From: Liolophura sinensis
Taxonomy: Eukaryota; Mollusca; Polyplacophora; Chitonida; Chitonidae
Assembly: GCF_032854445.1 (NCBI RefSeq)
Contig: NC_088302.1
Span: 51,800,046-51,864,045 of the forward strand
Direction: 5' to 3'
DNA length: 64,000 nt
The notes below the pieces were generated by a model. The model did no database searches. It was not told the origin of the DNA and saw only the letters and a list, made by a program, of their open reading frames with translations. Shown piece after piece: positions 1-64,000 of this stretch (positions are counted from its first letter, which is position 1; each line of letters begins with the position of its first letter). Position numbers and translations under genes: made by a program.

Positions 1-1462
1 ATTCTCCTCTTACATATGCCAGTTGCCACTCCTTATTATTTAGGCAATTCAAACTTGTAATATTATGGAATATATATTTTAGCTGATTTTTGATATCATC
101 TTAAAACCTGAACTTTGAAAGACATCTTCCCCTCCCCCTCACCCAAACAGTCACTTTTCTTCTTTAGCCCAATACTGCTGGGTATAATTGAAATATCCCT
201 CAGCACCCTGTTATACTCGAATTAATCAATCAATTGTAATGATGCTGCAGGAGAAAGGCTACAATGTTCTGTCCCCATGTATGCTGAGTATCATCCACGC
301 TTACGAGTGAAGGTGGGGGAGGGGGAGGGGTGGGGTCGGTGATGATGAAGGAGGGTCTGCTGGGACTGAGGAACGCGTCATCGCCTCTTCGCTCAACCAT
401 TACTCATACTCCGACTCTCTGGAGAAGAGCTGTGTAATGGATGGGCAGTGATGTATGGTAGGGTCAGAGAAATGGTCAAGAGACCATGACAATGGGCGGG
501 TAAATTAAGATGAAGGCAAAAACAATCGATCATAAAAATAAAACGTGGGTCGTGGAAGATACTACCATATTCAAAAGGAGAACTAACACAGAGTGATTTC
601 CTCTGTATCAACATAGCTGCTCTTGTGAAAAATTAACGTCAAAAAATTTGACAAATATTCTTAGCTTACCTTTTTCGATATCCATGTATCATGAAGAATT
701 GTGTCGAATAGTATGTCACAAAACTAACTGATTATCCAGGTCACAGGACTGTACGTTTTTCTGTGGTGGATCTAAATAATAACAATGAGACTAGATACTA
801 GTAGACGTTTTTTGGAATACCACTTGTGGAAGAACAATGATACCGAATAACGGCTTTTCATAAAAATATAAACAATGCCAATGACACCGTTGAGTAGTTG
901 TGGAACAAAACAGTACCGGTACATTTCGTTCAAAATGGCAAATGTCAACGTTTACGCTAAATGATCTAAAAGCACCACTGTTTCATTATTAAACGTATAG
1001 AAAAGCTGAGCTACACAGAACTAGATTCAATGGTATACACCTTGGTGAGAGGAGATGTAATTAGGTAAATGTCATCAGAACCTCTAGAGGGCCTGTCTCC
1101 TGGATGGATAGTAATGGATGCCGAGGGCCATTGTCATGTACCGATCAGTCGATCCAAGAGAACCTAATTAGGACAAATCACTGTACATATACCCTTGAGA
1201 CGCCATTTCTGAAAATCTTTAGTTATTTATTCATAACATCGCTAACACGGCCATCAGAATGTGATAACAGGCCTTATGAACATTATATACAGGTTATAAT
1301 CTGTTTCTTTTAACTTGTTGCCTGTATCCAACTATATATAAAATTAGTGGTTACTCGCTACAAAAAAAAATGCTCTTCGTTAGTGACATGTAGTTTATGA
1401 ATAAAGGTTTTTGAATTATTACGTCACCCCAGGCAATGGGTTGTTGGCATCAAAACCAAGCG
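1..1462. other. No gene recognised
   Basis: Apart from the G-rich run at 314-335, nothing supportable. The minus-strand frame at 393-614 has no recognisable motif. Confidence 0.5.
314..335 (+). other. G-quadruplex-forming run
   Basis: GGGGG-A-GGGGG-A-GGGG-T-GGGG: four G-runs with single-base loops, a textbook quadruplex motif on the plus strand. No gene is visible next to it. Confidence 0.8.
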
Positions 1463-1727
1463 GGGATCTCCGTGGCCGAGGGGAGTATCACGCCAGCACA
1501 GAGCAATGACCCAGAAGCCTCTCGTCATTGCGGTCGCTGTGAGTTCAGGTTCAGCTCATGCTTGCTTCCTCTTCGGGCGTACGTGTGAAGGTCTGGTAGC
1601 AATCTGCAGATGGCTGTGGGTTTCCTCCTGGCTCTGTCTGTTCCTTCCAACATAATGTTGGCCACCGACGTGTGAGTGAAATAGTCTTGAAAACGGCGTA
1701 AAACACCAATGAAATAAATAAAAACCA
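1463..1727 (+). mobile_element. tRNA-derived SINE (family A), near full length
   Basis: Head with box A-like CGTGGCCGAGG (~1471) and box B-like GAGTTCAGGTTCAGCTC (~1543-1559), a conserved body (GATGGCTGTGGGTTTCCTCC; ATAATGTTGGCC; GTGAGTGAAATA) and a tail CCAATGAAATAAATAAAAA. Other family copies in the window share the body and tail. Confidence 0.82.
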
Positions 1728-4700
1728 GTCTAACGGAGTGAAATATTATGAATTTAAAATCTTGCTTACAGTAACATGGCAGTTCAATATATCATTGTGT
1801 AGAGCGTGTGGTGTTAGTTAACGCTAATAAAGGGCAATTTTGATAGTTTGAATTCGACTCATTTTACATAGAGATGAATATAGACGACGAGTTAAAAGAA
1901 ACAGACTAAATCATAATGATGGAGGTTGTGCCTTTGCTAACACATGGACGCAGCATGAACTGCTGAAAGAAAGACTTGTAAAGGCTCCCATGCCAAGAAA
2001 CGCAGCTATCGCATTCATTTGACCTCAAGGTTCTCTTGCGTTTAGTAAACAAAAACACATGATTATTCACAAAACTTTGCATGCTGGAGACGCCATTACA
2101 ACACTGTGGTTTACAGTAAATCACGTTGAGCAAGTTATTCCAAGACAAATGCTGATATTACTGCACTATACGGGACTTGGTAGACACAGTACTAGCATTG
2201 GGAGAACATTTAACCCCTGCATAAGCTATTTGGTCATCATTAGTCTACAGAAAACAACGACGTAATTATTTGAAAAAGTTTTCGAAACTGCATAAGCGAC
2301 AAGAAGGGACATGGGATAGTTCATGGCCACAAGACAAAGTCAAAGTGCAGGGAAGGTGAAGACTGAATACTTCCTCGTGAAATCATATAGCATAACGCGA
2401 AAGCCAAGTATGAAGAAATTCTGGCTTGGAATGGCAATAAACGAAGGGGCCGATTCCACAAGGCCAACTTTTATGTGGAAGTAAGCCTGAACACGTTGAT
2501 AAAGTGCTTTGTCAAGTCAAATGTCTAATGATTTCATGTCTCGGAGTCATTAATCATGTTAATATAGTCTTAAATAGGTTTTGATTTAAATGGAACTCTG
2601 CCATTATATGTTCTCGTTATCAAGAGTTAAACCAAGAGGTTAGCTTATCCTGCAGTATACAAAATAGGCTAAATTATTGCTATCGGCAATAGGGTAGCGC
2701 ACCACCATCCATCAAGCGGTTTGCTGGTAGTGTGCCTGTACAATGAGTCTGGGAGGTTTTTCGGTGAATAATCCCCAGCACTCATGTTTAACGTTTTGCC
2801 TAATTCCACCTAACGCTTGGCCAGGGACGGTATCTGCGACGTGTTTTCCGGCATTTTTCAGAACTGTTTATGATTCTCTCTCCAAATCGCAGTATTTACA
2901 TACTTTATTATCGATATTCGGATGTTTGTGTTGTAAGTTGTTGGTATGGCGAATACCGATTTACATGGCATTACCATTATATATAGACTGAGCCCCAGGA
3001 GGCAGTACAATATCACTATTGGGTTTAATCAGGTAGAAGAACAGCATAATGAAATGAAATGGATATAAAGATATTCTGTTTCCAATGAAGTCATGACTGA
3101 TCGCAGTTAGCAAATAATACAAAAGCATATGTCAAATCTTAAAGAAAACTGTATTTGAACACTCCACCTCTTTGGTTACGGATTGGTTGTCTGAACTGGA
3201 CTGAGTAATTTGTCCAAGGGAAGTCTAATTTATCCACTTTGCCAGCGAGGACCCCCCCCCCCCTCCCAATAGACCGAAATTGGACACAGTACTTGTTAAA
3301 TTAAAGTGGCCTCTCTCGAAACATACTGACGTCATTGTCGTGGGGATACAATCATAGAACGCCATAGAAATCGATCAATACTGCATAACACGGCAGATTC
3401 TCATTTGTCCTCATCACGATAAAAACAAAACAAAAAAGTAGAAACACCCTGACATTTCACATTCGAGATAAACTCAACATAGAATACATTTGTCCTTGTT
3501 GCTAACTCTGTATTTCAACATCTATCAAAACGTTTTTGTTGGGGGTTACTTGATTCTAGTTCCTTTCACATCACACCCACTGTCTGTTATTCTGCAGACA
3601 TTTTACATGGTTATATACCCTACGTGGGAAGCTCTTCCAGCAAGCTGCGGATCGTCGTGGGTTTACCCAGGACTCCTCACACCATAATGTCAGTGCCCGT
3701 CGTATAAGTGAAATAAGCGTAAAACGCCAATAAAAAAAACAAATACATGGCTATATCAAGGCTTGTTTTCATAGAGCCGACAATCTCCCGCCGGCTGTAT
3801 GGTTATGCCACCGGTGATAATGTATCGCCGCCTGTCCACGCCCTGAAAACATGCGAATCGCCAGTACCGCCGCACTCAGCCGCCGGCAGTCATCCGCCGG
3901 GTGATTCAGAACAAGGCTTATTCTCTTCTGATGCACCCGACTGGATTCTCATCTAGACGATGAAATCCAGCATATGAATACTTGACCATTATTAACCATT
4001 ACATATCAAAATCTTGTTGCTTAATAAAAAAAAAAGAAAATGTTGTAAGAAATCGTTTTAAAATGCAGACCCAGACGTCCCTCACGACAGCACTGGTATG
4101 TCGTTAGACATGGCACCAGCTGTAGGGCTTGTAATGTGGTTAGCCCAGGTGGTTATGTCAGCCAGGAACACCTGCGCTCTCTGAACCAATCTGACCTCAT
4201 AAATGACAATTGTCAACCTAGCTGCTTGTCAGCCTGCTCCAAGCAGTACAGGTGTTTTTACGTTCCTTTCAAGAGATGTTAATTGATGGTTGGTGCCTCA
4301 CACTTTAAGGAGCATGAAAGAGTGTATGGTGTTTGAAGTTTAGTTGATGTGTTATTTACTGATCTATGCTTGGATTTACATTTCCATTGTTTTAATGTTA
4401 TTGTATGTTAAATGTGATGGACAACTGCAAGGGTGCAACTATCGGAGAGTAAAGATGAGAAACAACTGACTTGTAAAACTCTCACATCAGCGATAGGCCT
4501 TACAAAAGATCATACATAGAAACACAAAGACGCTTGAATAAGTTCAATACATATATTTGAACATAATAGACAAAAAATACAAGTGACATTAATATACTAA
4601 ACAATACAAATAATTACAAAAAATATATAGTCTCTTACTGATGACAGCGTCCAAATCCTGATGGAATATTACAAAGGCGAGTTAGTCAGAGGATTACAGT

Positions 4701-4910
4701 TCAGAGGAACACAGTTTAATAAGTGACAACCTGTAGTGGGCCCGGCGCTCTGACGATCTTTATCGCAAACTGCCTGTGAAGGTGAAACTTCTCAGGGCGG
4801 ACGGGTTGACGGTTGCGTCCGTTATGCCGAGTTGGCGATGTATGTTTCACTTCTCGGAAATATACACAAAGTCACTTTCATCACTGTAAACTGGGATGAA
4901 ATGTACGTAA
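1728..4910. other. No gene recognised apart from one SINE fragment
   Basis: A C-run at 3252-3263 and the SINE fragment at 3622-3745 are the only identifiable items. Confidence 0.5.
3622..3745 (+). mobile_element. Family A SINE, 3' part
   Basis: Holds CTACGTGGGAAG, GGATCGTCGTGGGTTTACCC, ATAATGTCAGTGCCCGTCGT and AAACGCCAATAAAAA; the tRNA head is missing. Confidence 0.75.
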
Positions 4911-5338
4911 TCGCATAAAGAGACAATGAGCGATACAAGCTCTAAAATAGTATCTCAAACTATTAGCAAGTGGCGAAACACAAGTTCTTAAAGTGCTACG
5001 CACAGAAAATAGAGTACAAACGACGAATGCCTGATAATGATCTCCAAACCCATCACAATCCTTCACAGTGGATGAGAGTAAATGATTGCTCTCAAGAGGA
5101 CTTGACAAAACGACTGCGAGCTTCACAGCTCCGTCGCTCATATTTATGAGCGATATGAGTAAACACATTTACAACACAGATACATATTTTCAGAATGTAT
5201 ACTCTATGTACAATGACACTAAACTCATAAACACCGAAGCCTCGAGGCTATAACGTACATGGATGGGAAAATGTAGGTCAAACACTGACTCAAGAAGAAA
5301 TAAAAAAAATACAATATTTAAAGAAATGGCTCGTAACA
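4911..5338 (-). repeat. 3' LTR of the Gmr1-like element
   Basis: On the minus strand it starts TGTTACGAGCC right after a purine tract and is homologous to 8417-8925. The outer end is eroded; similarity fades near 4908-4915, so that edge is approximate. Confidence 0.7.
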
Positions 5339-5354
5339 CTTCCCCCACCCCCCA
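5339..5354 (-). other. Polypurine tract of the LTR element
   Basis: Minus-strand GGGGGGTGGGGGAAG lies directly against the TG of the 3' LTR, where plus-strand DNA synthesis of LTR retrotransposons is primed. Confidence 0.7.
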
Positions 5355-5495
5355 AAGAAAAGATAATTGTACATAAGTACGGTGGTTTTTACAATCACTA
5401 AATATAAAGCTTATATACAATACTGACAAAATGATGTTACAAGGTATATATGTACATATACAAAGAAATATACATATACAAATCCCAGTCAGGCT

Positions 5496-6807
5496 CTGGA
5501 TGGCATATCAGCCACAATGTTATCGTTGCCAGCAAATATGCACAATCTCCAGAGTATAACACTGTAAGGTGAAACACCATCGTAATAATCTCTGATTTTT
5601 GTTGTTAACCTTCTCTAAGAAAACCAAAGGGTCGTGATCAGTATACACAGTGACATTATAAGGACAACTGGTCAAATACACTTCGAAATGCTGTACAGCC
5701 AGCATAAGGCCAAATGACCCCTTCATTCTTTTCATGTTTATTTAGTTTCCTAGAGAAGTAATTTACAGGCTGTTCTATCCCATCCTGTCCTTATCGGAGC
5801 AAAACAGCTCCTACTCCTGTGTCACTAGCGTACACTACCATCTTAAACGGACGGCTAAAATCTGAAGCTATCAAATAGGAGGGTTAGATAAAATGGCCTG
5901 TCAAAAGCTGACTGACACCTATCCCACCATACAAAATTGACATTCTTTTTAAGCAACTGTGTCAATGTAGCAGCAACATCGCTGATATTGGGTACAAACT
6001 TGCGGTAAAAACTACACACTCCAAGCACTCTGAGAATGTCTTCTTCACCAGTAGGCACAGGTAGATCCAGTATGGCCTGAACTTTAGCTGAACGAGGAAC
6101 TACCTGTCCACCACCAACATCCTGACCAAGGTATGTCACTTGTCCTTTGCATATTCTGTCTCTTAAGATTAATCACCAAACCTAATGCAGACAAAAATTA
6201 GAGAATATGTTTTCCAGATGTGTACAATGGTCTTCCCTCGTGCTAGTCACGCGAGAAAGTCATCTATATAGGTTGTGGAGAATTCCAGTCCTTCTACAAT
6301 CTTATTGGCTAACCTCTGAAACGCCGCCGCAGTATTTTTCATGCCAAACGGTGTGACACCAAACTGATAAAATTCCGAAGGAGTAGCAAAGGCAGATATC
6401 TCTTTAGCCCTATCTGTTAATGGTACCTGCCAGTAACCCTTACGGAAATATATCTTAGTAATAAACTTGGCATTTCCTACCCTATTAATACAATCCTTAA
6501 TATGTGGAATAGGATACGAATCCGTCTTGGTTACAGCTTTGACCTCTCTGTAATCCACACATAGGCGTACAGAACCATCGGGCTTGAGGATAACTACAAT
6601 TGGCGAACACCAGCCAATCTGGCTAGGCTCTATAATCCCGTTGTCTAACATGTACTGTATTTCCTGTTTAACAAGCTTTAACTTCGCAGGGTTAATTCTG
6701 CAGGGGTGCTGTTTGATAGGTACAGCCCCTCCTACATTGACATCATGTACTGCAGCATTAGTACAACCTGGTACATCCGAACATATCTTAGGATAAGCCT
6801 CGAGCAA
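5496..6807 (-). pseudogene. Reverse transcriptase and RNase H of the Gmr1-like element, broken
   Basis: 6807-6247 encodes a gypsy-type RT: PIKQHPCRINPAK, VRLCVDYRE, GYWQVPLT, FGVTPFGMKN and the YIDD catalytic box. 6139-5855 is the connection (YLGQDVGGGQV). 5735-5520 is RNase H (VYTDHDPLVFL), ending in another frame at 5496 with DNIVADMPSRA and a stop. The frame breaks between these blocks leave no intact polyprotein. Confidence 0.88.
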
Positions 6808-6975
6808 CTTACAAGTACCCTGTCTCTAACTTTTAGAAAGATGACCTATCACTTCAAGTTAACTTGAATGGTAATTGGCTGTTTGGACTCAGCTCATGTA
6901 GTAGATAATTCATCACTCTTTTCTACATGATTTAGTGCTGTGTTAACCACCTGAAATGGTCCACTAAACTTGGCC

Positions 6976-7924
6976 TTAAGCGGTTCCTGAGGTAGGGGCA
7001 ACAAAACTAGAATCTGATCCCCAGGATCGTCTTGGCTTAGACTTCTTGTCATAATACCTTTTCATTTTCTCCTGAGAAGCCCTCGTATTAGCATGATCTA
7101 TTTGCCAGGCTTTACACAACCTGTCCCGAATCTGGGAAACATACTCTAATAAGTTTCCTTCTGTTTCCTGGGGTAAGATACGCTCCTTCATCAAATCTAT
7201 AGGACCTCTAACCTCATGACCATACATCAACTCAAATAGATGAAACCCAGTGGACTCATTACCAGTATCCCTAGTGGCAAACAACACAAATGGAATCCTT
7301 TGTCCCAATCTTCAGGGTATTCCATACAATATGCTCGTAGAGCACTCTTCATAATTTGGTGGTATCTTTCTGAAGCCCCTTGGGATTGAGGGTAATAAAC
7401 TGTGGATTTAATCCCCAGCTGGTACATAACTTCCCGAAATAAGTCTAATATAAAATTTGACCACTGGTCAGATTGTATTTCCTTAAGTAAACCATACAAT
7501 AACTGTAACAGACTATTAACAATCTGAGGAGTATTTATCAGTTTCAGTGGGATAGCTTCCGGAATCCTAGTAGCTGCATTCATAATGGTCAAAAGACAAT
7601 TGTATCCTGACTTAGTTCTAGGTAATGAATACCTTACTAAAAGGTTCACCAAAACCAGGAAATGAACGCCTTACACTATGCTATGGTTTTCCTACCAGCT
7701 AACAGGAGTGACATGTCTTACAGAAATTAACCACATTTATGGCGAGGGATTTTACTTTCTCTCTTTCTAATGCCTAAATGTCTGCCTGTTGCAATTTCAT
7801 GAACCATTCTAAGTACTTCATGTTTATAACTTGGAGGTAAGACAATTTGATTAAAAATTCCCCAGTCCTCATTAGCTGATACAAGAGGGGGTCTATACTT
7901 TCTTCTTAACAGCCCATCCTCCAT
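6976..7924 (-). pseudogene. Integrase region of the Gmr1-like element, broken into three frames
   Basis: 7924-7727 carries the H2C2-type zinc-binding start (H in the MVHEIATGRHLGI stretch); 7652-7227 carries the RNase H-fold core, with SDQWSNF and SQGASERYHQ; 7308-6976 carries the C-terminal part with YGHEVRGP, which then shifts frame into a GPY/F-like segment (FSGPFQVV). The first Asp-containing core strand is not clear. It precedes RT in transcript order. Non-functional. Confidence 0.78.
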
Positions 7925-7993
7925 ATAATATAGGTTCTGGAGTCTGTCCTACAGTGTACCTCCTTAACTTGTGGTTTAACGCTAGGACCAACA

Positions 7994-8191
7994 TTACCTA
8001 TCTCTACTTGTGACGACTTGAACTTTAGAACTTGAGTTAACAAAAGCTATGGACTTTCGCTCCTCTTCCCTTTTCAGTAATGGACACGTGGATAGTACGT
8101 GTCCTGTGCCTTTACAATAACGGCAAGAAGGTGGACTTACACCCTCTGTGAGAAGCAAAGCATTTTTTTTCAATGGGGCCAAATACAGCAA
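7994..8191 (-). pseudogene. Gag nucleocapsid fragment with CCHC zinc knuckle
   Basis: The 65-aa frame contains C-x2-C-x4-H-x4-C (CRYCKGTGHVLSTC, residues 23-36), the nucleic-acid binding knuckle of LTR-element Gag. Matrix and capsid regions are missing: only about 225 bp separate it from the 5' LTR. Confidence 0.75.
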
Positions 8192-8416
8192 GATGCTTCC
8201 ACAGGGCTACGTACGACATCCTCAATTTCATATCATCGACTTCCCAACTGTGACAGGAGGCCAGTGCACCGAAAAAGAGGAGATTTGACAAAGTTTTACC
8301 TAAATTTATAGTTACAGTCACTCTAAAGTGAAATGAAATGTTAGTTACGTGGTAAATGAACTGTTCTACATATGCAGACGTGGTTTTTAATTTTGACCAG
8401 GTTTTTATCACAAATT

Positions 8417-8925
8417 TGCATCTTATAATGAGCGATACGGGCTCCAAAATAATGTCTCAAACTGTTAGCAAGTGGCGAAACACAAGCTCCTAATGTGCTA
8501 CGTACAGAAAATGGAGTACAAATGATGAATGTCGCATAGCGTGAAAGCCGATATCTCCCAAACCCAGCAAAATTCTTCACAGTGGACGAGTAAAAATGTC
8601 TGCTCTCAAGTGGACTTGAGTAAATGACTGCTCTCAAGTGGACTTGAGCAAATGACTGCTAGCTTCACAGCTCCGTCGCTCGTACATTATACAATAACGT
8701 AAAGAATATTCTGGATGGTTTGATCTTAAACATGTTTACAACACCGATACATATTTCCAGAATGTATACTCTGTGTACAATGACACTAAACTCATAAACA
8801 CCGAAGCCTCGAGAACGTTTACAGCGCGGGCTGTAACGTACACAGAGGGGGAAATGTAGGTCAGACTATGACTCAAGATCAAATAAAAAGTAATAATACA
8901 ATGTTTAAAGACGGGATTCGCAACA
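8417..8925 (-). repeat. 5' LTR of the Gmr1-like element
   Basis: On the minus strand it starts TGTTGCGAATCC and ends ATAAGATGCA, so it has TG...CA ends. Long stretches match the 3' LTR; one 78-base block (about 8740-8815 against 5170-5246) differs at about three places, other parts much more. It holds a ~29-bp internal tandem duplication (CTGCTCTCAAGTGGACTTGA, about 8599-8660) where the 3' LTR has one copy. Confidence 0.75.
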
Positions 8926-10277
8926 GAACGCAACATTTTGGGTAATTCTAAACCAGTGACATTTAATAAATCGCAATTTACATCACAATTTACATTAAAT
9001 CAGAATAAAACCCTGACTGCAGTAAATTGAGAAGTGGTCGCTTTTCACCGGTTGCGTGTGACCATTTGCCAGCTATCACGCTGTCGTCGCTGCTCTGGCT
9101 TCGCTCTAATTGTGTACGTCTTTAATTACATTAGACAGCGGATTGGCTATAAATAGTGTGTCCAGCCAATCACGGACTTTAATATCAAAGTACTTGTTGC
9201 AGTAGAAAAAGTCTTCAGATGAGAGCTTGTTGGGCGGTGCCATGATAACACCCGCCATGTGTGCGATTCACTGACTGACAAGCAAACCAATCGTGTAAAT
9301 AGGATAAAGATTTGGGCGCTGGAAATCAAGAAAATCGATGAAAGCTGTTGCTATATTTTCATTTCTGGCACTTCATAGAAATCAAAACTTGACAGTTTTT
9401 GAATGAAATTGACACAGACAAACACAATCTAGTCTGCTTAAGCTTTTTTAAAATCTGAAGTGTGGCTGGGGCGCTGGACTCCTCATAGGAAGTCGATGAA
9501 ATCTGTGGCTACAAGGTCACGACCCGCTTGCACAAATAGATCGAAACTACAATATCGTGTAGGCCCTACAGTTGAGCCTGCAATTGCTTGTAAAAATAAG
9601 CTACGCCCCTTGCCCACAGGAATTGTAAGCCGATTGTAACTTTTCGGAGTTTCGATCTCAATCGCACGACAAATTTGACTCCTACATTTTGGTGGTCTGA
9701 TAGGTCAGAGATCGGTTGTCCATGTTCACAGCTTAGCTTCCACATAAACAGCTTGAATCGTTATACTCATCAACCTGGAACTCGGCTATGTTGCCTGTGC
9801 TGTCCCCAAAGTGTGAAAGCCAAACGCGACGAAAACAGGTTTCCCATGATCCTATAGCAATACCATGAATTAATATCACCACATTATGCGGTATTAATAA
9901 AGCCCCTAACGGTGTAATTGGAACAAGTATAAGCGGCTCTTCCACTTGGACATTAACCGAGCTTTGCAAAGCGCCATTTTGAAGTCACGCGACTCCGTTG
10001 CTAGGGTAGACTCGGCGGACTTAAGGATAAGATCATGATTTTTTTTTTCACAATAATTGCTTATAGTTCCTTCTATTCATTGTTCAAACAAAAATTATTG
10101 TTAAGACTCCCAAACAGGTTGCCCTTTTAGTGGTGTAATGTTCTTCGTTTCGGTCTAAATGTTACACGAGTTTATTTTTTTCCAGACGATGACGACTGCT
10201 CTCTTTGACTAACTTTTGATGCGAAAGGTAAGTTTGTCTATTGGGTTAAAGGAAAACGAGTTTTTGTAAAGTACAGC
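8926..10277. other. Intergenic, no gene seen
   Basis: Holds a diverged fragment (8999-9100) related to 19905-20010. The short frames here lack splice context, codon bias or recognisable motifs. Confidence 0.6.
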
Positions 10278-10292
10278 TTTGAATATTGAGGA

Positions 10293-10635
10293 GTGAGGGA
10301 GAGAGTGAGTGAGTGCTTGGGGTTTAACTTCGTACTTAACAACTTTTCAGTCATATGACAGAGAAGGAATCCTTGTTGCAGGACGGATTTCCACCCATTT
10401 TTTATCTAGTGCTGCGTTTCTGAGACAAATTACAGGGCAAGTAAGGCGCCCTGCCCAAGCCATTATACTGATACGGGGCAACTATTCGTTGCACTAACCC
10501 CTTAATGCTGAATGCCAAGCGAGGAAGTTAGATCTTCCTCTTTTTTAAGGTTTTAGGTGTGACCCGACCCAGGATTGACCATGGATCTACCTTCCCTCGA
10601 ACCGGACGCTCTACCAACGGTGCTATCGGTGGCGG
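10293..10635 (-). mobile_element. tRNA-derived SINE with CACT tail (family B)
   Basis: On the minus strand a tRNA-like head (TAGCACCGTTGGTAGAGCG A box; CCGGTTCGAGG B box) starts near 10630 and the element ends CACTCACTCACTC at 10293. Flanks carry an imperfect ~15-bp target duplication TTTGAATATTGAGGA (10278-10292) and TTTGATATATTGAGGA (10636-10651). The last ~50 bp resemble the LINE 3' end at 28505-28570. Confidence 0.85.
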
Positions 10636-11123
10636 TTTGATATATTGAGGACAACACAACGCGAAAAGATGGAGTTTCAGGTAAATGAATGGAAGAGTAC
10701 AGATCTGTATTTCTGAAAGCTAAGCTGATAAGAATGAAACAGATTTAGTTCCCGGTGTACGTGGAACGTTGACCATGTCAATAAATTTCTTGCCATCATT
10801 TTCAGAAGAGTTCGACATCATAATGTTTTCAACGAAATGTGAAAAAATTCAATTAAATTGAATATCTTTGCAAACCGAGCCGAAAATACTAACCAACAGT
10901 CTACGACTGTAAATATTTACAACAGGGTCGACCGGATTGTAATTTCTGATTGTAAGTTAGAACTATCGTATTGCTTACAATCCCTTCATGCAAAGGGTGC
11001 TTATTGTAAGCTAAGACTATGTTTTTGTGACCTTAGGTTGACGGTCCTTTTGTACATTCGGTCCCAGTTGTGACACCTCATTGAAATAAAAGCCTCACAC
11101 TCAGGAAAAGCAAATACCATTAC

Positions 11124-11242
11124 TCTATATCAAGCTAAATACATGTGTAATGGTTCTATATCAAGCTAAACACATGTATAATGGTTCTGTATAAAGCTAA
11201 ACACATGTATAATGGTTCTGTATCAAGCTAAATACAAGTTAA
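11124..11242. repeat. 31-bp tandem repeat, 4 copies
   Basis: CTATATCAAGCTAAAYACATG and TGTATAATGGTT recur at 31-bp spacing. Confidence 0.9.
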
Positions 11243-11860
11243 AACATGATGTTGACCACAAAGAACATATTAAATATATGTGGGGATACAGTTTATTTGA
11301 TTTTGGTCTCATGTTTACGGAAAACTTTATCAGTTAAAAGTATCCGCTGATAAAAGAGCTTTTTTGCTCTTACCAAAAGCTTGTTTTTTTTCCTTCTCTA
11401 TTCAGAAAAATTCAGAATACCCCACATTATCTCATCTTAGATCAACAAATGAAAGGACATGTGTCCTGATTATTTAGCTATCAACGTTCCCTCAAACAAT
11501 CTGTTAAACACTGCAGTTACACGGCAATCTATACATGTGTACATCTACGTCTCATGGGGTCTAATTTATAAGCCAGTATGGAACTAACTAAAACTTATTG
11601 GATGGATTTGATTTTTTGATATCTTGCTTTCAAAGATTTGTACTGAATATTACAATAACAGCACCTGAACTGCCGTAAGGCGTATAGCTGAAATAAGCTG
11701 TTGATTGTTCAGTACCTTGTTAACTCAATGGTCAACTGCTTATTGGCTATTTGGTAAGCATGCGTGTTAGCCTGGGTCCGCCATTGGTGTCTATGTATTG
11801 AAGTAAAACACAACAATCCCTATTCAAAAGCGAGCAGCGTATCAGGCTTTCTAGTAATAA

Positions 11861-12253
11861 TCCCGCTTTTTTGCGAACTTTTTTAGTTTAAGTGTTATGA
11901 AAAGCTCAACGCAGATGTGCCGTAGCAGATTTCCAACGAACCACACCCATGCCGACAATATGGAAGAACTATGAATCTCGTTTTTATACTTAAAAATTGT
12001 TGTCAAATGATTGAAGCTACATGCTGCATGATTATAGGTTATATATAACCCCAGGGACTGTTACTTATTGAGTTAATAGAGATAATATCTTAATGGACTA
12101 TTGATTAAGTTTAAAAATGATAAGGTAAGTCTTTATATATATATATATATATGACTGAACTCTCCAAACGTGACATCTGTACCCTTCATCGGTCGTTATA
12201 AAGAAGGCCATACATGGAAGAAATATAATTCTTCGTTTCGTTATGTTGATATA

Positions 12254-12347
<94 letters not shown>

Positions 12348-12868
12348 ATTATTATTATTATTATTATTATATCACCTACACCAAGCAAAACTACACACTC
12401 CCATCCGTGTATTTGGTTAAATGAAACTAGGAGAATCATCTGTCAAGGTTGTCCGGATGACAACGCCAACAGGAGTTTCAACTAAAACTCAGACGACTAT
12501 TTAGCTCATCGGTTCTTCAATATAATTCATTATGCTCACGATACGTTACCATCTCCGGCCATCTGTCATTAATGGCGTTATGCCCCGTTTCCCACCCACA
12601 TATACCTGTCTGACGTTATAAAAGTGGAGTAGTTGTACACTATATATGGGATAACAAATGCACCCATTAAAATAAACGAATCAATTCGTTTCCCACCAGT
12701 ATCAGTAGAAATGTTTTGATATGGATTGTAAAATCGCATATCTTGTTTATTGCTGCACAACCAGCAAGTAGAATGTCCATGCAGCTAAATTTGTCTACAA
12801 TACTTTTGCCTCACAGCTTTCTATCATCACAACCACAACACCGGAACCTGTGTACATGGATTTGTGGA
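11861..12868 (+). repeat. Unclassified ~1 kb repeat, copy 1
   Basis: Collinear with 18807-19850: GTTATGAAAAGCTCAACRCAG, TTTCCAACGARCCACACCCA, ATGAAACTARGAGAATMATCT, ACAACACCGGAACCTGTG and others are shared at ~70-75 percent by eye. It holds the TA/TTA microsatellite that copy 2 lacks, a shortened version of the right arm, and no left arm. Confidence 0.75.
12256..12370. repeat. (TA)n and (TTA)n microsatellites
   Basis: About 88 bp of pure AT dinucleotides then GTTATTATTATTATTATTAT. Frames through it encode only YIYIYI and are not genes. Confidence 0.98.
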
Positions 12869-12869
12869 A

Positions 12870-15800
12870 AATACCATATGTATATATTGGATGTGTTATC
12901 AAAATCTGCTCAAGTGCATGACGGTTTAAAAACTAAGGACAAACGTCCATCTGCCTCTAATGAGACATGTGCTTTATCATTGTCATATACACTATACTGT
13001 TGGTTTATGTCACCAAGTGACGGTGGTCAGACTTATTAGTGCTGTAAACCTAGAACCTCGCCTGCAGGCAAATCGCTAATATACCAAACGCGCACCCGGG
13101 CTCAAATCCAACGTTGAACCAGCGAGAGGTGAAGTTGAGCCTCCTGTCTCAATGGTCAATTAACCGTAGTCTTCTGGCATCTTACCTGGAATTCTTACAA
13201 CAGCGAGAACAAAAACAATGATAATAGCCGTGGTGTGCGTGAAATATCATGTTAAGAAAATAAGAAATAGAAATAAGCTAGAATTTGTGTGATAGAGAGA
13301 CTTAGCAGCAGAAGATTCTGTTCAATCCAAATGACATTATCTGATTAACCCAATGGCGATGATCGGCAAGAGATCTGAGATTCCTAATTTTTTTATAAGA
13401 AATGTATGCCATCACTTACTAGCCGACTTCATCCAAATAGCCTTTGGATACAGACTTTAATTTGTATGGTTTAATGCTCTAAGTCTCTAAGCACAACGTG
13501 AAATCTAACTGAGGACCGGTTTTAACCGGGTAATGGGTCGTTTTAGGAATGTGGAGAGGATTGTAATTATTCAGAAAGTCATCAGTCGCGCTATCATTTC
13601 CGTCCGAAACCTGCCCTTGATGTCTGCCCAGCGACAATGAAAGATTGCCGTTTTATCCGCTGTTCTTACATAACAGGTCATCGGTCCCATCAGAGGGTTT
13701 TAGACGACGACGCGAGCTAATGTCGTGTCTGAATCAAACTTCTCGGCTTAGCGTTTTTTTTTCTTTTTGCTTCTTTGATTTGCTTACGTAAAACCTTTTT
13801 CGCAGTACACAACTATATATTTAATACGTTCTTATTACTAACCTTGAAATATGAATTATTGAGACATCTACGGGAAAACTTGTTTGCTTTTCCCACATGT
13901 CTGATTTTTTTGTTTATCACTTCTCATGCATGATTTTAGTGAATACTTTCACTTCTGACTGCAATTGTGTGCTGAAAATGTTCACTCAAGGTATGTTAAA
14001 ACCAATATTTTCTGTTCATGAATGTCGTATCTACCTTGTGTAAGCATTTCATGCAGAATCTAATTTCTATCTAACATAAATATCGTTACGCTCAAACCAA
14101 TCTCTCAGGAGGGCTTAGATGATGAAGCATTACTGAGTCGGATTCTGGCGGACATAAGGCAGGTGCTTGGGTGAGTGATGTTTTGGAGAAGAATAAAGTA
14201 ATGTGACTACATTGATGTGAATTGGAAACAATTTCTATCAGTAATCTGTTGTAATATTCTATTGCAACTTATTGCCATACTGGAATTATTCGGGCATGAA
14301 TTGGGTTAAATATTTTTCCCTTAGTTAGAATTACAAGAAACAGTGAAAATCGTTTCCTTCATTCCCAAGGTAACTTACTTTTTCCACAAAATCTAATTGT
14401 CTGTTATTTGGCACCAACCTTTTCAACGATTTTTTGACCGATGATTTGAGGTGTAATTTTATCTTCGCCAATAGAATCCAACAACGAGTTTAATTATTGC
14501 CATAAATCATCAAAGCCGAGTTTCCCCCAAGGGGTTTTTCTGAATCACAAAATCTCGCAACAAACCACTATGTATGTGAAGTCGTCTGCGCAGTGATTAA
14601 ACTGGTAATGATGGACTTGACCAGGTCTCGGATTAATGAGAGACTCGTCAAAAAAAATTTAGCTGTCCACATTTGTGTGATTCCAAACTGAACTACGACA
14701 ATTTAAAGCTGGCCTATCTAAGTCAGAGAACCGCCCATGCCTTTGATTTGTGTCAAAGGGATTTAAATTAAGATTACATAGCAAGTAGATAACAAGTCTT
14801 TCAGAATAAAGATTAAAGTAATGCATGCTAATCCATTTGTAGATTTGACAATGTATAGACATTTATGTGGTGGTTTAGCGGGAAAATGGAAAGTGACGTC
14901 GACGTTGAGCGGAACAGTATAGACTGTCTCTAGTGTCTTCCTGAGCAGGTGCAAATCTATTTTGTGCCGAGTTACAATTTCTACTCTTGCTCCCAGCAAG
15001 TTGGTGGCAGACAGAGGGACATTATGACCTTTGCTTTTAAGAATAAAGGAGTGTAATTTCCATTACTCTCATACCATTATGCTTTCCTCTCAATCTGATT
15101 ACCAACCGCTGCAACTGTACCCAACCAGCAATACACATCGAAGAGTCTAGAAGGCCTTCCTTCTGACATCTGCTCTACGACTGCTATGTTCACATCCTAG
15201 TCAGAAGGTCAGCAGGTGCCTGATGAGGTGCGATATTTCTCCCAAGGTTTGAACATGACGAACTCAAACGAACATTAATCATTCAGAGAAGTACAGTCAT
15301 TCTATTTGCTGCCTTAACTTTTCACTTTACGAAATTTTCACTTCTAATTTCACTTTGGTGCGCAGGACATATGAGGCACAGAAACATTATCTGTTAAAAT
15401 GTTGTGTTGGCACGTTGATTACAATGTGCCAATGTAACTTTTAAAGCTCAAATGTTGTGTTGTATGCTACACTAGTGAATTGTGGGCAATTTTAACGATG
15501 TTTTAACGGCTAAGGATATGCACAGAGTAGATCTGTAAACTTCACGCACAGCAATCCACGGAGTTTGTCTCCAGCGAATCTTGTAACAATCCCAGTGTTA
15601 TGTCTGAAAAACGCCATCCGTCCGGTGTCTTCAACAATGCATCTCAGTCACGCAGCACTTTAAACATATCGGCATCGGACATCGTCGTGATTAGGAGTAA
15701 TGCAATTGGTCAAGAAAACAGCGATGCCACCAAATCCAATTTAGACACTTTGTTTTGACATGGCTGATTAACTTTTAAAGCACTAAATTGTGACGACTTT

Positions 15801-17240
15801 GTGTCCTGTCTCCTACAAAGACAAGCCTTGGTGATATTACAGACATATTGTTAAATCAGACAAATATAAACACTTGGGATCACCAGTTACCACCTGAGAC
15901 CACTTGTTTCGTGAGATCACGTGCTCGAATATAACCAGCACTGCGACGCGGCCAAAGTTTAGTTAAAGCATTATGTCTACCTGGTAAGGGAAGATTTCCT
16001 TGGATTCATATCGGTTTTATTCGCCTCAAATTCTGACTATCGTCATAGAGTGTCATATTCTGATGTATCTGCCCAATATTGCCTCTATCGTTATTCTGTA
16101 CAACGAAATAAATCATCAGTTCAACAAAGCGAAATGCTTACATTCTGCAAAAAGCTATATGAAATATTCGCTTGTTTACGTCCGAGATAAAACCCGTATA
16201 TAAGCACGCGCAATGGAATCCAGAATTGTTACCTTTGAACAGGTCATCCAAACTTTGACAGCAGTATTTAATATTGTGTAAAGACAAACCAACCAGTCCC
16301 GAAATGCTCGACGTAAACAGTCACAGTTCGCTAAAGTGTCTCGTTGTGGCATTCAGTGGAACTCTTCTAAAAATTAATTGCATCAAAGTTTATTTATCAA
16401 AACAAAGCAAAAATCAAGTTCCACATTTTAACTTAACATTTTGATGATTTTGCGCTTTGAAACTAATTAATTGCATGTGAAGGGATCAGGTGAAATGTGA
16501 TGTAAGCTTCATTAGCTTCATTTCATCCTACTTATCGTAAATAATGCCTAATATTTTTCATGTTATTTGATCAATTCTTCGAATGAATAAAATAACGCAT
16601 TGTGCAGAAATTCCTTTATCTAACTCGGACAGCGTGTCTGTTGCGTTAATGAAAAAGGCACCTATACTGCCATAGCCGTGGACAGAGATTTTTCCAGCAG
16701 TTATCAACGATACAACGCGCGTTTCTACTTGCATTTCCCTGGCAGTCCAATATATCGGACGTTCACCCTAAGCCTACGTAACCGCCAGATCGTTTTCAGC
16801 TGCTTAAAGGTTCCATATAAACTATTCATAAGTTTGTGGTTATGCGCAGAGCCAGATCTCGATTGGTTCCACGCTACCTTAGCCGTCCTGTGTGTACGAC
16901 CGGCGGTCAGAACACACGACGTAGTTGTTTCTCTGTATCCTGTATAAATACGTTATTTAGTGGCAGCTATTTGAATTATATTTACCTCAATATACGCCCT
17001 AAATTTTACTTTATTTGGTGAGGAATTTCATATTTTTATTGGCTTTGTGTCTCAAATGCTTGATATTTCAGGTAATTTACGTGGAGAGAACACCAAACAT
17101 TAAAACTACGGTCACCAACTACTAAAACTTTCATCCACATGTCCATTTGCCCACGATTGTTGACCTTTTTCACAGAATGGGGAAAATGCAAGCCGATATT
17201 TTTCTAGTTCGAGTTTCAGTCTTTTGCTTTAACATACTTC
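12870..17240. other. No gene recognised
   Basis: 4.4 kb of AT-rich sequence without coherent frames above ~90 codons and without repeats matching the rest of the window. Confidence 0.5.
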
Positions 17241-17241
17241 T

Positions 17242-17293
17242 TAACGCTGAATTATGGCGTAATCCATTAACGCTGAATTATGGTGTAATCCAT
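17242..17293. repeat. 26-bp direct duplication
   Basis: TAACGCTGAATTATGGYGTA followed by ATCCAT occurs twice back to back with one difference. Confidence 0.92.
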
Positions 17294-17732
17294 TTTGAAC
17301 ACAGTTACGAACAAGCTCTACCATGCATGCGCGCGTGAGAATTCTGGAAGCGTGCCCGTCCCTTTCTTGCAGGTACATTAAAGCGACAGGCTGAAACACT
17401 GAACCGATATTCATGATATAATATCACTCTGCTTTTATGTCAAGGTGTGACCAAGAGCCAGTTAATGACCTAATGCCACGTTATACAAAACCGTTGTTCG
17501 GACATTACCTTCCAAAGCAAATGTGTATTATTTTGTACACATGTCTTTGTGTATCTCGTAGTGTAAACAAGATATTTATAAAAGGTACACAATTTGCGCA
17601 TTAAGGTGTAGGTACATAGGGACAATATACACATCAATGTTTCTGTGCAAATTTGTTGCCATTATGCAAGCCTGTGGTACACACCTTGGGTATTTCCTGT
17701 GCATAATCACAATTACCTTAATTATAAAGTAA

Positions 17733-17808
17733 ATGCTTGTGGCCGCCGTCGTATAAGTCAGATATCTTTGAATATGCTGTAAAACACCAATCATATAAAT
17801 AAATAAAT
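17733..17808 (+). mobile_element. Family A SINE, 3' end only
   Basis: GTGGCCGCCGTCGTATAAGT followed by TGTAAAACACCAATCATATAAATAAATAAAT, the family's last ~75 bp. Confidence 0.75.
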
Positions 17809-17929
17809 GCTTCTGACTACATTAGTCCATTTCGTTGATTTATTACATTTGAATATATTAATGATAAACCCACGAAATTTTGCAGAGAACATCCACTAAT
17901 ACTACACCTACAATCGATCATTATTCGGA

Positions 17930-18200
17930 ACTTTGGGTATCACGTGATAGCCTCTTGAAGTGTCATTAATACACCAAGTATGAAGCCTGTTGGTGTAGTA
18001 AAAGTGGAGATATAGACCCGTCAGTTATTCGGAGTTGCAGCCCCTGGTGTTGGAATTCGGTACTATGGATATCACGTGATAGCCCACATTCGTTGTTATT
18101 AATATACCAGGTATAAAGGTGTGGTATTAGTGGAGATATAGATCCGACAGTTATTCAAACAGTTATTGTAATTCGGCACTATGACATCATGTGATATTGG
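17930..18200. repeat. ~135-bp tandem duplication with ATCACGTGAT palindromes
   Basis: Two full units and a partial third: TCACGTGATAGCC, CATTAATAYACCA, GTGGAGATATAGAYCC and CAGTTATTC are shared. The palindrome ATCACGTGAT (E-box type CACGTG) is present at ~17939 and ~18070 and decays to ATCATGTGAT in the third. Confidence 0.82.
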
Positions 18201-18599
18201 TTCTCCTTGAACTACAAACTGCTAACTACTGTATAAATTATTTTACTTGCTCTTCCATCTGTTTAAAGTTCTAAGGAGCACGTCTTTTGTTTTAACCTCT
18301 TTCAAATAGACACTGATTTGTGCATAAAAGCTTGAGATCTTTGTCACAGACGAATAATACCTGCAGTGAAGTTTCCCATTAATTCTTTTACACTGTAAAT
18401 TAACTCTTTGATGTTTAGTCGGAAATTAACATATCAAAGAGGTAAGGTGAACACATGCCTGTCACCAGTTATATGTAGGTGGACTATCTCTGTACCGTTT
18501 CCTTTGTGGGATTATTTTACCATTACTGCCAGGCATATATTGATTTTATATCAAGATAAGTATAGAGCATGGTATAGACTAAAGACAGCGATAGAGCGA

Positions 18600-19788
18600 T
18601 GTGACGCAAATGTGCTGAATGTAAAGTTGCCTAAGATGTGTTTTAAGTCCTAATGAACATTTTCATGAGTGTGTATTCTGAATAATCAAATATTGAGTAG
18701 TTTATTTACATGCATAGTATGATACTTACAACTAGCAGCTAATGAGATTTAAAATCCAAATGAGAGCGTTTTTACTCTGTGTAGGTGCAGTTTTGATTGA
18801 TTTGTTCCCCGCTTTTGTTCAACGAACATTATTTAAAGCGTTATGAAAAGCTCAACACAGCCATAGACCCAGTTGTGCCAGGTTTCCAACGAGCCACACC
18901 CACGTCGACACAATGACAGAATTGTGAGATTTGTTCTTACTCAAAAATGTTTCGAAATGATTGGAACTGCATTGATCATATAGATCATATATATGACATC
19001 AGGGAGTGTTGCTTATTGATTTATTTGGGGCACTGGATTATTGCTCATGTTTTAAAATGCATGGTAAGGTGTCTTGTTTTATGAAACTTGAAACTTTCAA
19101 AAACCGTTGCAGACATGTGTGGTGGTAGTTATAGATGAGGTTGTACGCAACACAAAGGTAAGTCTTCGTTTCATGAAGTTGAAATAACCCTGTAAGTTGT
19201 AAATCATAACTTTGTTATGCTTATTATTGCTATTGTACGGAAGACACTTCACCCACGCTGATTATAAGTTAACAATCCTATCTATTCTGTCCTTGGCCTC
19301 ACAGCACACTTCAGGTATAAACAATGAATTAAATGAAACTAAGAGAATAATCTATCAAGGTTGTCCAGATGTCAACGTCAACGCCGCCACAGGTGATACT
19401 TGAGTGCACCGGTTCTTAAAAAAAATTGATAAGGCCTGAAACACAACAGCATGTCTTGTCATTTGTTGTCACTAATTCCGTTATTCCCTACATCCCACAC
19501 ACATGAACCTGTCAGGCGTCATGTAAGCTCAGCAGTTTTCAATGTATGGTGTGAACATCCATCAAAATAAACAAATCAATGAAAAATACACCTACAAAGA
19601 GTAGAAACGCTCTCATTTGGATTTTAAATCTCATTAGCTGCTAGTTGTAAAGCAATTTACAAGTCTAAAACTACGCGGGTAAATAAACTACTCAGTATTC
19701 CACTATTCCGGATACACACTCATGAAAATGTTCATTAGGACTTAAAACACATGTTAGGCAAATTTTCATACAACATATTTGCGTCACA
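18600..19788. mobile_element. Fold-back structure: ~210-bp inverted arms around a ~760-bp core
   Basis: 18600-18806 and 19570-19788 are reverse complements at roughly 80 percent (for example CAGCTAATGAGATTTAAAAT on both; TGTGACGCAAAT at the outer ends). No transposase frame lies between. The core and the region just beyond the right arm are homologous to 11861-12852. It may be a non-autonomous inverted-repeat transposon or a local inverted duplication. Confidence 0.7.
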
Positions 19789-19850
19789 GCTTTGTATGGT
19801 CACAACCACAACACCGGAACCTGTGCACTAGAGAATATTCCAGACTAAAT
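18807..19850 (+). repeat. Unclassified ~1 kb repeat, copy 2 (inside and beyond the fold-back structure)
   Basis: Same orientation as copy 1, 7 kb away. Homology continues past the right inverted arm into CACAACCACAACACCGGAAC at ~19800, so the repeat is larger than the inverted structure. Confidence 0.75.
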
Positions 19851-19904
19851 GTATGATTCTGAAAGTAGCTCCTTGTTACTGGATGTGTTATTAAAACTCC
19901 CACA

Positions 19905-20215
19905 AATAACACCCTAACTGAGGTAAATGGGGGAAAAAAGCCGGATTTTTCCGGTGTTGTGCATGTGGCCATTTGTCACTATCGTCTCTGTTCTGGTTTT
20001 AGTCACAGTGCTGCAGTCCTTTGTATGTAAGGAGTCATACGTACGGAGCCGTAAAAGTGACATGGTGAAAATAAAAATTTTGAAAGAGAAAAGAAATTTT
20101 TTGAAATTTTTTGAATTTTTTGATAAAAAAAAATGACATGGTGAAAAAAAAAAAATGTTTAACCCCGACATTTTAATTCGGGGACCCGAGTTTAGAAGTC
20201 GGGGCCCCGACTTAA
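19905..20215. repeat. Dispersed AT-tract repeat with GTCGGGGCCCCGAC palindrome
   Basis: The left part (CCCTAACTGAGGTAAAT ... GTGGCCATTTGTCACTATCG) resembles 8999-9100. The right part (GAGCCGTAAAAGTGACATGG then A/T tracts) resembles 30488-30600. It ends in a 14-bp perfect palindrome at ~20193-20206. Confidence 0.65.
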
Positions 20216-22000
20216 TTGGCCAATCACAGGTGGTTTGCCATCAAACAGCCAATATGGCAGCCACAGACGAGCATCTCTCGCTGATAACTACATATTCTGA
20301 CTAGGGTCTTATCATGAGATAAATAACTTGTATTTTAATTCAAGAACAAGGATTACAGTGGGCATGATCGCCTACACAGGTCAGTCAATCTGTTTAAAAA
20401 CACATCATTCTCAGCTACCACGCTGCAGAGCTTGTGAACTTCATGTACATGTACGACTTCTCTTGACCGGCACGACTTGGTCTACGCAGAAACAATGACG
20501 TACTGAAAGAATAAAGAGTACACCGCTTTAGGTTGCTTTGACCTTCGCAATGTCTGTTGTGCAGGTGGCAGTATCGCTTAACGACGATTTGTCTGGGAAA
20601 TAGCGATGAAGCGGTTTCTAAAAATGTCATGGTAGTGTTTTAACAAGACAGCGACCCGTGTCTGACATTTCACTGCTTTTGTATCATCTTCGCTTAATAT
20701 CCGTACGCAGAGATATTTTAGGCATTTTTATAAACCCCATAACCACATTTAGCTAGAAAGTGAGCGTTCTTCCTCTGAGCTTAGAGGAAGTCCAGGGAAT
20801 GTACTCCTTGTCAAACCCCCATAGACGTGAGTCAAGTTCAGTAACCAATAAACGTTTGCTCTTTTCTTAAAGTTTTTAAAGAAGTTTAAATTTCCTCGGT
20901 GTAAAAAGTTTTCTCTGCAGTGCAAGTGAATTGTTTCCCCGCGCTGTGAAGGCTTTACCCGCGCTGTGAAGGCTTTCCTCGCATTGTGAAGGTTTTCCCC
21001 GCGTTGTGTAAATGTTCTCCCTGCTATGTAAACGTTTCATCCGCGGCGTAAGTGTTTTATATGGGAACTATTTGCTCCGCAGAGCGATTAATAACTGAAT
21101 TTTTGGTCGTCTGCGTGTTGATTTTTTATACACAACGTTTTTCTTTCTTAAGGTTTTCTTGACTTTCACCTATAAATGATCAATAATTATTTTTGACGTG
21201 GAAGTATACATGCAATGTTAAGTGTTTGCTTTGAACTTGATATGTGGCATAGATCGATCATGTCAACTTTAATGCAAAAAATGTGCAAAAAATTGGCATT
21301 ATCCCTGGACAAAGCAAGTGCCATTAAAACAAAAAATGGCCGTAAAATTGAAATCAACACTACGCCATGCCATTAAATCGTTTTCCAGCGTACATATTTA
21401 CAGTCTTCTTAAAGTATGGCAAAACTCAATAACATGTGACTGAAAGCTTATTTATGGTCCATAAACTATACCACAACCACTTAACTGTTTATCACACGTG
21501 AAAGCACAGCAGCTCGAACACACCGTTTTATTTGTTTAATCAGTTTTACATTGACGTTGAAGATATTTCAAAAATTTGGCCGCGGAGAATGTCAATGCAC
21601 CTTATCAGGTGTCTTGTATACCTACCGGAAAGCCCTATTCATTTATGAAGGGTTACCTGGTGCTTATCTTTCAATAGCATGAACACGAAATGCGGGCTCG
21701 AACCTGGCCTTGGGCAGGAAATTTGTTAATTTACCCGCTCTCACTGTCTGTGGGCGTTGATGGCAATAAACGGTTGACGTCCATTGAAGACCACGTGACT
21801 TGTGGGGAGCATGCATACGCCTACTGAGCTCGTCAGTAACTTGCCACAAGTCCCGAGCACTGCGGTTTCATCCACATAGCTTTTGAGTATAATCCTTTGT
21901 CTCTATGAATATTTAATATTTGGAAACAGCATGGGTGCTGATAGAGTACAGGACTGCATACCTGTCATTCGGGGGTGACAAAAACTATATTCAACAAATT
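20216..22000. other. No gene recognised; one short tandem array
   Basis: Besides 20935-21050, a reverse tRNA-like stretch around 21690-21840 (GGGCTCGAACC, then CTACTGAGCTCGTCAGTA) may be the head of a decayed SINE, too weak to call. Confidence 0.45.
20935..21050. repeat. ~21-bp diverged tandem repeat
   Basis: CCCCGCGCTGTGAAGGCTTT repeated about six times with decay to the right. Confidence 0.85.
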
Positions 22001-23592
22001 AACCGTCGACAGCTGTATGACAGCACGGCTGTATCCCACACAACAGTCGTCGTCAGCTGTATGACAACACGGCTGTATTCCACACAACAGTCGTCGTCAG
22101 CTGTATGACAACACGGCTGTATTCCACACAACAGTCGTCGTCAGCTGTATGACAGCACGGCTGTATCCCACACAACAGTCGTCGTCAGCTGTATGACAAC
22201 ACGGCTGTATTCCTGACCTCAGCCGTCGACAGCTGTATGATAACATGGCAGTATTCCACACATCATCCGTCGTCAGGTGTATGATAACACGGCAGTATTC
22301 CACACATCAGCCGTCGTCAGATGTATGACAACACGGCTGTATTCCTGACCTCAGCCGTCGACAGCTGTATGATAACACGGCTGTATTCCACACATCATCC
22401 GTCGTCAGGTGTATGATAACACGGCTGTATTCCACACATCAGCCGTCGTCAGATGTATGACAACACGGCTGTATTCCTGACCTCAGCCGTCGACAGCTGT
22501 ATGATAACACGGCTGTATTCCACACATCATCCGTCGTCAGGTGTATGACAACACGGCTGTTTTCCTGACCTCAGTCGTCGTCAGATGTATGACAACACGG
22601 CAGTATCCCACACATCAGCCGTCGTCAGCTATATGACAACACGGCTATATCCCACACATCATCCGTCGTCAGGTGTATGATAACACGGCTGTATTCCACA
22701 CATCAGCCGTCGTCAGATGTATGACAACACGGCTGTATTCCTGACCTCAGCCGTCGACAGCTGTATGATAACACGGCTGTATTCCACACATCATCCGTCG
22801 TCAGGTGTATGACAACACGGCTGTTTTCCTGACCTCAGCCGTCGTCAGCTGTATGATAACACGGCTGTCTCCCACACATCAACCGTCGTCAGCTGTATGA
22901 CAACACGGCTGTATTCCACGCGTCAGTCGTCATCAGATTATGACAAAACTGATGTATCCCACACATCAGTCGTCGTCAGCTGTATGACAACACGGATGTA
23001 TTCCTGACCTCAGCCGTCGTCAGCTGTATGACAACACAACTGTATTCAACACATCAACCGTCGTCAGCTGTTTGACAACACGGATGTATTCCACACATCA
23101 GCTGTCGTCAGCTGTATGACAACACAGCTGTATCCCGCACATCAGTCGTCGTCAGCTGTACGACAACATGGCGTATTCCTGACCTCAGCCGTCGTCAGCT
23201 GTATGACAACACAGCTGTATCCCACACATCAGCCGTCGTCAGCTGTATGACAACACAGCTGTATCCCACACATCAGCCGTCGTCAGCTGTATGACAGCAC
23301 GGATGTATCCCACACATCAGTCGTCGTCAGCTGTATGACAACACGGATGTATTCCTGACCTCAGCCGTCGTCACGTGTATGACAACACGGATGTATCCCA
23401 CACATCAGCCGTCGTCAGCTGTATGACAACACAGCTGTATCCCACACATCAGCCGTCGTCAGCTGTATGACAACACGGATGTATTCCACATATCACCCGT
23501 AGTCAGCTGTATGACAACACGGCTATATCCCACACATCAGCTGTCGTCAGCTGTTTGACAACAGGGCTGTATTACACACATCAACCGTCATG
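22001..23592. repeat. 44-bp minisatellite, about 36 copies, with higher-order periodicity
   Basis: CAGCTGTATGACAACACGG recurs at exact 44-bp steps (22010, 22054, 22098...). The variant CCTGACCTCAGCCGTCG appears at 22212, 22344 and 22476 (132-bp steps, 3 units) and again at 22740 (264 bp on), showing multi-unit amplification. No open frame crosses the array. Confidence 0.96.
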
Positions 23593-24977
23593 TGAGGGTG
23601 AATTGATTTAACCCACAACGTGATCGCCGGATGAGAGGAGATCTGAACAAAAAACAAACTGGGTGTCTTTCTTAAGATGGTCACAGAAATTACCTTTCGT
23701 AGTAAATGACTCTTTATCGCACGGTCCGGTTAGATTATAGCGTGGTTAGCTGACATTTGGCGTTGTCAAATGGCAAGGTAGTTGTCCATATATATAATCC
23801 TGCCACCAACATGGAATATCGTTTAATTCTAACCTCAGGCTGTATGTTGGAGTTGTACTCATTTATTTTAAAAGATTAGGTCTGTTTCCACCCATTTAGA
23901 AATCATAACCATCGATACAGAATCTTCAAGAAGTAAAGTAATTATATGAGCGATTACAGGAATCTATGCGTCGAAGTAGACATTCGTATACCAGCCCTTA
24001 ACCAGTAAGGGCGTTTAAGGTAAATAATCGCAAGGCCAATTCCCAAAGCGACGTAACACAAACCACCAAAGAACGGAGACAGTATATGAAGTGCGAAAAA
24101 AGGACGGAATCATGCAAAGAGAAAGAGTCAGTAGTTTTCAGCGATGGTGGAATGGACTAGAACTTCCTATGCTTTCACTTAGACATAATTATGTGTTGTT
24201 GCATGCGTGACATGTGAATTATGAAATGAGCTCAAGACGTTTTTAAAAATGTTTTGTCAAACACACTGGAGTTCTATTTTCCTTTATATTTGAACGCCTG
24301 GAAATCACACTTTCTTTGTAGTATATCTTGTCAGGGTGTTTTGCAGCTTAGGTGTTCTATACCTTGCCAGTTTTAATTCTAGGCATGTTTTCTGCAGAGA
24401 TTCCTGATCTAAATTGTGTGTGAAAAATACTTGTAAAAATACTGTAATTGTTCAATTCTAACATCCTTTTTAAGATTGACTGGTTGTATATTGTAATCTC
24501 GCTTTTAACAGAAATAATATCATCAGTTTCAACAATGTGATTAGAGTATCGATTCTCAGCGACTTTTCGTGATTTATTTAAAAGGGGTTTATGTAAACCC
24601 TTTTTAGAAAACAACCCAAATATTAAATTAAGCCAACATTGCCGTCACAGTGGTGACGTCAAAAGCAGAGACATGGGAAAAATGTATTGAGTAACACCGA
24701 TCAAATAAATAAATAAATATTCCAAAGCTTTTGAGTTATTTTAGGGAACTGGAGGAACTTAAAATTAGGATAATAATACACGTGCACTTTAGCGATATTA
24801 TTTGAAAATTTTGGGGAAGATCTACGTCATATCTTTAAATTTTTGCGGCGATCTTTTCTTCTGCCCCTGTTAAATGTTTTGATTTGGAAATGGTTGTTTT
24901 ACTTTACAGCAATTTTGGTTACGACAGCACCGATTGTAAGGGGACTTTTGCCTACATTTCCGTTTGATGAATTACTT

Positions 24978-25105
24978 ACTCACTATTTGTATTTATTTGA
25001 CTGGTGTTTTACACCGTACTCAAGAATATTTCACTAACACGACGGCGGCCAGCATTATAGTGGGAGGAAATCGGGCAGAGCCCGGCGGAAACCCACGACC
25101 ATCCG
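24978..25105 (-). mobile_element. Family A SINE, 3' half
   Basis: Plus-strand text GTTTTACACCGTACTCAAGA, CGGCGGCCAGCATTATAGTG and AAACCCACGACCATCCGCA is the reverse complement of the family body; the tail faces left. Confidence 0.8.
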
Positions 25106-26191
25106 CACACTATTTGTAAGCCAGGGCTTTAAACTTATTCACCTCGAACTTTCTTTTAACTTCCATGTCAAAACCACAGAGGACCACATTCAGCCCACAC
25201 GATCCGTATGCGGTAATCAATTAGTACAGATGACACTGAGGAGGTTATACCGGCATTAAGGTCATATCGGCCTCAAGGTTACACTGGCCTCAAATATAAG
25301 AGTCGTACCCGACGTACTGAGAAGCTAACAAGAATTTATACATGTGTGTGGTAGTTTGTACGATGACACACGTACTGATAGCTTCCCAGTCCTGACATAA
25401 CCTCTTTCAAGCTTTTTGCCGCCAGACCTTAATAAAAATAAATAACTATCATGGCGCTGGTCAGTGATGATCCAGTATTCTCTAAGAAAAGCCTCCATTC
25501 CGAGACTTGTTGAGGGTGATCTAATAATTAAACAGCGAGATAAACTGACAGCTGAGGGACATGTTGACACGTGATGTTAATACGGTTATCACACCCTTGT
25601 ATAACCTATAAACACCCTGGTATTTAACATTCTAAAAAGAAAACACCAGTGTCATTAGACGCACTCCTTCAAAACTTCTTTAGCCCGCTTTAAGGCAGAG
25701 TTAATGTAGCATAATCCCCAGACAAAATCCCCCGTTGCCTTTCAAATAATAACCAATGTGTCCTCACGCTGGATGCACTGATGTTCGTCTTCTTTTATTT
25801 CCAAACTCTGACAAGTCATTAGACTGGAAGCCATTTTTTCTCGATTTCTTCAGTTTTAGTCAAGTTTTAGCGTTATCTACGGTTCCCAAGGTCTCTCATG
25901 ATAATAAACAAAAAAGGAATCCTCTGAAATCTTCAGGGACACATTCTTGAGTATGGATTGTCACAGTAATCAAAATGGCATGCAGGTTTCGGAACCTTAA
26001 AGTTAAACCTTTCAGTGAATCGATGTGAACCACGCCATACATGAAAAAAATTAAAGCGGTAAAAACAATGGAATGAAGATATCAAATGACAAGAAATACG
26101 CCACCTCCATGCACACTAATTTTTCGGGTCAGTTCAAACAATTAAGCCATTTTGACTCAGGAGCCTCTCACCAATACGGTCGCTGTCCTAA

Positions 26192-26318
26192 TTTATTTAC
26201 TTTATTGATGTTTTACGCCATACTCAAGAATATCTCACTTATGTGACAGCGGCCAGCATTATGGTAGGAAGAAGCCGCGCAGAGCCCGGGGGAAACCCAC
26301 GATCATCTGCAGGCCGCT
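26192..26318 (-). mobile_element. Family A SINE, 3' half
   Basis: Reverse-oriented body with TTTTACGCCATACTCAAGAA and CAGCGGCCAGCATTATGGTA. It lies next to an opposite-orientation copy (26345-26450). Confidence 0.78.
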
Positions 26319-26344
26319 ATAAGTCCAAGTCACGCTGGCTCAAG

Positions 26345-26450
26345 ATCTGCTGACAGCCTGCGGATGGTCGCGGGTTTCCTCCGGACTTGCTAAAAATTCT
26401 TGAGCACAGGCGCAAAACGCCAATGAAATAAATAAATAAATAAGTAAAAC
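26345..26450 (+). mobile_element. Family A SINE, internally deleted 3' half
   Basis: GCCTGCGGATGGTCGCGGGT then jumps to TTCTTGAGCACAGGCGCAAA and a tail of AATAAATAAATAAATAAG. The middle GCTGGCCGCC segment is missing. Confidence 0.75.
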
Positions 26451-26464
26451 CAGCCTCCTGTATC

Positions 26465-26770
26465 CATAGGCTAACTTAAATGTTTAGCTCAAACTGAATG
26501 AAAAGTTAGGCTCATTCCGGACACCGATGCCAACAGGCTAACTGGAAACCTTAGCTCATTCCCGACTCCTGTCTACAGGCTAACCGGAAAGCTGGGCTCA
26601 TTCCCGACTCCTGTCTACAGGCTAACTGGAAAGCTTGGTTCATTTGCCGACTCCTATCTACAGGCTAACTGAACAGCTTAGCTCATTCCCGACTCCTGTC
26701 TACATGTTGACTGGGAAGTCTAGGCCATTCCCGACTCCTGTCTACAGGCTAACTGGAAATCCCAGTCACA
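26465..26770. repeat. 42-bp minisatellite, about 7 copies
   Basis: CAGGCTAACTGGAAAGCT then CTCATTCCCGACTCCTGTCTA repeated, with outer copies more diverged. Confidence 0.9.
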
Positions 26771-27033
26771 AAGGACACCGATATATTCAAAAGGTTGACT
26801 AGAAAGACCTGTCCCTACAGTCTAGATCATATTAATACTTGAGTAGATGAATCGAGACAGTTTACCTTGATCGGATAGTGACGAAACCCATATACTTGAT
26901 CCACCCTATCGTAGCTAGCACTTTACAGTCTGTTAGTCGGACAGATATGGACAAATTACACCCGTTTATTTTCCATAAAAAATGTCACCATATCACTCAA
27001 ACGCCAAAGACAGCTTTTACCCAACCTGTCAGC

Positions 27034-27106
27034 GTCGACGGCACTTTGATCAGGGCGCGTCGACGGCACTTTGATCAAGGCACGTCGACGGCACTTTGAT
27101 CAACGC
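27034..27106. repeat. 25-bp tandem repeat, 3 copies
   Basis: GTCGACGGCACTTTGATCA appears three times at 25-bp spacing. Confidence 0.92.
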
Positions 27107-27299
27107 CAAATAGCCAGATGAAGGCCCAAAAAATTTCTTTCATTTGAATGTTTCATAACGCTATAATCAAGACATTTTTGGTTTTATAAGTGGATTAAAA
27201 CCAGTGCCCAAATATAAACCACCCACCTTGGGCAAGTTTTTACTGACACACATTCCCAAGTTAGTGGTCTTCAACAAACGTTGGTCTGCGCAAAGGGTC

Positions 27300-27745
27300 A
27301 CACAGCGTCACGGATCACATATTCGTCACCAAATCCCCGAGATCTACAGTGTCACAGACCACATATTCGTCACCAATCCCCTAAAACTACAGCGTCACAG
27401 ACCACATTATTGCCACCAAATCCCCCAGAACTGACAGCAGGAGCACAGAACTCCAGCGTCACAGATCACATATTCGTCACCAAATCCCCCAGAACTGACA
27501 GCGTCACAGACCACATACTAGTCACCAAATCCCCAAGAACTGACGGCAGGAGCCAGAACAACAGCGTCACAGACGACATATTCGTCACCAAATCCCCCAG
27601 AACTGACAGCAGGAGCCCAGGACTACAGCGTCACACGACATATTCGTCACCAAATCCCCCAGAACTGACAGCAGGAGCCCAGAACAACAGCGTCACAGAC
27701 GACATATTCGTCACCAAATCCGCTAGAACTGACAGCAGGAGCCGA
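27300..27745. repeat. Minisatellite with alternating ~39-bp and ~60-bp units
   Basis: AGCGTCACAGACGACATATT followed by CGTCACCAAATCCCCCAGAA, with or without a CTGACAGCAGGAGCCCAGAA spacer. A 173-codon frame passes through because unit lengths are mostly multiples of three; it has no start context or domain and is not called a gene. Confidence 0.9.
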
Positions 27746-27912
27746 GAATTGAATACTAATTTGTCAAATCCACAAATAAAGGCGCACACGTTTAATCTTT
27801 GATGTGAAAGTCTTGGCATTTACTCTTCATTTCAAACCCATTGTTTTAGCCATGGTGAACTACTTCTAACTCTATTTTTCAAATATACGCCATGCTTAAT
27901 GCTTAATTAACG

Positions 27913-28407
27913 TGGGTGCCCGGGCATATGGGTATCCCTGGGAATACTGCTGCAGATGAAGCCGCGAAGGCGGCTTTGCGTTCCGTTACTACCCAAACTG
28001 ACGTTCCATATTCGTACTTGCGTTCACTTATTTGCTCCTATATCAAGCGCTTGTTTCAGGCTCAATGGGATGGCCAGACAACCAACAAACTGCATGATAT
28101 TCGTCAGTTTGTTGGTCCAGCGCCTTCCATTTCACGGCATCGTCTCCGCTCTTGCATTTTGAGGAGGTGTCGTATCGGTCACACACGTGCTACGCATGGG
28201 TATTTGTTAAAAGGAGAAGATGCTCCTCATTGCTTTGCTTGTGATCAACGGTTCACAGTCAAGCACATATTGCTTGACTGTGGCGACTTTGCTCCTGTAC
28301 GAGATTCCTTTTATCACGTGAGCTCTCTTTCAGAACTTTTCAATTCTGCAGAAAGTGATACTATTTTTGACTTTCTCTCTGCCATTGGTATGGCAGGAAA
28401 GCTGTAA
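27913..28407 (+). pseudogene. C-terminal fragment of LINE ORF2 (end of RNase H plus CCHC tail)
   Basis: Reads WVPGHMGIPGNTAADEAAKAA, the last RNase H motif with its Asp, then a ~140-aa tail with a Cys/His cluster (CFACDQRFTVKHILLDC) typical of I-superfamily ORF2 proteins. No frame break up to the stop at 28407. The reverse transcriptase and endonuclease are absent, so this is a dead-on-arrival copy. Confidence 0.88.
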
Positions 28408-28571
28408 TTTTAAACTACCGTCTGTGTTTGTTATGTGACTTCTGGTGTCCTTTTTGACTGAATAGTAAATGAATTATCCGTAGTAGATCGACTATTTGAC
28501 GTTTTATTGTCGCGATAAAACTGAAATATTGTTGAAAGCGACGTTAAAACTTTCACTCACTCACTCACTTT
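27914..28571 (+). mobile_element. 5'-truncated RNase H-encoding LINE (I/Nimb-like), CACT tail
   Basis: Insertion flanked by the 12-bp target duplication CTTAATTAACGT (27902-27913 and 28572-28583). The body begins inside the RNase H domain, encodes the ORF2 C-terminus, and ends in a short 3' UTR with CACTCACTCACTCAC at ~28555. Confidence 0.88.
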
Positions 28572-29069
28572 CTTAATTAACGTAAATAAGATGCGCTATA
28601 GTTATCATACTTTGCTTTAGATCCATTCAAGTGCGAACCGCTAAAATCAAAGGCTCGAACAAGTGTTAACGGTTTTTGCAAGTCTCTCAGTAGTTCGAGA
28701 CCTGGTCAAATCTATAATCACCATGTAATCATTCAATAGCCTATCTCCTTGCTGGGATTTTCTACATGAATACGTGATTTTCGGTTCAGAAAAACTGTCC
28801 GGTTGAGTGAATTAACTTCCATGATTTATTGCAAGAATTATAGTCTTTGTTGAATTATATGGGCCAAGGTTTTTTTTCTTTTTTTTTTTGAAAAGATAGG
28901 TTACCTGGGGAATGAAATGATTTTACTTGGTTCTTGTTACTCTAGACCAAGAAACTCACAAATCACATAAACGTACGGAAATTCAGCTCGGTCTGCCTGT
29001 AGGTATTGTCAAAATGAACTTAAGCTGATAGGCAGTTCTTCACGAGGAGATCGTAAAAGGATAGAAACT

Positions 29070-29800
29070 CTAATTTCTGATCGGATCTGCTCTTTGTCTC
29101 AAAGTTACCGAATTTTTTGTCTAATCATCTAGTGACATTTAGAGCCTCACCACAGCCTCTGCCATTGAAAATGCCAACAAATGAAATATTAAACGGTTAA
29201 ATCCGACGTTAGTGTCCGAGACACCACTATCTGAAACGCAGTGACATTGAATGCTGTCGTGTTTTGTCTGGGCCGTAAGGCAGTGGGTTCCAGTCAAATA
29301 TCACCACAGATTGCTCATAGGAAGTGTTACCAATTCATATGAAATACAGTCATATTATTTCGTAATGTTCTCCAATGGGGCGAAAATACCAATCTAATAA
29401 TGAACTGGGCGAATTGTCTTTCTCATAGAATAACAGTCATATCAGATCTGATTTCATTTAGTGTCTACTCTCTTCCGCCAAGTTACAGAGTTTGTTGTCA
29501 AATCAGCCAGTGACATTTACCTCCTCTTCGCAGTTTGTGACACTGATATGCCATCAAATGAAGTTTTAAACAGCTATGTCTGACAGGATTGCCGGCATTT
29601 TTTGTTCATGTTCGGAAAACCCACAATCTGAAAAGTAATAACATTGAATGTTAAGGATCGTGTTTTGTCTGAGACCAGTGTCACAAGATCTCTGACAGAT
29701 TTCTGATAAAAAAAATGTTACCAATTCATATGACATATCAGTGAAATTACTTTGTTTACCCGCAATCCTATAATGCTGGTTAAGAAACTTCGTGAAAAGA
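29070..29800. repeat. Imperfect ~370-bp tandem duplication
   Basis: Shared landmarks in the same order in 29070-29400 and 29440-29800: AGTGACATTT, TGCCA...CAAATGAA, CATTGAATG, GTGTTTTGTCTG and GTTACCAATTCATATGA. About 65-70 percent similar by eye; no coding frame. Confidence 0.65.
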
Positions 29801-30439
29801 CTTTCGGTGAACCGATTGCCTAAGTTAGACATAGCTGTTATTAAAACATACTATTCGTTATAAACCTGTTGGATACAACATTCTCTTGTCTTTTGTCGCA
29901 ATGTCAAGATATTTGGTGATGTCAGAAATATACAAATAATCTGTCCATTGAATTTCCCAATAATTAGTGTTTCAAGATTTTTAACAACAGGGCATTAAAT
30001 ATTTATTTGACAATCGCCATTAAGTTAATCAGGTAATAGTTGAACAGAATCTTCTGTTGTTATGTCACCTTGTGACACAGAATGTGCACCACATAGTGCA
30101 TAACGCATAACGCGAGCGGCCTAACATGTAATGCCTGAATCCCTGCATGCATGGTTGTGGTTTTGCCTTGCACTTCGCATTTTGTTTAGTCATATGATGG
30201 CGAGGAGTCATTAGATGTGTGGACATATACTCTGCTTTCTCGTTCCCGGGCAACATCATGCCGAAGACAGAGGTCATGACACCCCCACACGGTCACATTC
30301 TACTGACATCGGGCAAAACAGTCATGTTTCCCTGTTCTAACATCTTAGTGGCTGAGCAATAAGATACATTTTTAAATTCAGCTGCATTCTTAAGCCAGGA
30401 CCTTCGCTAGGTATGTGTAGCGAGGTGCAGCGGTTTGGC

Positions 30440-30610
30440 CTAGAAGCGCTGGGTGTACCACAGAATAGGCCTGCGCTGTCATATGTACCGAGCCGTAAAA
30501 GTGACATGGTGAAAAAAAAATTTTGAAAGAGAAAAAAAAATGACATGCAGAAAAAAATTTTTTTTTGGAAGAGAAATTTTGTTTTCTTTAATCCCCCGAC
30601 ATAATTAACC
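30440..30610. repeat. Second copy of the AT-tract repeat
   Basis: GAGCCGTAAAAGTGACATGG, TTTTGAAAGAGAAAA, TGACATG and TAATCCCCCGACATAATT match 20045-20175 in the same orientation. Confidence 0.65.
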
Positions 30611-31689
30611 AATAATAATACACTCATCTACTGCCTAATCGTCATTGCCAATATGCTTTTGGAAATTAACTTTTGTCGCCTGCAAATTATACTTTCTCAG
30701 TCCCAAAATGTTCTTTTAGACGACAAGGAAAGTCAATACGATGTATAGCATATGCTCCAACAATCTGGGATTATTATTAATAAAGTAAACACTCAACCAA
30801 ATAATACGATAAGAGTATGACATATCACAGCCGTCCTTAGACATGTATGTGAAATTGAGTTAAGGCTTTCAGTCCAAACCTAAATGGCTTGACTTGTGGC
30901 TGATCACATGGCTGCAGTGGACAGAAGTGGGATTCATTTCAGCTTATTTGCGCGGTAGCCGCTTATGCCGAATAACGGATTTGAACATTGACATTTTAAA
31001 TGTAAAATCAAGTAACTCCGACAATGCTCTGTCAGTGGGCTCTTACAAACCTGTAATTATTAGTCAAGGATGCAGTGTAGGCTACAAGTCTATAGTTGGC
31101 GCAATGGAGCTCCAACTAAGTTTGTAATTAGCAATGCAGAGGCTAATTGTTCAAAAGTGTGAACGATACATCAAAGGTACTATAAAACGAAGTGTAGGCC
31201 TGTATGGTTTTAAGGAACATGAAGAAATATGTGGCAAAATAGTCAGAATTTTTTTCATTTTTGAGGCATATTTAAGATTTCTTAACAACCCCTCTGTTTT
31301 ATGCATTTTTCCGTCCAAGCTCTGGAATATTCAGAAATGACGTCATCGATGGATATATACTTGAAACGATATCACCGTTGACATCACCACAGTAAGTTAC
31401 AGGCCGCTGGGGTCTTAGAAAACATGTACTTTTAAAATCATTATTACGCCACAAGAAGAAAGCTGAGAAGGTCACATCATACGCTCTGAATTATGAAACA
31501 AAAATGAAACCTTTCACATATCCTTTAAAGTCAATTCAGATTTAGGTCTTTATACTATAACGTCTGACCCTACTGCAAATTAAATAACCCTTAATTCAGT
31601 CTGAACTAGAGGTAATACAGGGCCCATACAGTTTTGATCAACTGGTCTCTAGCTGGATATTCTAACGTGGACCAGCTTCCCACCTTTCA

Positions 31690-31791
<102 letters not shown>

Positions 31792-32977
31792 CTTTGAGCT
31801 ATGTTTTGTTTTCACAGGATCTCACACATCAAGCATTAATGAACCTAACTGAACTCGTAGAACATTTTGGTGGAGCCGTTCTCAGGCTTAACCCAATTCA
31901 CATTCCCATACAGAGAAAAGTTTCTCAAATTTTATAGCGCAGATTGGCAGTACTCTCTGTCAGATTTTGTCCGTTAAGTTTTTAAAGGCAGGTACTCGTA
32001 AGCATATATTTCTTACACAGGAGAATTGGTTTTGATTAATAAGCCAATACAAATCTTGGGACACTGTTTAAACAAACTGAAGAGAAATCCAAACGAACGT
32101 GTAACATATACCGTACATTTCCTTAGTACAGTATGTTTACACCCACAACGAGTCGACACTTCAAAAGCGGAATCGTGTAATTCGAAACCCGAAAGTTTGA
32201 ACTTCGTTTAGGATAGCAATTATACTAGCTATTAAATATGTATGGCTCGGCGCCTCGCCAGTGGAAGTAGGACTGGTCCTATATCCATGGTATACACTGG
32301 AGTCGGTACCTCGTCCGCATAAATGAGCCTGTTCATTCGTGGTCGCCATAGTTTACATACGGCCATACAGAGCTGCCAGCATGATTCCTGGCTGGACAAG
32401 GTGATGGAAACATCGTTCGCCAGTAAAACAGCTGGCGATGTTGGAGTTAAGGCCAGGTGATTAACTATAAAGATATCGACAATTTCAATCTAATAATCCC
32501 TTTACTGATTCTTGTGGGGTAATTTTAAGATAATTATAGGCATGATCCGTGGTTGTGAACCGGAAAAATTTAACCACCCATGGCTCAGTATTTAGGACAT
32601 TCGGGATAAGGCCGAATGCAGGGAGATGTACGGGTCCACATCGATACAGATATCCTACATGATGTACACATTGACAAAACAAGTGGGGTAGGAGGGTTAC
32701 TCATCTCATTCGCTTTTCTTTGCTTCCTACATCAGCTACTTTATTCACTCAGATAACCTCAAAATTAACCATTAGGACCTAGCCTTGGCCGAAGTGTAAA
32801 AGTGTCCGCCCTCCTTACATCCATGCATATTTAAATGTGATCGAATCTAAGTGTCAAATCCGACATTCATATGCCACCCGTAAAACGTGGAAGAGCGCTT
32901 CAAGTCGATATTCGCAGACCTATTTCAAAAACAACGTAAAACAACTGTTCCTAAAGGAACATGCAAGAAAGAATATA

Positions 32978-34097
32978 AACTACCGGACAAAAGAAACGTA
33001 TAACTTTTAAATGCATTTTTTTCTATGGAAAAATAAGTTGAATAAGTTTGAACGTTGTGCGAATACATTTGCACATAAGCACCCTGTGTACACGTCACTT
33101 TTTAACGAGATTCATTGAAATTGGTGTAAGACATCATGAAAAATCGGAAAAACAGAGTTTCGGGCCCTGTTGAAAATTCTCGATAATGACCGCCGTATAA
33201 ATACCGATGTAGCACATGGTAAGGGTGCAATACCATAAAAAACATCTAAGAGATGCCGAGACTCACACAAGCAGAACGTGATAGAGCCATTGGTATGGCC
33301 GACATGGGGGCCAGCCAACACCACATTGCCAGAACATTCAATTGCAGTCAAGCCACCATCAGCAGACTGTTGGGTCGTTACCGCCTAACAGGCAGGACAC
33401 AAGATCGTCCAAGATCGGGCAGGTCAAGTGTTACAACGCCTGGCGAAGACCGGTACATCCGCACAATCCACTTGCGTAACCGGTTTGTGACGGCGACGTC
33501 AACGGCGGAAACGGCGGAAACGGCACTGGGACACCCCATCAGCAGACGCACAGTCTTACAACGACTCCGCGTGAGTGGTATCAGAGCCTATCGCCCCTTC
33601 CGTGGAATGGCATTGACTCCTCTACACCGTCAAAACCGGCTGCGTTGGGCAAGAGTTGTACGTCGACGGCAGCGACGAGACTGGGAAAGGGTGCTGTTCA
33701 CTGATGAAAGCCGATATAACCTCTTCAGAAATGATGGTCGAATTCGTGTGTATCGACGCAGGGGAGAGCGATCGGCACAAAATTGCATTCAGAATGTCCA
33801 CCCTTTTGGTGCTGGTGGGGTGCTTGTATGGGGCGGAATTTGTGGACAGGTGAGAGCGAGATTGGTCATCATCCAGGGAAATCTGACTGGCCAAAGATAC
33901 CGAGATGAAATATATTACCCCATGCCTTCTTTACTCGGCCTGACAGCAAGTGTAATATCCATATGGCTTTGAATTTTTGAACAGAACTTGGAAAATGGTT
34001 TATTGCAATATAATGTTTATCATGTTGATACTGTCTGTTTTTCTTTCTCTTTCTTGTGGTGCTGAACAAGGTTATACGTTTCTTTTGCCCGGTAGTT
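32978..34097 (+). mobile_element. Tc1/mariner-superfamily transposon with intact ends and internal deletion
   Basis: 27-bp terminal inverted repeats at 32978-33004 and 34071-34097 differ at one base, start AACTACCGG, and are flanked by TA on both sides (32976-32977, 34098-34099), the superfamily's target site. Length 1120 bp is short for Tc1 elements (about 1.3-1.7 kb) because the transposase C-terminus is deleted. Confidence 0.93.
33253..33972 (+). pseudogene. Tc1-like transposase, C-terminally truncated (239 aa)
   Basis: N-terminal paired-type HTH (about residues 20-45, QHHIARTFNCSQATISRLL), a linker GRTQDRPRSGR, then the start of the DDE catalytic domain with the first Asp in LFTDES (Asp151) and GGVLVWGGI. 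The frame leaves homology after GQRYRDEI (~residue 219). The second Asp (usually in a QQDNARPH block) and the third acidic residue are gone. It could still bind DNA ends but not catalyse transposition. The frame up to the deletion is unbroken, implying a recent insertion or deletion. Confidence 0.92.
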
Positions 34098-34099
34098 TA

Positions 34100-37000
34100 T
34101 CAATTTTAAATAAAGCTGGTAGCATTTAAGAGAAGCAGTTATTATTGGTGGAGGAGAAACAGTTCAAGTTATAGGCATGACATCCAGTTCAAATTCCAAA
34201 ATGGTTTAGTCGGTGATTAATTTCCAGTTCCGCTAAAAATGCGTCACAGTCAAGCTTTTATTTGATTTGTAATAACCACGAATGCTTATAAGGCCTGTAT
34301 AGCATCGGGTTAACCGGAATTAGATCCAACAATGACACAAATGAATTGGTACCCTGAACGCTTTATCTACATTTGCCAACCAGAGTATTATACTACTTGT
34401 AAAATTTTAGAAACTTAGAACGAAGGCGTTTGATGGAATACCGTATCACATACAATATAGTTTTTGAATCAGTAACATGTGAGCTAGATTGAGAGCATCA
34501 CATCTTACACAGGAAGGTATACAAATCAAATATTTGTCACAACACATAAACTATGCATGCATGATACTCCATTTGAACGCAGTTAGTCATAGTGGCGAAA
34601 CTTAAGAAGTGGTTGGTGATTTCTGTAATGCATAAAAGGGAAGTGATGTAGTCTATCTTGTAACACCAGAAAAAGTGTGACATTTGGCGATAAATTAAAT
34701 TAGAATGCCAGGTGAAAGTATGTCCATTGCAATAATAATCGATACCCTCCAAAACACAACAAAATGGCATGCTCCGTTTTTATGTTTGTGTGGCTATACC
34801 AATATAATCTGTAAGTTGATGTGATCCTTGAAGGGCATGGGGGCTGACGTGATAAAAACAGTGTACAAAATTCGCTCGTTACATTCCGGTACACCAATAT
34901 TAAAGATGAACATTTGTTTTCTTTGGGCTTCAAACATGCTTCAAATTAATATTTTGTGATGAAAAATGTTCCATGAACAAAAAAAATCACATCAAAATGT
35001 CCTGCTACCCCTATAAGACACACGAGCAGACTTTCGATCATATGGATCAAATGTTGTAAAACAAATAATGTATGTAATGGACTCGTTTGTATCCTTTTTA
35101 TTGGGTTTTTAAATAAGCCATCTTCAATAATACTCCGTTGATGTCCAGTATTGAGAAATCAATACAGCGTCATTTGTTTGTTTGATTTGTTTTATTTGTG
35201 TTTTACGCCGTATTCAAGAATATTTCACTTACACGACGGAGGTCATTATTATCGTGGGAGAAAACCAGGCAGAGCCCATGGGAAACCCACGACCATCAGC
35301 AGGTTGGAGAGGAAGCCAGCATGAGCTGGATTTGAACTCATAGCAACCGCATTTGTGGGCGGCTTCTGGGTCATTACGCGGCGCTGGTGTGCTTACCCCT
35401 CTCGGTCACAGGGATCCGGGATACAGTTTTTTCACTCAGTGGGTCTCTATAACATCCGACAGTTGGTTGCCTCTCAGTGTACATGCATATTAACTCAGGC
35501 CAATTGCCATGGCAACGCGCACGTTCCCTACCAGGGAGTAACTTTGATATACATCACAGTCGCTTTGAGAAACAATACGCTGACTGAATGTTAACTCAAT
35601 CAGACAAAACTATTCGCATTCTCACCTGTGCACTGACGAGCTTGTGCACTGCTCTAACTATCACCGCGGCTATTTTCACCGAGAACGTGGTGAGAACAAA
35701 CAAAAATCACCGGCAAGTCGACCAGAATGCCCTCTTTTTACCTTGGTGGCAGAAATTAATGCACATTTCACACATCAACATATAAGACATCAGGGTTGGG
35801 CAACTTCGCAGTTAGATGGCTTTGTCTAGAATTGCATATAATTGTCTAGAGTTACTGCACGCAACATGAATACTTCATTAAGGAAAGTGAAATGACATTT
35901 TCCATCTTTCTGGTGAAAGAGTTTCTATTCTGTAATCAAAGTTGATTTTCAGAGCGTTCATTTTGGGAAGCCAAAGGAAATTTGTAACATTAGATCTCCC
36001 CAACCTCACGACAAAAATAAATGGCATGCAGAGAAGAGAAAAGCAGATTCTGTGTTACTCTAGAACACGACAAATTGTATAAGGTGTTTTTCTATCAAGA
36101 ATCCATAAACGATGTTATGTTACCGTTTAACTGTTTAAAGTATCAAAATCTATATTTAATGAACAAACCTCAGCCTGAAAAACACACATATTACTTTCCA
36201 AATCTCCATTCAACATACTGATGAATCCAGATAGATGCAAGCCGGTTCCATGCATCTTAGATGGCAGTAATGCTGGGTCTATATAAACACTGTATTTGCC
36301 CAAGCACATATTTAGAGCCAAGTACTAAACGTCATAAAGTTTCATTGCTGTAGCTTCCCAAAAGAATATCACCCTACCTTCCAAAGGAACTCAAAACACC
36401 TTTCTAAGGTCAATAGGACTCAGAATTGGTCAGAATGAGTAACTTACAAATGGGCGAAATTTGAAGTCGAATACAACAAATACAAAAAGACGTGTGCTTG
36501 GTCGAACGGCAGAGACTTATGTCATCAACACGCCAGCAATAATATCACTAATCCTAGAGCGAAGGTTAGAATGTTATAATAGCACTGAACAACAACGGCA
36601 ATAAACAACAACATGCTTACGCTACCCAGCTGCTCAGAGAAGTCTCACCTTCTAATACCGTATATATACACGCATGTTGGTGACGTGCCAGTTTCTTCTA
36701 TATGTGGTCGAATACATCTTCCGAGAAATTTTACGGCTAACTACAACCTTAACCGCTGCAGCCTTTATTGATACGTTTGTCTTGATACAAGCTTCAACTG
36801 AGTGGTTTGAAACTAATTGAAAGTATTAATTTGACAACAACGAAAATAATTTGACTGAAATTGATTTTAGGGTTAGGGTGGAAAACACAGCCGTCCTTAA
36901 AGGTCGATAGACTGATATGTCCAATTTGTCGGCGGTCTTATGATACTATAGGATAACGACTCACCAGTATGTATTTTGTACATAACCTTTTGTAACTGAT

Positions 37001-37500
37001 CTTAAGTAAAAGACAAGAACACGTGACCAGTTTTCATCTATTTATACATTTTGATCAATATCACAAATAGGGTTTGTTACATGTGTAGCCAAATTAAGTT
37101 TGTTTCCTGACGAGACATCGCTCAGCACAAAAGACAGATGACAGCGAGGTATCAGTGTGCACGTAACACTCATAATACTGTAACGTGGCACAAGTAAATG
37201 TTCGTTGTTTCCTCTTTAAAAGACAATCTGGCTTATCTTCTTTCTTTCAGCATTTCCTTGTATCGACAAACAGTACCAATACCCTGAAAGAAAAGGTAGG
37301 CCTATAAAGTGGGTCGTATAAGCAAAGGAGACACATGAAAATGTTTCAAAAAGTTCAAGAATATATACATGCACATTTTCTCAAAGAACGTTTTGTAGTA
37401 ACTCTTCTCGCAGGGCTGAATGGATTTGGACATGATTCGCATCAATGTCGCTAAATTCGTCTAGATGTAGGCTATATGGTATGCTTTATTTGTCTAAATG
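34100..37500. other. No gene recognised apart from one SINE
   Basis: The frames in this stretch (up to ~79 codons) are chance or lie in the SINE at 35183-35400. Confidence 0.5.
35183..35400 (-). mobile_element. Family A SINE, nearly complete
   Basis: From the tail (GTTTTACGCCGTATTCAAGA) through AAACCCACGACCATCAGCAG to GAGCTGGATTTGAACTCATA, the reverse of the box B region. Confidence 0.8.
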
Positions 37501-37501
37501 T

Positions 37502-37722
37502 AGCCATACAATTACCCTATAACCAATGACCCAGGAGCCTCCCGCTGTGAGTTCAAGTCCAGCTCATGCTGACTTCCTCTCCGGCCGTACGTGGGAAGGT
37601 CTGTCAGCAACCTGCGGATGGTCGTAGGCTTCCCCCAGTCTCTGCCCGGTTTCTTCCCACCATTATGCTGGCCAACGTTCTTGAGTGCGGCGCAAAATAC
37701 CAATCAGATATATAAATGAATA
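37502..37722 (+). mobile_element. Family A SINE, most of the element
   Basis: Box B-like GTGAGTTCAAGTCCAGCTC, then GCGGATGGTCGTAGGCTTCC, ACCATTATGCTGGCCAACGT and AAATACCAATCAGATATATAAATG. Confidence 0.82.
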
Positions 37723-37879
37723 CTGGTAGTATGTAAGGTAAAACACCCTACTAAGCATATATGTCCCTTGTAAACTGATAAGTAGCTTTCTTGATCACCA
37801 TGATGACGACCCAAGCAGGGTCCTGAGAGTGAGCTTTTTTATACGGTGACTGATAATGGCAAACTATGGTTGTGATATA

Positions 37880-38162
37880 TGAGGAAAGTCCATCAATATG
37901 CTCAAAATACCAATGTATGTATGCTTGGGTTTAAAGTCGTACTCAAAATACCAATGTATGTATGCTTGGGTTTAAAGTCGTACTCAAAATACCAATGTAT
38001 GTATGCTTGGGTTTAAAGTCGTACTCAAAATACCAGTGTATGTATGCTTGGGTTTAAAGTCGTACTCAAAATACCAATGTATGTATGCTTGGGTTTAAAG
38101 TCGTACTCAAAATATCAATGTATGTGTGCTTGGGTTTAAAGTCGTACTCAAAATACCAATGT
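37880..38162. repeat. 41-bp tandem repeat, 6 near-identical copies
   Basis: ATGCTTGGGTTTAAAGTCG recurs at 37921, 37962, 38003, 38044, 38085 and 38126, exactly 41 bp apart, with only one or two differences per copy. Confidence 0.95.
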
Positions 38163-38838
38163 AATTCATCAGTAATATATAGTCATGATATAGTGCCGGA
38201 ATTCTCTTTAGGTATAGAGTAATGCTTTAAACTCGTAGATAAATCATGGTAACAAAATAGTCACCTTATCAATTTAGCAAAATGGCTCTTTCAAATGTTT
38301 TTTTCCACGAGACCACCACACTGTCACTTATTAGGCGTACTATGTGTATTTACGGTACCAAATCAGTTTCTTCACACAGTCTGCAAGGATACATTATATC
38401 GCCTTGCGTGGTGCTAAGCCTACATAGAACACTACCTACGGTTGATGGAAGGGATCGCAGAGGTTCAGTATCAGCTCTGCTGGGGGGCCTCTTGCACAAA
38501 GCGATCGTAGGCCAAACTGACTGTAACTACCATGGCAACATGTTTTCCACATGTGTCTCCATGACGAATCCCTTTGATCAAGCGGCGATGCTGGCCATTA
38601 GGACATCCCATTCACAAATAGCCTATCTTGTAGCATTTCCTCAGTTGATTATATGCTTATGTGCACAACAAACCGTGTCTTACATGAACGAAAAGCATGC
38701 AAAAGCTAAATTTTTGTTTTAAATCATATCATTTTAAGCGTTGAATAAACTTTAACCGACTTGAGCAGAACAGAGCATCATACAGGAATCTGTCCACTAC
38801 CTTTCTGACCTTGAAATGTTGTCACGGTCCAGTAGTGG

Positions 38839-39972
38839 TCAGCTGTATGGGTTTATATACAAGAAGTGAAGCCCATACCTGTCTGTTTGAACAGGTAATC
38901 TATGCGCTATGAACTCGGCCATTCTTCCCGCCAGGTGTTGTTTCGTCTGTTTCGTCAGGTCGTCACAGTTATGATGCAGACTGATGTTCACGACAGGGTC
39001 TGCAGTTCCGGCTCGTAACATCGCCACGCCAGTCTCAACCTCCAGAACTGTATTCTTAAACAAAACAGCCACTCGTTCCAAGAATACATCACATTTCACT
39101 GGAAATATATTACTAATAACTAGTAATGAATACTGCGTTTAACTCACTGAATGCTGATCGTGGCTGTCTAAATGTATACGGTACATTTAGAAACAAACAA
39201 ACATATATAGCAATAACGTCCAACCTTCTATACTGTGTGTACCGGTACCGAACTATAAGTGTAGTTCCACAGAGACTTGTATATTACCCATGTAATTAAC
39301 ATTTCTTGGATTCATTTATTTCTAAAGCCAGGCTCAATTAACATCTGACAAATAACATATAATTGAGCTTTACTCTGAAACTTGACTCTATAAGCCAGTC
39401 TTAACAGAGGTCACGGCACGCATTCTCATTGGACGACGTTTTTAGTTGCAGAGTAACAAAATTCTCACTACCAAAATCAATAGATAAATTTGTAATGCAC
39501 GTGCGATACTTGTATTGCCACCAATTAAGGCAATCTTAATAAAGTCAGTCCCCATCTCTTAAGCGCATATAATACATTTATCCAGCTTTTATCAAAATCT
39601 GTTTTCTGAATTCTGTCCTCGATGTGTTGAAATTTTGGGAATTAACTGTATAATTTTCAAACAAGCAAAAGCCCATAAGGCTATATATAAGGCATAATGG
39701 CAGTACTTAAGAATATACTTTAACTGTCCGTGCCAAGTAACGGGTCTTTTCGTGCTCAAATTAAATGGGCTATTATAATCAAACAGCGTTATATTCAGAC
39801 ACAGTTCTTCGACACAACGGAGTAACAAACCTCTTTTTTTTATACCCAGATACCATACCTGTAAATTTGACTTCAACAGGTCTACTAGATACGTGGATAG
39901 CTGATTCAGAAAGTCACCAGTTATAGCCTGCTTGTCTAGGTTTGTTCTGACCACAGCACAGACACACGCCAT
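38839..39972 (-). CDS. MIF/D-dopachrome tautomerase family protein, two (or more) exons
   Basis: Exon 1 is 39972-39859 (38 codons, starts MACVCAVVRTNLDK, contains GDFLNQLSTYLVDLL, donor CAG/GTATGG, phase 0). Exon 2 begins at 39054 after acceptor TTTTGTTTAAG and reads NTVLEVETGVAMLRAGTADP then VVNISLHH, RMAEFIAHRLPVQTDR. These align without gaps to MIF exon 2, including the 16 residues from the exon start to the AG(G)T turn. Splice positions match MIF (exon 1 ends at Gln, exon 2 at DR). If exon 2 reads through, the protein ends YGLHFLYINPYS at 38839 (109 aa; MIF is about 115). If the donor AG/GTATGG at 38879 is used, a third exon is expected, which I did not find. The catalytic N-terminal Pro is absent (Met-Ala-Cys instead) and the CxxC is absent. 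MIF proteins are cytokine-like tautomerases; activity here is doubtful. Confidence 0.68.
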
Positions 39973-40570
39973 GACTGACTGTAGGTTCTCAGCTCACTGT
40001 GAGGCTATAGCCAAAACTTGATTTTACATAAGGACAAAATTCAGGTATAATGTATACTCTGGCGGCGTATATATTACACCGACGCATAGAGTTATCCAGG
40101 TAATTAACAGCACAGGACTAAACTGTCGCCTGTGTATACCCTCGACTAAATCAACAAAGAGAAACACATTGGAGCAAACAATGTGACAACCTGAAACTAT
40201 ACACGCAGTTGTTATTTTGCCGTGTATCAGCCTGAATGAGTTAATACAATACCATATCAGTTGTGGGCTATGTTCTGGTCCGACTGGTTAATAGCTTAGC
40301 AAACTGAAGGGCATATATGTGGACAGACGGGTAGGTCCCTAGAGTTTTGGCTTGATTGCCGAGTACAGTTGTTAACAAACACTGCGATCATACTTCTGTT
40401 TGCATAAACATACACGCCTGGACATACTGCTCCTACGTTATTCATATATCCCATCAAGGCCGGAATATTGGATAGTTTCTGATATGTGTAGAGCCCAGGA
40501 CAAAAAGAATGTACTGGAGGGAAAAAACACGTTGGATTTAATACGGTTACGTAAATCGTGAAGCTAGAAT

Positions 40571-40743
40571 GGAATTTATTTATTTGTTTGATTGGTTTTT
40601 TACACCGTACTCAATAATAAATTTATTTCACCTATACGATGGCGGCCAGGGTTATGGTGGTAGGAAACCGGGCAGAGTCCGAGGGAAACCCACGACCATC
40701 CGCAGGTTAGTGACAGACCTTCCCATATAGTGCCGGAGAGGAT
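40571..40743 (-). mobile_element. Family A SINE, head missing
   Basis: Reverse-oriented tail and body: TTTATTTATTTGTTTGATTG, TACACCGTACTCAATAATAA, AAACCCACGACCATCCGCAG. Truncated before the tRNA head. Confidence 0.8.
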
Positions 40744-41109
40744 CTTCGGTGTATAGCGGTTAGCGTTTGAATGCACAGCTGTAAATTTTTACCATTTAGG
40801 CTACATTTATCTGTTTAATTACTTGGTTCACCATACCCAAGACTTACACCATGGCCTTCAGTTTTATGATTCGTGATAACCAGAGTGTCAAGCATAAACC
40901 GCCAACCTTTGGCAAGTAACTAACGAATGTTCGGAAATGCCACTGATTATCACCGCACAGCGAGCTCAAAGCGTTTGTTGTATACGCAGAAGATAAGCTC
41001 CGACGAACTCCACGTAAGACCATCACTACTGGTGCCGATTTCATGAAGCTCACTTAGCTAAGTTTGTCCTTGACTACCATGACAACATATATTGTAGAGA
41101 TATGAAGTG

Positions 41110-41313
41110 CGTCTAGCTAAGGGCAACTTAACACTACGTATGCTTCACAAAACTGGCCCCAGATGTCCGAGATGTCCATCGCTTCCTGTCGCCGAGGCCC
41201 GAGAAAGCCGGAAACGATCTCCCGACATTCCCTGCCCAAGGCTGGGATTGAACCACCATTTGGTGTGTTCTAACGACCGAAAGACATAAATCTTAATCAC
41301 TCCGCCACCTCCC
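41110..41313 (-). mobile_element. tRNA-like SINE of a further type
   Basis: On the minus strand from 41313: GGGAGGTGGCGGAGTGATTA (A-box-like, Ser/Leu tRNA style with a long variable arm) and GGTTCAATCCC (B box, 41253-41243). The body downstream shares nothing obvious with family A. The 3' limit is uncertain. Confidence 0.55.
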
Positions 41314-42069
41314 ACTCCTGTAACTAGTTGAACTTAAAAGCTCCAAGTGATTTGTCTTTACAATATAAAAGTACATAATAACAAAAAGTGGAACATGGTA
41401 ATTTTGAACGATGACTCCCTTTGATATGACCAATTAAGAACTGCAATTAACTTAACAATTATATCACTAATCAACTAAAATCAATAAACGTAGAATAACA
41501 AATTTTATCAATATTTTTGAAAAAAAGTGTCACTTTTAATACATACATGCACATATACAGAGCGTTCAACATTTGAGGTTATTTACAAATACACATTCTT
41601 TATTATAGTACATCCATTACAACGGAATAATACTATCATTCACAAATAGCTACTGTTAGGAATGACTAACACTATTATGTTAGACCAGATATTGGCCTAC
41701 CTTTGGCATAGAAGTTATCTATCTAACCCAGCCGTCAATCAGTAGCAAATATATCAGTCATTACTGCATACATCAACAAATTATACCAACTGAAAACAGA
41801 CAAAGTATACGGCAATAAAAGGCAGGTTATCATTTACCATAATTAATGGTACATGTTATATGGCATATGACTTAAATTTTACGAAATGTTTTACAAAACA
41901 TAATCATATATGTTAACAATATATAAATAAATATTCTGAAATCATATTCGTCATTCTATTCACAACACAGGATTTGTCAGCTTATGGAGATGGAGTTCAG
42001 CACTGAACGATTCTAGTAATCCATGCAAGTGAAATACAACATCTGATCATTTCGCTCAATAACCTGATA

Positions 42070-42333
42070 TTTTATTTATTTATTTATTTATTTGATTGGA
42101 GTTTTATGTCCTATTTCAAGAATATTTCACTTCTACAACTGCTGCTAGCATTAGAGTTTGAGGAAAACCGGGGAAAACACACGACCGCCCACAAATGGTT
42201 AGCAGACCTTCACATGTACGACCAGAGATGAAGCCAGCATGAGATGGACTTGAACTGGCAGCGATCAATGGGTGAGAGGGTCCTGGGTGATTGTGCTGCA
42301 TTGTCCAGCTAACCGCTGAACTATGGAGGCCTC
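42070..42333 (-). mobile_element. Family A SINE, full length
   Basis: On the minus strand: GGCCTCCATAGTTCAGCGG head with box A, CAGTTCAAGTCCATCTC box B, the body, and a tail of five AAAT units. Best copy for defining the family ends. Confidence 0.85.
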
Positions 42334-43439
42334 CCTCACAAGCTTCAAGTCCTAAATATTAAGTTTTACCAGCCGGTAGATAACAAGGCATAGGTATTTT
42401 GGATGCCAATTCAAGCCAACCTATGTTTTTTTGACGTTCATCACTTAGTAACCCTCAGTATATGTGAACAACATCACCTAATTAATCTTTTGAAACCCTT
42501 TATGGCATTCTTAAATGTACATGTCATATGTAGACATGGATATCTGAACATTTTTTTTTTGTTTTTCATGTTTTTTTGATGATTCAAGAATCCATTTAAA
42601 ATACAAACATGCCCAATCTCCCCAACATTTAAAGTCAGATCTAGAACTGCTCTGGTAGGGAACTAGTTCTGAAGATATACCTGCTCCAACTCATCAGATT
42701 CTTTCCTTCATGCTACAGGTGTGTTGAAGTTGCGATTCCGAGTGGTAGTCACTTAAGTGATTTCAAATTGATACATTTCAGATGGACATTTAACACTAAA
42801 AATCTCTAACATGGCTTTTGTGCCTCACTTAATACTGGATAGGCTAACAAAAATAAAACCTTGTGAACAATGATTTTTCTGATTGATGACTGCAGTTGTG
42901 ATTAAAAAAAAAAGTGGCCCAACATTAGCCAACATTGCACCTGATATAATTCTATCTTTGACAACTGAACCATTGTGTTTATATGTAAACACTTCCGAAA
43001 AATACCTTGTAAGAGCTAAGAAAAGTGACTGGATGAATCAAAGTAGAATTATGTCACATCTTCATCAAAACAGCCAGAAATTTCTAACTGGTTTATCTAC
43101 CACCTTTCAAACAGGCAAGTTTATTACAAGGAATATACACTTAAATTTATACTAACTAATAAAGGAAATCCCTGCATCCTGGACACAATGAAACACTGGT
43201 TATTTCTGTCACAGCCCATAAAACTACTATTCTTTTTCCATGTCATACATGTATTTATTTTATTTGATTTATTAGAATGTGATGTTGAGAGTGCATCAAC
43301 ATGAAAATTGTTATCAAAGAGAAGGCTTCTTTGCAAGTCAATCAAAATGTCTGAGGGCTTGATGGTTTGAAAGTCAATCATTACTGTGGTGTTTGTCAAC
43401 ATTAACCAGATAAAGCCCACCATGGATAATGTCAAGGTC

Positions 43440-43922
43440 CCAGTTTGGGCCAGATTTCACCCAATGTCAATGTGACTCAGTCTGCCACATCTGACAAACT
43501 GTCAGTATATGTGTTCATTTATTTGATTGGTGTCAATACAGCCTGAATAACGGCGAGGTAAGACCCAAAGTCAACCAGATCTGACATAAAGTCCATCTGA
43601 CCAAAGTAAATTTAGGTTTGACCCATTGTCGACATGACCCAAGCCAAGTCAGATTTGACCAATGACAACATGGCCATGGTGAAGTTAGATTTGAGCCAAT
43701 GTCAACACAACCCAGGTAAAACCAAATAAGGCCCCGTAAGGTCATGACGCAGGTAGAGCAAGATATGTCCAATCATCAACATCATCCCGACACAACCCGA
43801 TATTGCCCACTGCCAAGATGATCTCATATAGCCAGGTATCACCCATCGTCAACATAATCCAGGTACAGCCAGATATCAACTATTGTCAACACTATTCGGA
43901 TAAAGCCAGAAATTGCCCAATG
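43440..43922 (-). repeat. Degenerate ~35-bp minisatellite in the PPME1 3' UTR
   Basis: Repeated phrases such as CCAATGTCAACA, CCAGGTA and AGCCAGATAT recur every ~35 bp with much divergence. The array directly follows the PPME1 stop, and the CCTGTTGACATTGG around the stop codon is itself a repeat-unit phrase. Confidence 0.7.
43518..43523 (-). terminator. Candidate PPME1 polyadenylation signal AATAAA
   Basis: AATAAA on the minus strand, about 400 nt past the PPME1 stop codon, after the repeat-rich 3' UTR. Other AATAAA/ATAAAT hexamers occur near 43255-43270, so the true cleavage site is not fixed by sequence alone. Confidence 0.4.
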
Positions 43923-43941
43923 TCAACAGGCTGGAAACGTT
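43923..43941 (-). CDS. PPME1: PPME1 exon 16: 19-nt terminal coding micro-segment
   Basis: After the exon 15 donor (CACAG/GTAGGC at 44447) the next plausible acceptor is TTATTTTTGCAG ending at 43942. The spliced codons are R T F P A C stop, matching the VFPGC C-terminus of vertebrate PPME1. Without splicing, exon 15 would stop at once at TAG, giving ...NFHR. The FPxC match and correct phase favour the spliced form. The stop codon lies at the edge of a degenerate minisatellite that forms the 3' UTR. Confidence 0.8.
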
Positions 43942-45601
43942 CTGCAAAAATAAGACATAGTGTTATGAGTAATAACCATTGTTATTTTTCAGCTAATTAA
44001 AGAAGAAATCAGTGCAGCAAATGGAGGTAAATGTGGAATAATGTACTTAAATACATATTCTGCATGGCACAAAAACCAGCCTTTCTTTGCCCCAAAAGAA
44101 TTTGTGGAATGTCTCTAGACTAATGTTCTGCATACTTTATTTGATATAAATATAATTTATCATAATCAATTAATCGATTTAATATTATTTATTTACTAGA
44201 ATGTTTGTCCTCCGCAAAAATACCAGATACACCTCGATTTCAATTACAGGTGAAATAGTGAAAGTGATTTGATACTGCCACCTTACTGATAAGTGGACGA
44301 CTGCCTGAGGTGATACAAAGTTAACCTCTGTCTCCAATCAACACACAGCAAAGGCCTGATAGCATGACTAACTGTACACTAGGGAGGATAAATGGACGGT
44401 TGCATGTCCTTTATGTCTCGTAATCTAATAGTCTCTGAAAGCCTACCTGTGAAAATTTGCTGTAGGCTCTGCCACCTTATGTCGTACCATGAATGTGGCC
44501 AGCACATCAGCAACCTAGAAACAAAAAAACTTTCCTTTCATCTAAAAAAGCTCACCATTTTATCTTAGATACAGCAAACTCCCAGACAAATTAATGTCAA
44601 TGTACAGGTACCATATATTTGACATGTTACAGAGAAGAGCACTGTTGTCACAACACCATCATTCCATCCTGCCATGATACATACCGGTATCCTACAATGT
44701 CAGTATTCTACATTTTGGCACATTTTCATAGTTTAAATTTTCACATATCCTGACAAATTCACAACCTCTTCACATACATACTTCAGAAATGTTCTTCTTC
44801 ATTTAACTAATAGTATGGCCAATATGCCCTTTGTTTTTACTATTTGGAAGTACCAAAGGGTTGGGAAAATAGGGTTGTTTAACCAAATAAAACATAGTGT
44901 CTCACCTTATCTGGGACATCCTCATGAACTGCATGGCCACACTGTGGTAACACCTGCATCTGGAACTTGCCTAAGAACAAAGAACAAGACTGTAGCTAGG
45001 TTGCACAAGTATGAAATATAGCACACCTTATTAACTATAAACATGCCAAAATTACTGTTGGTAAATTTTAGCTATCAAAAATGTGATGAGCACCTCTGGG
45101 ACTATATTTATTTATTAATCTAAATGGCTTTTCATGTCATACTGAAGAACATTTCACTTTGTAACGGCAACCAACATTAAAGTGGGAGGCACCCACAACC
45201 ATCTGAAAGGTGGCTGGCATAACTTGCCACATACGAACACAGAGGAAGGCAGGATGAGCTGGACTTGAACTCACAGCGACCACACTGGTAAGAGCCTCTT
45301 GAGTCAAAGTGCTGAGCTAGCACACTAACCACTCAGCCCTCTGAACCCACATAAAGGCAGCTACAATTTGGTAGCAAAAGGTAAAATTTTCAGGTTTTAT
45401 GAGGCCTCTTGATATTGTAAAACAGACAGTGATTTGAAAAACAGAAAAAAATATATTTACCCTCTTTTAGTATTATCAGATGGAAAGCTGTATCATTCAA
45501 AATTATTAGCAAGATGAGTATCATTTGACTTTATCTGACAGATATGTTACATTCAGCAAAATGAACAGATATGTATCATTTGGGGCTTTTTTAGACAGAT
45601 A

Positions 45602-45647
<46 letters not shown>

Positions 45648-48600
45648 CAATGTGTGAACAGACAGTCCCAATGTCAATGATGGACAAACTCACCCTGCAT
45701 CTGGCCTATAGTTAGATCTTTGTCCAATCTATCAACACCTACAAAAGATCAGTAATACTTGTATAATATTGTTTGGCTCAGACATCGCTGATAGGGAATT
45801 CTGCCACCAGTTATTCCCATTCAAAGCGACAGTGCAAGTAAGATATTGCACCTGAAAAAACAAAAAAATGCTCAAACACTTCTTCACATAAAGTCTAGAC
45901 AAAGTCTTGAGTATACAAGCTTACAGAGATATATTCTAACAAGTTTGTGGCCATGGAGACAATGAAAGCAATAAAACCTGTGACAAATCTTGTATCTCAC
46001 TTCTATTATACATCTAAGCAAAGTTCCACGCGTCACAGAAACCAATGTGAAAAGAGATAAGGAGTCTGTGAACTTCAAGCTGACCATGCAGCAGGAGTCA
46101 TTAGATCACTTGGCCAGTCAGTGCCTTACATGTAGTTGGCCCCAAGTGATCCCAGTCTACTAGTAGTTCATTTATTTATTTGGTCTATTATGCAACAATT
46201 AACCTTCACTAGGAAAGTGGTCAGGTTCAGAATAGGTCAGTGTCAGGATTTCATGAGAATTCTGAGAAGCCCTCTGTCAAAAAGAGTACATACACAAATT
46301 GATACCGTCACCTCATATGATCAAGTATGCCAATCTGTAGACAGCGTCAGTACCCAAGGAACCAAGTCCATTGATTGGCCAACCAGCACCACATTATTTA
46401 TTTATTTTCAAACGTGAAACTGTGAACACATGTATAACAGAATCAACATGGCAAGGTGAAAAAGCACCCAAATTTTTGCTTTATTCCCTATTTGTTTACC
46501 CAAATGAATATGCATGCACATGTACACAGCACGGAAGTCACCTACCTGCCAACAGTAACAACTTAGATGCGTGACACTCAAGAAACAGTTGGGAAAGACC
46601 CTTAAACCAGCCTAAAATCAGAACGAAAATGAAAATAATAGAAACTGTTTTGAAGACACGAAAAACACAATAAATCCTCACAAAAACTTTCAACATGTAT
46701 GTCTCTAGACACACATTTATTCAATTGTGAAACTGTTCCAATCACCAAAATTCTGACATGCATTAAGTTAAGGAATTATCAGGTCATTTAGTTGGGATTT
46801 AATGCTGTACTCAACAATAAATCACTTCCACGAACAGTCAGTCTCATGGGTTCAGGAAACCGCAGAATAAACCACCAGTCTTTGGTAAAGTAACTGACTA
46901 ACTTTGCCACATATGATGTACAGATGAATGTCACAATGATGGAAGGCAAATGCTCTCAAGAGAACTTCACCCACATGGCCGCTCAACTGCTTAGAAGTAC
47001 AAAGGCTTTAAGAACAGTGGCAGTGGCTGACTATCTATGATTTCCTGTTGGAAGCTGGAAATGAATTAATCATGTTGGGATTGTATGATAGACACCTTAA
47101 CCAATCAGCTGCAACCACCCCAAAGTTTTGAAATGGTTCTATCTACTAACATTATAAGGCACTTCTGATAAATGACCAGACAAGATGAAGGCAAATCTTA
47201 TGGGTCGTGATCATGAATCACTAAGATCCATGATTATAATGACATTTTTTCACACTTACTTAGTCAATAATAAAAAAATATCAAGTAACAAAGATTGTTA
47301 AGTCTCCTCTTCTAAGGGGGAAAGTGATGACATACCCGGCCAGAATTGCTCTGTGTTTGACAAGTCAATCCTCCATGTGTACTTCACATCTGACACATTC
47401 TACAACAGTACAACATAACCACCATGAGGTTTGTAACATAATACAACATAAATTACCATGAGGTTTGCAACATAGTACAACATAACCACCATGAGGTTTG
47501 CAACATAGTACAACATAAATCACCATGACGTTTGCAACATAGTACAACATAACCACAATGAGGTTTGCAACATAGTACAACATTAATCACCATGAGGTTT
47601 CCAACACAGTACAATATAAATCACCATGAGGTTTGCAACATAGTACAACATAACCACCATGAGGTTTGCAACATAGTACAACATAAATCACCATGAGGTT
47701 TGCAACATAGTACAACATAACCACCTTGAGGTTTGCAACATAGTACAACATAACGACAATGAGGTTTGCAACATAGTACAACATAAATCACCATGAGGTT
47801 TGCAACATAGTACGACATAAATCACCATGAGGTTTGCAACATAGTACAACATAAATCACCATGAGGTTTGTAACATAGTATGACATAAATCACCAGGAGG
47901 TTTGGCAACATAGGTATTTAACAGCAAGACCTAAATAAAGGTGAGTTCATTTCACAAAACAGATGTGCTAAAAAATGTCATCAAAAGTTTGAAGGAAAAT
48001 GTCAGGTCTTACATAATGACATTTGAAGTTTGCCTCTTACTGTTACAAAGTGCATTATTAAAACTGGATACCGAATGCTCATAATGCAAGCAATAACAAT
48101 TTTCTGAATATTTACACTAAAAGAAGAAGACAGAACCAATTAACCTTTGGGCATGATCTCCAATAAACATGTATCCCAGTTCTCTTTACTCATTTGCAAA
48201 CACAGATTACAAGAAACAGAGTAAAATTCCATCATAGTAATTCAATGCATGTTATTAAATTTTTTTTGTTATGATAAATACGCTCACACACCAAAGAAAC
48301 CAGACCGAATATTCCAGGGAAGTAATTACCCCTTGATCATGTGTCACAGGTTTTGTGTTATCACATTCCTTGTGGGTTGCCTCCCCTTCTTCCTCCTGCT
48401 CCTCTGCTATGGTGGTGTTTTGATTACAACTGTTGGCAGCTGCGTCCACCTCGTGGTCTAACACTGCAGTGGCTGTCTCATCTGTATCCACTCTGAGATT
48501 ACATACATGGGTAAGAAACTGGTCTACGATGAATTTTACATGACAACAAAAAAAAGAGAAAAGTACCGATACCTACAAGTACATGCATTATCATGTTTCA

Positions 48601-51600
48601 AATTATACAAAAAGTTATGTGTTCCTCATATTTTTTTACCAAACACTTTACAGCTGACATGGCTATGGCCTTACGTTTCAGCCATGGTGTTCATAGATGT
48701 ACATACAGATGCCTTAAAATACCACAATGTTCCCAAAGTGACCACAAAACCTGTGAACAAACAAATTCTATTTGAGAGTATACAACAAGTTTGACGAACA
48801 GCTGCCGGCAAGCTGTTCAAAAAGTCAATTAGTCCAATCAGCGGCCATCACTTGATCAAATAACAAAGAACAAGCATTTTTTAATTACCCTGGGCTTACC
48901 TTTTGACCTGTCCAACCATAGAGACCCTGGCCGACTCTAGATTCCGGACCTGACCACTACGTACACTGCACAAAACACACAAGATACAAAATATTGACGG
49001 CAATGTCAGCGAGTTAGTGTTGAAACTTTTTTCTTTGATAAAACAATTAGAAGTTTAACCAGAAGAGCTTGCTTTTGAATCTTCCTAATTACTATACTTT
49101 TAAACAACATTTAGTCCTTATTTTTGTATAAAGGAAACTGCATACATGCTAATGGTAGTGATACACGGAAACCTTAAATATCAATAAATTATGTACTTCA
49201 TTAAGCACATCTCATTTTCTTCATAACTTATAATATTAGCATGTACAGTGATTGGTCTACTTCTCTGCTGTTGAAACACTCAGCTCACTAACATATCAAT
49301 GGTATTCCTGGGACACCACCTTGTATTAGAACATGAAGGCTGGTACGTTGTCAGAACATATAATACCAGACTGGCCAACTCCCTTTTATTGTGAGCAGTC
49401 TTTGCTGGTTTCTTATACATGTATAACTACACTATCTTCGTAGTGCACTATGAATAAATTAAAACTTTTTATCAATAAGAGATGTAAACTGACCACCACT
49501 CTATTGCCTGCTCCAGTGAGTTAAATGTCTTTGGTCTACTGCGAAGAAATGTTTGCATACTGCTCAATGCTTCCATAGCTGTGCCTGTCAGCAAAAACAA
49601 ATGAAAAATTTCAGTGGAACATGCTTCAGCAGCTAAATATAACCAAATTCCCTACATGAATCAGTAAAATTTCACAGCATCGGATGATTTTACTTAAAAC
49701 AGAACACAACCGACCAAAAATTAAAATGATAGAAGTTCACATTGGAACAGACGCACACAGACAGACTGAGGTTTTCTTCTGTGATGTGGTAGTGCTTGTG
49801 CACTTCATAAGTTTCACCAATAATGGAGTACCACAAAAGGTGGTGCTAGTGTGAATTAGCATGCCACAAGTCTTTTGCGGCACAACGCTAAACATGTTGC
49901 ATTCTGTGGTTTCATTTGGTCTATCCACTGTTGATGCTGCAGTGGAATGTCCAGCATCACTGACGTGATGTAATACGTTCCACTTCGGACTTCTGCTGGC
50001 ATCCACCTGTGACGTAATACAAGAATGAACATAGCTTTGGACCATTTTGTTACGGGCATAAAGGAGTTTTATGAGTTCCCCATTTTGGCTGAGAGGTATG
50101 CGTATGGTATGACACCATTCCCCTCTTACCTTCAACAACATCAATAACCACCAGGCCAATCAAGGTGGGTACTAGCTCTCTGTGAGCGGTATGAACTGCT
50201 ATAGCACCACCCATACTGTAAACACAAACAGAACAGCGAGCAGGCATGTTACCAGATACATGTACCTATGCACATGTACTATACAGATGACCAGGTTAAG
50301 GGATGAAAATTGCAGACAATGTGAAATCTTCTTATCCACAGATTCTCAGAACACATGATTACACAATCAATTTCATAAGTCAACTTTGTTACTGTAGGCA
50401 AATGAGTTTCATGAGAACTAGTGTCTGAGAATGGCGTTACATATTCCCAGTCACGGCAACAATGAATTTATATATTCATCTGATTAGCGATCAATGTCAC
50501 ACTCAAGAATTTTTCACTTATTTGATGGCGGTCAATTTTATGAGTGGAGAAAATCGGATTGTGCTTGACAGCGGCTAAAATATGACCAGATCTAAAATGA
50601 CTTTACAAGTACAGCTCCAAGTACACAAGTGACTTTATCAGGCAGATAACTCAGTACAAATTAAGCATACCTGTGACCAATGAGTATTACAGGTGGAGGG
50701 TTGTCCCCATATAATTTCTCTATGACCTTTCCAACATCACTGTAACAGTAATTGACATCAATGATATATGAAACAGCCCATGACAAAACAAGGACTGACT
50801 TATCTCAACAACAAAAACTCACGTACATGTAGAATAACGCTTTCCATGTTGAAGAACAGATGAGATGTTTACCTCATTTCTCACAGTCTTTTGACTTTTA
50901 AATGTTACTTGCAATGTATTGCCAGTAAACATGAACTTTATAACTTTTGAAGCTCTTTTAGGACATTTTAAAACAGCCATGAGTTAAGCTTGTAACAGTT
51001 GGTCACACCAAGCTTTCACTTAGTCACCGGCCAATAAACATAATACTGCCCTCAATTTCTACGCTCGTCCATTGGGCAACCAAAACCACCCTCAATTTCT
51101 ACGGTCGTCCATTGGGCAACCAAAACCACCCTCAATTTCTACGGTCGTCCATTGGGCAACCAAAACCACCATGTGGTTGTGCATCGGACTATCAAAAGCC
51201 GGACGAATTTAAGACGAGGCTTATGTGGAATTTACATCAATGTATGCTGGACATAAATGGCCCGCGAGCCTATAAAACGGTGATCGTGACACACGTGTAA
51301 GCTTTACGCCACTAAGACAGTTGTGCATGTGGCCAGCCAACTCCCAACAGACCGGTCACAGTGCCCATGACAGCTGTGTTTATGCCCTTCCACCAGACAA
51401 TGGTTATCAAGTTTTGTATGTCTTTCAAGCCCTTCCTCTGAAACGTCTCCATTAGTCTGAGATAAGAGGAAAACATTCTGTGAAATTAATTACTTAACAC
51501 TTCTGTAAAAACCTAACGAAATCGGGATTTCTCACACCTGTCAATCTCACTGGCTACATGAGGAGGTGCTTGTGCAATGATACAGCTTAGCCTCCTTTGC

Positions 51601-54600
51601 TACGCGCACAAAACAAGCCTTGGCTTCGGTACGACACAGAGAGAAAATAAATGTTTTGCAAAGTATGCAAAACACATTATTCAGATCAAAATTTCGTTAT
51701 AGGCTGCTCCTGCCTTAGAATAGGAAGTCTTAAAACGCACCAGAAAATTGAAACACACCAGAGAGCAGTGGAGGTGGAAAAGACATCGCAAGCTAGACCA
51801 GGAACAACTCCTGTGGAACAAGGCGTAGGGAATATGAAAGGAAAAGCGTTAAATAAACTGAAAACTCGTTTCCAGTCCATACACTTGCTAAAAAATCTAG
51901 ACCATTTACAGACTATGTCTGGTCCTGTATTCTGAAAGAAAAGAAGGGTGTTGACACAGGGCAAGCATACATGAATGATGTCAAGTGCAAGGAATTTACC
52001 AGCGCTATAGCCGAAGTGGAGCGGCAAAACTTGGAGAAAGGCGTCTCGGCACCACATATGTGATTGTCTGAATATTTCACTGGTAGCATGGAGAACAACC
52101 AAAAAAGGGGCCAACCTGAATCTAGGGTCATGGTTGCCCTGCGGACAACCTCAAAAAATTGCTAAAATTGAGGGCTGTAATACATCTGTATATAACAAGA
52201 AACTGGCCAGCTCACCTGGACAATGTCTCTATGCACAGGTCTTTATCATCAGATGTAGATGTGTCACCTGAAATCATTAATACAAATCTGCTTGTGAGAA
52301 CCAATCAGAACACAGCACACCAGCAGTCATTCATAAACAATTAAAATTAACTTCATTTGTAAAATTTGTTATATGGGCTCTCACACGTGTACTTTAGTAT
52401 AGGGGATTTGTGAGGTGCTTCAAAAAATCTATATTTGGCACAAGCAATTCTCAAACCTTGCCCATATTAACATTATCACAACATTCACTCATGTCTGAAT
52501 CTACAATTTTTCTTACCATGGCCTCTGAGATCAATTGCAGCACATCGACAAGCAACTAGATTGGAGATGACAGACTGAAATAAAAATAATATAAGTCAGA
52601 TAATTCCACACACCAGCTCATATTTACCTACGACTACATGTAACAACAGCCCCTTCTGTCCTGTGAGTAAGGCTGCTTTCTAGTTTTAATGAGGACAAAC
52701 TTACGAAACATATTAGCTGAAGATTTAGCTTTCCGGTTGTTTTCTACAATCTTCACTCAGCTAAGAGATGCCACTCTCAAACATCCTTCTGTCAATTTGC
52801 ATAAGAGAATTTCTGGACTTTACTGCTACATACAATGTAAGTTACGGAAACCAAGTGTTCACATTAAAGAGTGGCTTCAATACCGACAAATGTTAAAAAC
52901 AGGTAATTACTCATTAATTCAACAAATAACTTTTTATGCTCATCAGTAGAAAGCGAGTCTAGAGATGCGAATTCAAGCTTCTCCAGGTATGCCAGGCAAT
53001 TGAATTTGAGGGATAACAACAAAACTGATTCAAAATAAAGGTATTCTTAATGACATAAAGATAGTCATGACCCAGAAACAATATTAAACAACTGAGCGAT
53101 ATATTGTTGTATACATACTGAAAGAACTGCCCAAGACAAAGCTGAGAATCCTCCTCCGTGGAGAAAAAACAGAACAGGTCCTTCATCTCCACATTCGTAC
53201 ACCCGGAATATCTAGACAATGTGATAGCAAGCCAAATAACTGAAGAACACTGGGGGAGATGGGAAAAGCAGGATATGGTGTTACCATCAAGTCTCTGACA
53301 TTACTAGTGACATGGCATGACGAAAAACAAATGAGATCTCTAAATTCACTCACAGAGGCTATTTATATAGATGTTCAGCTATAAACAATCATGAAGACAA
53401 TCAGACATCAACAAGGAGGCTGGGAAACATAGAACATATACTTTTAACATCAGTTTTGTTCAACAACTATCAGGACAACTTAACTTAACAAAAGTTATGT
53501 AAACTAACACACAGGACAAACTGTATCAAGTAACTGTACATCTTCACAGAGTTGGAGATACCATACACAGATGTACAAGTATTTCTGACAGATAATTTAA
53601 GAGCTCCTCTCACAGGAGTTGCATATTCTACTAGGTTTGAATAAACCATGCACTGCACACTTGAAGCACAACCAAAAGGATACATTTTCTTCGTCTAATT
53701 TGACATCATGCATTTTTTGAAAGTATTTGTCCCAGTGAACTGGAGAATAGTCTCTTCTTCGTTGAAAGCCCTTCCTACCGCCTGATGAACCACTGCAAGG
53801 AAAGAAAATCAGATTTATTAGTAGTATCCTTTGCTATCTCTTCTCAATGTCAACATTTTATTTACTTGAGATTAACACCATATTCAAGAATTCACTACTA
53901 TACAATATTAGATCAGCTAAAACCTAATAAACATGTACCTGCAAACAAAATACTGATGGTATGGTCAGGAGGGCTCCCCTGGTTAAAACAAAAACTCCTA
54001 AACTGACTTTCAAATAGTATGATCACTGCATGGTGTTCAACACTGCAGGGTGTTTAACATGATCGTACACTCTAAACTGAACAAGCTACCAGCTTGCTTA
54101 AGATTTATAACAGAATCAACACACTTTCTACTCTGAACTACGAAATTGCCAGTTACGCACATCTCCAAAACAAGGAAACCTTGTGTTCAAGGTAGGTACA
54201 TTCTGTTGACGCCTTCATGGTGGTAATGCCTCTGTACTAGAGCATGTACCAGAGTATGGTGGCAATGTGGTCAGAACAGAAAATAGGCCTTGTCCCATCA
54301 TTGATGCCTTGTCCCCTTATTGATACACAACTATTTTATGTGCAGATAGGTGGAGAGCTACAGCGTGAAAGCCAATGAATTTGAGCAGCTCTGGTCTACT
54401 CCTAAACAAGGCTTAGCATAATGACATGGTGGGTTTCAGCTGATGAGGGGGTACCTCTCCTGGTGCAGAAATATTAGCAGTATATGGAAGCTATGCTTAA
54501 TAACTATATGTTAAAAGGTGGAGCAAGACCTTTATTGAAAACAGCTGATTTTATTCAATGTTAGACCCTTACTCTCTCTCTGTAATGTTTACCCAAGGAT

Positions 54601-55693
54601 TCATGTCTAAACAGCTGTATTACCAACCCAATTTCATTTACATTTGGTCTGTAGTTCTCCGTTAATCAGAAAATAAAAACCATAACACTTCTGCAATGAC
54701 AAAGACAATTAGCCAAATCAGAGTACCAGTTTTTTTAGCATCAATACTTCCACAACACTATTCAAGCAAGTACAAGAAACGGAGCTGCAATCTGTCTAGT
54801 CCATCTAGATAGGCTCAAGCGTTTCATGCCGTCAGGGAGGAGTTAAGAAGACTGAAGTTGTGTTTAGAGATGGCCATGAAAATATATAATAGTTTTCTGG
54901 AACATTTCAATTCCAAAACTCAGTTACATTGCAAACCCACAAGCAGGTCATGTGACACTTCAAAAGGGCTGTTGGAGAGATGCTCGATGCCACTGACATT
55001 CAAGCAGTCAATGTGATCACAAGGTAGCCAGCTAATTTACTTTCACTGGAGAGGACAGTAAAATACGATGAGAGAGTATTCAAACCTCAACCAGAAAATT
55101 ACATAGAAATGAGCGGAGGAGGTGCGTTAGATTCTGAGAAACATTGGCGGGAAGGAGAAGAGAGTTTGAAACTTGCACCACATTTTTGGAAAGGCAGGCA
55201 TGTTTTACGCTGGATGTCAGAATTTTTAAAATACTACACTAAGTTCATTTAGATGGAGTACTCTTTCAGGCTAGTGCCATTTATTTTATTTTCATGACAG
55301 TGAGTGACTGACTGATTAGGACGAGTGAGGCACAATTTCGGCTTGAAGCTGAATGTGGGTTAGTATAGAGACCGCTGTGGCGTCAATCCACTGTCAGTGT
55401 CACAAAATTACTACAACAGGCCTAGCATTGCTTCTACTACCACTAGCAGTCTTCCGGACTCCCTTAGTAAACAGAGAATGGAGTAACTGACTGAGGTCCA
55501 GTTATCGTCATGTTGACTTGATGAAAAATGATAGTTTTGATAAGTAGATCAAACAAATTAATTCCACAATAACGAAAGTTAATTCCAAGCATTGAAAAGT
55601 GGTTGTGTATCTTGCTTACCCCAAACCAGGTGGTGGCATTGGCGGTAGTCCGCCTATTTTACCCTTCAACACTTCTCTCTGCATAGCAGACAT
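43923..55693 (-). CDS. PPME1: Protein phosphatase methylesterase 1 (PP2A methylesterase), complete coding region in 16 exons
   Basis: Alpha/beta-hydrolase serine esterase that removes the methyl ester from the C-terminal leucine of the PP2A catalytic subunit and binds PP2A; cytosol and nucleus. Coding exons in order: 55693-55620, 53792-53684, 53211-53119, 52574-52517, 52267-52216, 50739-50671, 50215-50130, 49584-49494, 48965-48900, 48492-48330, 47399-47336, 46611-46546, 45738-45694, 44970-44906, 44514-44447, 43941-43923. All junctions are GT-AG and phases match, giving 395 codons plus TGA (human is 386 aa). Visible: RRDYSPVHWDKYF N-terminal motif, oxyanion HGGG, nucleophile elbow GHSMGG (Ser152), VVIDVVEG (Asp177), QCGHAVHED (His358), C-terminal FPAC. 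The start MSAM at 55693 matches the vertebrate MSAL start; a 5' UTR intron is likely because TTTTTATTTTAG ends 13 bases upstream of the ATG. Divergent from C2CD3. Identity is very secure; the donor of exon 10 and the last exon are the least certain boundaries. Confidence 0.95.
44906..44970 (-). CDS. PPME1: PPME1 exon 14: catalytic His
   Basis: Reads KFQMQVLPQCGHAVHED then VPDK, nearly the same as vertebrate PPME1, with the catalytic His358 in QCGHAV. Acceptor TTCTTAG, donor GTGAG, in phase with exon 13 (which ends LTIGQMQ) and exon 15 (which starts VADVLATFMVRH). Confidence 0.94.
45104..45345 (-). mobile_element. Family A SINE, diverged, in the PPME1 intron between exons 14 and 13
   Basis: TTCATGTCATACTGAAGAAC, AACATTAAAGTGGGAGG and GAGCTGGACTTGAACTCACA in reverse orientation; about 20-25 percent diverged from other copies by eye. 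Sense with PPME1. Confidence 0.72.
45604..45641. repeat. (TA)n microsatellite in the PPME1 intron after exon 13
   Basis: About 38 bp of TA, beginning some 50 bases past the exon 13 donor in mRNA sense. Confidence 0.97.
47400..47905. repeat. 33/34-bp minisatellite (15 copies) in the PPME1 intron before exon 11
   Basis: Units contain GAGGTTTGCAACATAGTAC followed by AACATAACCACCAT or AACATAAATCACCAT. In part of the array the two spacer types alternate, giving a ~67-bp dimer period. The array touches the exon 11 acceptor at 47400. Confidence 0.93.
48330..48492 (-). CDS. PPME1: PPME1 exon 10: acidic, low-complexity insert
   Basis: Encodes a 55-codon stretch rich in Asp, Glu, Thr and Asn, including EEQEEEGE, at the position of the acidic EEEEEDEE loop of vertebrate PPME1 that lies between the core and the lid region. 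It is poorly conserved apart from charge. The loop makes the Ser-to-His spacing 206 residues here against 193 in human. Acceptor AATCTCAG at 48493; donor chosen as GTAATT after a GGG codon (phase 0). An alternative in-phase donor GTGACA lies about 24 bases upstream in mRNA sense. Confidence 0.85.
50130..50215 (-). CDS. PPME1: PPME1 exon 7: nucleophile Ser and catalytic Asp
   Basis: Begins in phase 2 so that the Ser codon of the GHSMGG elbow is split across the intron (CAC AG at the end of exon 6, T at 50215). It continues MGGAIAVHTA and ends in VVIDVVE, carrying the catalytic Asp177, 25 residues after Ser152, the same spacing as human Ser156/Asp181. Acceptor TACAG, donor GTAAGA. An open frame runs on into the intron to 50050, but that extension is not coding. 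Confidence 0.95.
50490..50565 (-). mobile_element. Family A SINE remnant in PPME1 intron 6
   Basis: Short fragment TCACACTCAAGAATTTTTCA ... GATGGCGGTCAATTTTATGA, reverse-oriented and strongly diverged. Confidence 0.5.
51050..51171. repeat. 40-bp tandem repeat, 3 copies, in PPME1 intron 5
   Basis: CTCAATTTCTACG recurs at 51051, 51091 and 51131, each followed by TCGTCCATTGGGCAACC. The copies are nearly identical, so the duplication is recent. Confidence 0.92.
51651..52110 (+). pseudogene. Broken transposon-derived zinc-finger gene fragment (KIAA1586/ZNF862-like), antisense in PPME1 intron 5
   Basis: An open frame from the ATG at 51651 encodes a TTF/C2H2-like finger of the form MFCKVCK...NFVIGC...LKTHQKIETHQ. 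This is the N-terminal finger of the hAT-derived ZNF862/KIAA1586/C17orf113-like family. It stops at 51935. A second frame from ~51948 reads GVDTGQAYMNDVKCKEFTSA, the block that normally follows in this family, and then ends at a stop. The two pieces are out of frame and no catalytic or dimerisation region follows, so this is a dead fragment. The family call is from memory of motif patterns. Confidence 0.6.
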
Positions 55694-56215
55694 CTTTTTA
55701 TACTCTCTAAAATAAAAACAGGCTTGTCAAACTAAGAATATGGCTAGTTTTGAGACCAAACTATTAAACAAAATCACTCATATGTTATTTTTATATATGG
55801 AGTCAGTTGTTTACAAAATAAGATCTGATACAAAGTATATAATGATAATACAAAGAATACTTTTAAAACTATGTGAAGGCTATTTTTAAAACTGCTAACA
55901 GCGTTAAGAATTTTTGAAGCATACACTCTGCCGTATATAGTTGTCTTTTGTTGACTCGGTTTTGGGCATGTTGACAATTTTGAAGGATAACTCAATCCAT
56001 TTGTAACTTTAAAGTTTAAAAATAAAGGCTTTTATTAACATTTTATTGCCTATCAAGAACTTTGTATGTTAGGATCTAATGCAGAGGTTACATTACATGT
56101 TGTTTCGGAGGTTGTGTGTATGGCGGACAAGTTTAGACTAATGTTTTGTATGGAAACGAAATGGCGCTACATTTGACACCTGTGTAAGGGATGCTGTTGA
56201 ATGTTTTGATGAAAA
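55694..56215. promoter_or_regulatory. Shared divergent promoter region of PPME1 and C2CD3
   Basis: 522 bp separate the two initiator codons. Near the C2CD3 side are ATGGCGGAC (56120) and ATGGCGCTA (56161), which resemble the YY1 core AAGATGGCGGC often found at housekeeping start sites. No convincing TATA box sits at a sensible distance on either side; the TATAAAAAG just upstream of the PPME1 ATG is inside the presumed exon. No long CpG-rich block is seen. Human PPME1 and C2CD3 are also arranged head to head. Confidence 0.65.
56120..56176 (+). other. Possible upstream ORF in the C2CD3 leader (18 codons)
   Basis: ATG GCG GAC ... TGA, ending 39 bases before the C2CD3 start codon in a different frame. 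It counts as a uORF only if transcription starts upstream of 56120, which cannot be told from sequence. Confidence 0.25.
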
Positions 56216-56273
56216 ATGAAGCCTGGGAAGGTTGGGAAGAAAAAGGGGAAGCACAAGTCATCTAAGAGTAAAG
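56216..56273 (+). CDS. C2CD3: C2CD3 exon 1: start codon and lysine-rich N-terminus
   Basis: ATG at 56216 opens 19 codons of Lys/Gly/Ser-rich sequence and stops at donor AAAG/GTCTGT in phase 1, which joins correctly to exon 2 (G/AT TCA, giving Asp). The open frame beyond the donor, to 56504, is intron. Confidence 0.85.
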
Positions 56274-59200
56274 GTCTGTTCTCATGCTAGGGTAATCTCG
56301 TCCGCGTTCTGTGTTATGATACTAGTAAAGCCATTTGTCGGCGTGTACTGTACCACTACCAGCCCTCGATCATTCACTGGCACAGGCCTGTGTGTTTACC
56401 GCAAAAACGACGCATTGCACTTTAGGGCAGTGAAACTAACTTACAACAAAAATGGGGCGAGTGAGAAAAACATTTCTGTAATGCCAATGCGGCTTAAGTT
56501 TTAGATACAGAGTGAAATTTGTTTCTATGTTTTGGTATTGACCTCTCATTGACTGATGTGCCATCACAGGCTTTGAATGAAGTTTAATCAAAATCTTGGT
56601 GATTTGCCTGAATTAATAAAGCAGATTTATCAGGTGCTGTACTGGTGAATGTCGGTGATGTACTCCTCATTGGCACAAATGTTTTCACCATCCATATACC
56701 TGACAACGGCCTAAAATACACCACTAAGTAGAAAATTCTTGTTTATTGTATCTAACTATGAAATTTAGTTTGGTTGTGACGATGTGAATATTTTGACATG
56801 CCATCACATAGACTGTGAGATAGGTGAACATTGCCAGCAAGCAAATGTTCAGTAATCTATAGGTCAGTTACTTGGGTGAAGTGTTGAGGATCAAATGCAT
56901 TCGAAGCTTAATGGATGTCCAAATTTGATCCAAAAGCTAAAAATCCCAAACTAAGAGGAGTTAGAAGCTTCAAAAATAAGTTTATTTTTTATTAATTTTA
57001 ACATCGAAAATGTGTGCTTTGATATTACTTCTTACTCAGTCAATATTAAGTTGCATATTTACCTAATACTGTATTAGATATAGTTCCACAATTTCTCAAT
57101 TTTAGCCCAAATTAGGAAACTCAAAAGGGTGCCCATTTTAACAAGCTGTATTGGACCTTATTGGTGTCAAATATCAATCATATAAATCAATCAATAAATG
57201 AATAAATATATGTTTGCATTTTCAGATTCAAGTATCTCCTCTCAGGTAGAGGATGTTCAGGTTCACACAGGGCTTCCACCTCAGGTAGAGGGACAGCTGA
57301 GATGTTTCTGTCGGGTGTCTGTCAGTCAGATCACCTGGATTATTCCAAACCCCCCTCAGGTCACACATGTCCGTGTCAAGTGGTGGGGAGAGGCCGGAGA
57401 TGGGGCCATCTTCAGGTAGACAAACAACAAATTTTACATGGTTTAGATGTGATATTTTGTTTATATGTTTGAATGAGATTAGGGGAATTTGATCCTGATT
57501 TTTATGCTGCACTCCAGAATTTGTCTGTTATAATATAGCTATGGCTTCATGGATGTAAGAAATTAATTGACCAGATTAAAGAAAATAAGAAAAGAAAGTT
57601 TGATTTGATGCCATTTATGACATGTTTACATGTACATCTCTTTGTGGACCATGTATTTAGCAAGTCATCATTGGAGCTTTGTTCATGATCATTTTTAGGC
57701 CAGTGGATGTGAAACACCCCGACAAGGTGGTGCCCAAGATTACAGCCAGGTATCCTGTAAGATCCGGACCAAAACAGTTTGCTGCCTACCTGAGTGATAT
57801 CCTTGATGTGAACTGTCTGTTACACGTATAATGCCTTTTCATGAAGTTAAATTTATTCTGTGTGGTATCACTTGTAAATGTTTATTTATTTATATACTTA
57901 TTTCATTGTGATTTTCTTTTTCCTTTGTTTTTTGTTGTGTGTAACACTCCAGTTCCCTTTGTGTCATTCGATGAAAACAGCTTTGTGAAATTGTTGAACG
58001 CCTGAAAAAAGTGATCTTTCATGCAGTACAGAGCAATTTGCTTTTGAAACTAATTGTTACCATATAAACACAGCTATGTCCAATAATTATGGAATGTGAT
58101 TGAAAATTTGGTATTTTTGAGATATTTGGACACAGCCATTTGAATATGGGAAACTTTAATACCACCTGAAATAGATCTTCTACATGTATGTTGTGTACTG
58201 TATGCTGTATCTTTGCCCGTCCTTAACCAGTGTCACATATGGGCAGTTTGCTGATAGAGGTGTTAAGTGGTCCCTCCAGGATCCCTGTGGGCAGAGCAGA
58301 GGTGCCACAAATTAGCCTCCTCTCTTCTTCCTATCCCATCAGCGGGTAAGTCCTCTTGCTGTTACACATTTTTTTGTAGTTCATAAAGAGTGAATTTCTT
58401 TCAACTGGTAAGATATTTTTGTGGCTTTATACAAGGGTTAAATTCTCCTGTGTGCTATTGTCAGAATTTGTCAGAAGTGAGATGCGTTTAACAAAGCGGA
58501 CGTAATGTTACGTGCATGAAACTACAAGGTGACCAGTACTGTTGGTATGATGTTGTCATGGTAATTGTGCGTAATTTGCAGTACGTCGGTTTTGTGAAAA
58601 ATATATTTTCAAAATTCAAAAACTGTTCATTTCAGGTCTTTTCCAGTGTTTTCTTCAAATGAAGACAAGATTGCAGAAATCCAGTTGTCTGTTATGCTAG
58701 AGTCTTTGATGGGTAAGTTTATGGTAATGGGGGAAAAAACTGTGTCTGATTTCTGGTATTCTCTTTGCACTGAGCCGTAAATAGGATTTGCTGAAAAAAA
58801 AATCCCCTTAATACAGTAAATCAGGGTGTATTTACTGTGAGATACATGTAGATAAGATGCAGTTTGACTTTCCAAAGAGTTAATTTGTTTTGCATCATAG
58901 ACCAGTGACGTAGTGGCTTGCTCCTTGTCAGCCATGTTCATTGACTGTAGCTTGAAAGATTATTCTAACCAAATTACTGTTAGGTTATGTCTGAATCTAG
59001 AGTAATTACATCATTGATATGAAACCTCTCTTTGCCATTTGCCTTAAATACTGTTTGTTGCATCACAAGGTAATAAAGTCAAGGTATGCATTAAATCTTA
59101 AGTAGCCAAGACAAAAATCAAAAATGCAATTTTTACGGGCTCTGCTCCCACAACTGACATAAATCTGAATACAAACCTGTTTTGTTGGCAGCTTCCTATT

Positions 59201-62200
59201 ACAGTATGGGCTCTACTCCCACAACTGATGTAAATCTGAATGCATGCCTGTATGGGCTCTACTCCAACAACTGGCATAAATCTGAATGCATGCCTGTACG
59301 GGCTCTACTCCCACAACTGGCATAAATCTGAATGCATGCCTGTATGGGCTCTACTCCAACAACTGGCATAAATCTGAATGCATGCCTGTACGGGCTCTAC
59401 TCCCACAACTGGCATAAATCTGAATGCATGCCTGTATGGGCTCTACTCCCACAACTGGCATAAATCTGAATACATACTTGTTATGTTGGCAGCTTCCTAT
59501 GACAGTATGGGCTCTATACCCACAACTGATATCAGTGGCCACACTGTAACCAGCAGTCAGGGCCCACGTTCCGTCCTCCCGAAAGAGTTACAGCCCTCTC
59601 CCTACACGCATCCAACTAGGAACTCGACTGAGGACCCATTCGCTTCTCCAGCCACAAACAAGGTGAGAAGAGTATTCTGGGACCTAGTGAGTTTGAATTC
59701 GCCAATACAAATCCATGTATTAAATTTACTCAGTAGTAAACATATGATTTTATATCACTTACATGTATTGCCCTTGAAGTATTCTAATTCTTGGTCATTT
59801 TTTTTTTATATTTTACAGTTATCGTCTATTGTTTTAATATGAAAAAATGCAAAACCACATCTGCACGTATTTTTTGCGTTTCTCATAATTTGATTAATTG
59901 TTTCATTTTGAAAAACGTCCAGAAGTCATCTGATGGCCTTTGAGCAGGACCGGGTTAAGGTTTTATGTACAAGTGGCAGCCATGACAGAACAATGAGTGT
60001 TGAGCTTCGGACATGTGGAAATTTAGTGATATATGGTTGTGATTATGTGTGGGTGATCCAGATCTCACAGTTCTCCTGTCATATACAATGATTATAACAA
60101 TTTCAGAATGCAAAGATCACAGTGTTATTTAAAGCCCTATTTTAGCTGCGAACAATGTTTTTGTCTGGTTTCCTCCACCCTTTAACCATATAAGGGAAGG
60201 CTCCTCAGTATTCTATTTAACACCAACCAGTGAACTTCAGTGTTTTTTGTCTGGTTTCCTCCACACCTTAACATGACCACTGTCACATAAGGGAAAAGCT
60301 CCTGAGTGTTCCATGTAACACCTACTTGTTTATCAGTCAGTCAGTCAAGCAATGTTTTGTTACCAGACGGAAAGTCGGAGAGGCAATGACAGCATGAGCA
60401 GTGTTCGGCACTTAGACGACTTTGAACCTGCGGATGAAGAGAGACGACTGCGTCCACAGGAGAACGGAGATAGAGTGTTTATTACGACTAGCGGTGATGT
60501 GATAAGGACCAACCCTACAGGCTTTAGTCAGACAAGTCACCAGCCCAGTGTCGCTGCAGGTATTGTTTTGTACATGTGGCATGATTAGGTCATTGTAATA
60601 GAATTTCAGTCAATCCTTATGTCTACTTTTAAGTTTGTACATAGGTATTCCCATCATTGTCCCAGGCTTTAGTGAAAGCAAGGGATATCAATTTGGGTCC
60701 ATCTGTCATGTGTTTTCAGTGCGACAGCTGCACCAGGTATTGTCTTACTTTACTGGGATGAAGTTCAACAAAATTCAGAATCAGTGCAGAATAAGTTTTG
60801 TGTATTGAAGGATTTCCTTCTCTCTGTTTGCTGCCGTAACTGCTTCAACTATTTGATTAAAATTTTAAGGGTTGATTCATTTTGTGGCCCCTCAGGTAAA
60901 GTTCAAAAACTGTCTTACTCCATGTTCTACTCATCCATTTGGAGAACAAAGAGGTCACAGGCTCAAATCCAGCTGTTGCTGACACTGGTTTTTCTATAGC
61001 GAGAGGTTTGTCAGGTGCCTAGTGGTTAGAGTGTCGCTATAGGTAGTCTATTTTATTTCCACCCATAAAACTATCATCATGGTATATAAGGGAAAAATTA
61101 TGGAATAAAATGTTTTGCACTAATGAAATTAATAATTAAATAACTTTTACTATAAACCTAGTAATAATTTGGATCAGGTAAAAAATTTGTGTCCATGTTT
61201 GTAGGGAGACACCCTGTCAAACTGGACCTGGCTGGGCCAGCATCAGGTGACCTTCTGGGGACACTACTGGACCGAGGGACCAAGCTTAGGGAGGCTATGA
61301 TAGTGTCCAGTCTGACCACTGAGCCCACTGATCCCACCTCCCACGACAGACCTCCACTGACCACCGCTCCCCTAGATCTACCCATGACCCCAAGTGTTAC
61401 AAGTTCTTCTAAAAGGTAATGCAGCAGAGCACGGACTGTGTAGATGCTATTGATTTTTAAAACTGTGACACCAGGTAGTATGATGTTTTCTAGTATAAAA
61501 GTGTTTATGTCACTGTGTTGTGTTGACACCATTTGTCTACCGGTAATGAACAGTTAATCGTTCTTCAGACATCCAGATGGAACATTGTACAATGGGCTCT
61601 CTGCCTCAGCAAGGCCGCCTTCCCCAGGCAAGTCTCATCTACCTGGAGAATCTGACCTGTCTGATATTGAGGGTCGGGCAGTGGATCTGATCATGGGACA
61701 GACCATTACCAACAAGGAGTATCAGGTAGGTACCAAATTTATACACCCTGTTTCTGCGAACCATCCTACAGAAATATGTCAGAGCACTTTGGTGGCCTAG
61801 TAATTGGAACCTTCACCTTGAAGTTGGGAGACATAATATAAAAACTTGGTCGGGTCATACCAAAGACTTGGAACCTATTGCTGCCTCGCACTCAGCACTG
61901 AGAGGTTAGCGCAAGGAGACAGGACTGATTGGTCCATTTTCCATATAATGTGACTGGGTAGGGTGTCATATCTGGTGTCTTCAACATAATACTTCAGTGT
62001 GGCAGCTCTTTTGCTGCATGGACTTGCCCTGCCACAAGAAGACACAGTATATGTACACACATCTAATGACTCCTTCTGGGCATATGACTGAAAAATTGTA
62101 AAGTATGATATAAAACCTCAAGGATACATACATTAAAAATTACGTCAGATTTGGTGTTCTATTCCAATTTATAGCACACATCAATGTGAACACAGCCTCA

Positions 62201-63556
62201 CATGTATTGAGACTTGAGAGGCTAAGCCGTGGGAAATGGTGAGCATGCTGATTTTGTGACATTCAAACTGTTACTGGAATGCACTAGGACATTTTCTTCA
62301 TTTTTTGTTGAACTGGTACATGTGATTGAAGAACTGGGTTTCATGTGTGTTCCTTCAGATTGTTAAATTTGCCATCCACTTAACCGGTTCCATTTAGGAA
62401 TAGTGATATCTCTTAGTTGTGAGTTGTCATCTTTTGTGTTGTTAGTACCTGCGTGCCTTTGACAGTAGCCCTCGCTCCAGTATCTCGGATGATGCAGACC
62501 TGGCCAGTGATCTGGGGGACCCTCTACATGACGACACCATTATACAGGAGCTCTTCTACAAACACTCGGTAAGTTTCATTGTTTCTGAGCCTTATATCAG
62601 GTTTGGCTGGCGAGGTCTTGTTTGTCGAGCTTACATTTTTAGTATACAATGTTTGTTGTATAATATTGTACATTGACCATTATCAGTTAACCATAATATC
62701 CTGTTACATGTGTTTAGTTGAGCTCTCATTTCCGTGTGTGTTTTACAGAAATGTATTTTGTTAGTGACATCATTTTGATAGGAAATCATTTGTTAAATCT
62801 CTGATTTATGTCCCACTTAAATCTTCATCAAAGAATTGTATTCAGGAACAGTAGAATAGATCCATTTATGTTACATACCAGGGAGTTAGTTTGGATTCTG
62901 TTTGCATTTGGTCATCATTCAGCCAGTGAATATGTCACCTCACCTCGATCACTGTTCTAATATTGTTTTGTAGGACAGTGAAGACAGCATTATGAGTGGT
63001 ATCAGTGCAGATGAAAGTCGTATCAGGAGCAAGTCAAACTGCTCCATCACATCTGTAGAAGACCCTGGAAATATGGTAACATGAAAGATTTCCACTGTTT
63101 GTTTTCCTTGTACTCTGCCTGTAAACAATACACTCAAAATATAGTTAGCCACCAACTAGTCCACCTGTCAAACTCTTCAAGCTGTATTACTCATCCTCAA
63201 CTTTACATACCTACTTACTCAAAATTTTCAAGTCTTAATTAGATTTAAATGTGAGAAAGTACTGATGTTGCGTAAATGTTTTCAGCGACCTCCATCGCGG
63301 CGGTCATCTGTATCAAGCGGTGCTGAGCTGGCAGCCCTGGAGAAGCAAATCCGTGCTGAGACACCAACCAAGAGGAAACCCAGAGCAAAGGTGAAGACGA
63401 AGAAGACCAGAGTGGTAAAGAAGCGGAGACGATCGCGCAGTGTCACAGGGAGTGTGAGCAGTGTCAGTGACAGCGGGGACATGAGCACACCCAGGTCAGA
63501 GACGTCCAGGGTCTCCTTTGACATGACCCCGTCTGATTTAGATGAACCAGTTGTTG
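56216..63556 (+). CDS. C2CD3: C2 domain-containing protein 3, N-terminal part (12 exons, runs off the right edge)
   Basis: Centriolar protein needed for centriole elongation, distal appendage assembly and ciliogenesis. Exons: 56216-56273, 57226-57415, 57699-57793, 58231-58345, 58636-58712, 59493-59662, 60367-60559, 61205-61415, 61569-61725, 62446-62568, 62974-63075, 63286-63556. Phases chain to about 587 codons; the vertebrate protein is about 2350 aa. Key matches: LPPQVEGQLRCF and VRVKWWGE (exon 2), SGPKQF (exon 3), SYDSMGSIPTTD (exon 6), DLLGTLLDRGTKLREAM (exon 8, residues ~315-331), IIQELFY (exon 10). Exon 12 has a Lys/Arg-rich stretch (residues ~526-546). The exon 3/4 junction is the weakest: donor A/GTGATA at 57793 is chosen because it keeps phase with exon 4 (MGSLLIEV). 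The start MKPGKVGKKKGK resembles the basic N-terminus of vertebrate C2CD3. Confidence 0.95.
57226..57415 (+). CDS. C2CD3: C2CD3 exon 2: start of the N-terminal C2-like domain
   Basis: Acceptor TTGCATTTTCAG. It encodes LPPQVEGQLRCF, ITWIIPNPP and VRVKWWGEAGDG, the family's most conserved N-terminal block. Donor TTCAG/GTAGAC in phase 2 leads into exon 3 (RPVDVKHPDK). Confidence 0.95.
59136..59492 (+). repeat. Intronic 46-bp minisatellite built from the 5' edge of C2CD3 exon 6
   Basis: Seven units beginning GGGCTCTACTCCCACAACTG precede the exon, and the exon itself is the eighth variant (GGGCTCTATACCCACAACTG). The boundary between units 1 and 2 (59181-59209) also holds a copy of the acceptor with the first exon bases (TTGGCAGCTTCCTATTACAG). 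Confidence 0.9.
59493..59662 (+). CDS. C2CD3: C2CD3 exon 6, with its 5' end copied into the upstream intron
   Basis: Acceptor GTTGGCAG at 59492, phase 1. Starts ASYDSMGSIPTTD, matching vertebrate SYHPLPTTD, and ends ATNK before donor GTGAGA. The first ~38 bases plus the acceptor recur in the tandem array immediately upstream. Confidence 0.9.
63286..63556 (+). CDS. C2CD3: C2CD3 exon 12: Ser-rich and strongly basic segment
   Basis: Acceptor GTTTTCAG, donor GTTG/GTAAGT. Encodes RPPSRRSS, a short helical AALEKQIRAE stretch, a Lys/Arg block ending KKRRRSRS and then a Ser/Thr-rich tail. The basic block could be a nuclear localisation or nucleic-acid/acidic-partner patch (inference). Following coding exons lie past 64000. 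Confidence 0.85.
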
Positions 63557-64000
63557 GTAAGTTAAGTAATTTGCAGCTGTTAGTCAGAACGTGGTAGTTT
63601 AGGACAGCTGCCCAATACAGCATTCACTCATAATCATTCATTCATAGTTCATGATATTCACCGGTTGACTTTTTAGCAAAATTAAGCTTGAGGTAAAGAT
63701 AAAGGTACTCTTGCTTAAACTTTAAGTGCAGGGTCCACCAGTCCTTTACCATTGAGTGTGTTAAGATCTGACTTCATTTAGGTAAAGACTTTCAGTTCTC
63801 AGTGTACATTCATGGCAAAGTCTGACTGGCTGGGCTGCCATTGTACATAAGAAGTTTTGTCAGGGTATGGTGGTTTGGGCTCTGCCTTTTTCAGTTTTCC
63901 ACCCACAGACCCATTTTAGAAGGGGAGTGTGTTGTATTACAGGGGAAGGGGGGAGCAGGGTAGACAAATCAAATAAATAGATATAACAACCACATTTTAA

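What the first reader, a model, noticed from the sequence alone, without database searches (positions are those of the whole stretch)
43923..63556. PPME1 and C2CD3 share a compact divergent promoter, as in vertebrates
Both genes are identified by many exon-level matches, their ATGs are only 522 bp apart, and they are divergent. Human PPME1 and C2CD3 are adjacent and divergent on 11q13.4. Conservation of this pair across bilaterians would suggest a functional bidirectional promoter linking a PP2A regulator and a centriole/cilium gene.
Basis: partly seen in the sequence, partly recalled or inferred. Interest (0 to 1): 0.7.

Follow-up and report, generated by a model that had tools for sequence, protein, structure and literature searches.

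The report
Ancient PPME1–C2CD3 head-to-head gene pair
In a chiton, the PPME1 and C2CD3 genes sit back to back with 522 bases between their start codons, and the same two genes are neighbours in land vertebrates; this is most likely gene order kept from an early animal ancestor, but fish separated the pair and nothing here shows that a shared promoter is why it lasted.

Summary
PPME1 (minus strand, 15 coding exons, 390 aa, ATG at 55693, stop at 44443) and C2CD3 (plus strand, ATG at 56216, 12 exons in the window, continuing past its end) are divergent, with 522 bp between the ATGs. Identities are firm and each gene was found at one locus only. By size and scaffold number the genome is the chiton Liolophura sinensis. 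Published work puts the genes side by side in tetrapods, so a mollusc with the same pair points to inheritance from the bilaterian ancestor. But "as in vertebrates" is too wide: in sea bass the pair is split over two chromosomes, so linkage is dispensable. The gap is AT-rich, without a CpG island or a motif set beyond chance. Transcription starts are unknown, and a fair splice acceptor just before the PPME1 ATG leaves open that PPME1 starts elsewhere. No other invertebrate could be checked. Verdict: an ancient microsyntenic pair, a new member of a known kind; a functional bidirectional promoter is plausible but unproven.

The parts
44443..55693 (-). PPME1 (protein phosphatase methylesterase 1), complete coding region, 15 coding exons, 390 aa; motifs GHSMG, IDVVEG and CGHAVHED present
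   Evidence: gene model; human PME-1 match E 1.6e-142; one locus. Catalytic role of the motifs recalled
55620..55693 (-). PPME1 first coding exon (MSAMQREVLKGKIGGLPPMPPPGLG)
   Evidence: aligned to the N terminus of human PME-1 (MSALEK...)
55694..56215 (.). 522-bp region between the two ATGs: candidate shared promoter region plus 5' UTRs; GC 31%, CpG observed/expected 0.58, no CpG island
55706..55724 (-). candidate 3' splice acceptor (CCTGTTTTTATTTTAG); its exon would begin 13 bp upstream of the PPME1 ATG; possible sign of an upstream non-coding exon
   Evidence: score 8.8, above 9 of the 25 modelled acceptors (1.6-15.1) on which the score was trained; background 0.63 per kb per strand, so not significant
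56120..56126 (+). ATGGCGG, core resembling a YY1 site (motif recalled); also the start of a short upstream ORF (MADKFRLMFCMETKWRYI) 96 bp before the C2CD3 ATG
   Evidence: 5% of 400 random 522-bp stretches hold one; the longer YY1 consensus is not met within 3 mismatches
56216..63556 (+). C2CD3 (centriolar C2-domain protein), first 12 coding exons, N-terminal part; gene continues beyond the window
   Evidence: Pfam PF25339 E 5.8e-45; one locus for the first 235 residues; continuation by eye

Best explanation
PPME1 and C2CD3 form an ancient head-to-head neighbour pair, most likely already present in the bilaterian ancestor and retained in this chiton and in tetrapods. Both genes probably start transcription within or close to the 522 bp between their ATGs, from two back-to-back core promoters in one open-chromatin region. 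Shown: identities, orientation and spacing here, single loci, and (from print) adjacency in tetrapods and separation in teleosts. Inferred: common descent of the arrangement, and transcription starts within the gap. The pair has probably lasted because a break in so short a gap would damage one of two housekeeping-type promoters, rather than because a PP2A regulator and a centriole gene must be co-regulated; when genome duplication gave teleosts spare copies, each gene survived apart. This last step is inference.
For: Gene models; PPME1 and C2CD3 family matches; one locus each; 522-bp gap. Tetrapod adjacency and teleost separation: PMC3428666, passages. Genome identity by size and 632 scaffolds: and PMC11068029, passages, species name corrected in PMC12441733, whole text. 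Ancient bilaterian microsynteny is a well-populated class: PMC8851819, passages, 256 new blocks at the bilaterian ancestor against 45, 48 or 56 in shuffled genomes.
Against: Only two lineages are compared, one of them from literature; the pair could have been made twice. The one wider 11q13 neighbour tested with an answer, the SPCS2 family, lies on another scaffold (C12), so no larger block is shown. No RNA data place either transcription start. No promoter signature exceeds chance.
Confidence: 0.8

Rival explanations
1. A functional bidirectional promoter: shared elements in the 522 bp co-regulate PPME1 and C2CD3, and this co-regulation (PP2A methylation state with centriole assembly) is what selection has preserved since the bilaterian ancestor.
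For: Head-to-head arrangement within 1 kb by ATG; adjacency in tetrapods; PMC2871058 (passages) takes divergent genes under 1 kb apart to share a promoter and argues that conserved divergent pairs tend to be functionally related.
Against: Teleosts split the pair and kept both genes. In the gap 13 of 17 motif patterns had no hit and none of the other 4 clearly beat random stretches. In PMC2871058 only 8.5% of 924 conserved human divergent pairs closer than 1 kb were judged functionally related, and enrichment of short divergent gaps was not seen in fishes or non-vertebrate animals.
Confidence: 0.25
2. Adjacent but not promoter-sharing: PPME1 has a non-coding first exon spliced to the acceptor at 55706, so its promoter lies inside C2CD3 (intron 1 or further) and the two 5' ends overlap or lie over 1 kb apart.
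For: Acceptor of ordinary strength just before the PPME1 ATG; donor candidates scoring above 6.1 on the same strand at 1006 and 1369 bp upstream (C2CD3 intron 1) and 1641 bp upstream (opposite C2CD3 exon 2).
Against: An acceptor this good is expected about 0.33 times in 522 bp per strand (from the rate); no donor above that score lies within the 522 bp; the coding first exon aligns directly with the human N terminus.
Confidence: 0.15
3. The adjacency arose independently in chitons and in tetrapods.
For: Only two lineages are compared, and chiton chromosomes are heavily rearranged (PMC12005716, abstract start and passages).
Confidence: 0.04

Closest known systems
C2CD3-PPME1 neighbour pair of tetrapods (human 11q13.4)
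   Same: Same two genes, adjacent (PMC3428666, passages); divergent in human (recalled)
   Different: In human the promoter is CpG-rich and the starts are under 100 bp apart (recalled); here the gap is AT-rich with 522 bp between ATGs and no CpG island. No UCP, DNAJB13 or P4HA neighbour was identified here, but the searches that would show this did not complete or not made
Ancient bilaterian microsyntenic gene pairs and blocks (PMC8851819, PMC5429095, passages; Irimia et al. 2012 cited there, not held)
   Same: Neighbouring genes kept together since an early animal ancestor
   Different: The enhancer-in-a-bystander type involves a developmental regulator (PMC5429095); neither gene here is one. 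PMC8851819 counts blocks, not single pairs
Divergently paired genes with bidirectional promoters (PMC2670823, PMC2871058, passages)
   Same: Opposite strands, under 1 kb apart by ATG
   Different: Starts unmapped; no CpG island, and no Sp1, CCAAT, NRF1 or E2F pattern found

Membership tests
Divergent (bidirectional) gene pair | Adjacent genes on opposite strands, head to head | tested here: met
   Gene models
Divergent (bidirectional) gene pair | Transcription start sites under 1,000 bp apart | not testable with these tools
   Only ATGs known (522 bp); no RNA data; possible upstream exon
Bidirectional promoter (functional) | One regulatory region drives both genes, with coupled expression | not testable with these tools
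   No expression or reporter data
Bidirectional promoter (functional) | Mammalian signature: CpG island or Sp1, NRF1, ETS, CCAAT sites (typical, not defining) | tested here: not met
   GC 31%, CpG o/e 0.58; no such patterns; mollusc promoters may simply lack this signature
Ancient bilaterian microsyntenic pair | Same orthologues adjacent in a protostome and a deuterostome | tested here: met
   Chiton by sequence; tetrapods from print only (PMC3428666)
Ancient bilaterian microsyntenic pair | Pair found in further protostome and non-bilaterian lineages | not testable with these tools
   No other animal genome is held; no invertebrate case seen in the paper listings (one search showed 15 of 260 papers, none naming C2CD3)
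Vertebrate-wide conserved pair | Adjacent throughout vertebrates | tested here: not met
   From print: split in sea bass, with the same flanks reported for the other teleosts compared (PMC3428666)
PPME1 orthologue | Full-length match to PME-1 | tested here: met
   Residues 1-388, E 1.6e-142; no tree was built
C2CD3 orthologue | N-terminal C2_C2CD3_N domain | tested here: met
   PF25339, E 5.8e-45, profile positions 2-143 of 145; C-terminal part not tested

The most novel reading that the evidence does not exclude
A bidirectional promoter at least as old as the bilaterian ancestor couples transcription of the PP2A methylesterase and a centriole gene, and works in this chiton without CpG content or the usual mammalian motifs; teleosts, which separated the genes, would be the natural experiment showing what the coupling was for.
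Probability: 0.2. Interest if true: 0.5.

Novelty: new member of a known kind. Interest (0 to 1): 0.25.

Why it matters
It adds one clean case to the ancient divergent gene pairs, with a built-in control: tetrapods and a chiton keep the pair, teleosts split it. That allows a direct test of whether such linkage reflects co-regulation or only a gap too short to break safely. In itself it changes no view of either gene.

Tried and rejected
Motif scan of the gap (17 recalled patterns with a null of 400 random stretches): 13 had no hit. ATGGCGG (1 hit; reached by 5% of random stretches), TATAWAW (5 hits, overlapping on both strands; 6%), TTTGAA (2 hits; 12%) and an Inr pattern (1 hit; 57%) do not stand out once 17 patterns are counted. 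The longer YY1 consensus was not met within 3 mismatches and the strict X-box pattern had no hit.

Wider synteny with human 11q13: the SPCS2 family (PF06703; its place on 11q13 is recalled) lies on C12, not C8 (3 of 3 matches). Searches for P4HA (PF08336), RPS3 (PF00189) and mitochondrial carriers (PF00153) did not complete. A first search with Abhydrolase_6 (PF12697) gave 4 matches, none in the window, and served only to place the window. Of 28 open frames of at least 150 aa outside the pair in 263 kb around it, 23 lie outside the window; 10 of those 23 were scanned: one rhodopsin-family receptor, one reverse transcriptase below its cut-off, six without a family, and two frames with scattered hits to bacterial families, one of them (MapZ_C2, 30.1 bits) over its cut-off, which I take for low complexity. 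Within the window 8 further frames were scanned: a reverse transcriptase, a transposase, an RNase H fragment below its cut-off, a MIF-like match just over its cut-off, two chance-level hits and two without a family. So I cannot say which genes flank the pair.

Literature: 9 papers hold both gene names; passages were seen in two, PMC3428666 and PMC3064598, both on UCP gene neighbourhoods; the other seven were seen in the listing only. No held paper joins 'bidirectional promoter' with C2CD3 or with PPME1. Irimia et al. 2012 (PMC3514665) and Li et al. 2006 (PMC1487180) are not held, and the supplementary tables of PMC2871058 could not be read (no supplement look-ups allowed), so the pair may already be listed there.

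Full report
What is there. The window is contig C8, 51,800,046-51,864,045, of a 609.46-Mb genome in 632 contigs. That matches the Liolophura chiton assembly (609,495,693 bp, 632 scaffolds; PMC11068029, passages), whose species was later corrected from L. japonica to L. sinensis (PMC12441733, whole text). The match is by size and scaffold number, not by a sequence marker.

PPME1. Fifteen coding exons on the minus strand, ATG at 55693 and stop at 44443, give a 390-aa protein with consistent frame and 14 GT..AG introns. The exon ends were chosen by hand with recalled human proteins as a guide, so the proof of identity is the database match: human protein phosphatase methylesterase 1 (7soy chain P), E 1.6e-142, residues 1-388 against 1-379. 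In the whole genome 13 of 13 matches lie at this locus.

C2CD3. Twelve exons on the plus strand, 56216-63556, were modelled in the window. The N-terminal part matches Pfam C2_C2CD3_N, E 5.8e-45, over profile positions 2-143 of 145. Five of 5 genome matches of the first 235 residues lie here. Open frames that I read by eye as further C2CD3 exons continue to about position 88140 in window numbering; I did not build that part.

The gap. The ATGs are 522 bp apart (55694-56215). GC is 31% (mean of 500-bp windows 39%) and CpG observed/expected 0.58 (mean 0.64), so there is no CpG island. Of 17 motif patterns, 13 had no hit; ATGGCGG (56120) and TATAWAW were each reached by 5-6% of 400 random 522-bp stretches, which is not remarkable for 17 tests. 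Upstream of the C2CD3 ATG are short upstream reading frames, one beginning at that ATGGCGG. A possible splice acceptor would begin an exon 13 bp before the PPME1 ATG (score 8.8, above 9 of the 25 modelled acceptors that trained the score; background 0.63 per kb per strand), with donors scoring above 6.1 only at 1006, 1369 and 1641 bp upstream, inside C2CD3. The PPME1 transcription start is therefore not settled by sequence.

Comparison. In mammals, reptiles, birds and amphibians, C2CD3 lies just before PPME1 beside UCP2/UCP3; in teleosts PPME1 stayed beside UCP2/UCP3 (sea bass LG14) while C2CD3 survived on the duplicated segment beside CAMKK1 (zebrafish chromosome 15) or beside UCP3L and CAMKK1 (sea bass LG13) (PMC3428666, passages). 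The divergent orientation in human is recalled. A chiton and tetrapods sharing the adjacency is best explained by inheritance from the bilaterian ancestor; a rough chance figure for this pair and orientation is 1.8e-5, which is for a pair named in advance. Such microsynteny is a known class: 256 new blocks at the bilaterian ancestor against 45, 48 or 56 in shuffled genomes (PMC8851819, passages). The same paper says it remains unclear whether microsynteny reflects functional constraint or low recombination.

Reading. The pair is real and probably ancient. That its two promoters lie in one short region is likely; that this region is a selected, co-regulating bidirectional promoter is not shown. 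The teleost split argues that linkage is dispensable once a second copy exists, and fits a 'gap too short to break' explanation at least as well as co-regulation. Against my own reading: only two lineages are compared, one by print; the SPCS2 family, a wider 11q13 neighbour by recollection, lies on C12, so no larger conserved block is shown; and three further neighbour searches did not complete.

Limits.

Noticed in passing
window 59204-59475 (+), similar stretch also at 59137: Tandem array (46-bp unit, 5.9 copies, 94% matches) in C2CD3 intron 5 related to the start of the next exon (59493): the copy at 59208 shares GTTGGCAGCTTCCTAT.ACAGTATGGGCTCTA, acceptor included, with the exon, while the later copies share only the GGGCTCTA..CAACTG part. 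It looks like local duplication of an exon start, possibly offering a decoy splice acceptor.
   Followed up: partly
window 47407-47913: Tandem array with 34-bp unit, about 15 copies (also seen as 67- and 168-bp periods), in a PPME1 intron just before an exon.
   Followed up: no
window 51049-51170: Three near-perfect 40-bp tandem copies in a PPME1 intron (98% matches).
   Followed up: no
window 38842-39138 (-): Open frame with a weak match to the macrophage migration inhibitory factor family (PF01187, E 4e-5, 24.3 bits, just over the cut-off of 22), beyond the 3' end of PPME1.
   Followed up: no
window 6250-6825 (-) and 33250-33969 (+): Transposon remains: reverse transcriptase (PF00078, E 3.5e-17) and a Tc3-type transposase (PF01498, E 7.8e-14).
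   Followed up: no
L019:5982-7193 (-), about 43 kb before the window: A 404-aa open frame matching the rhodopsin-family receptors (PF00001, E 8.7e-32).
   Followed up: no
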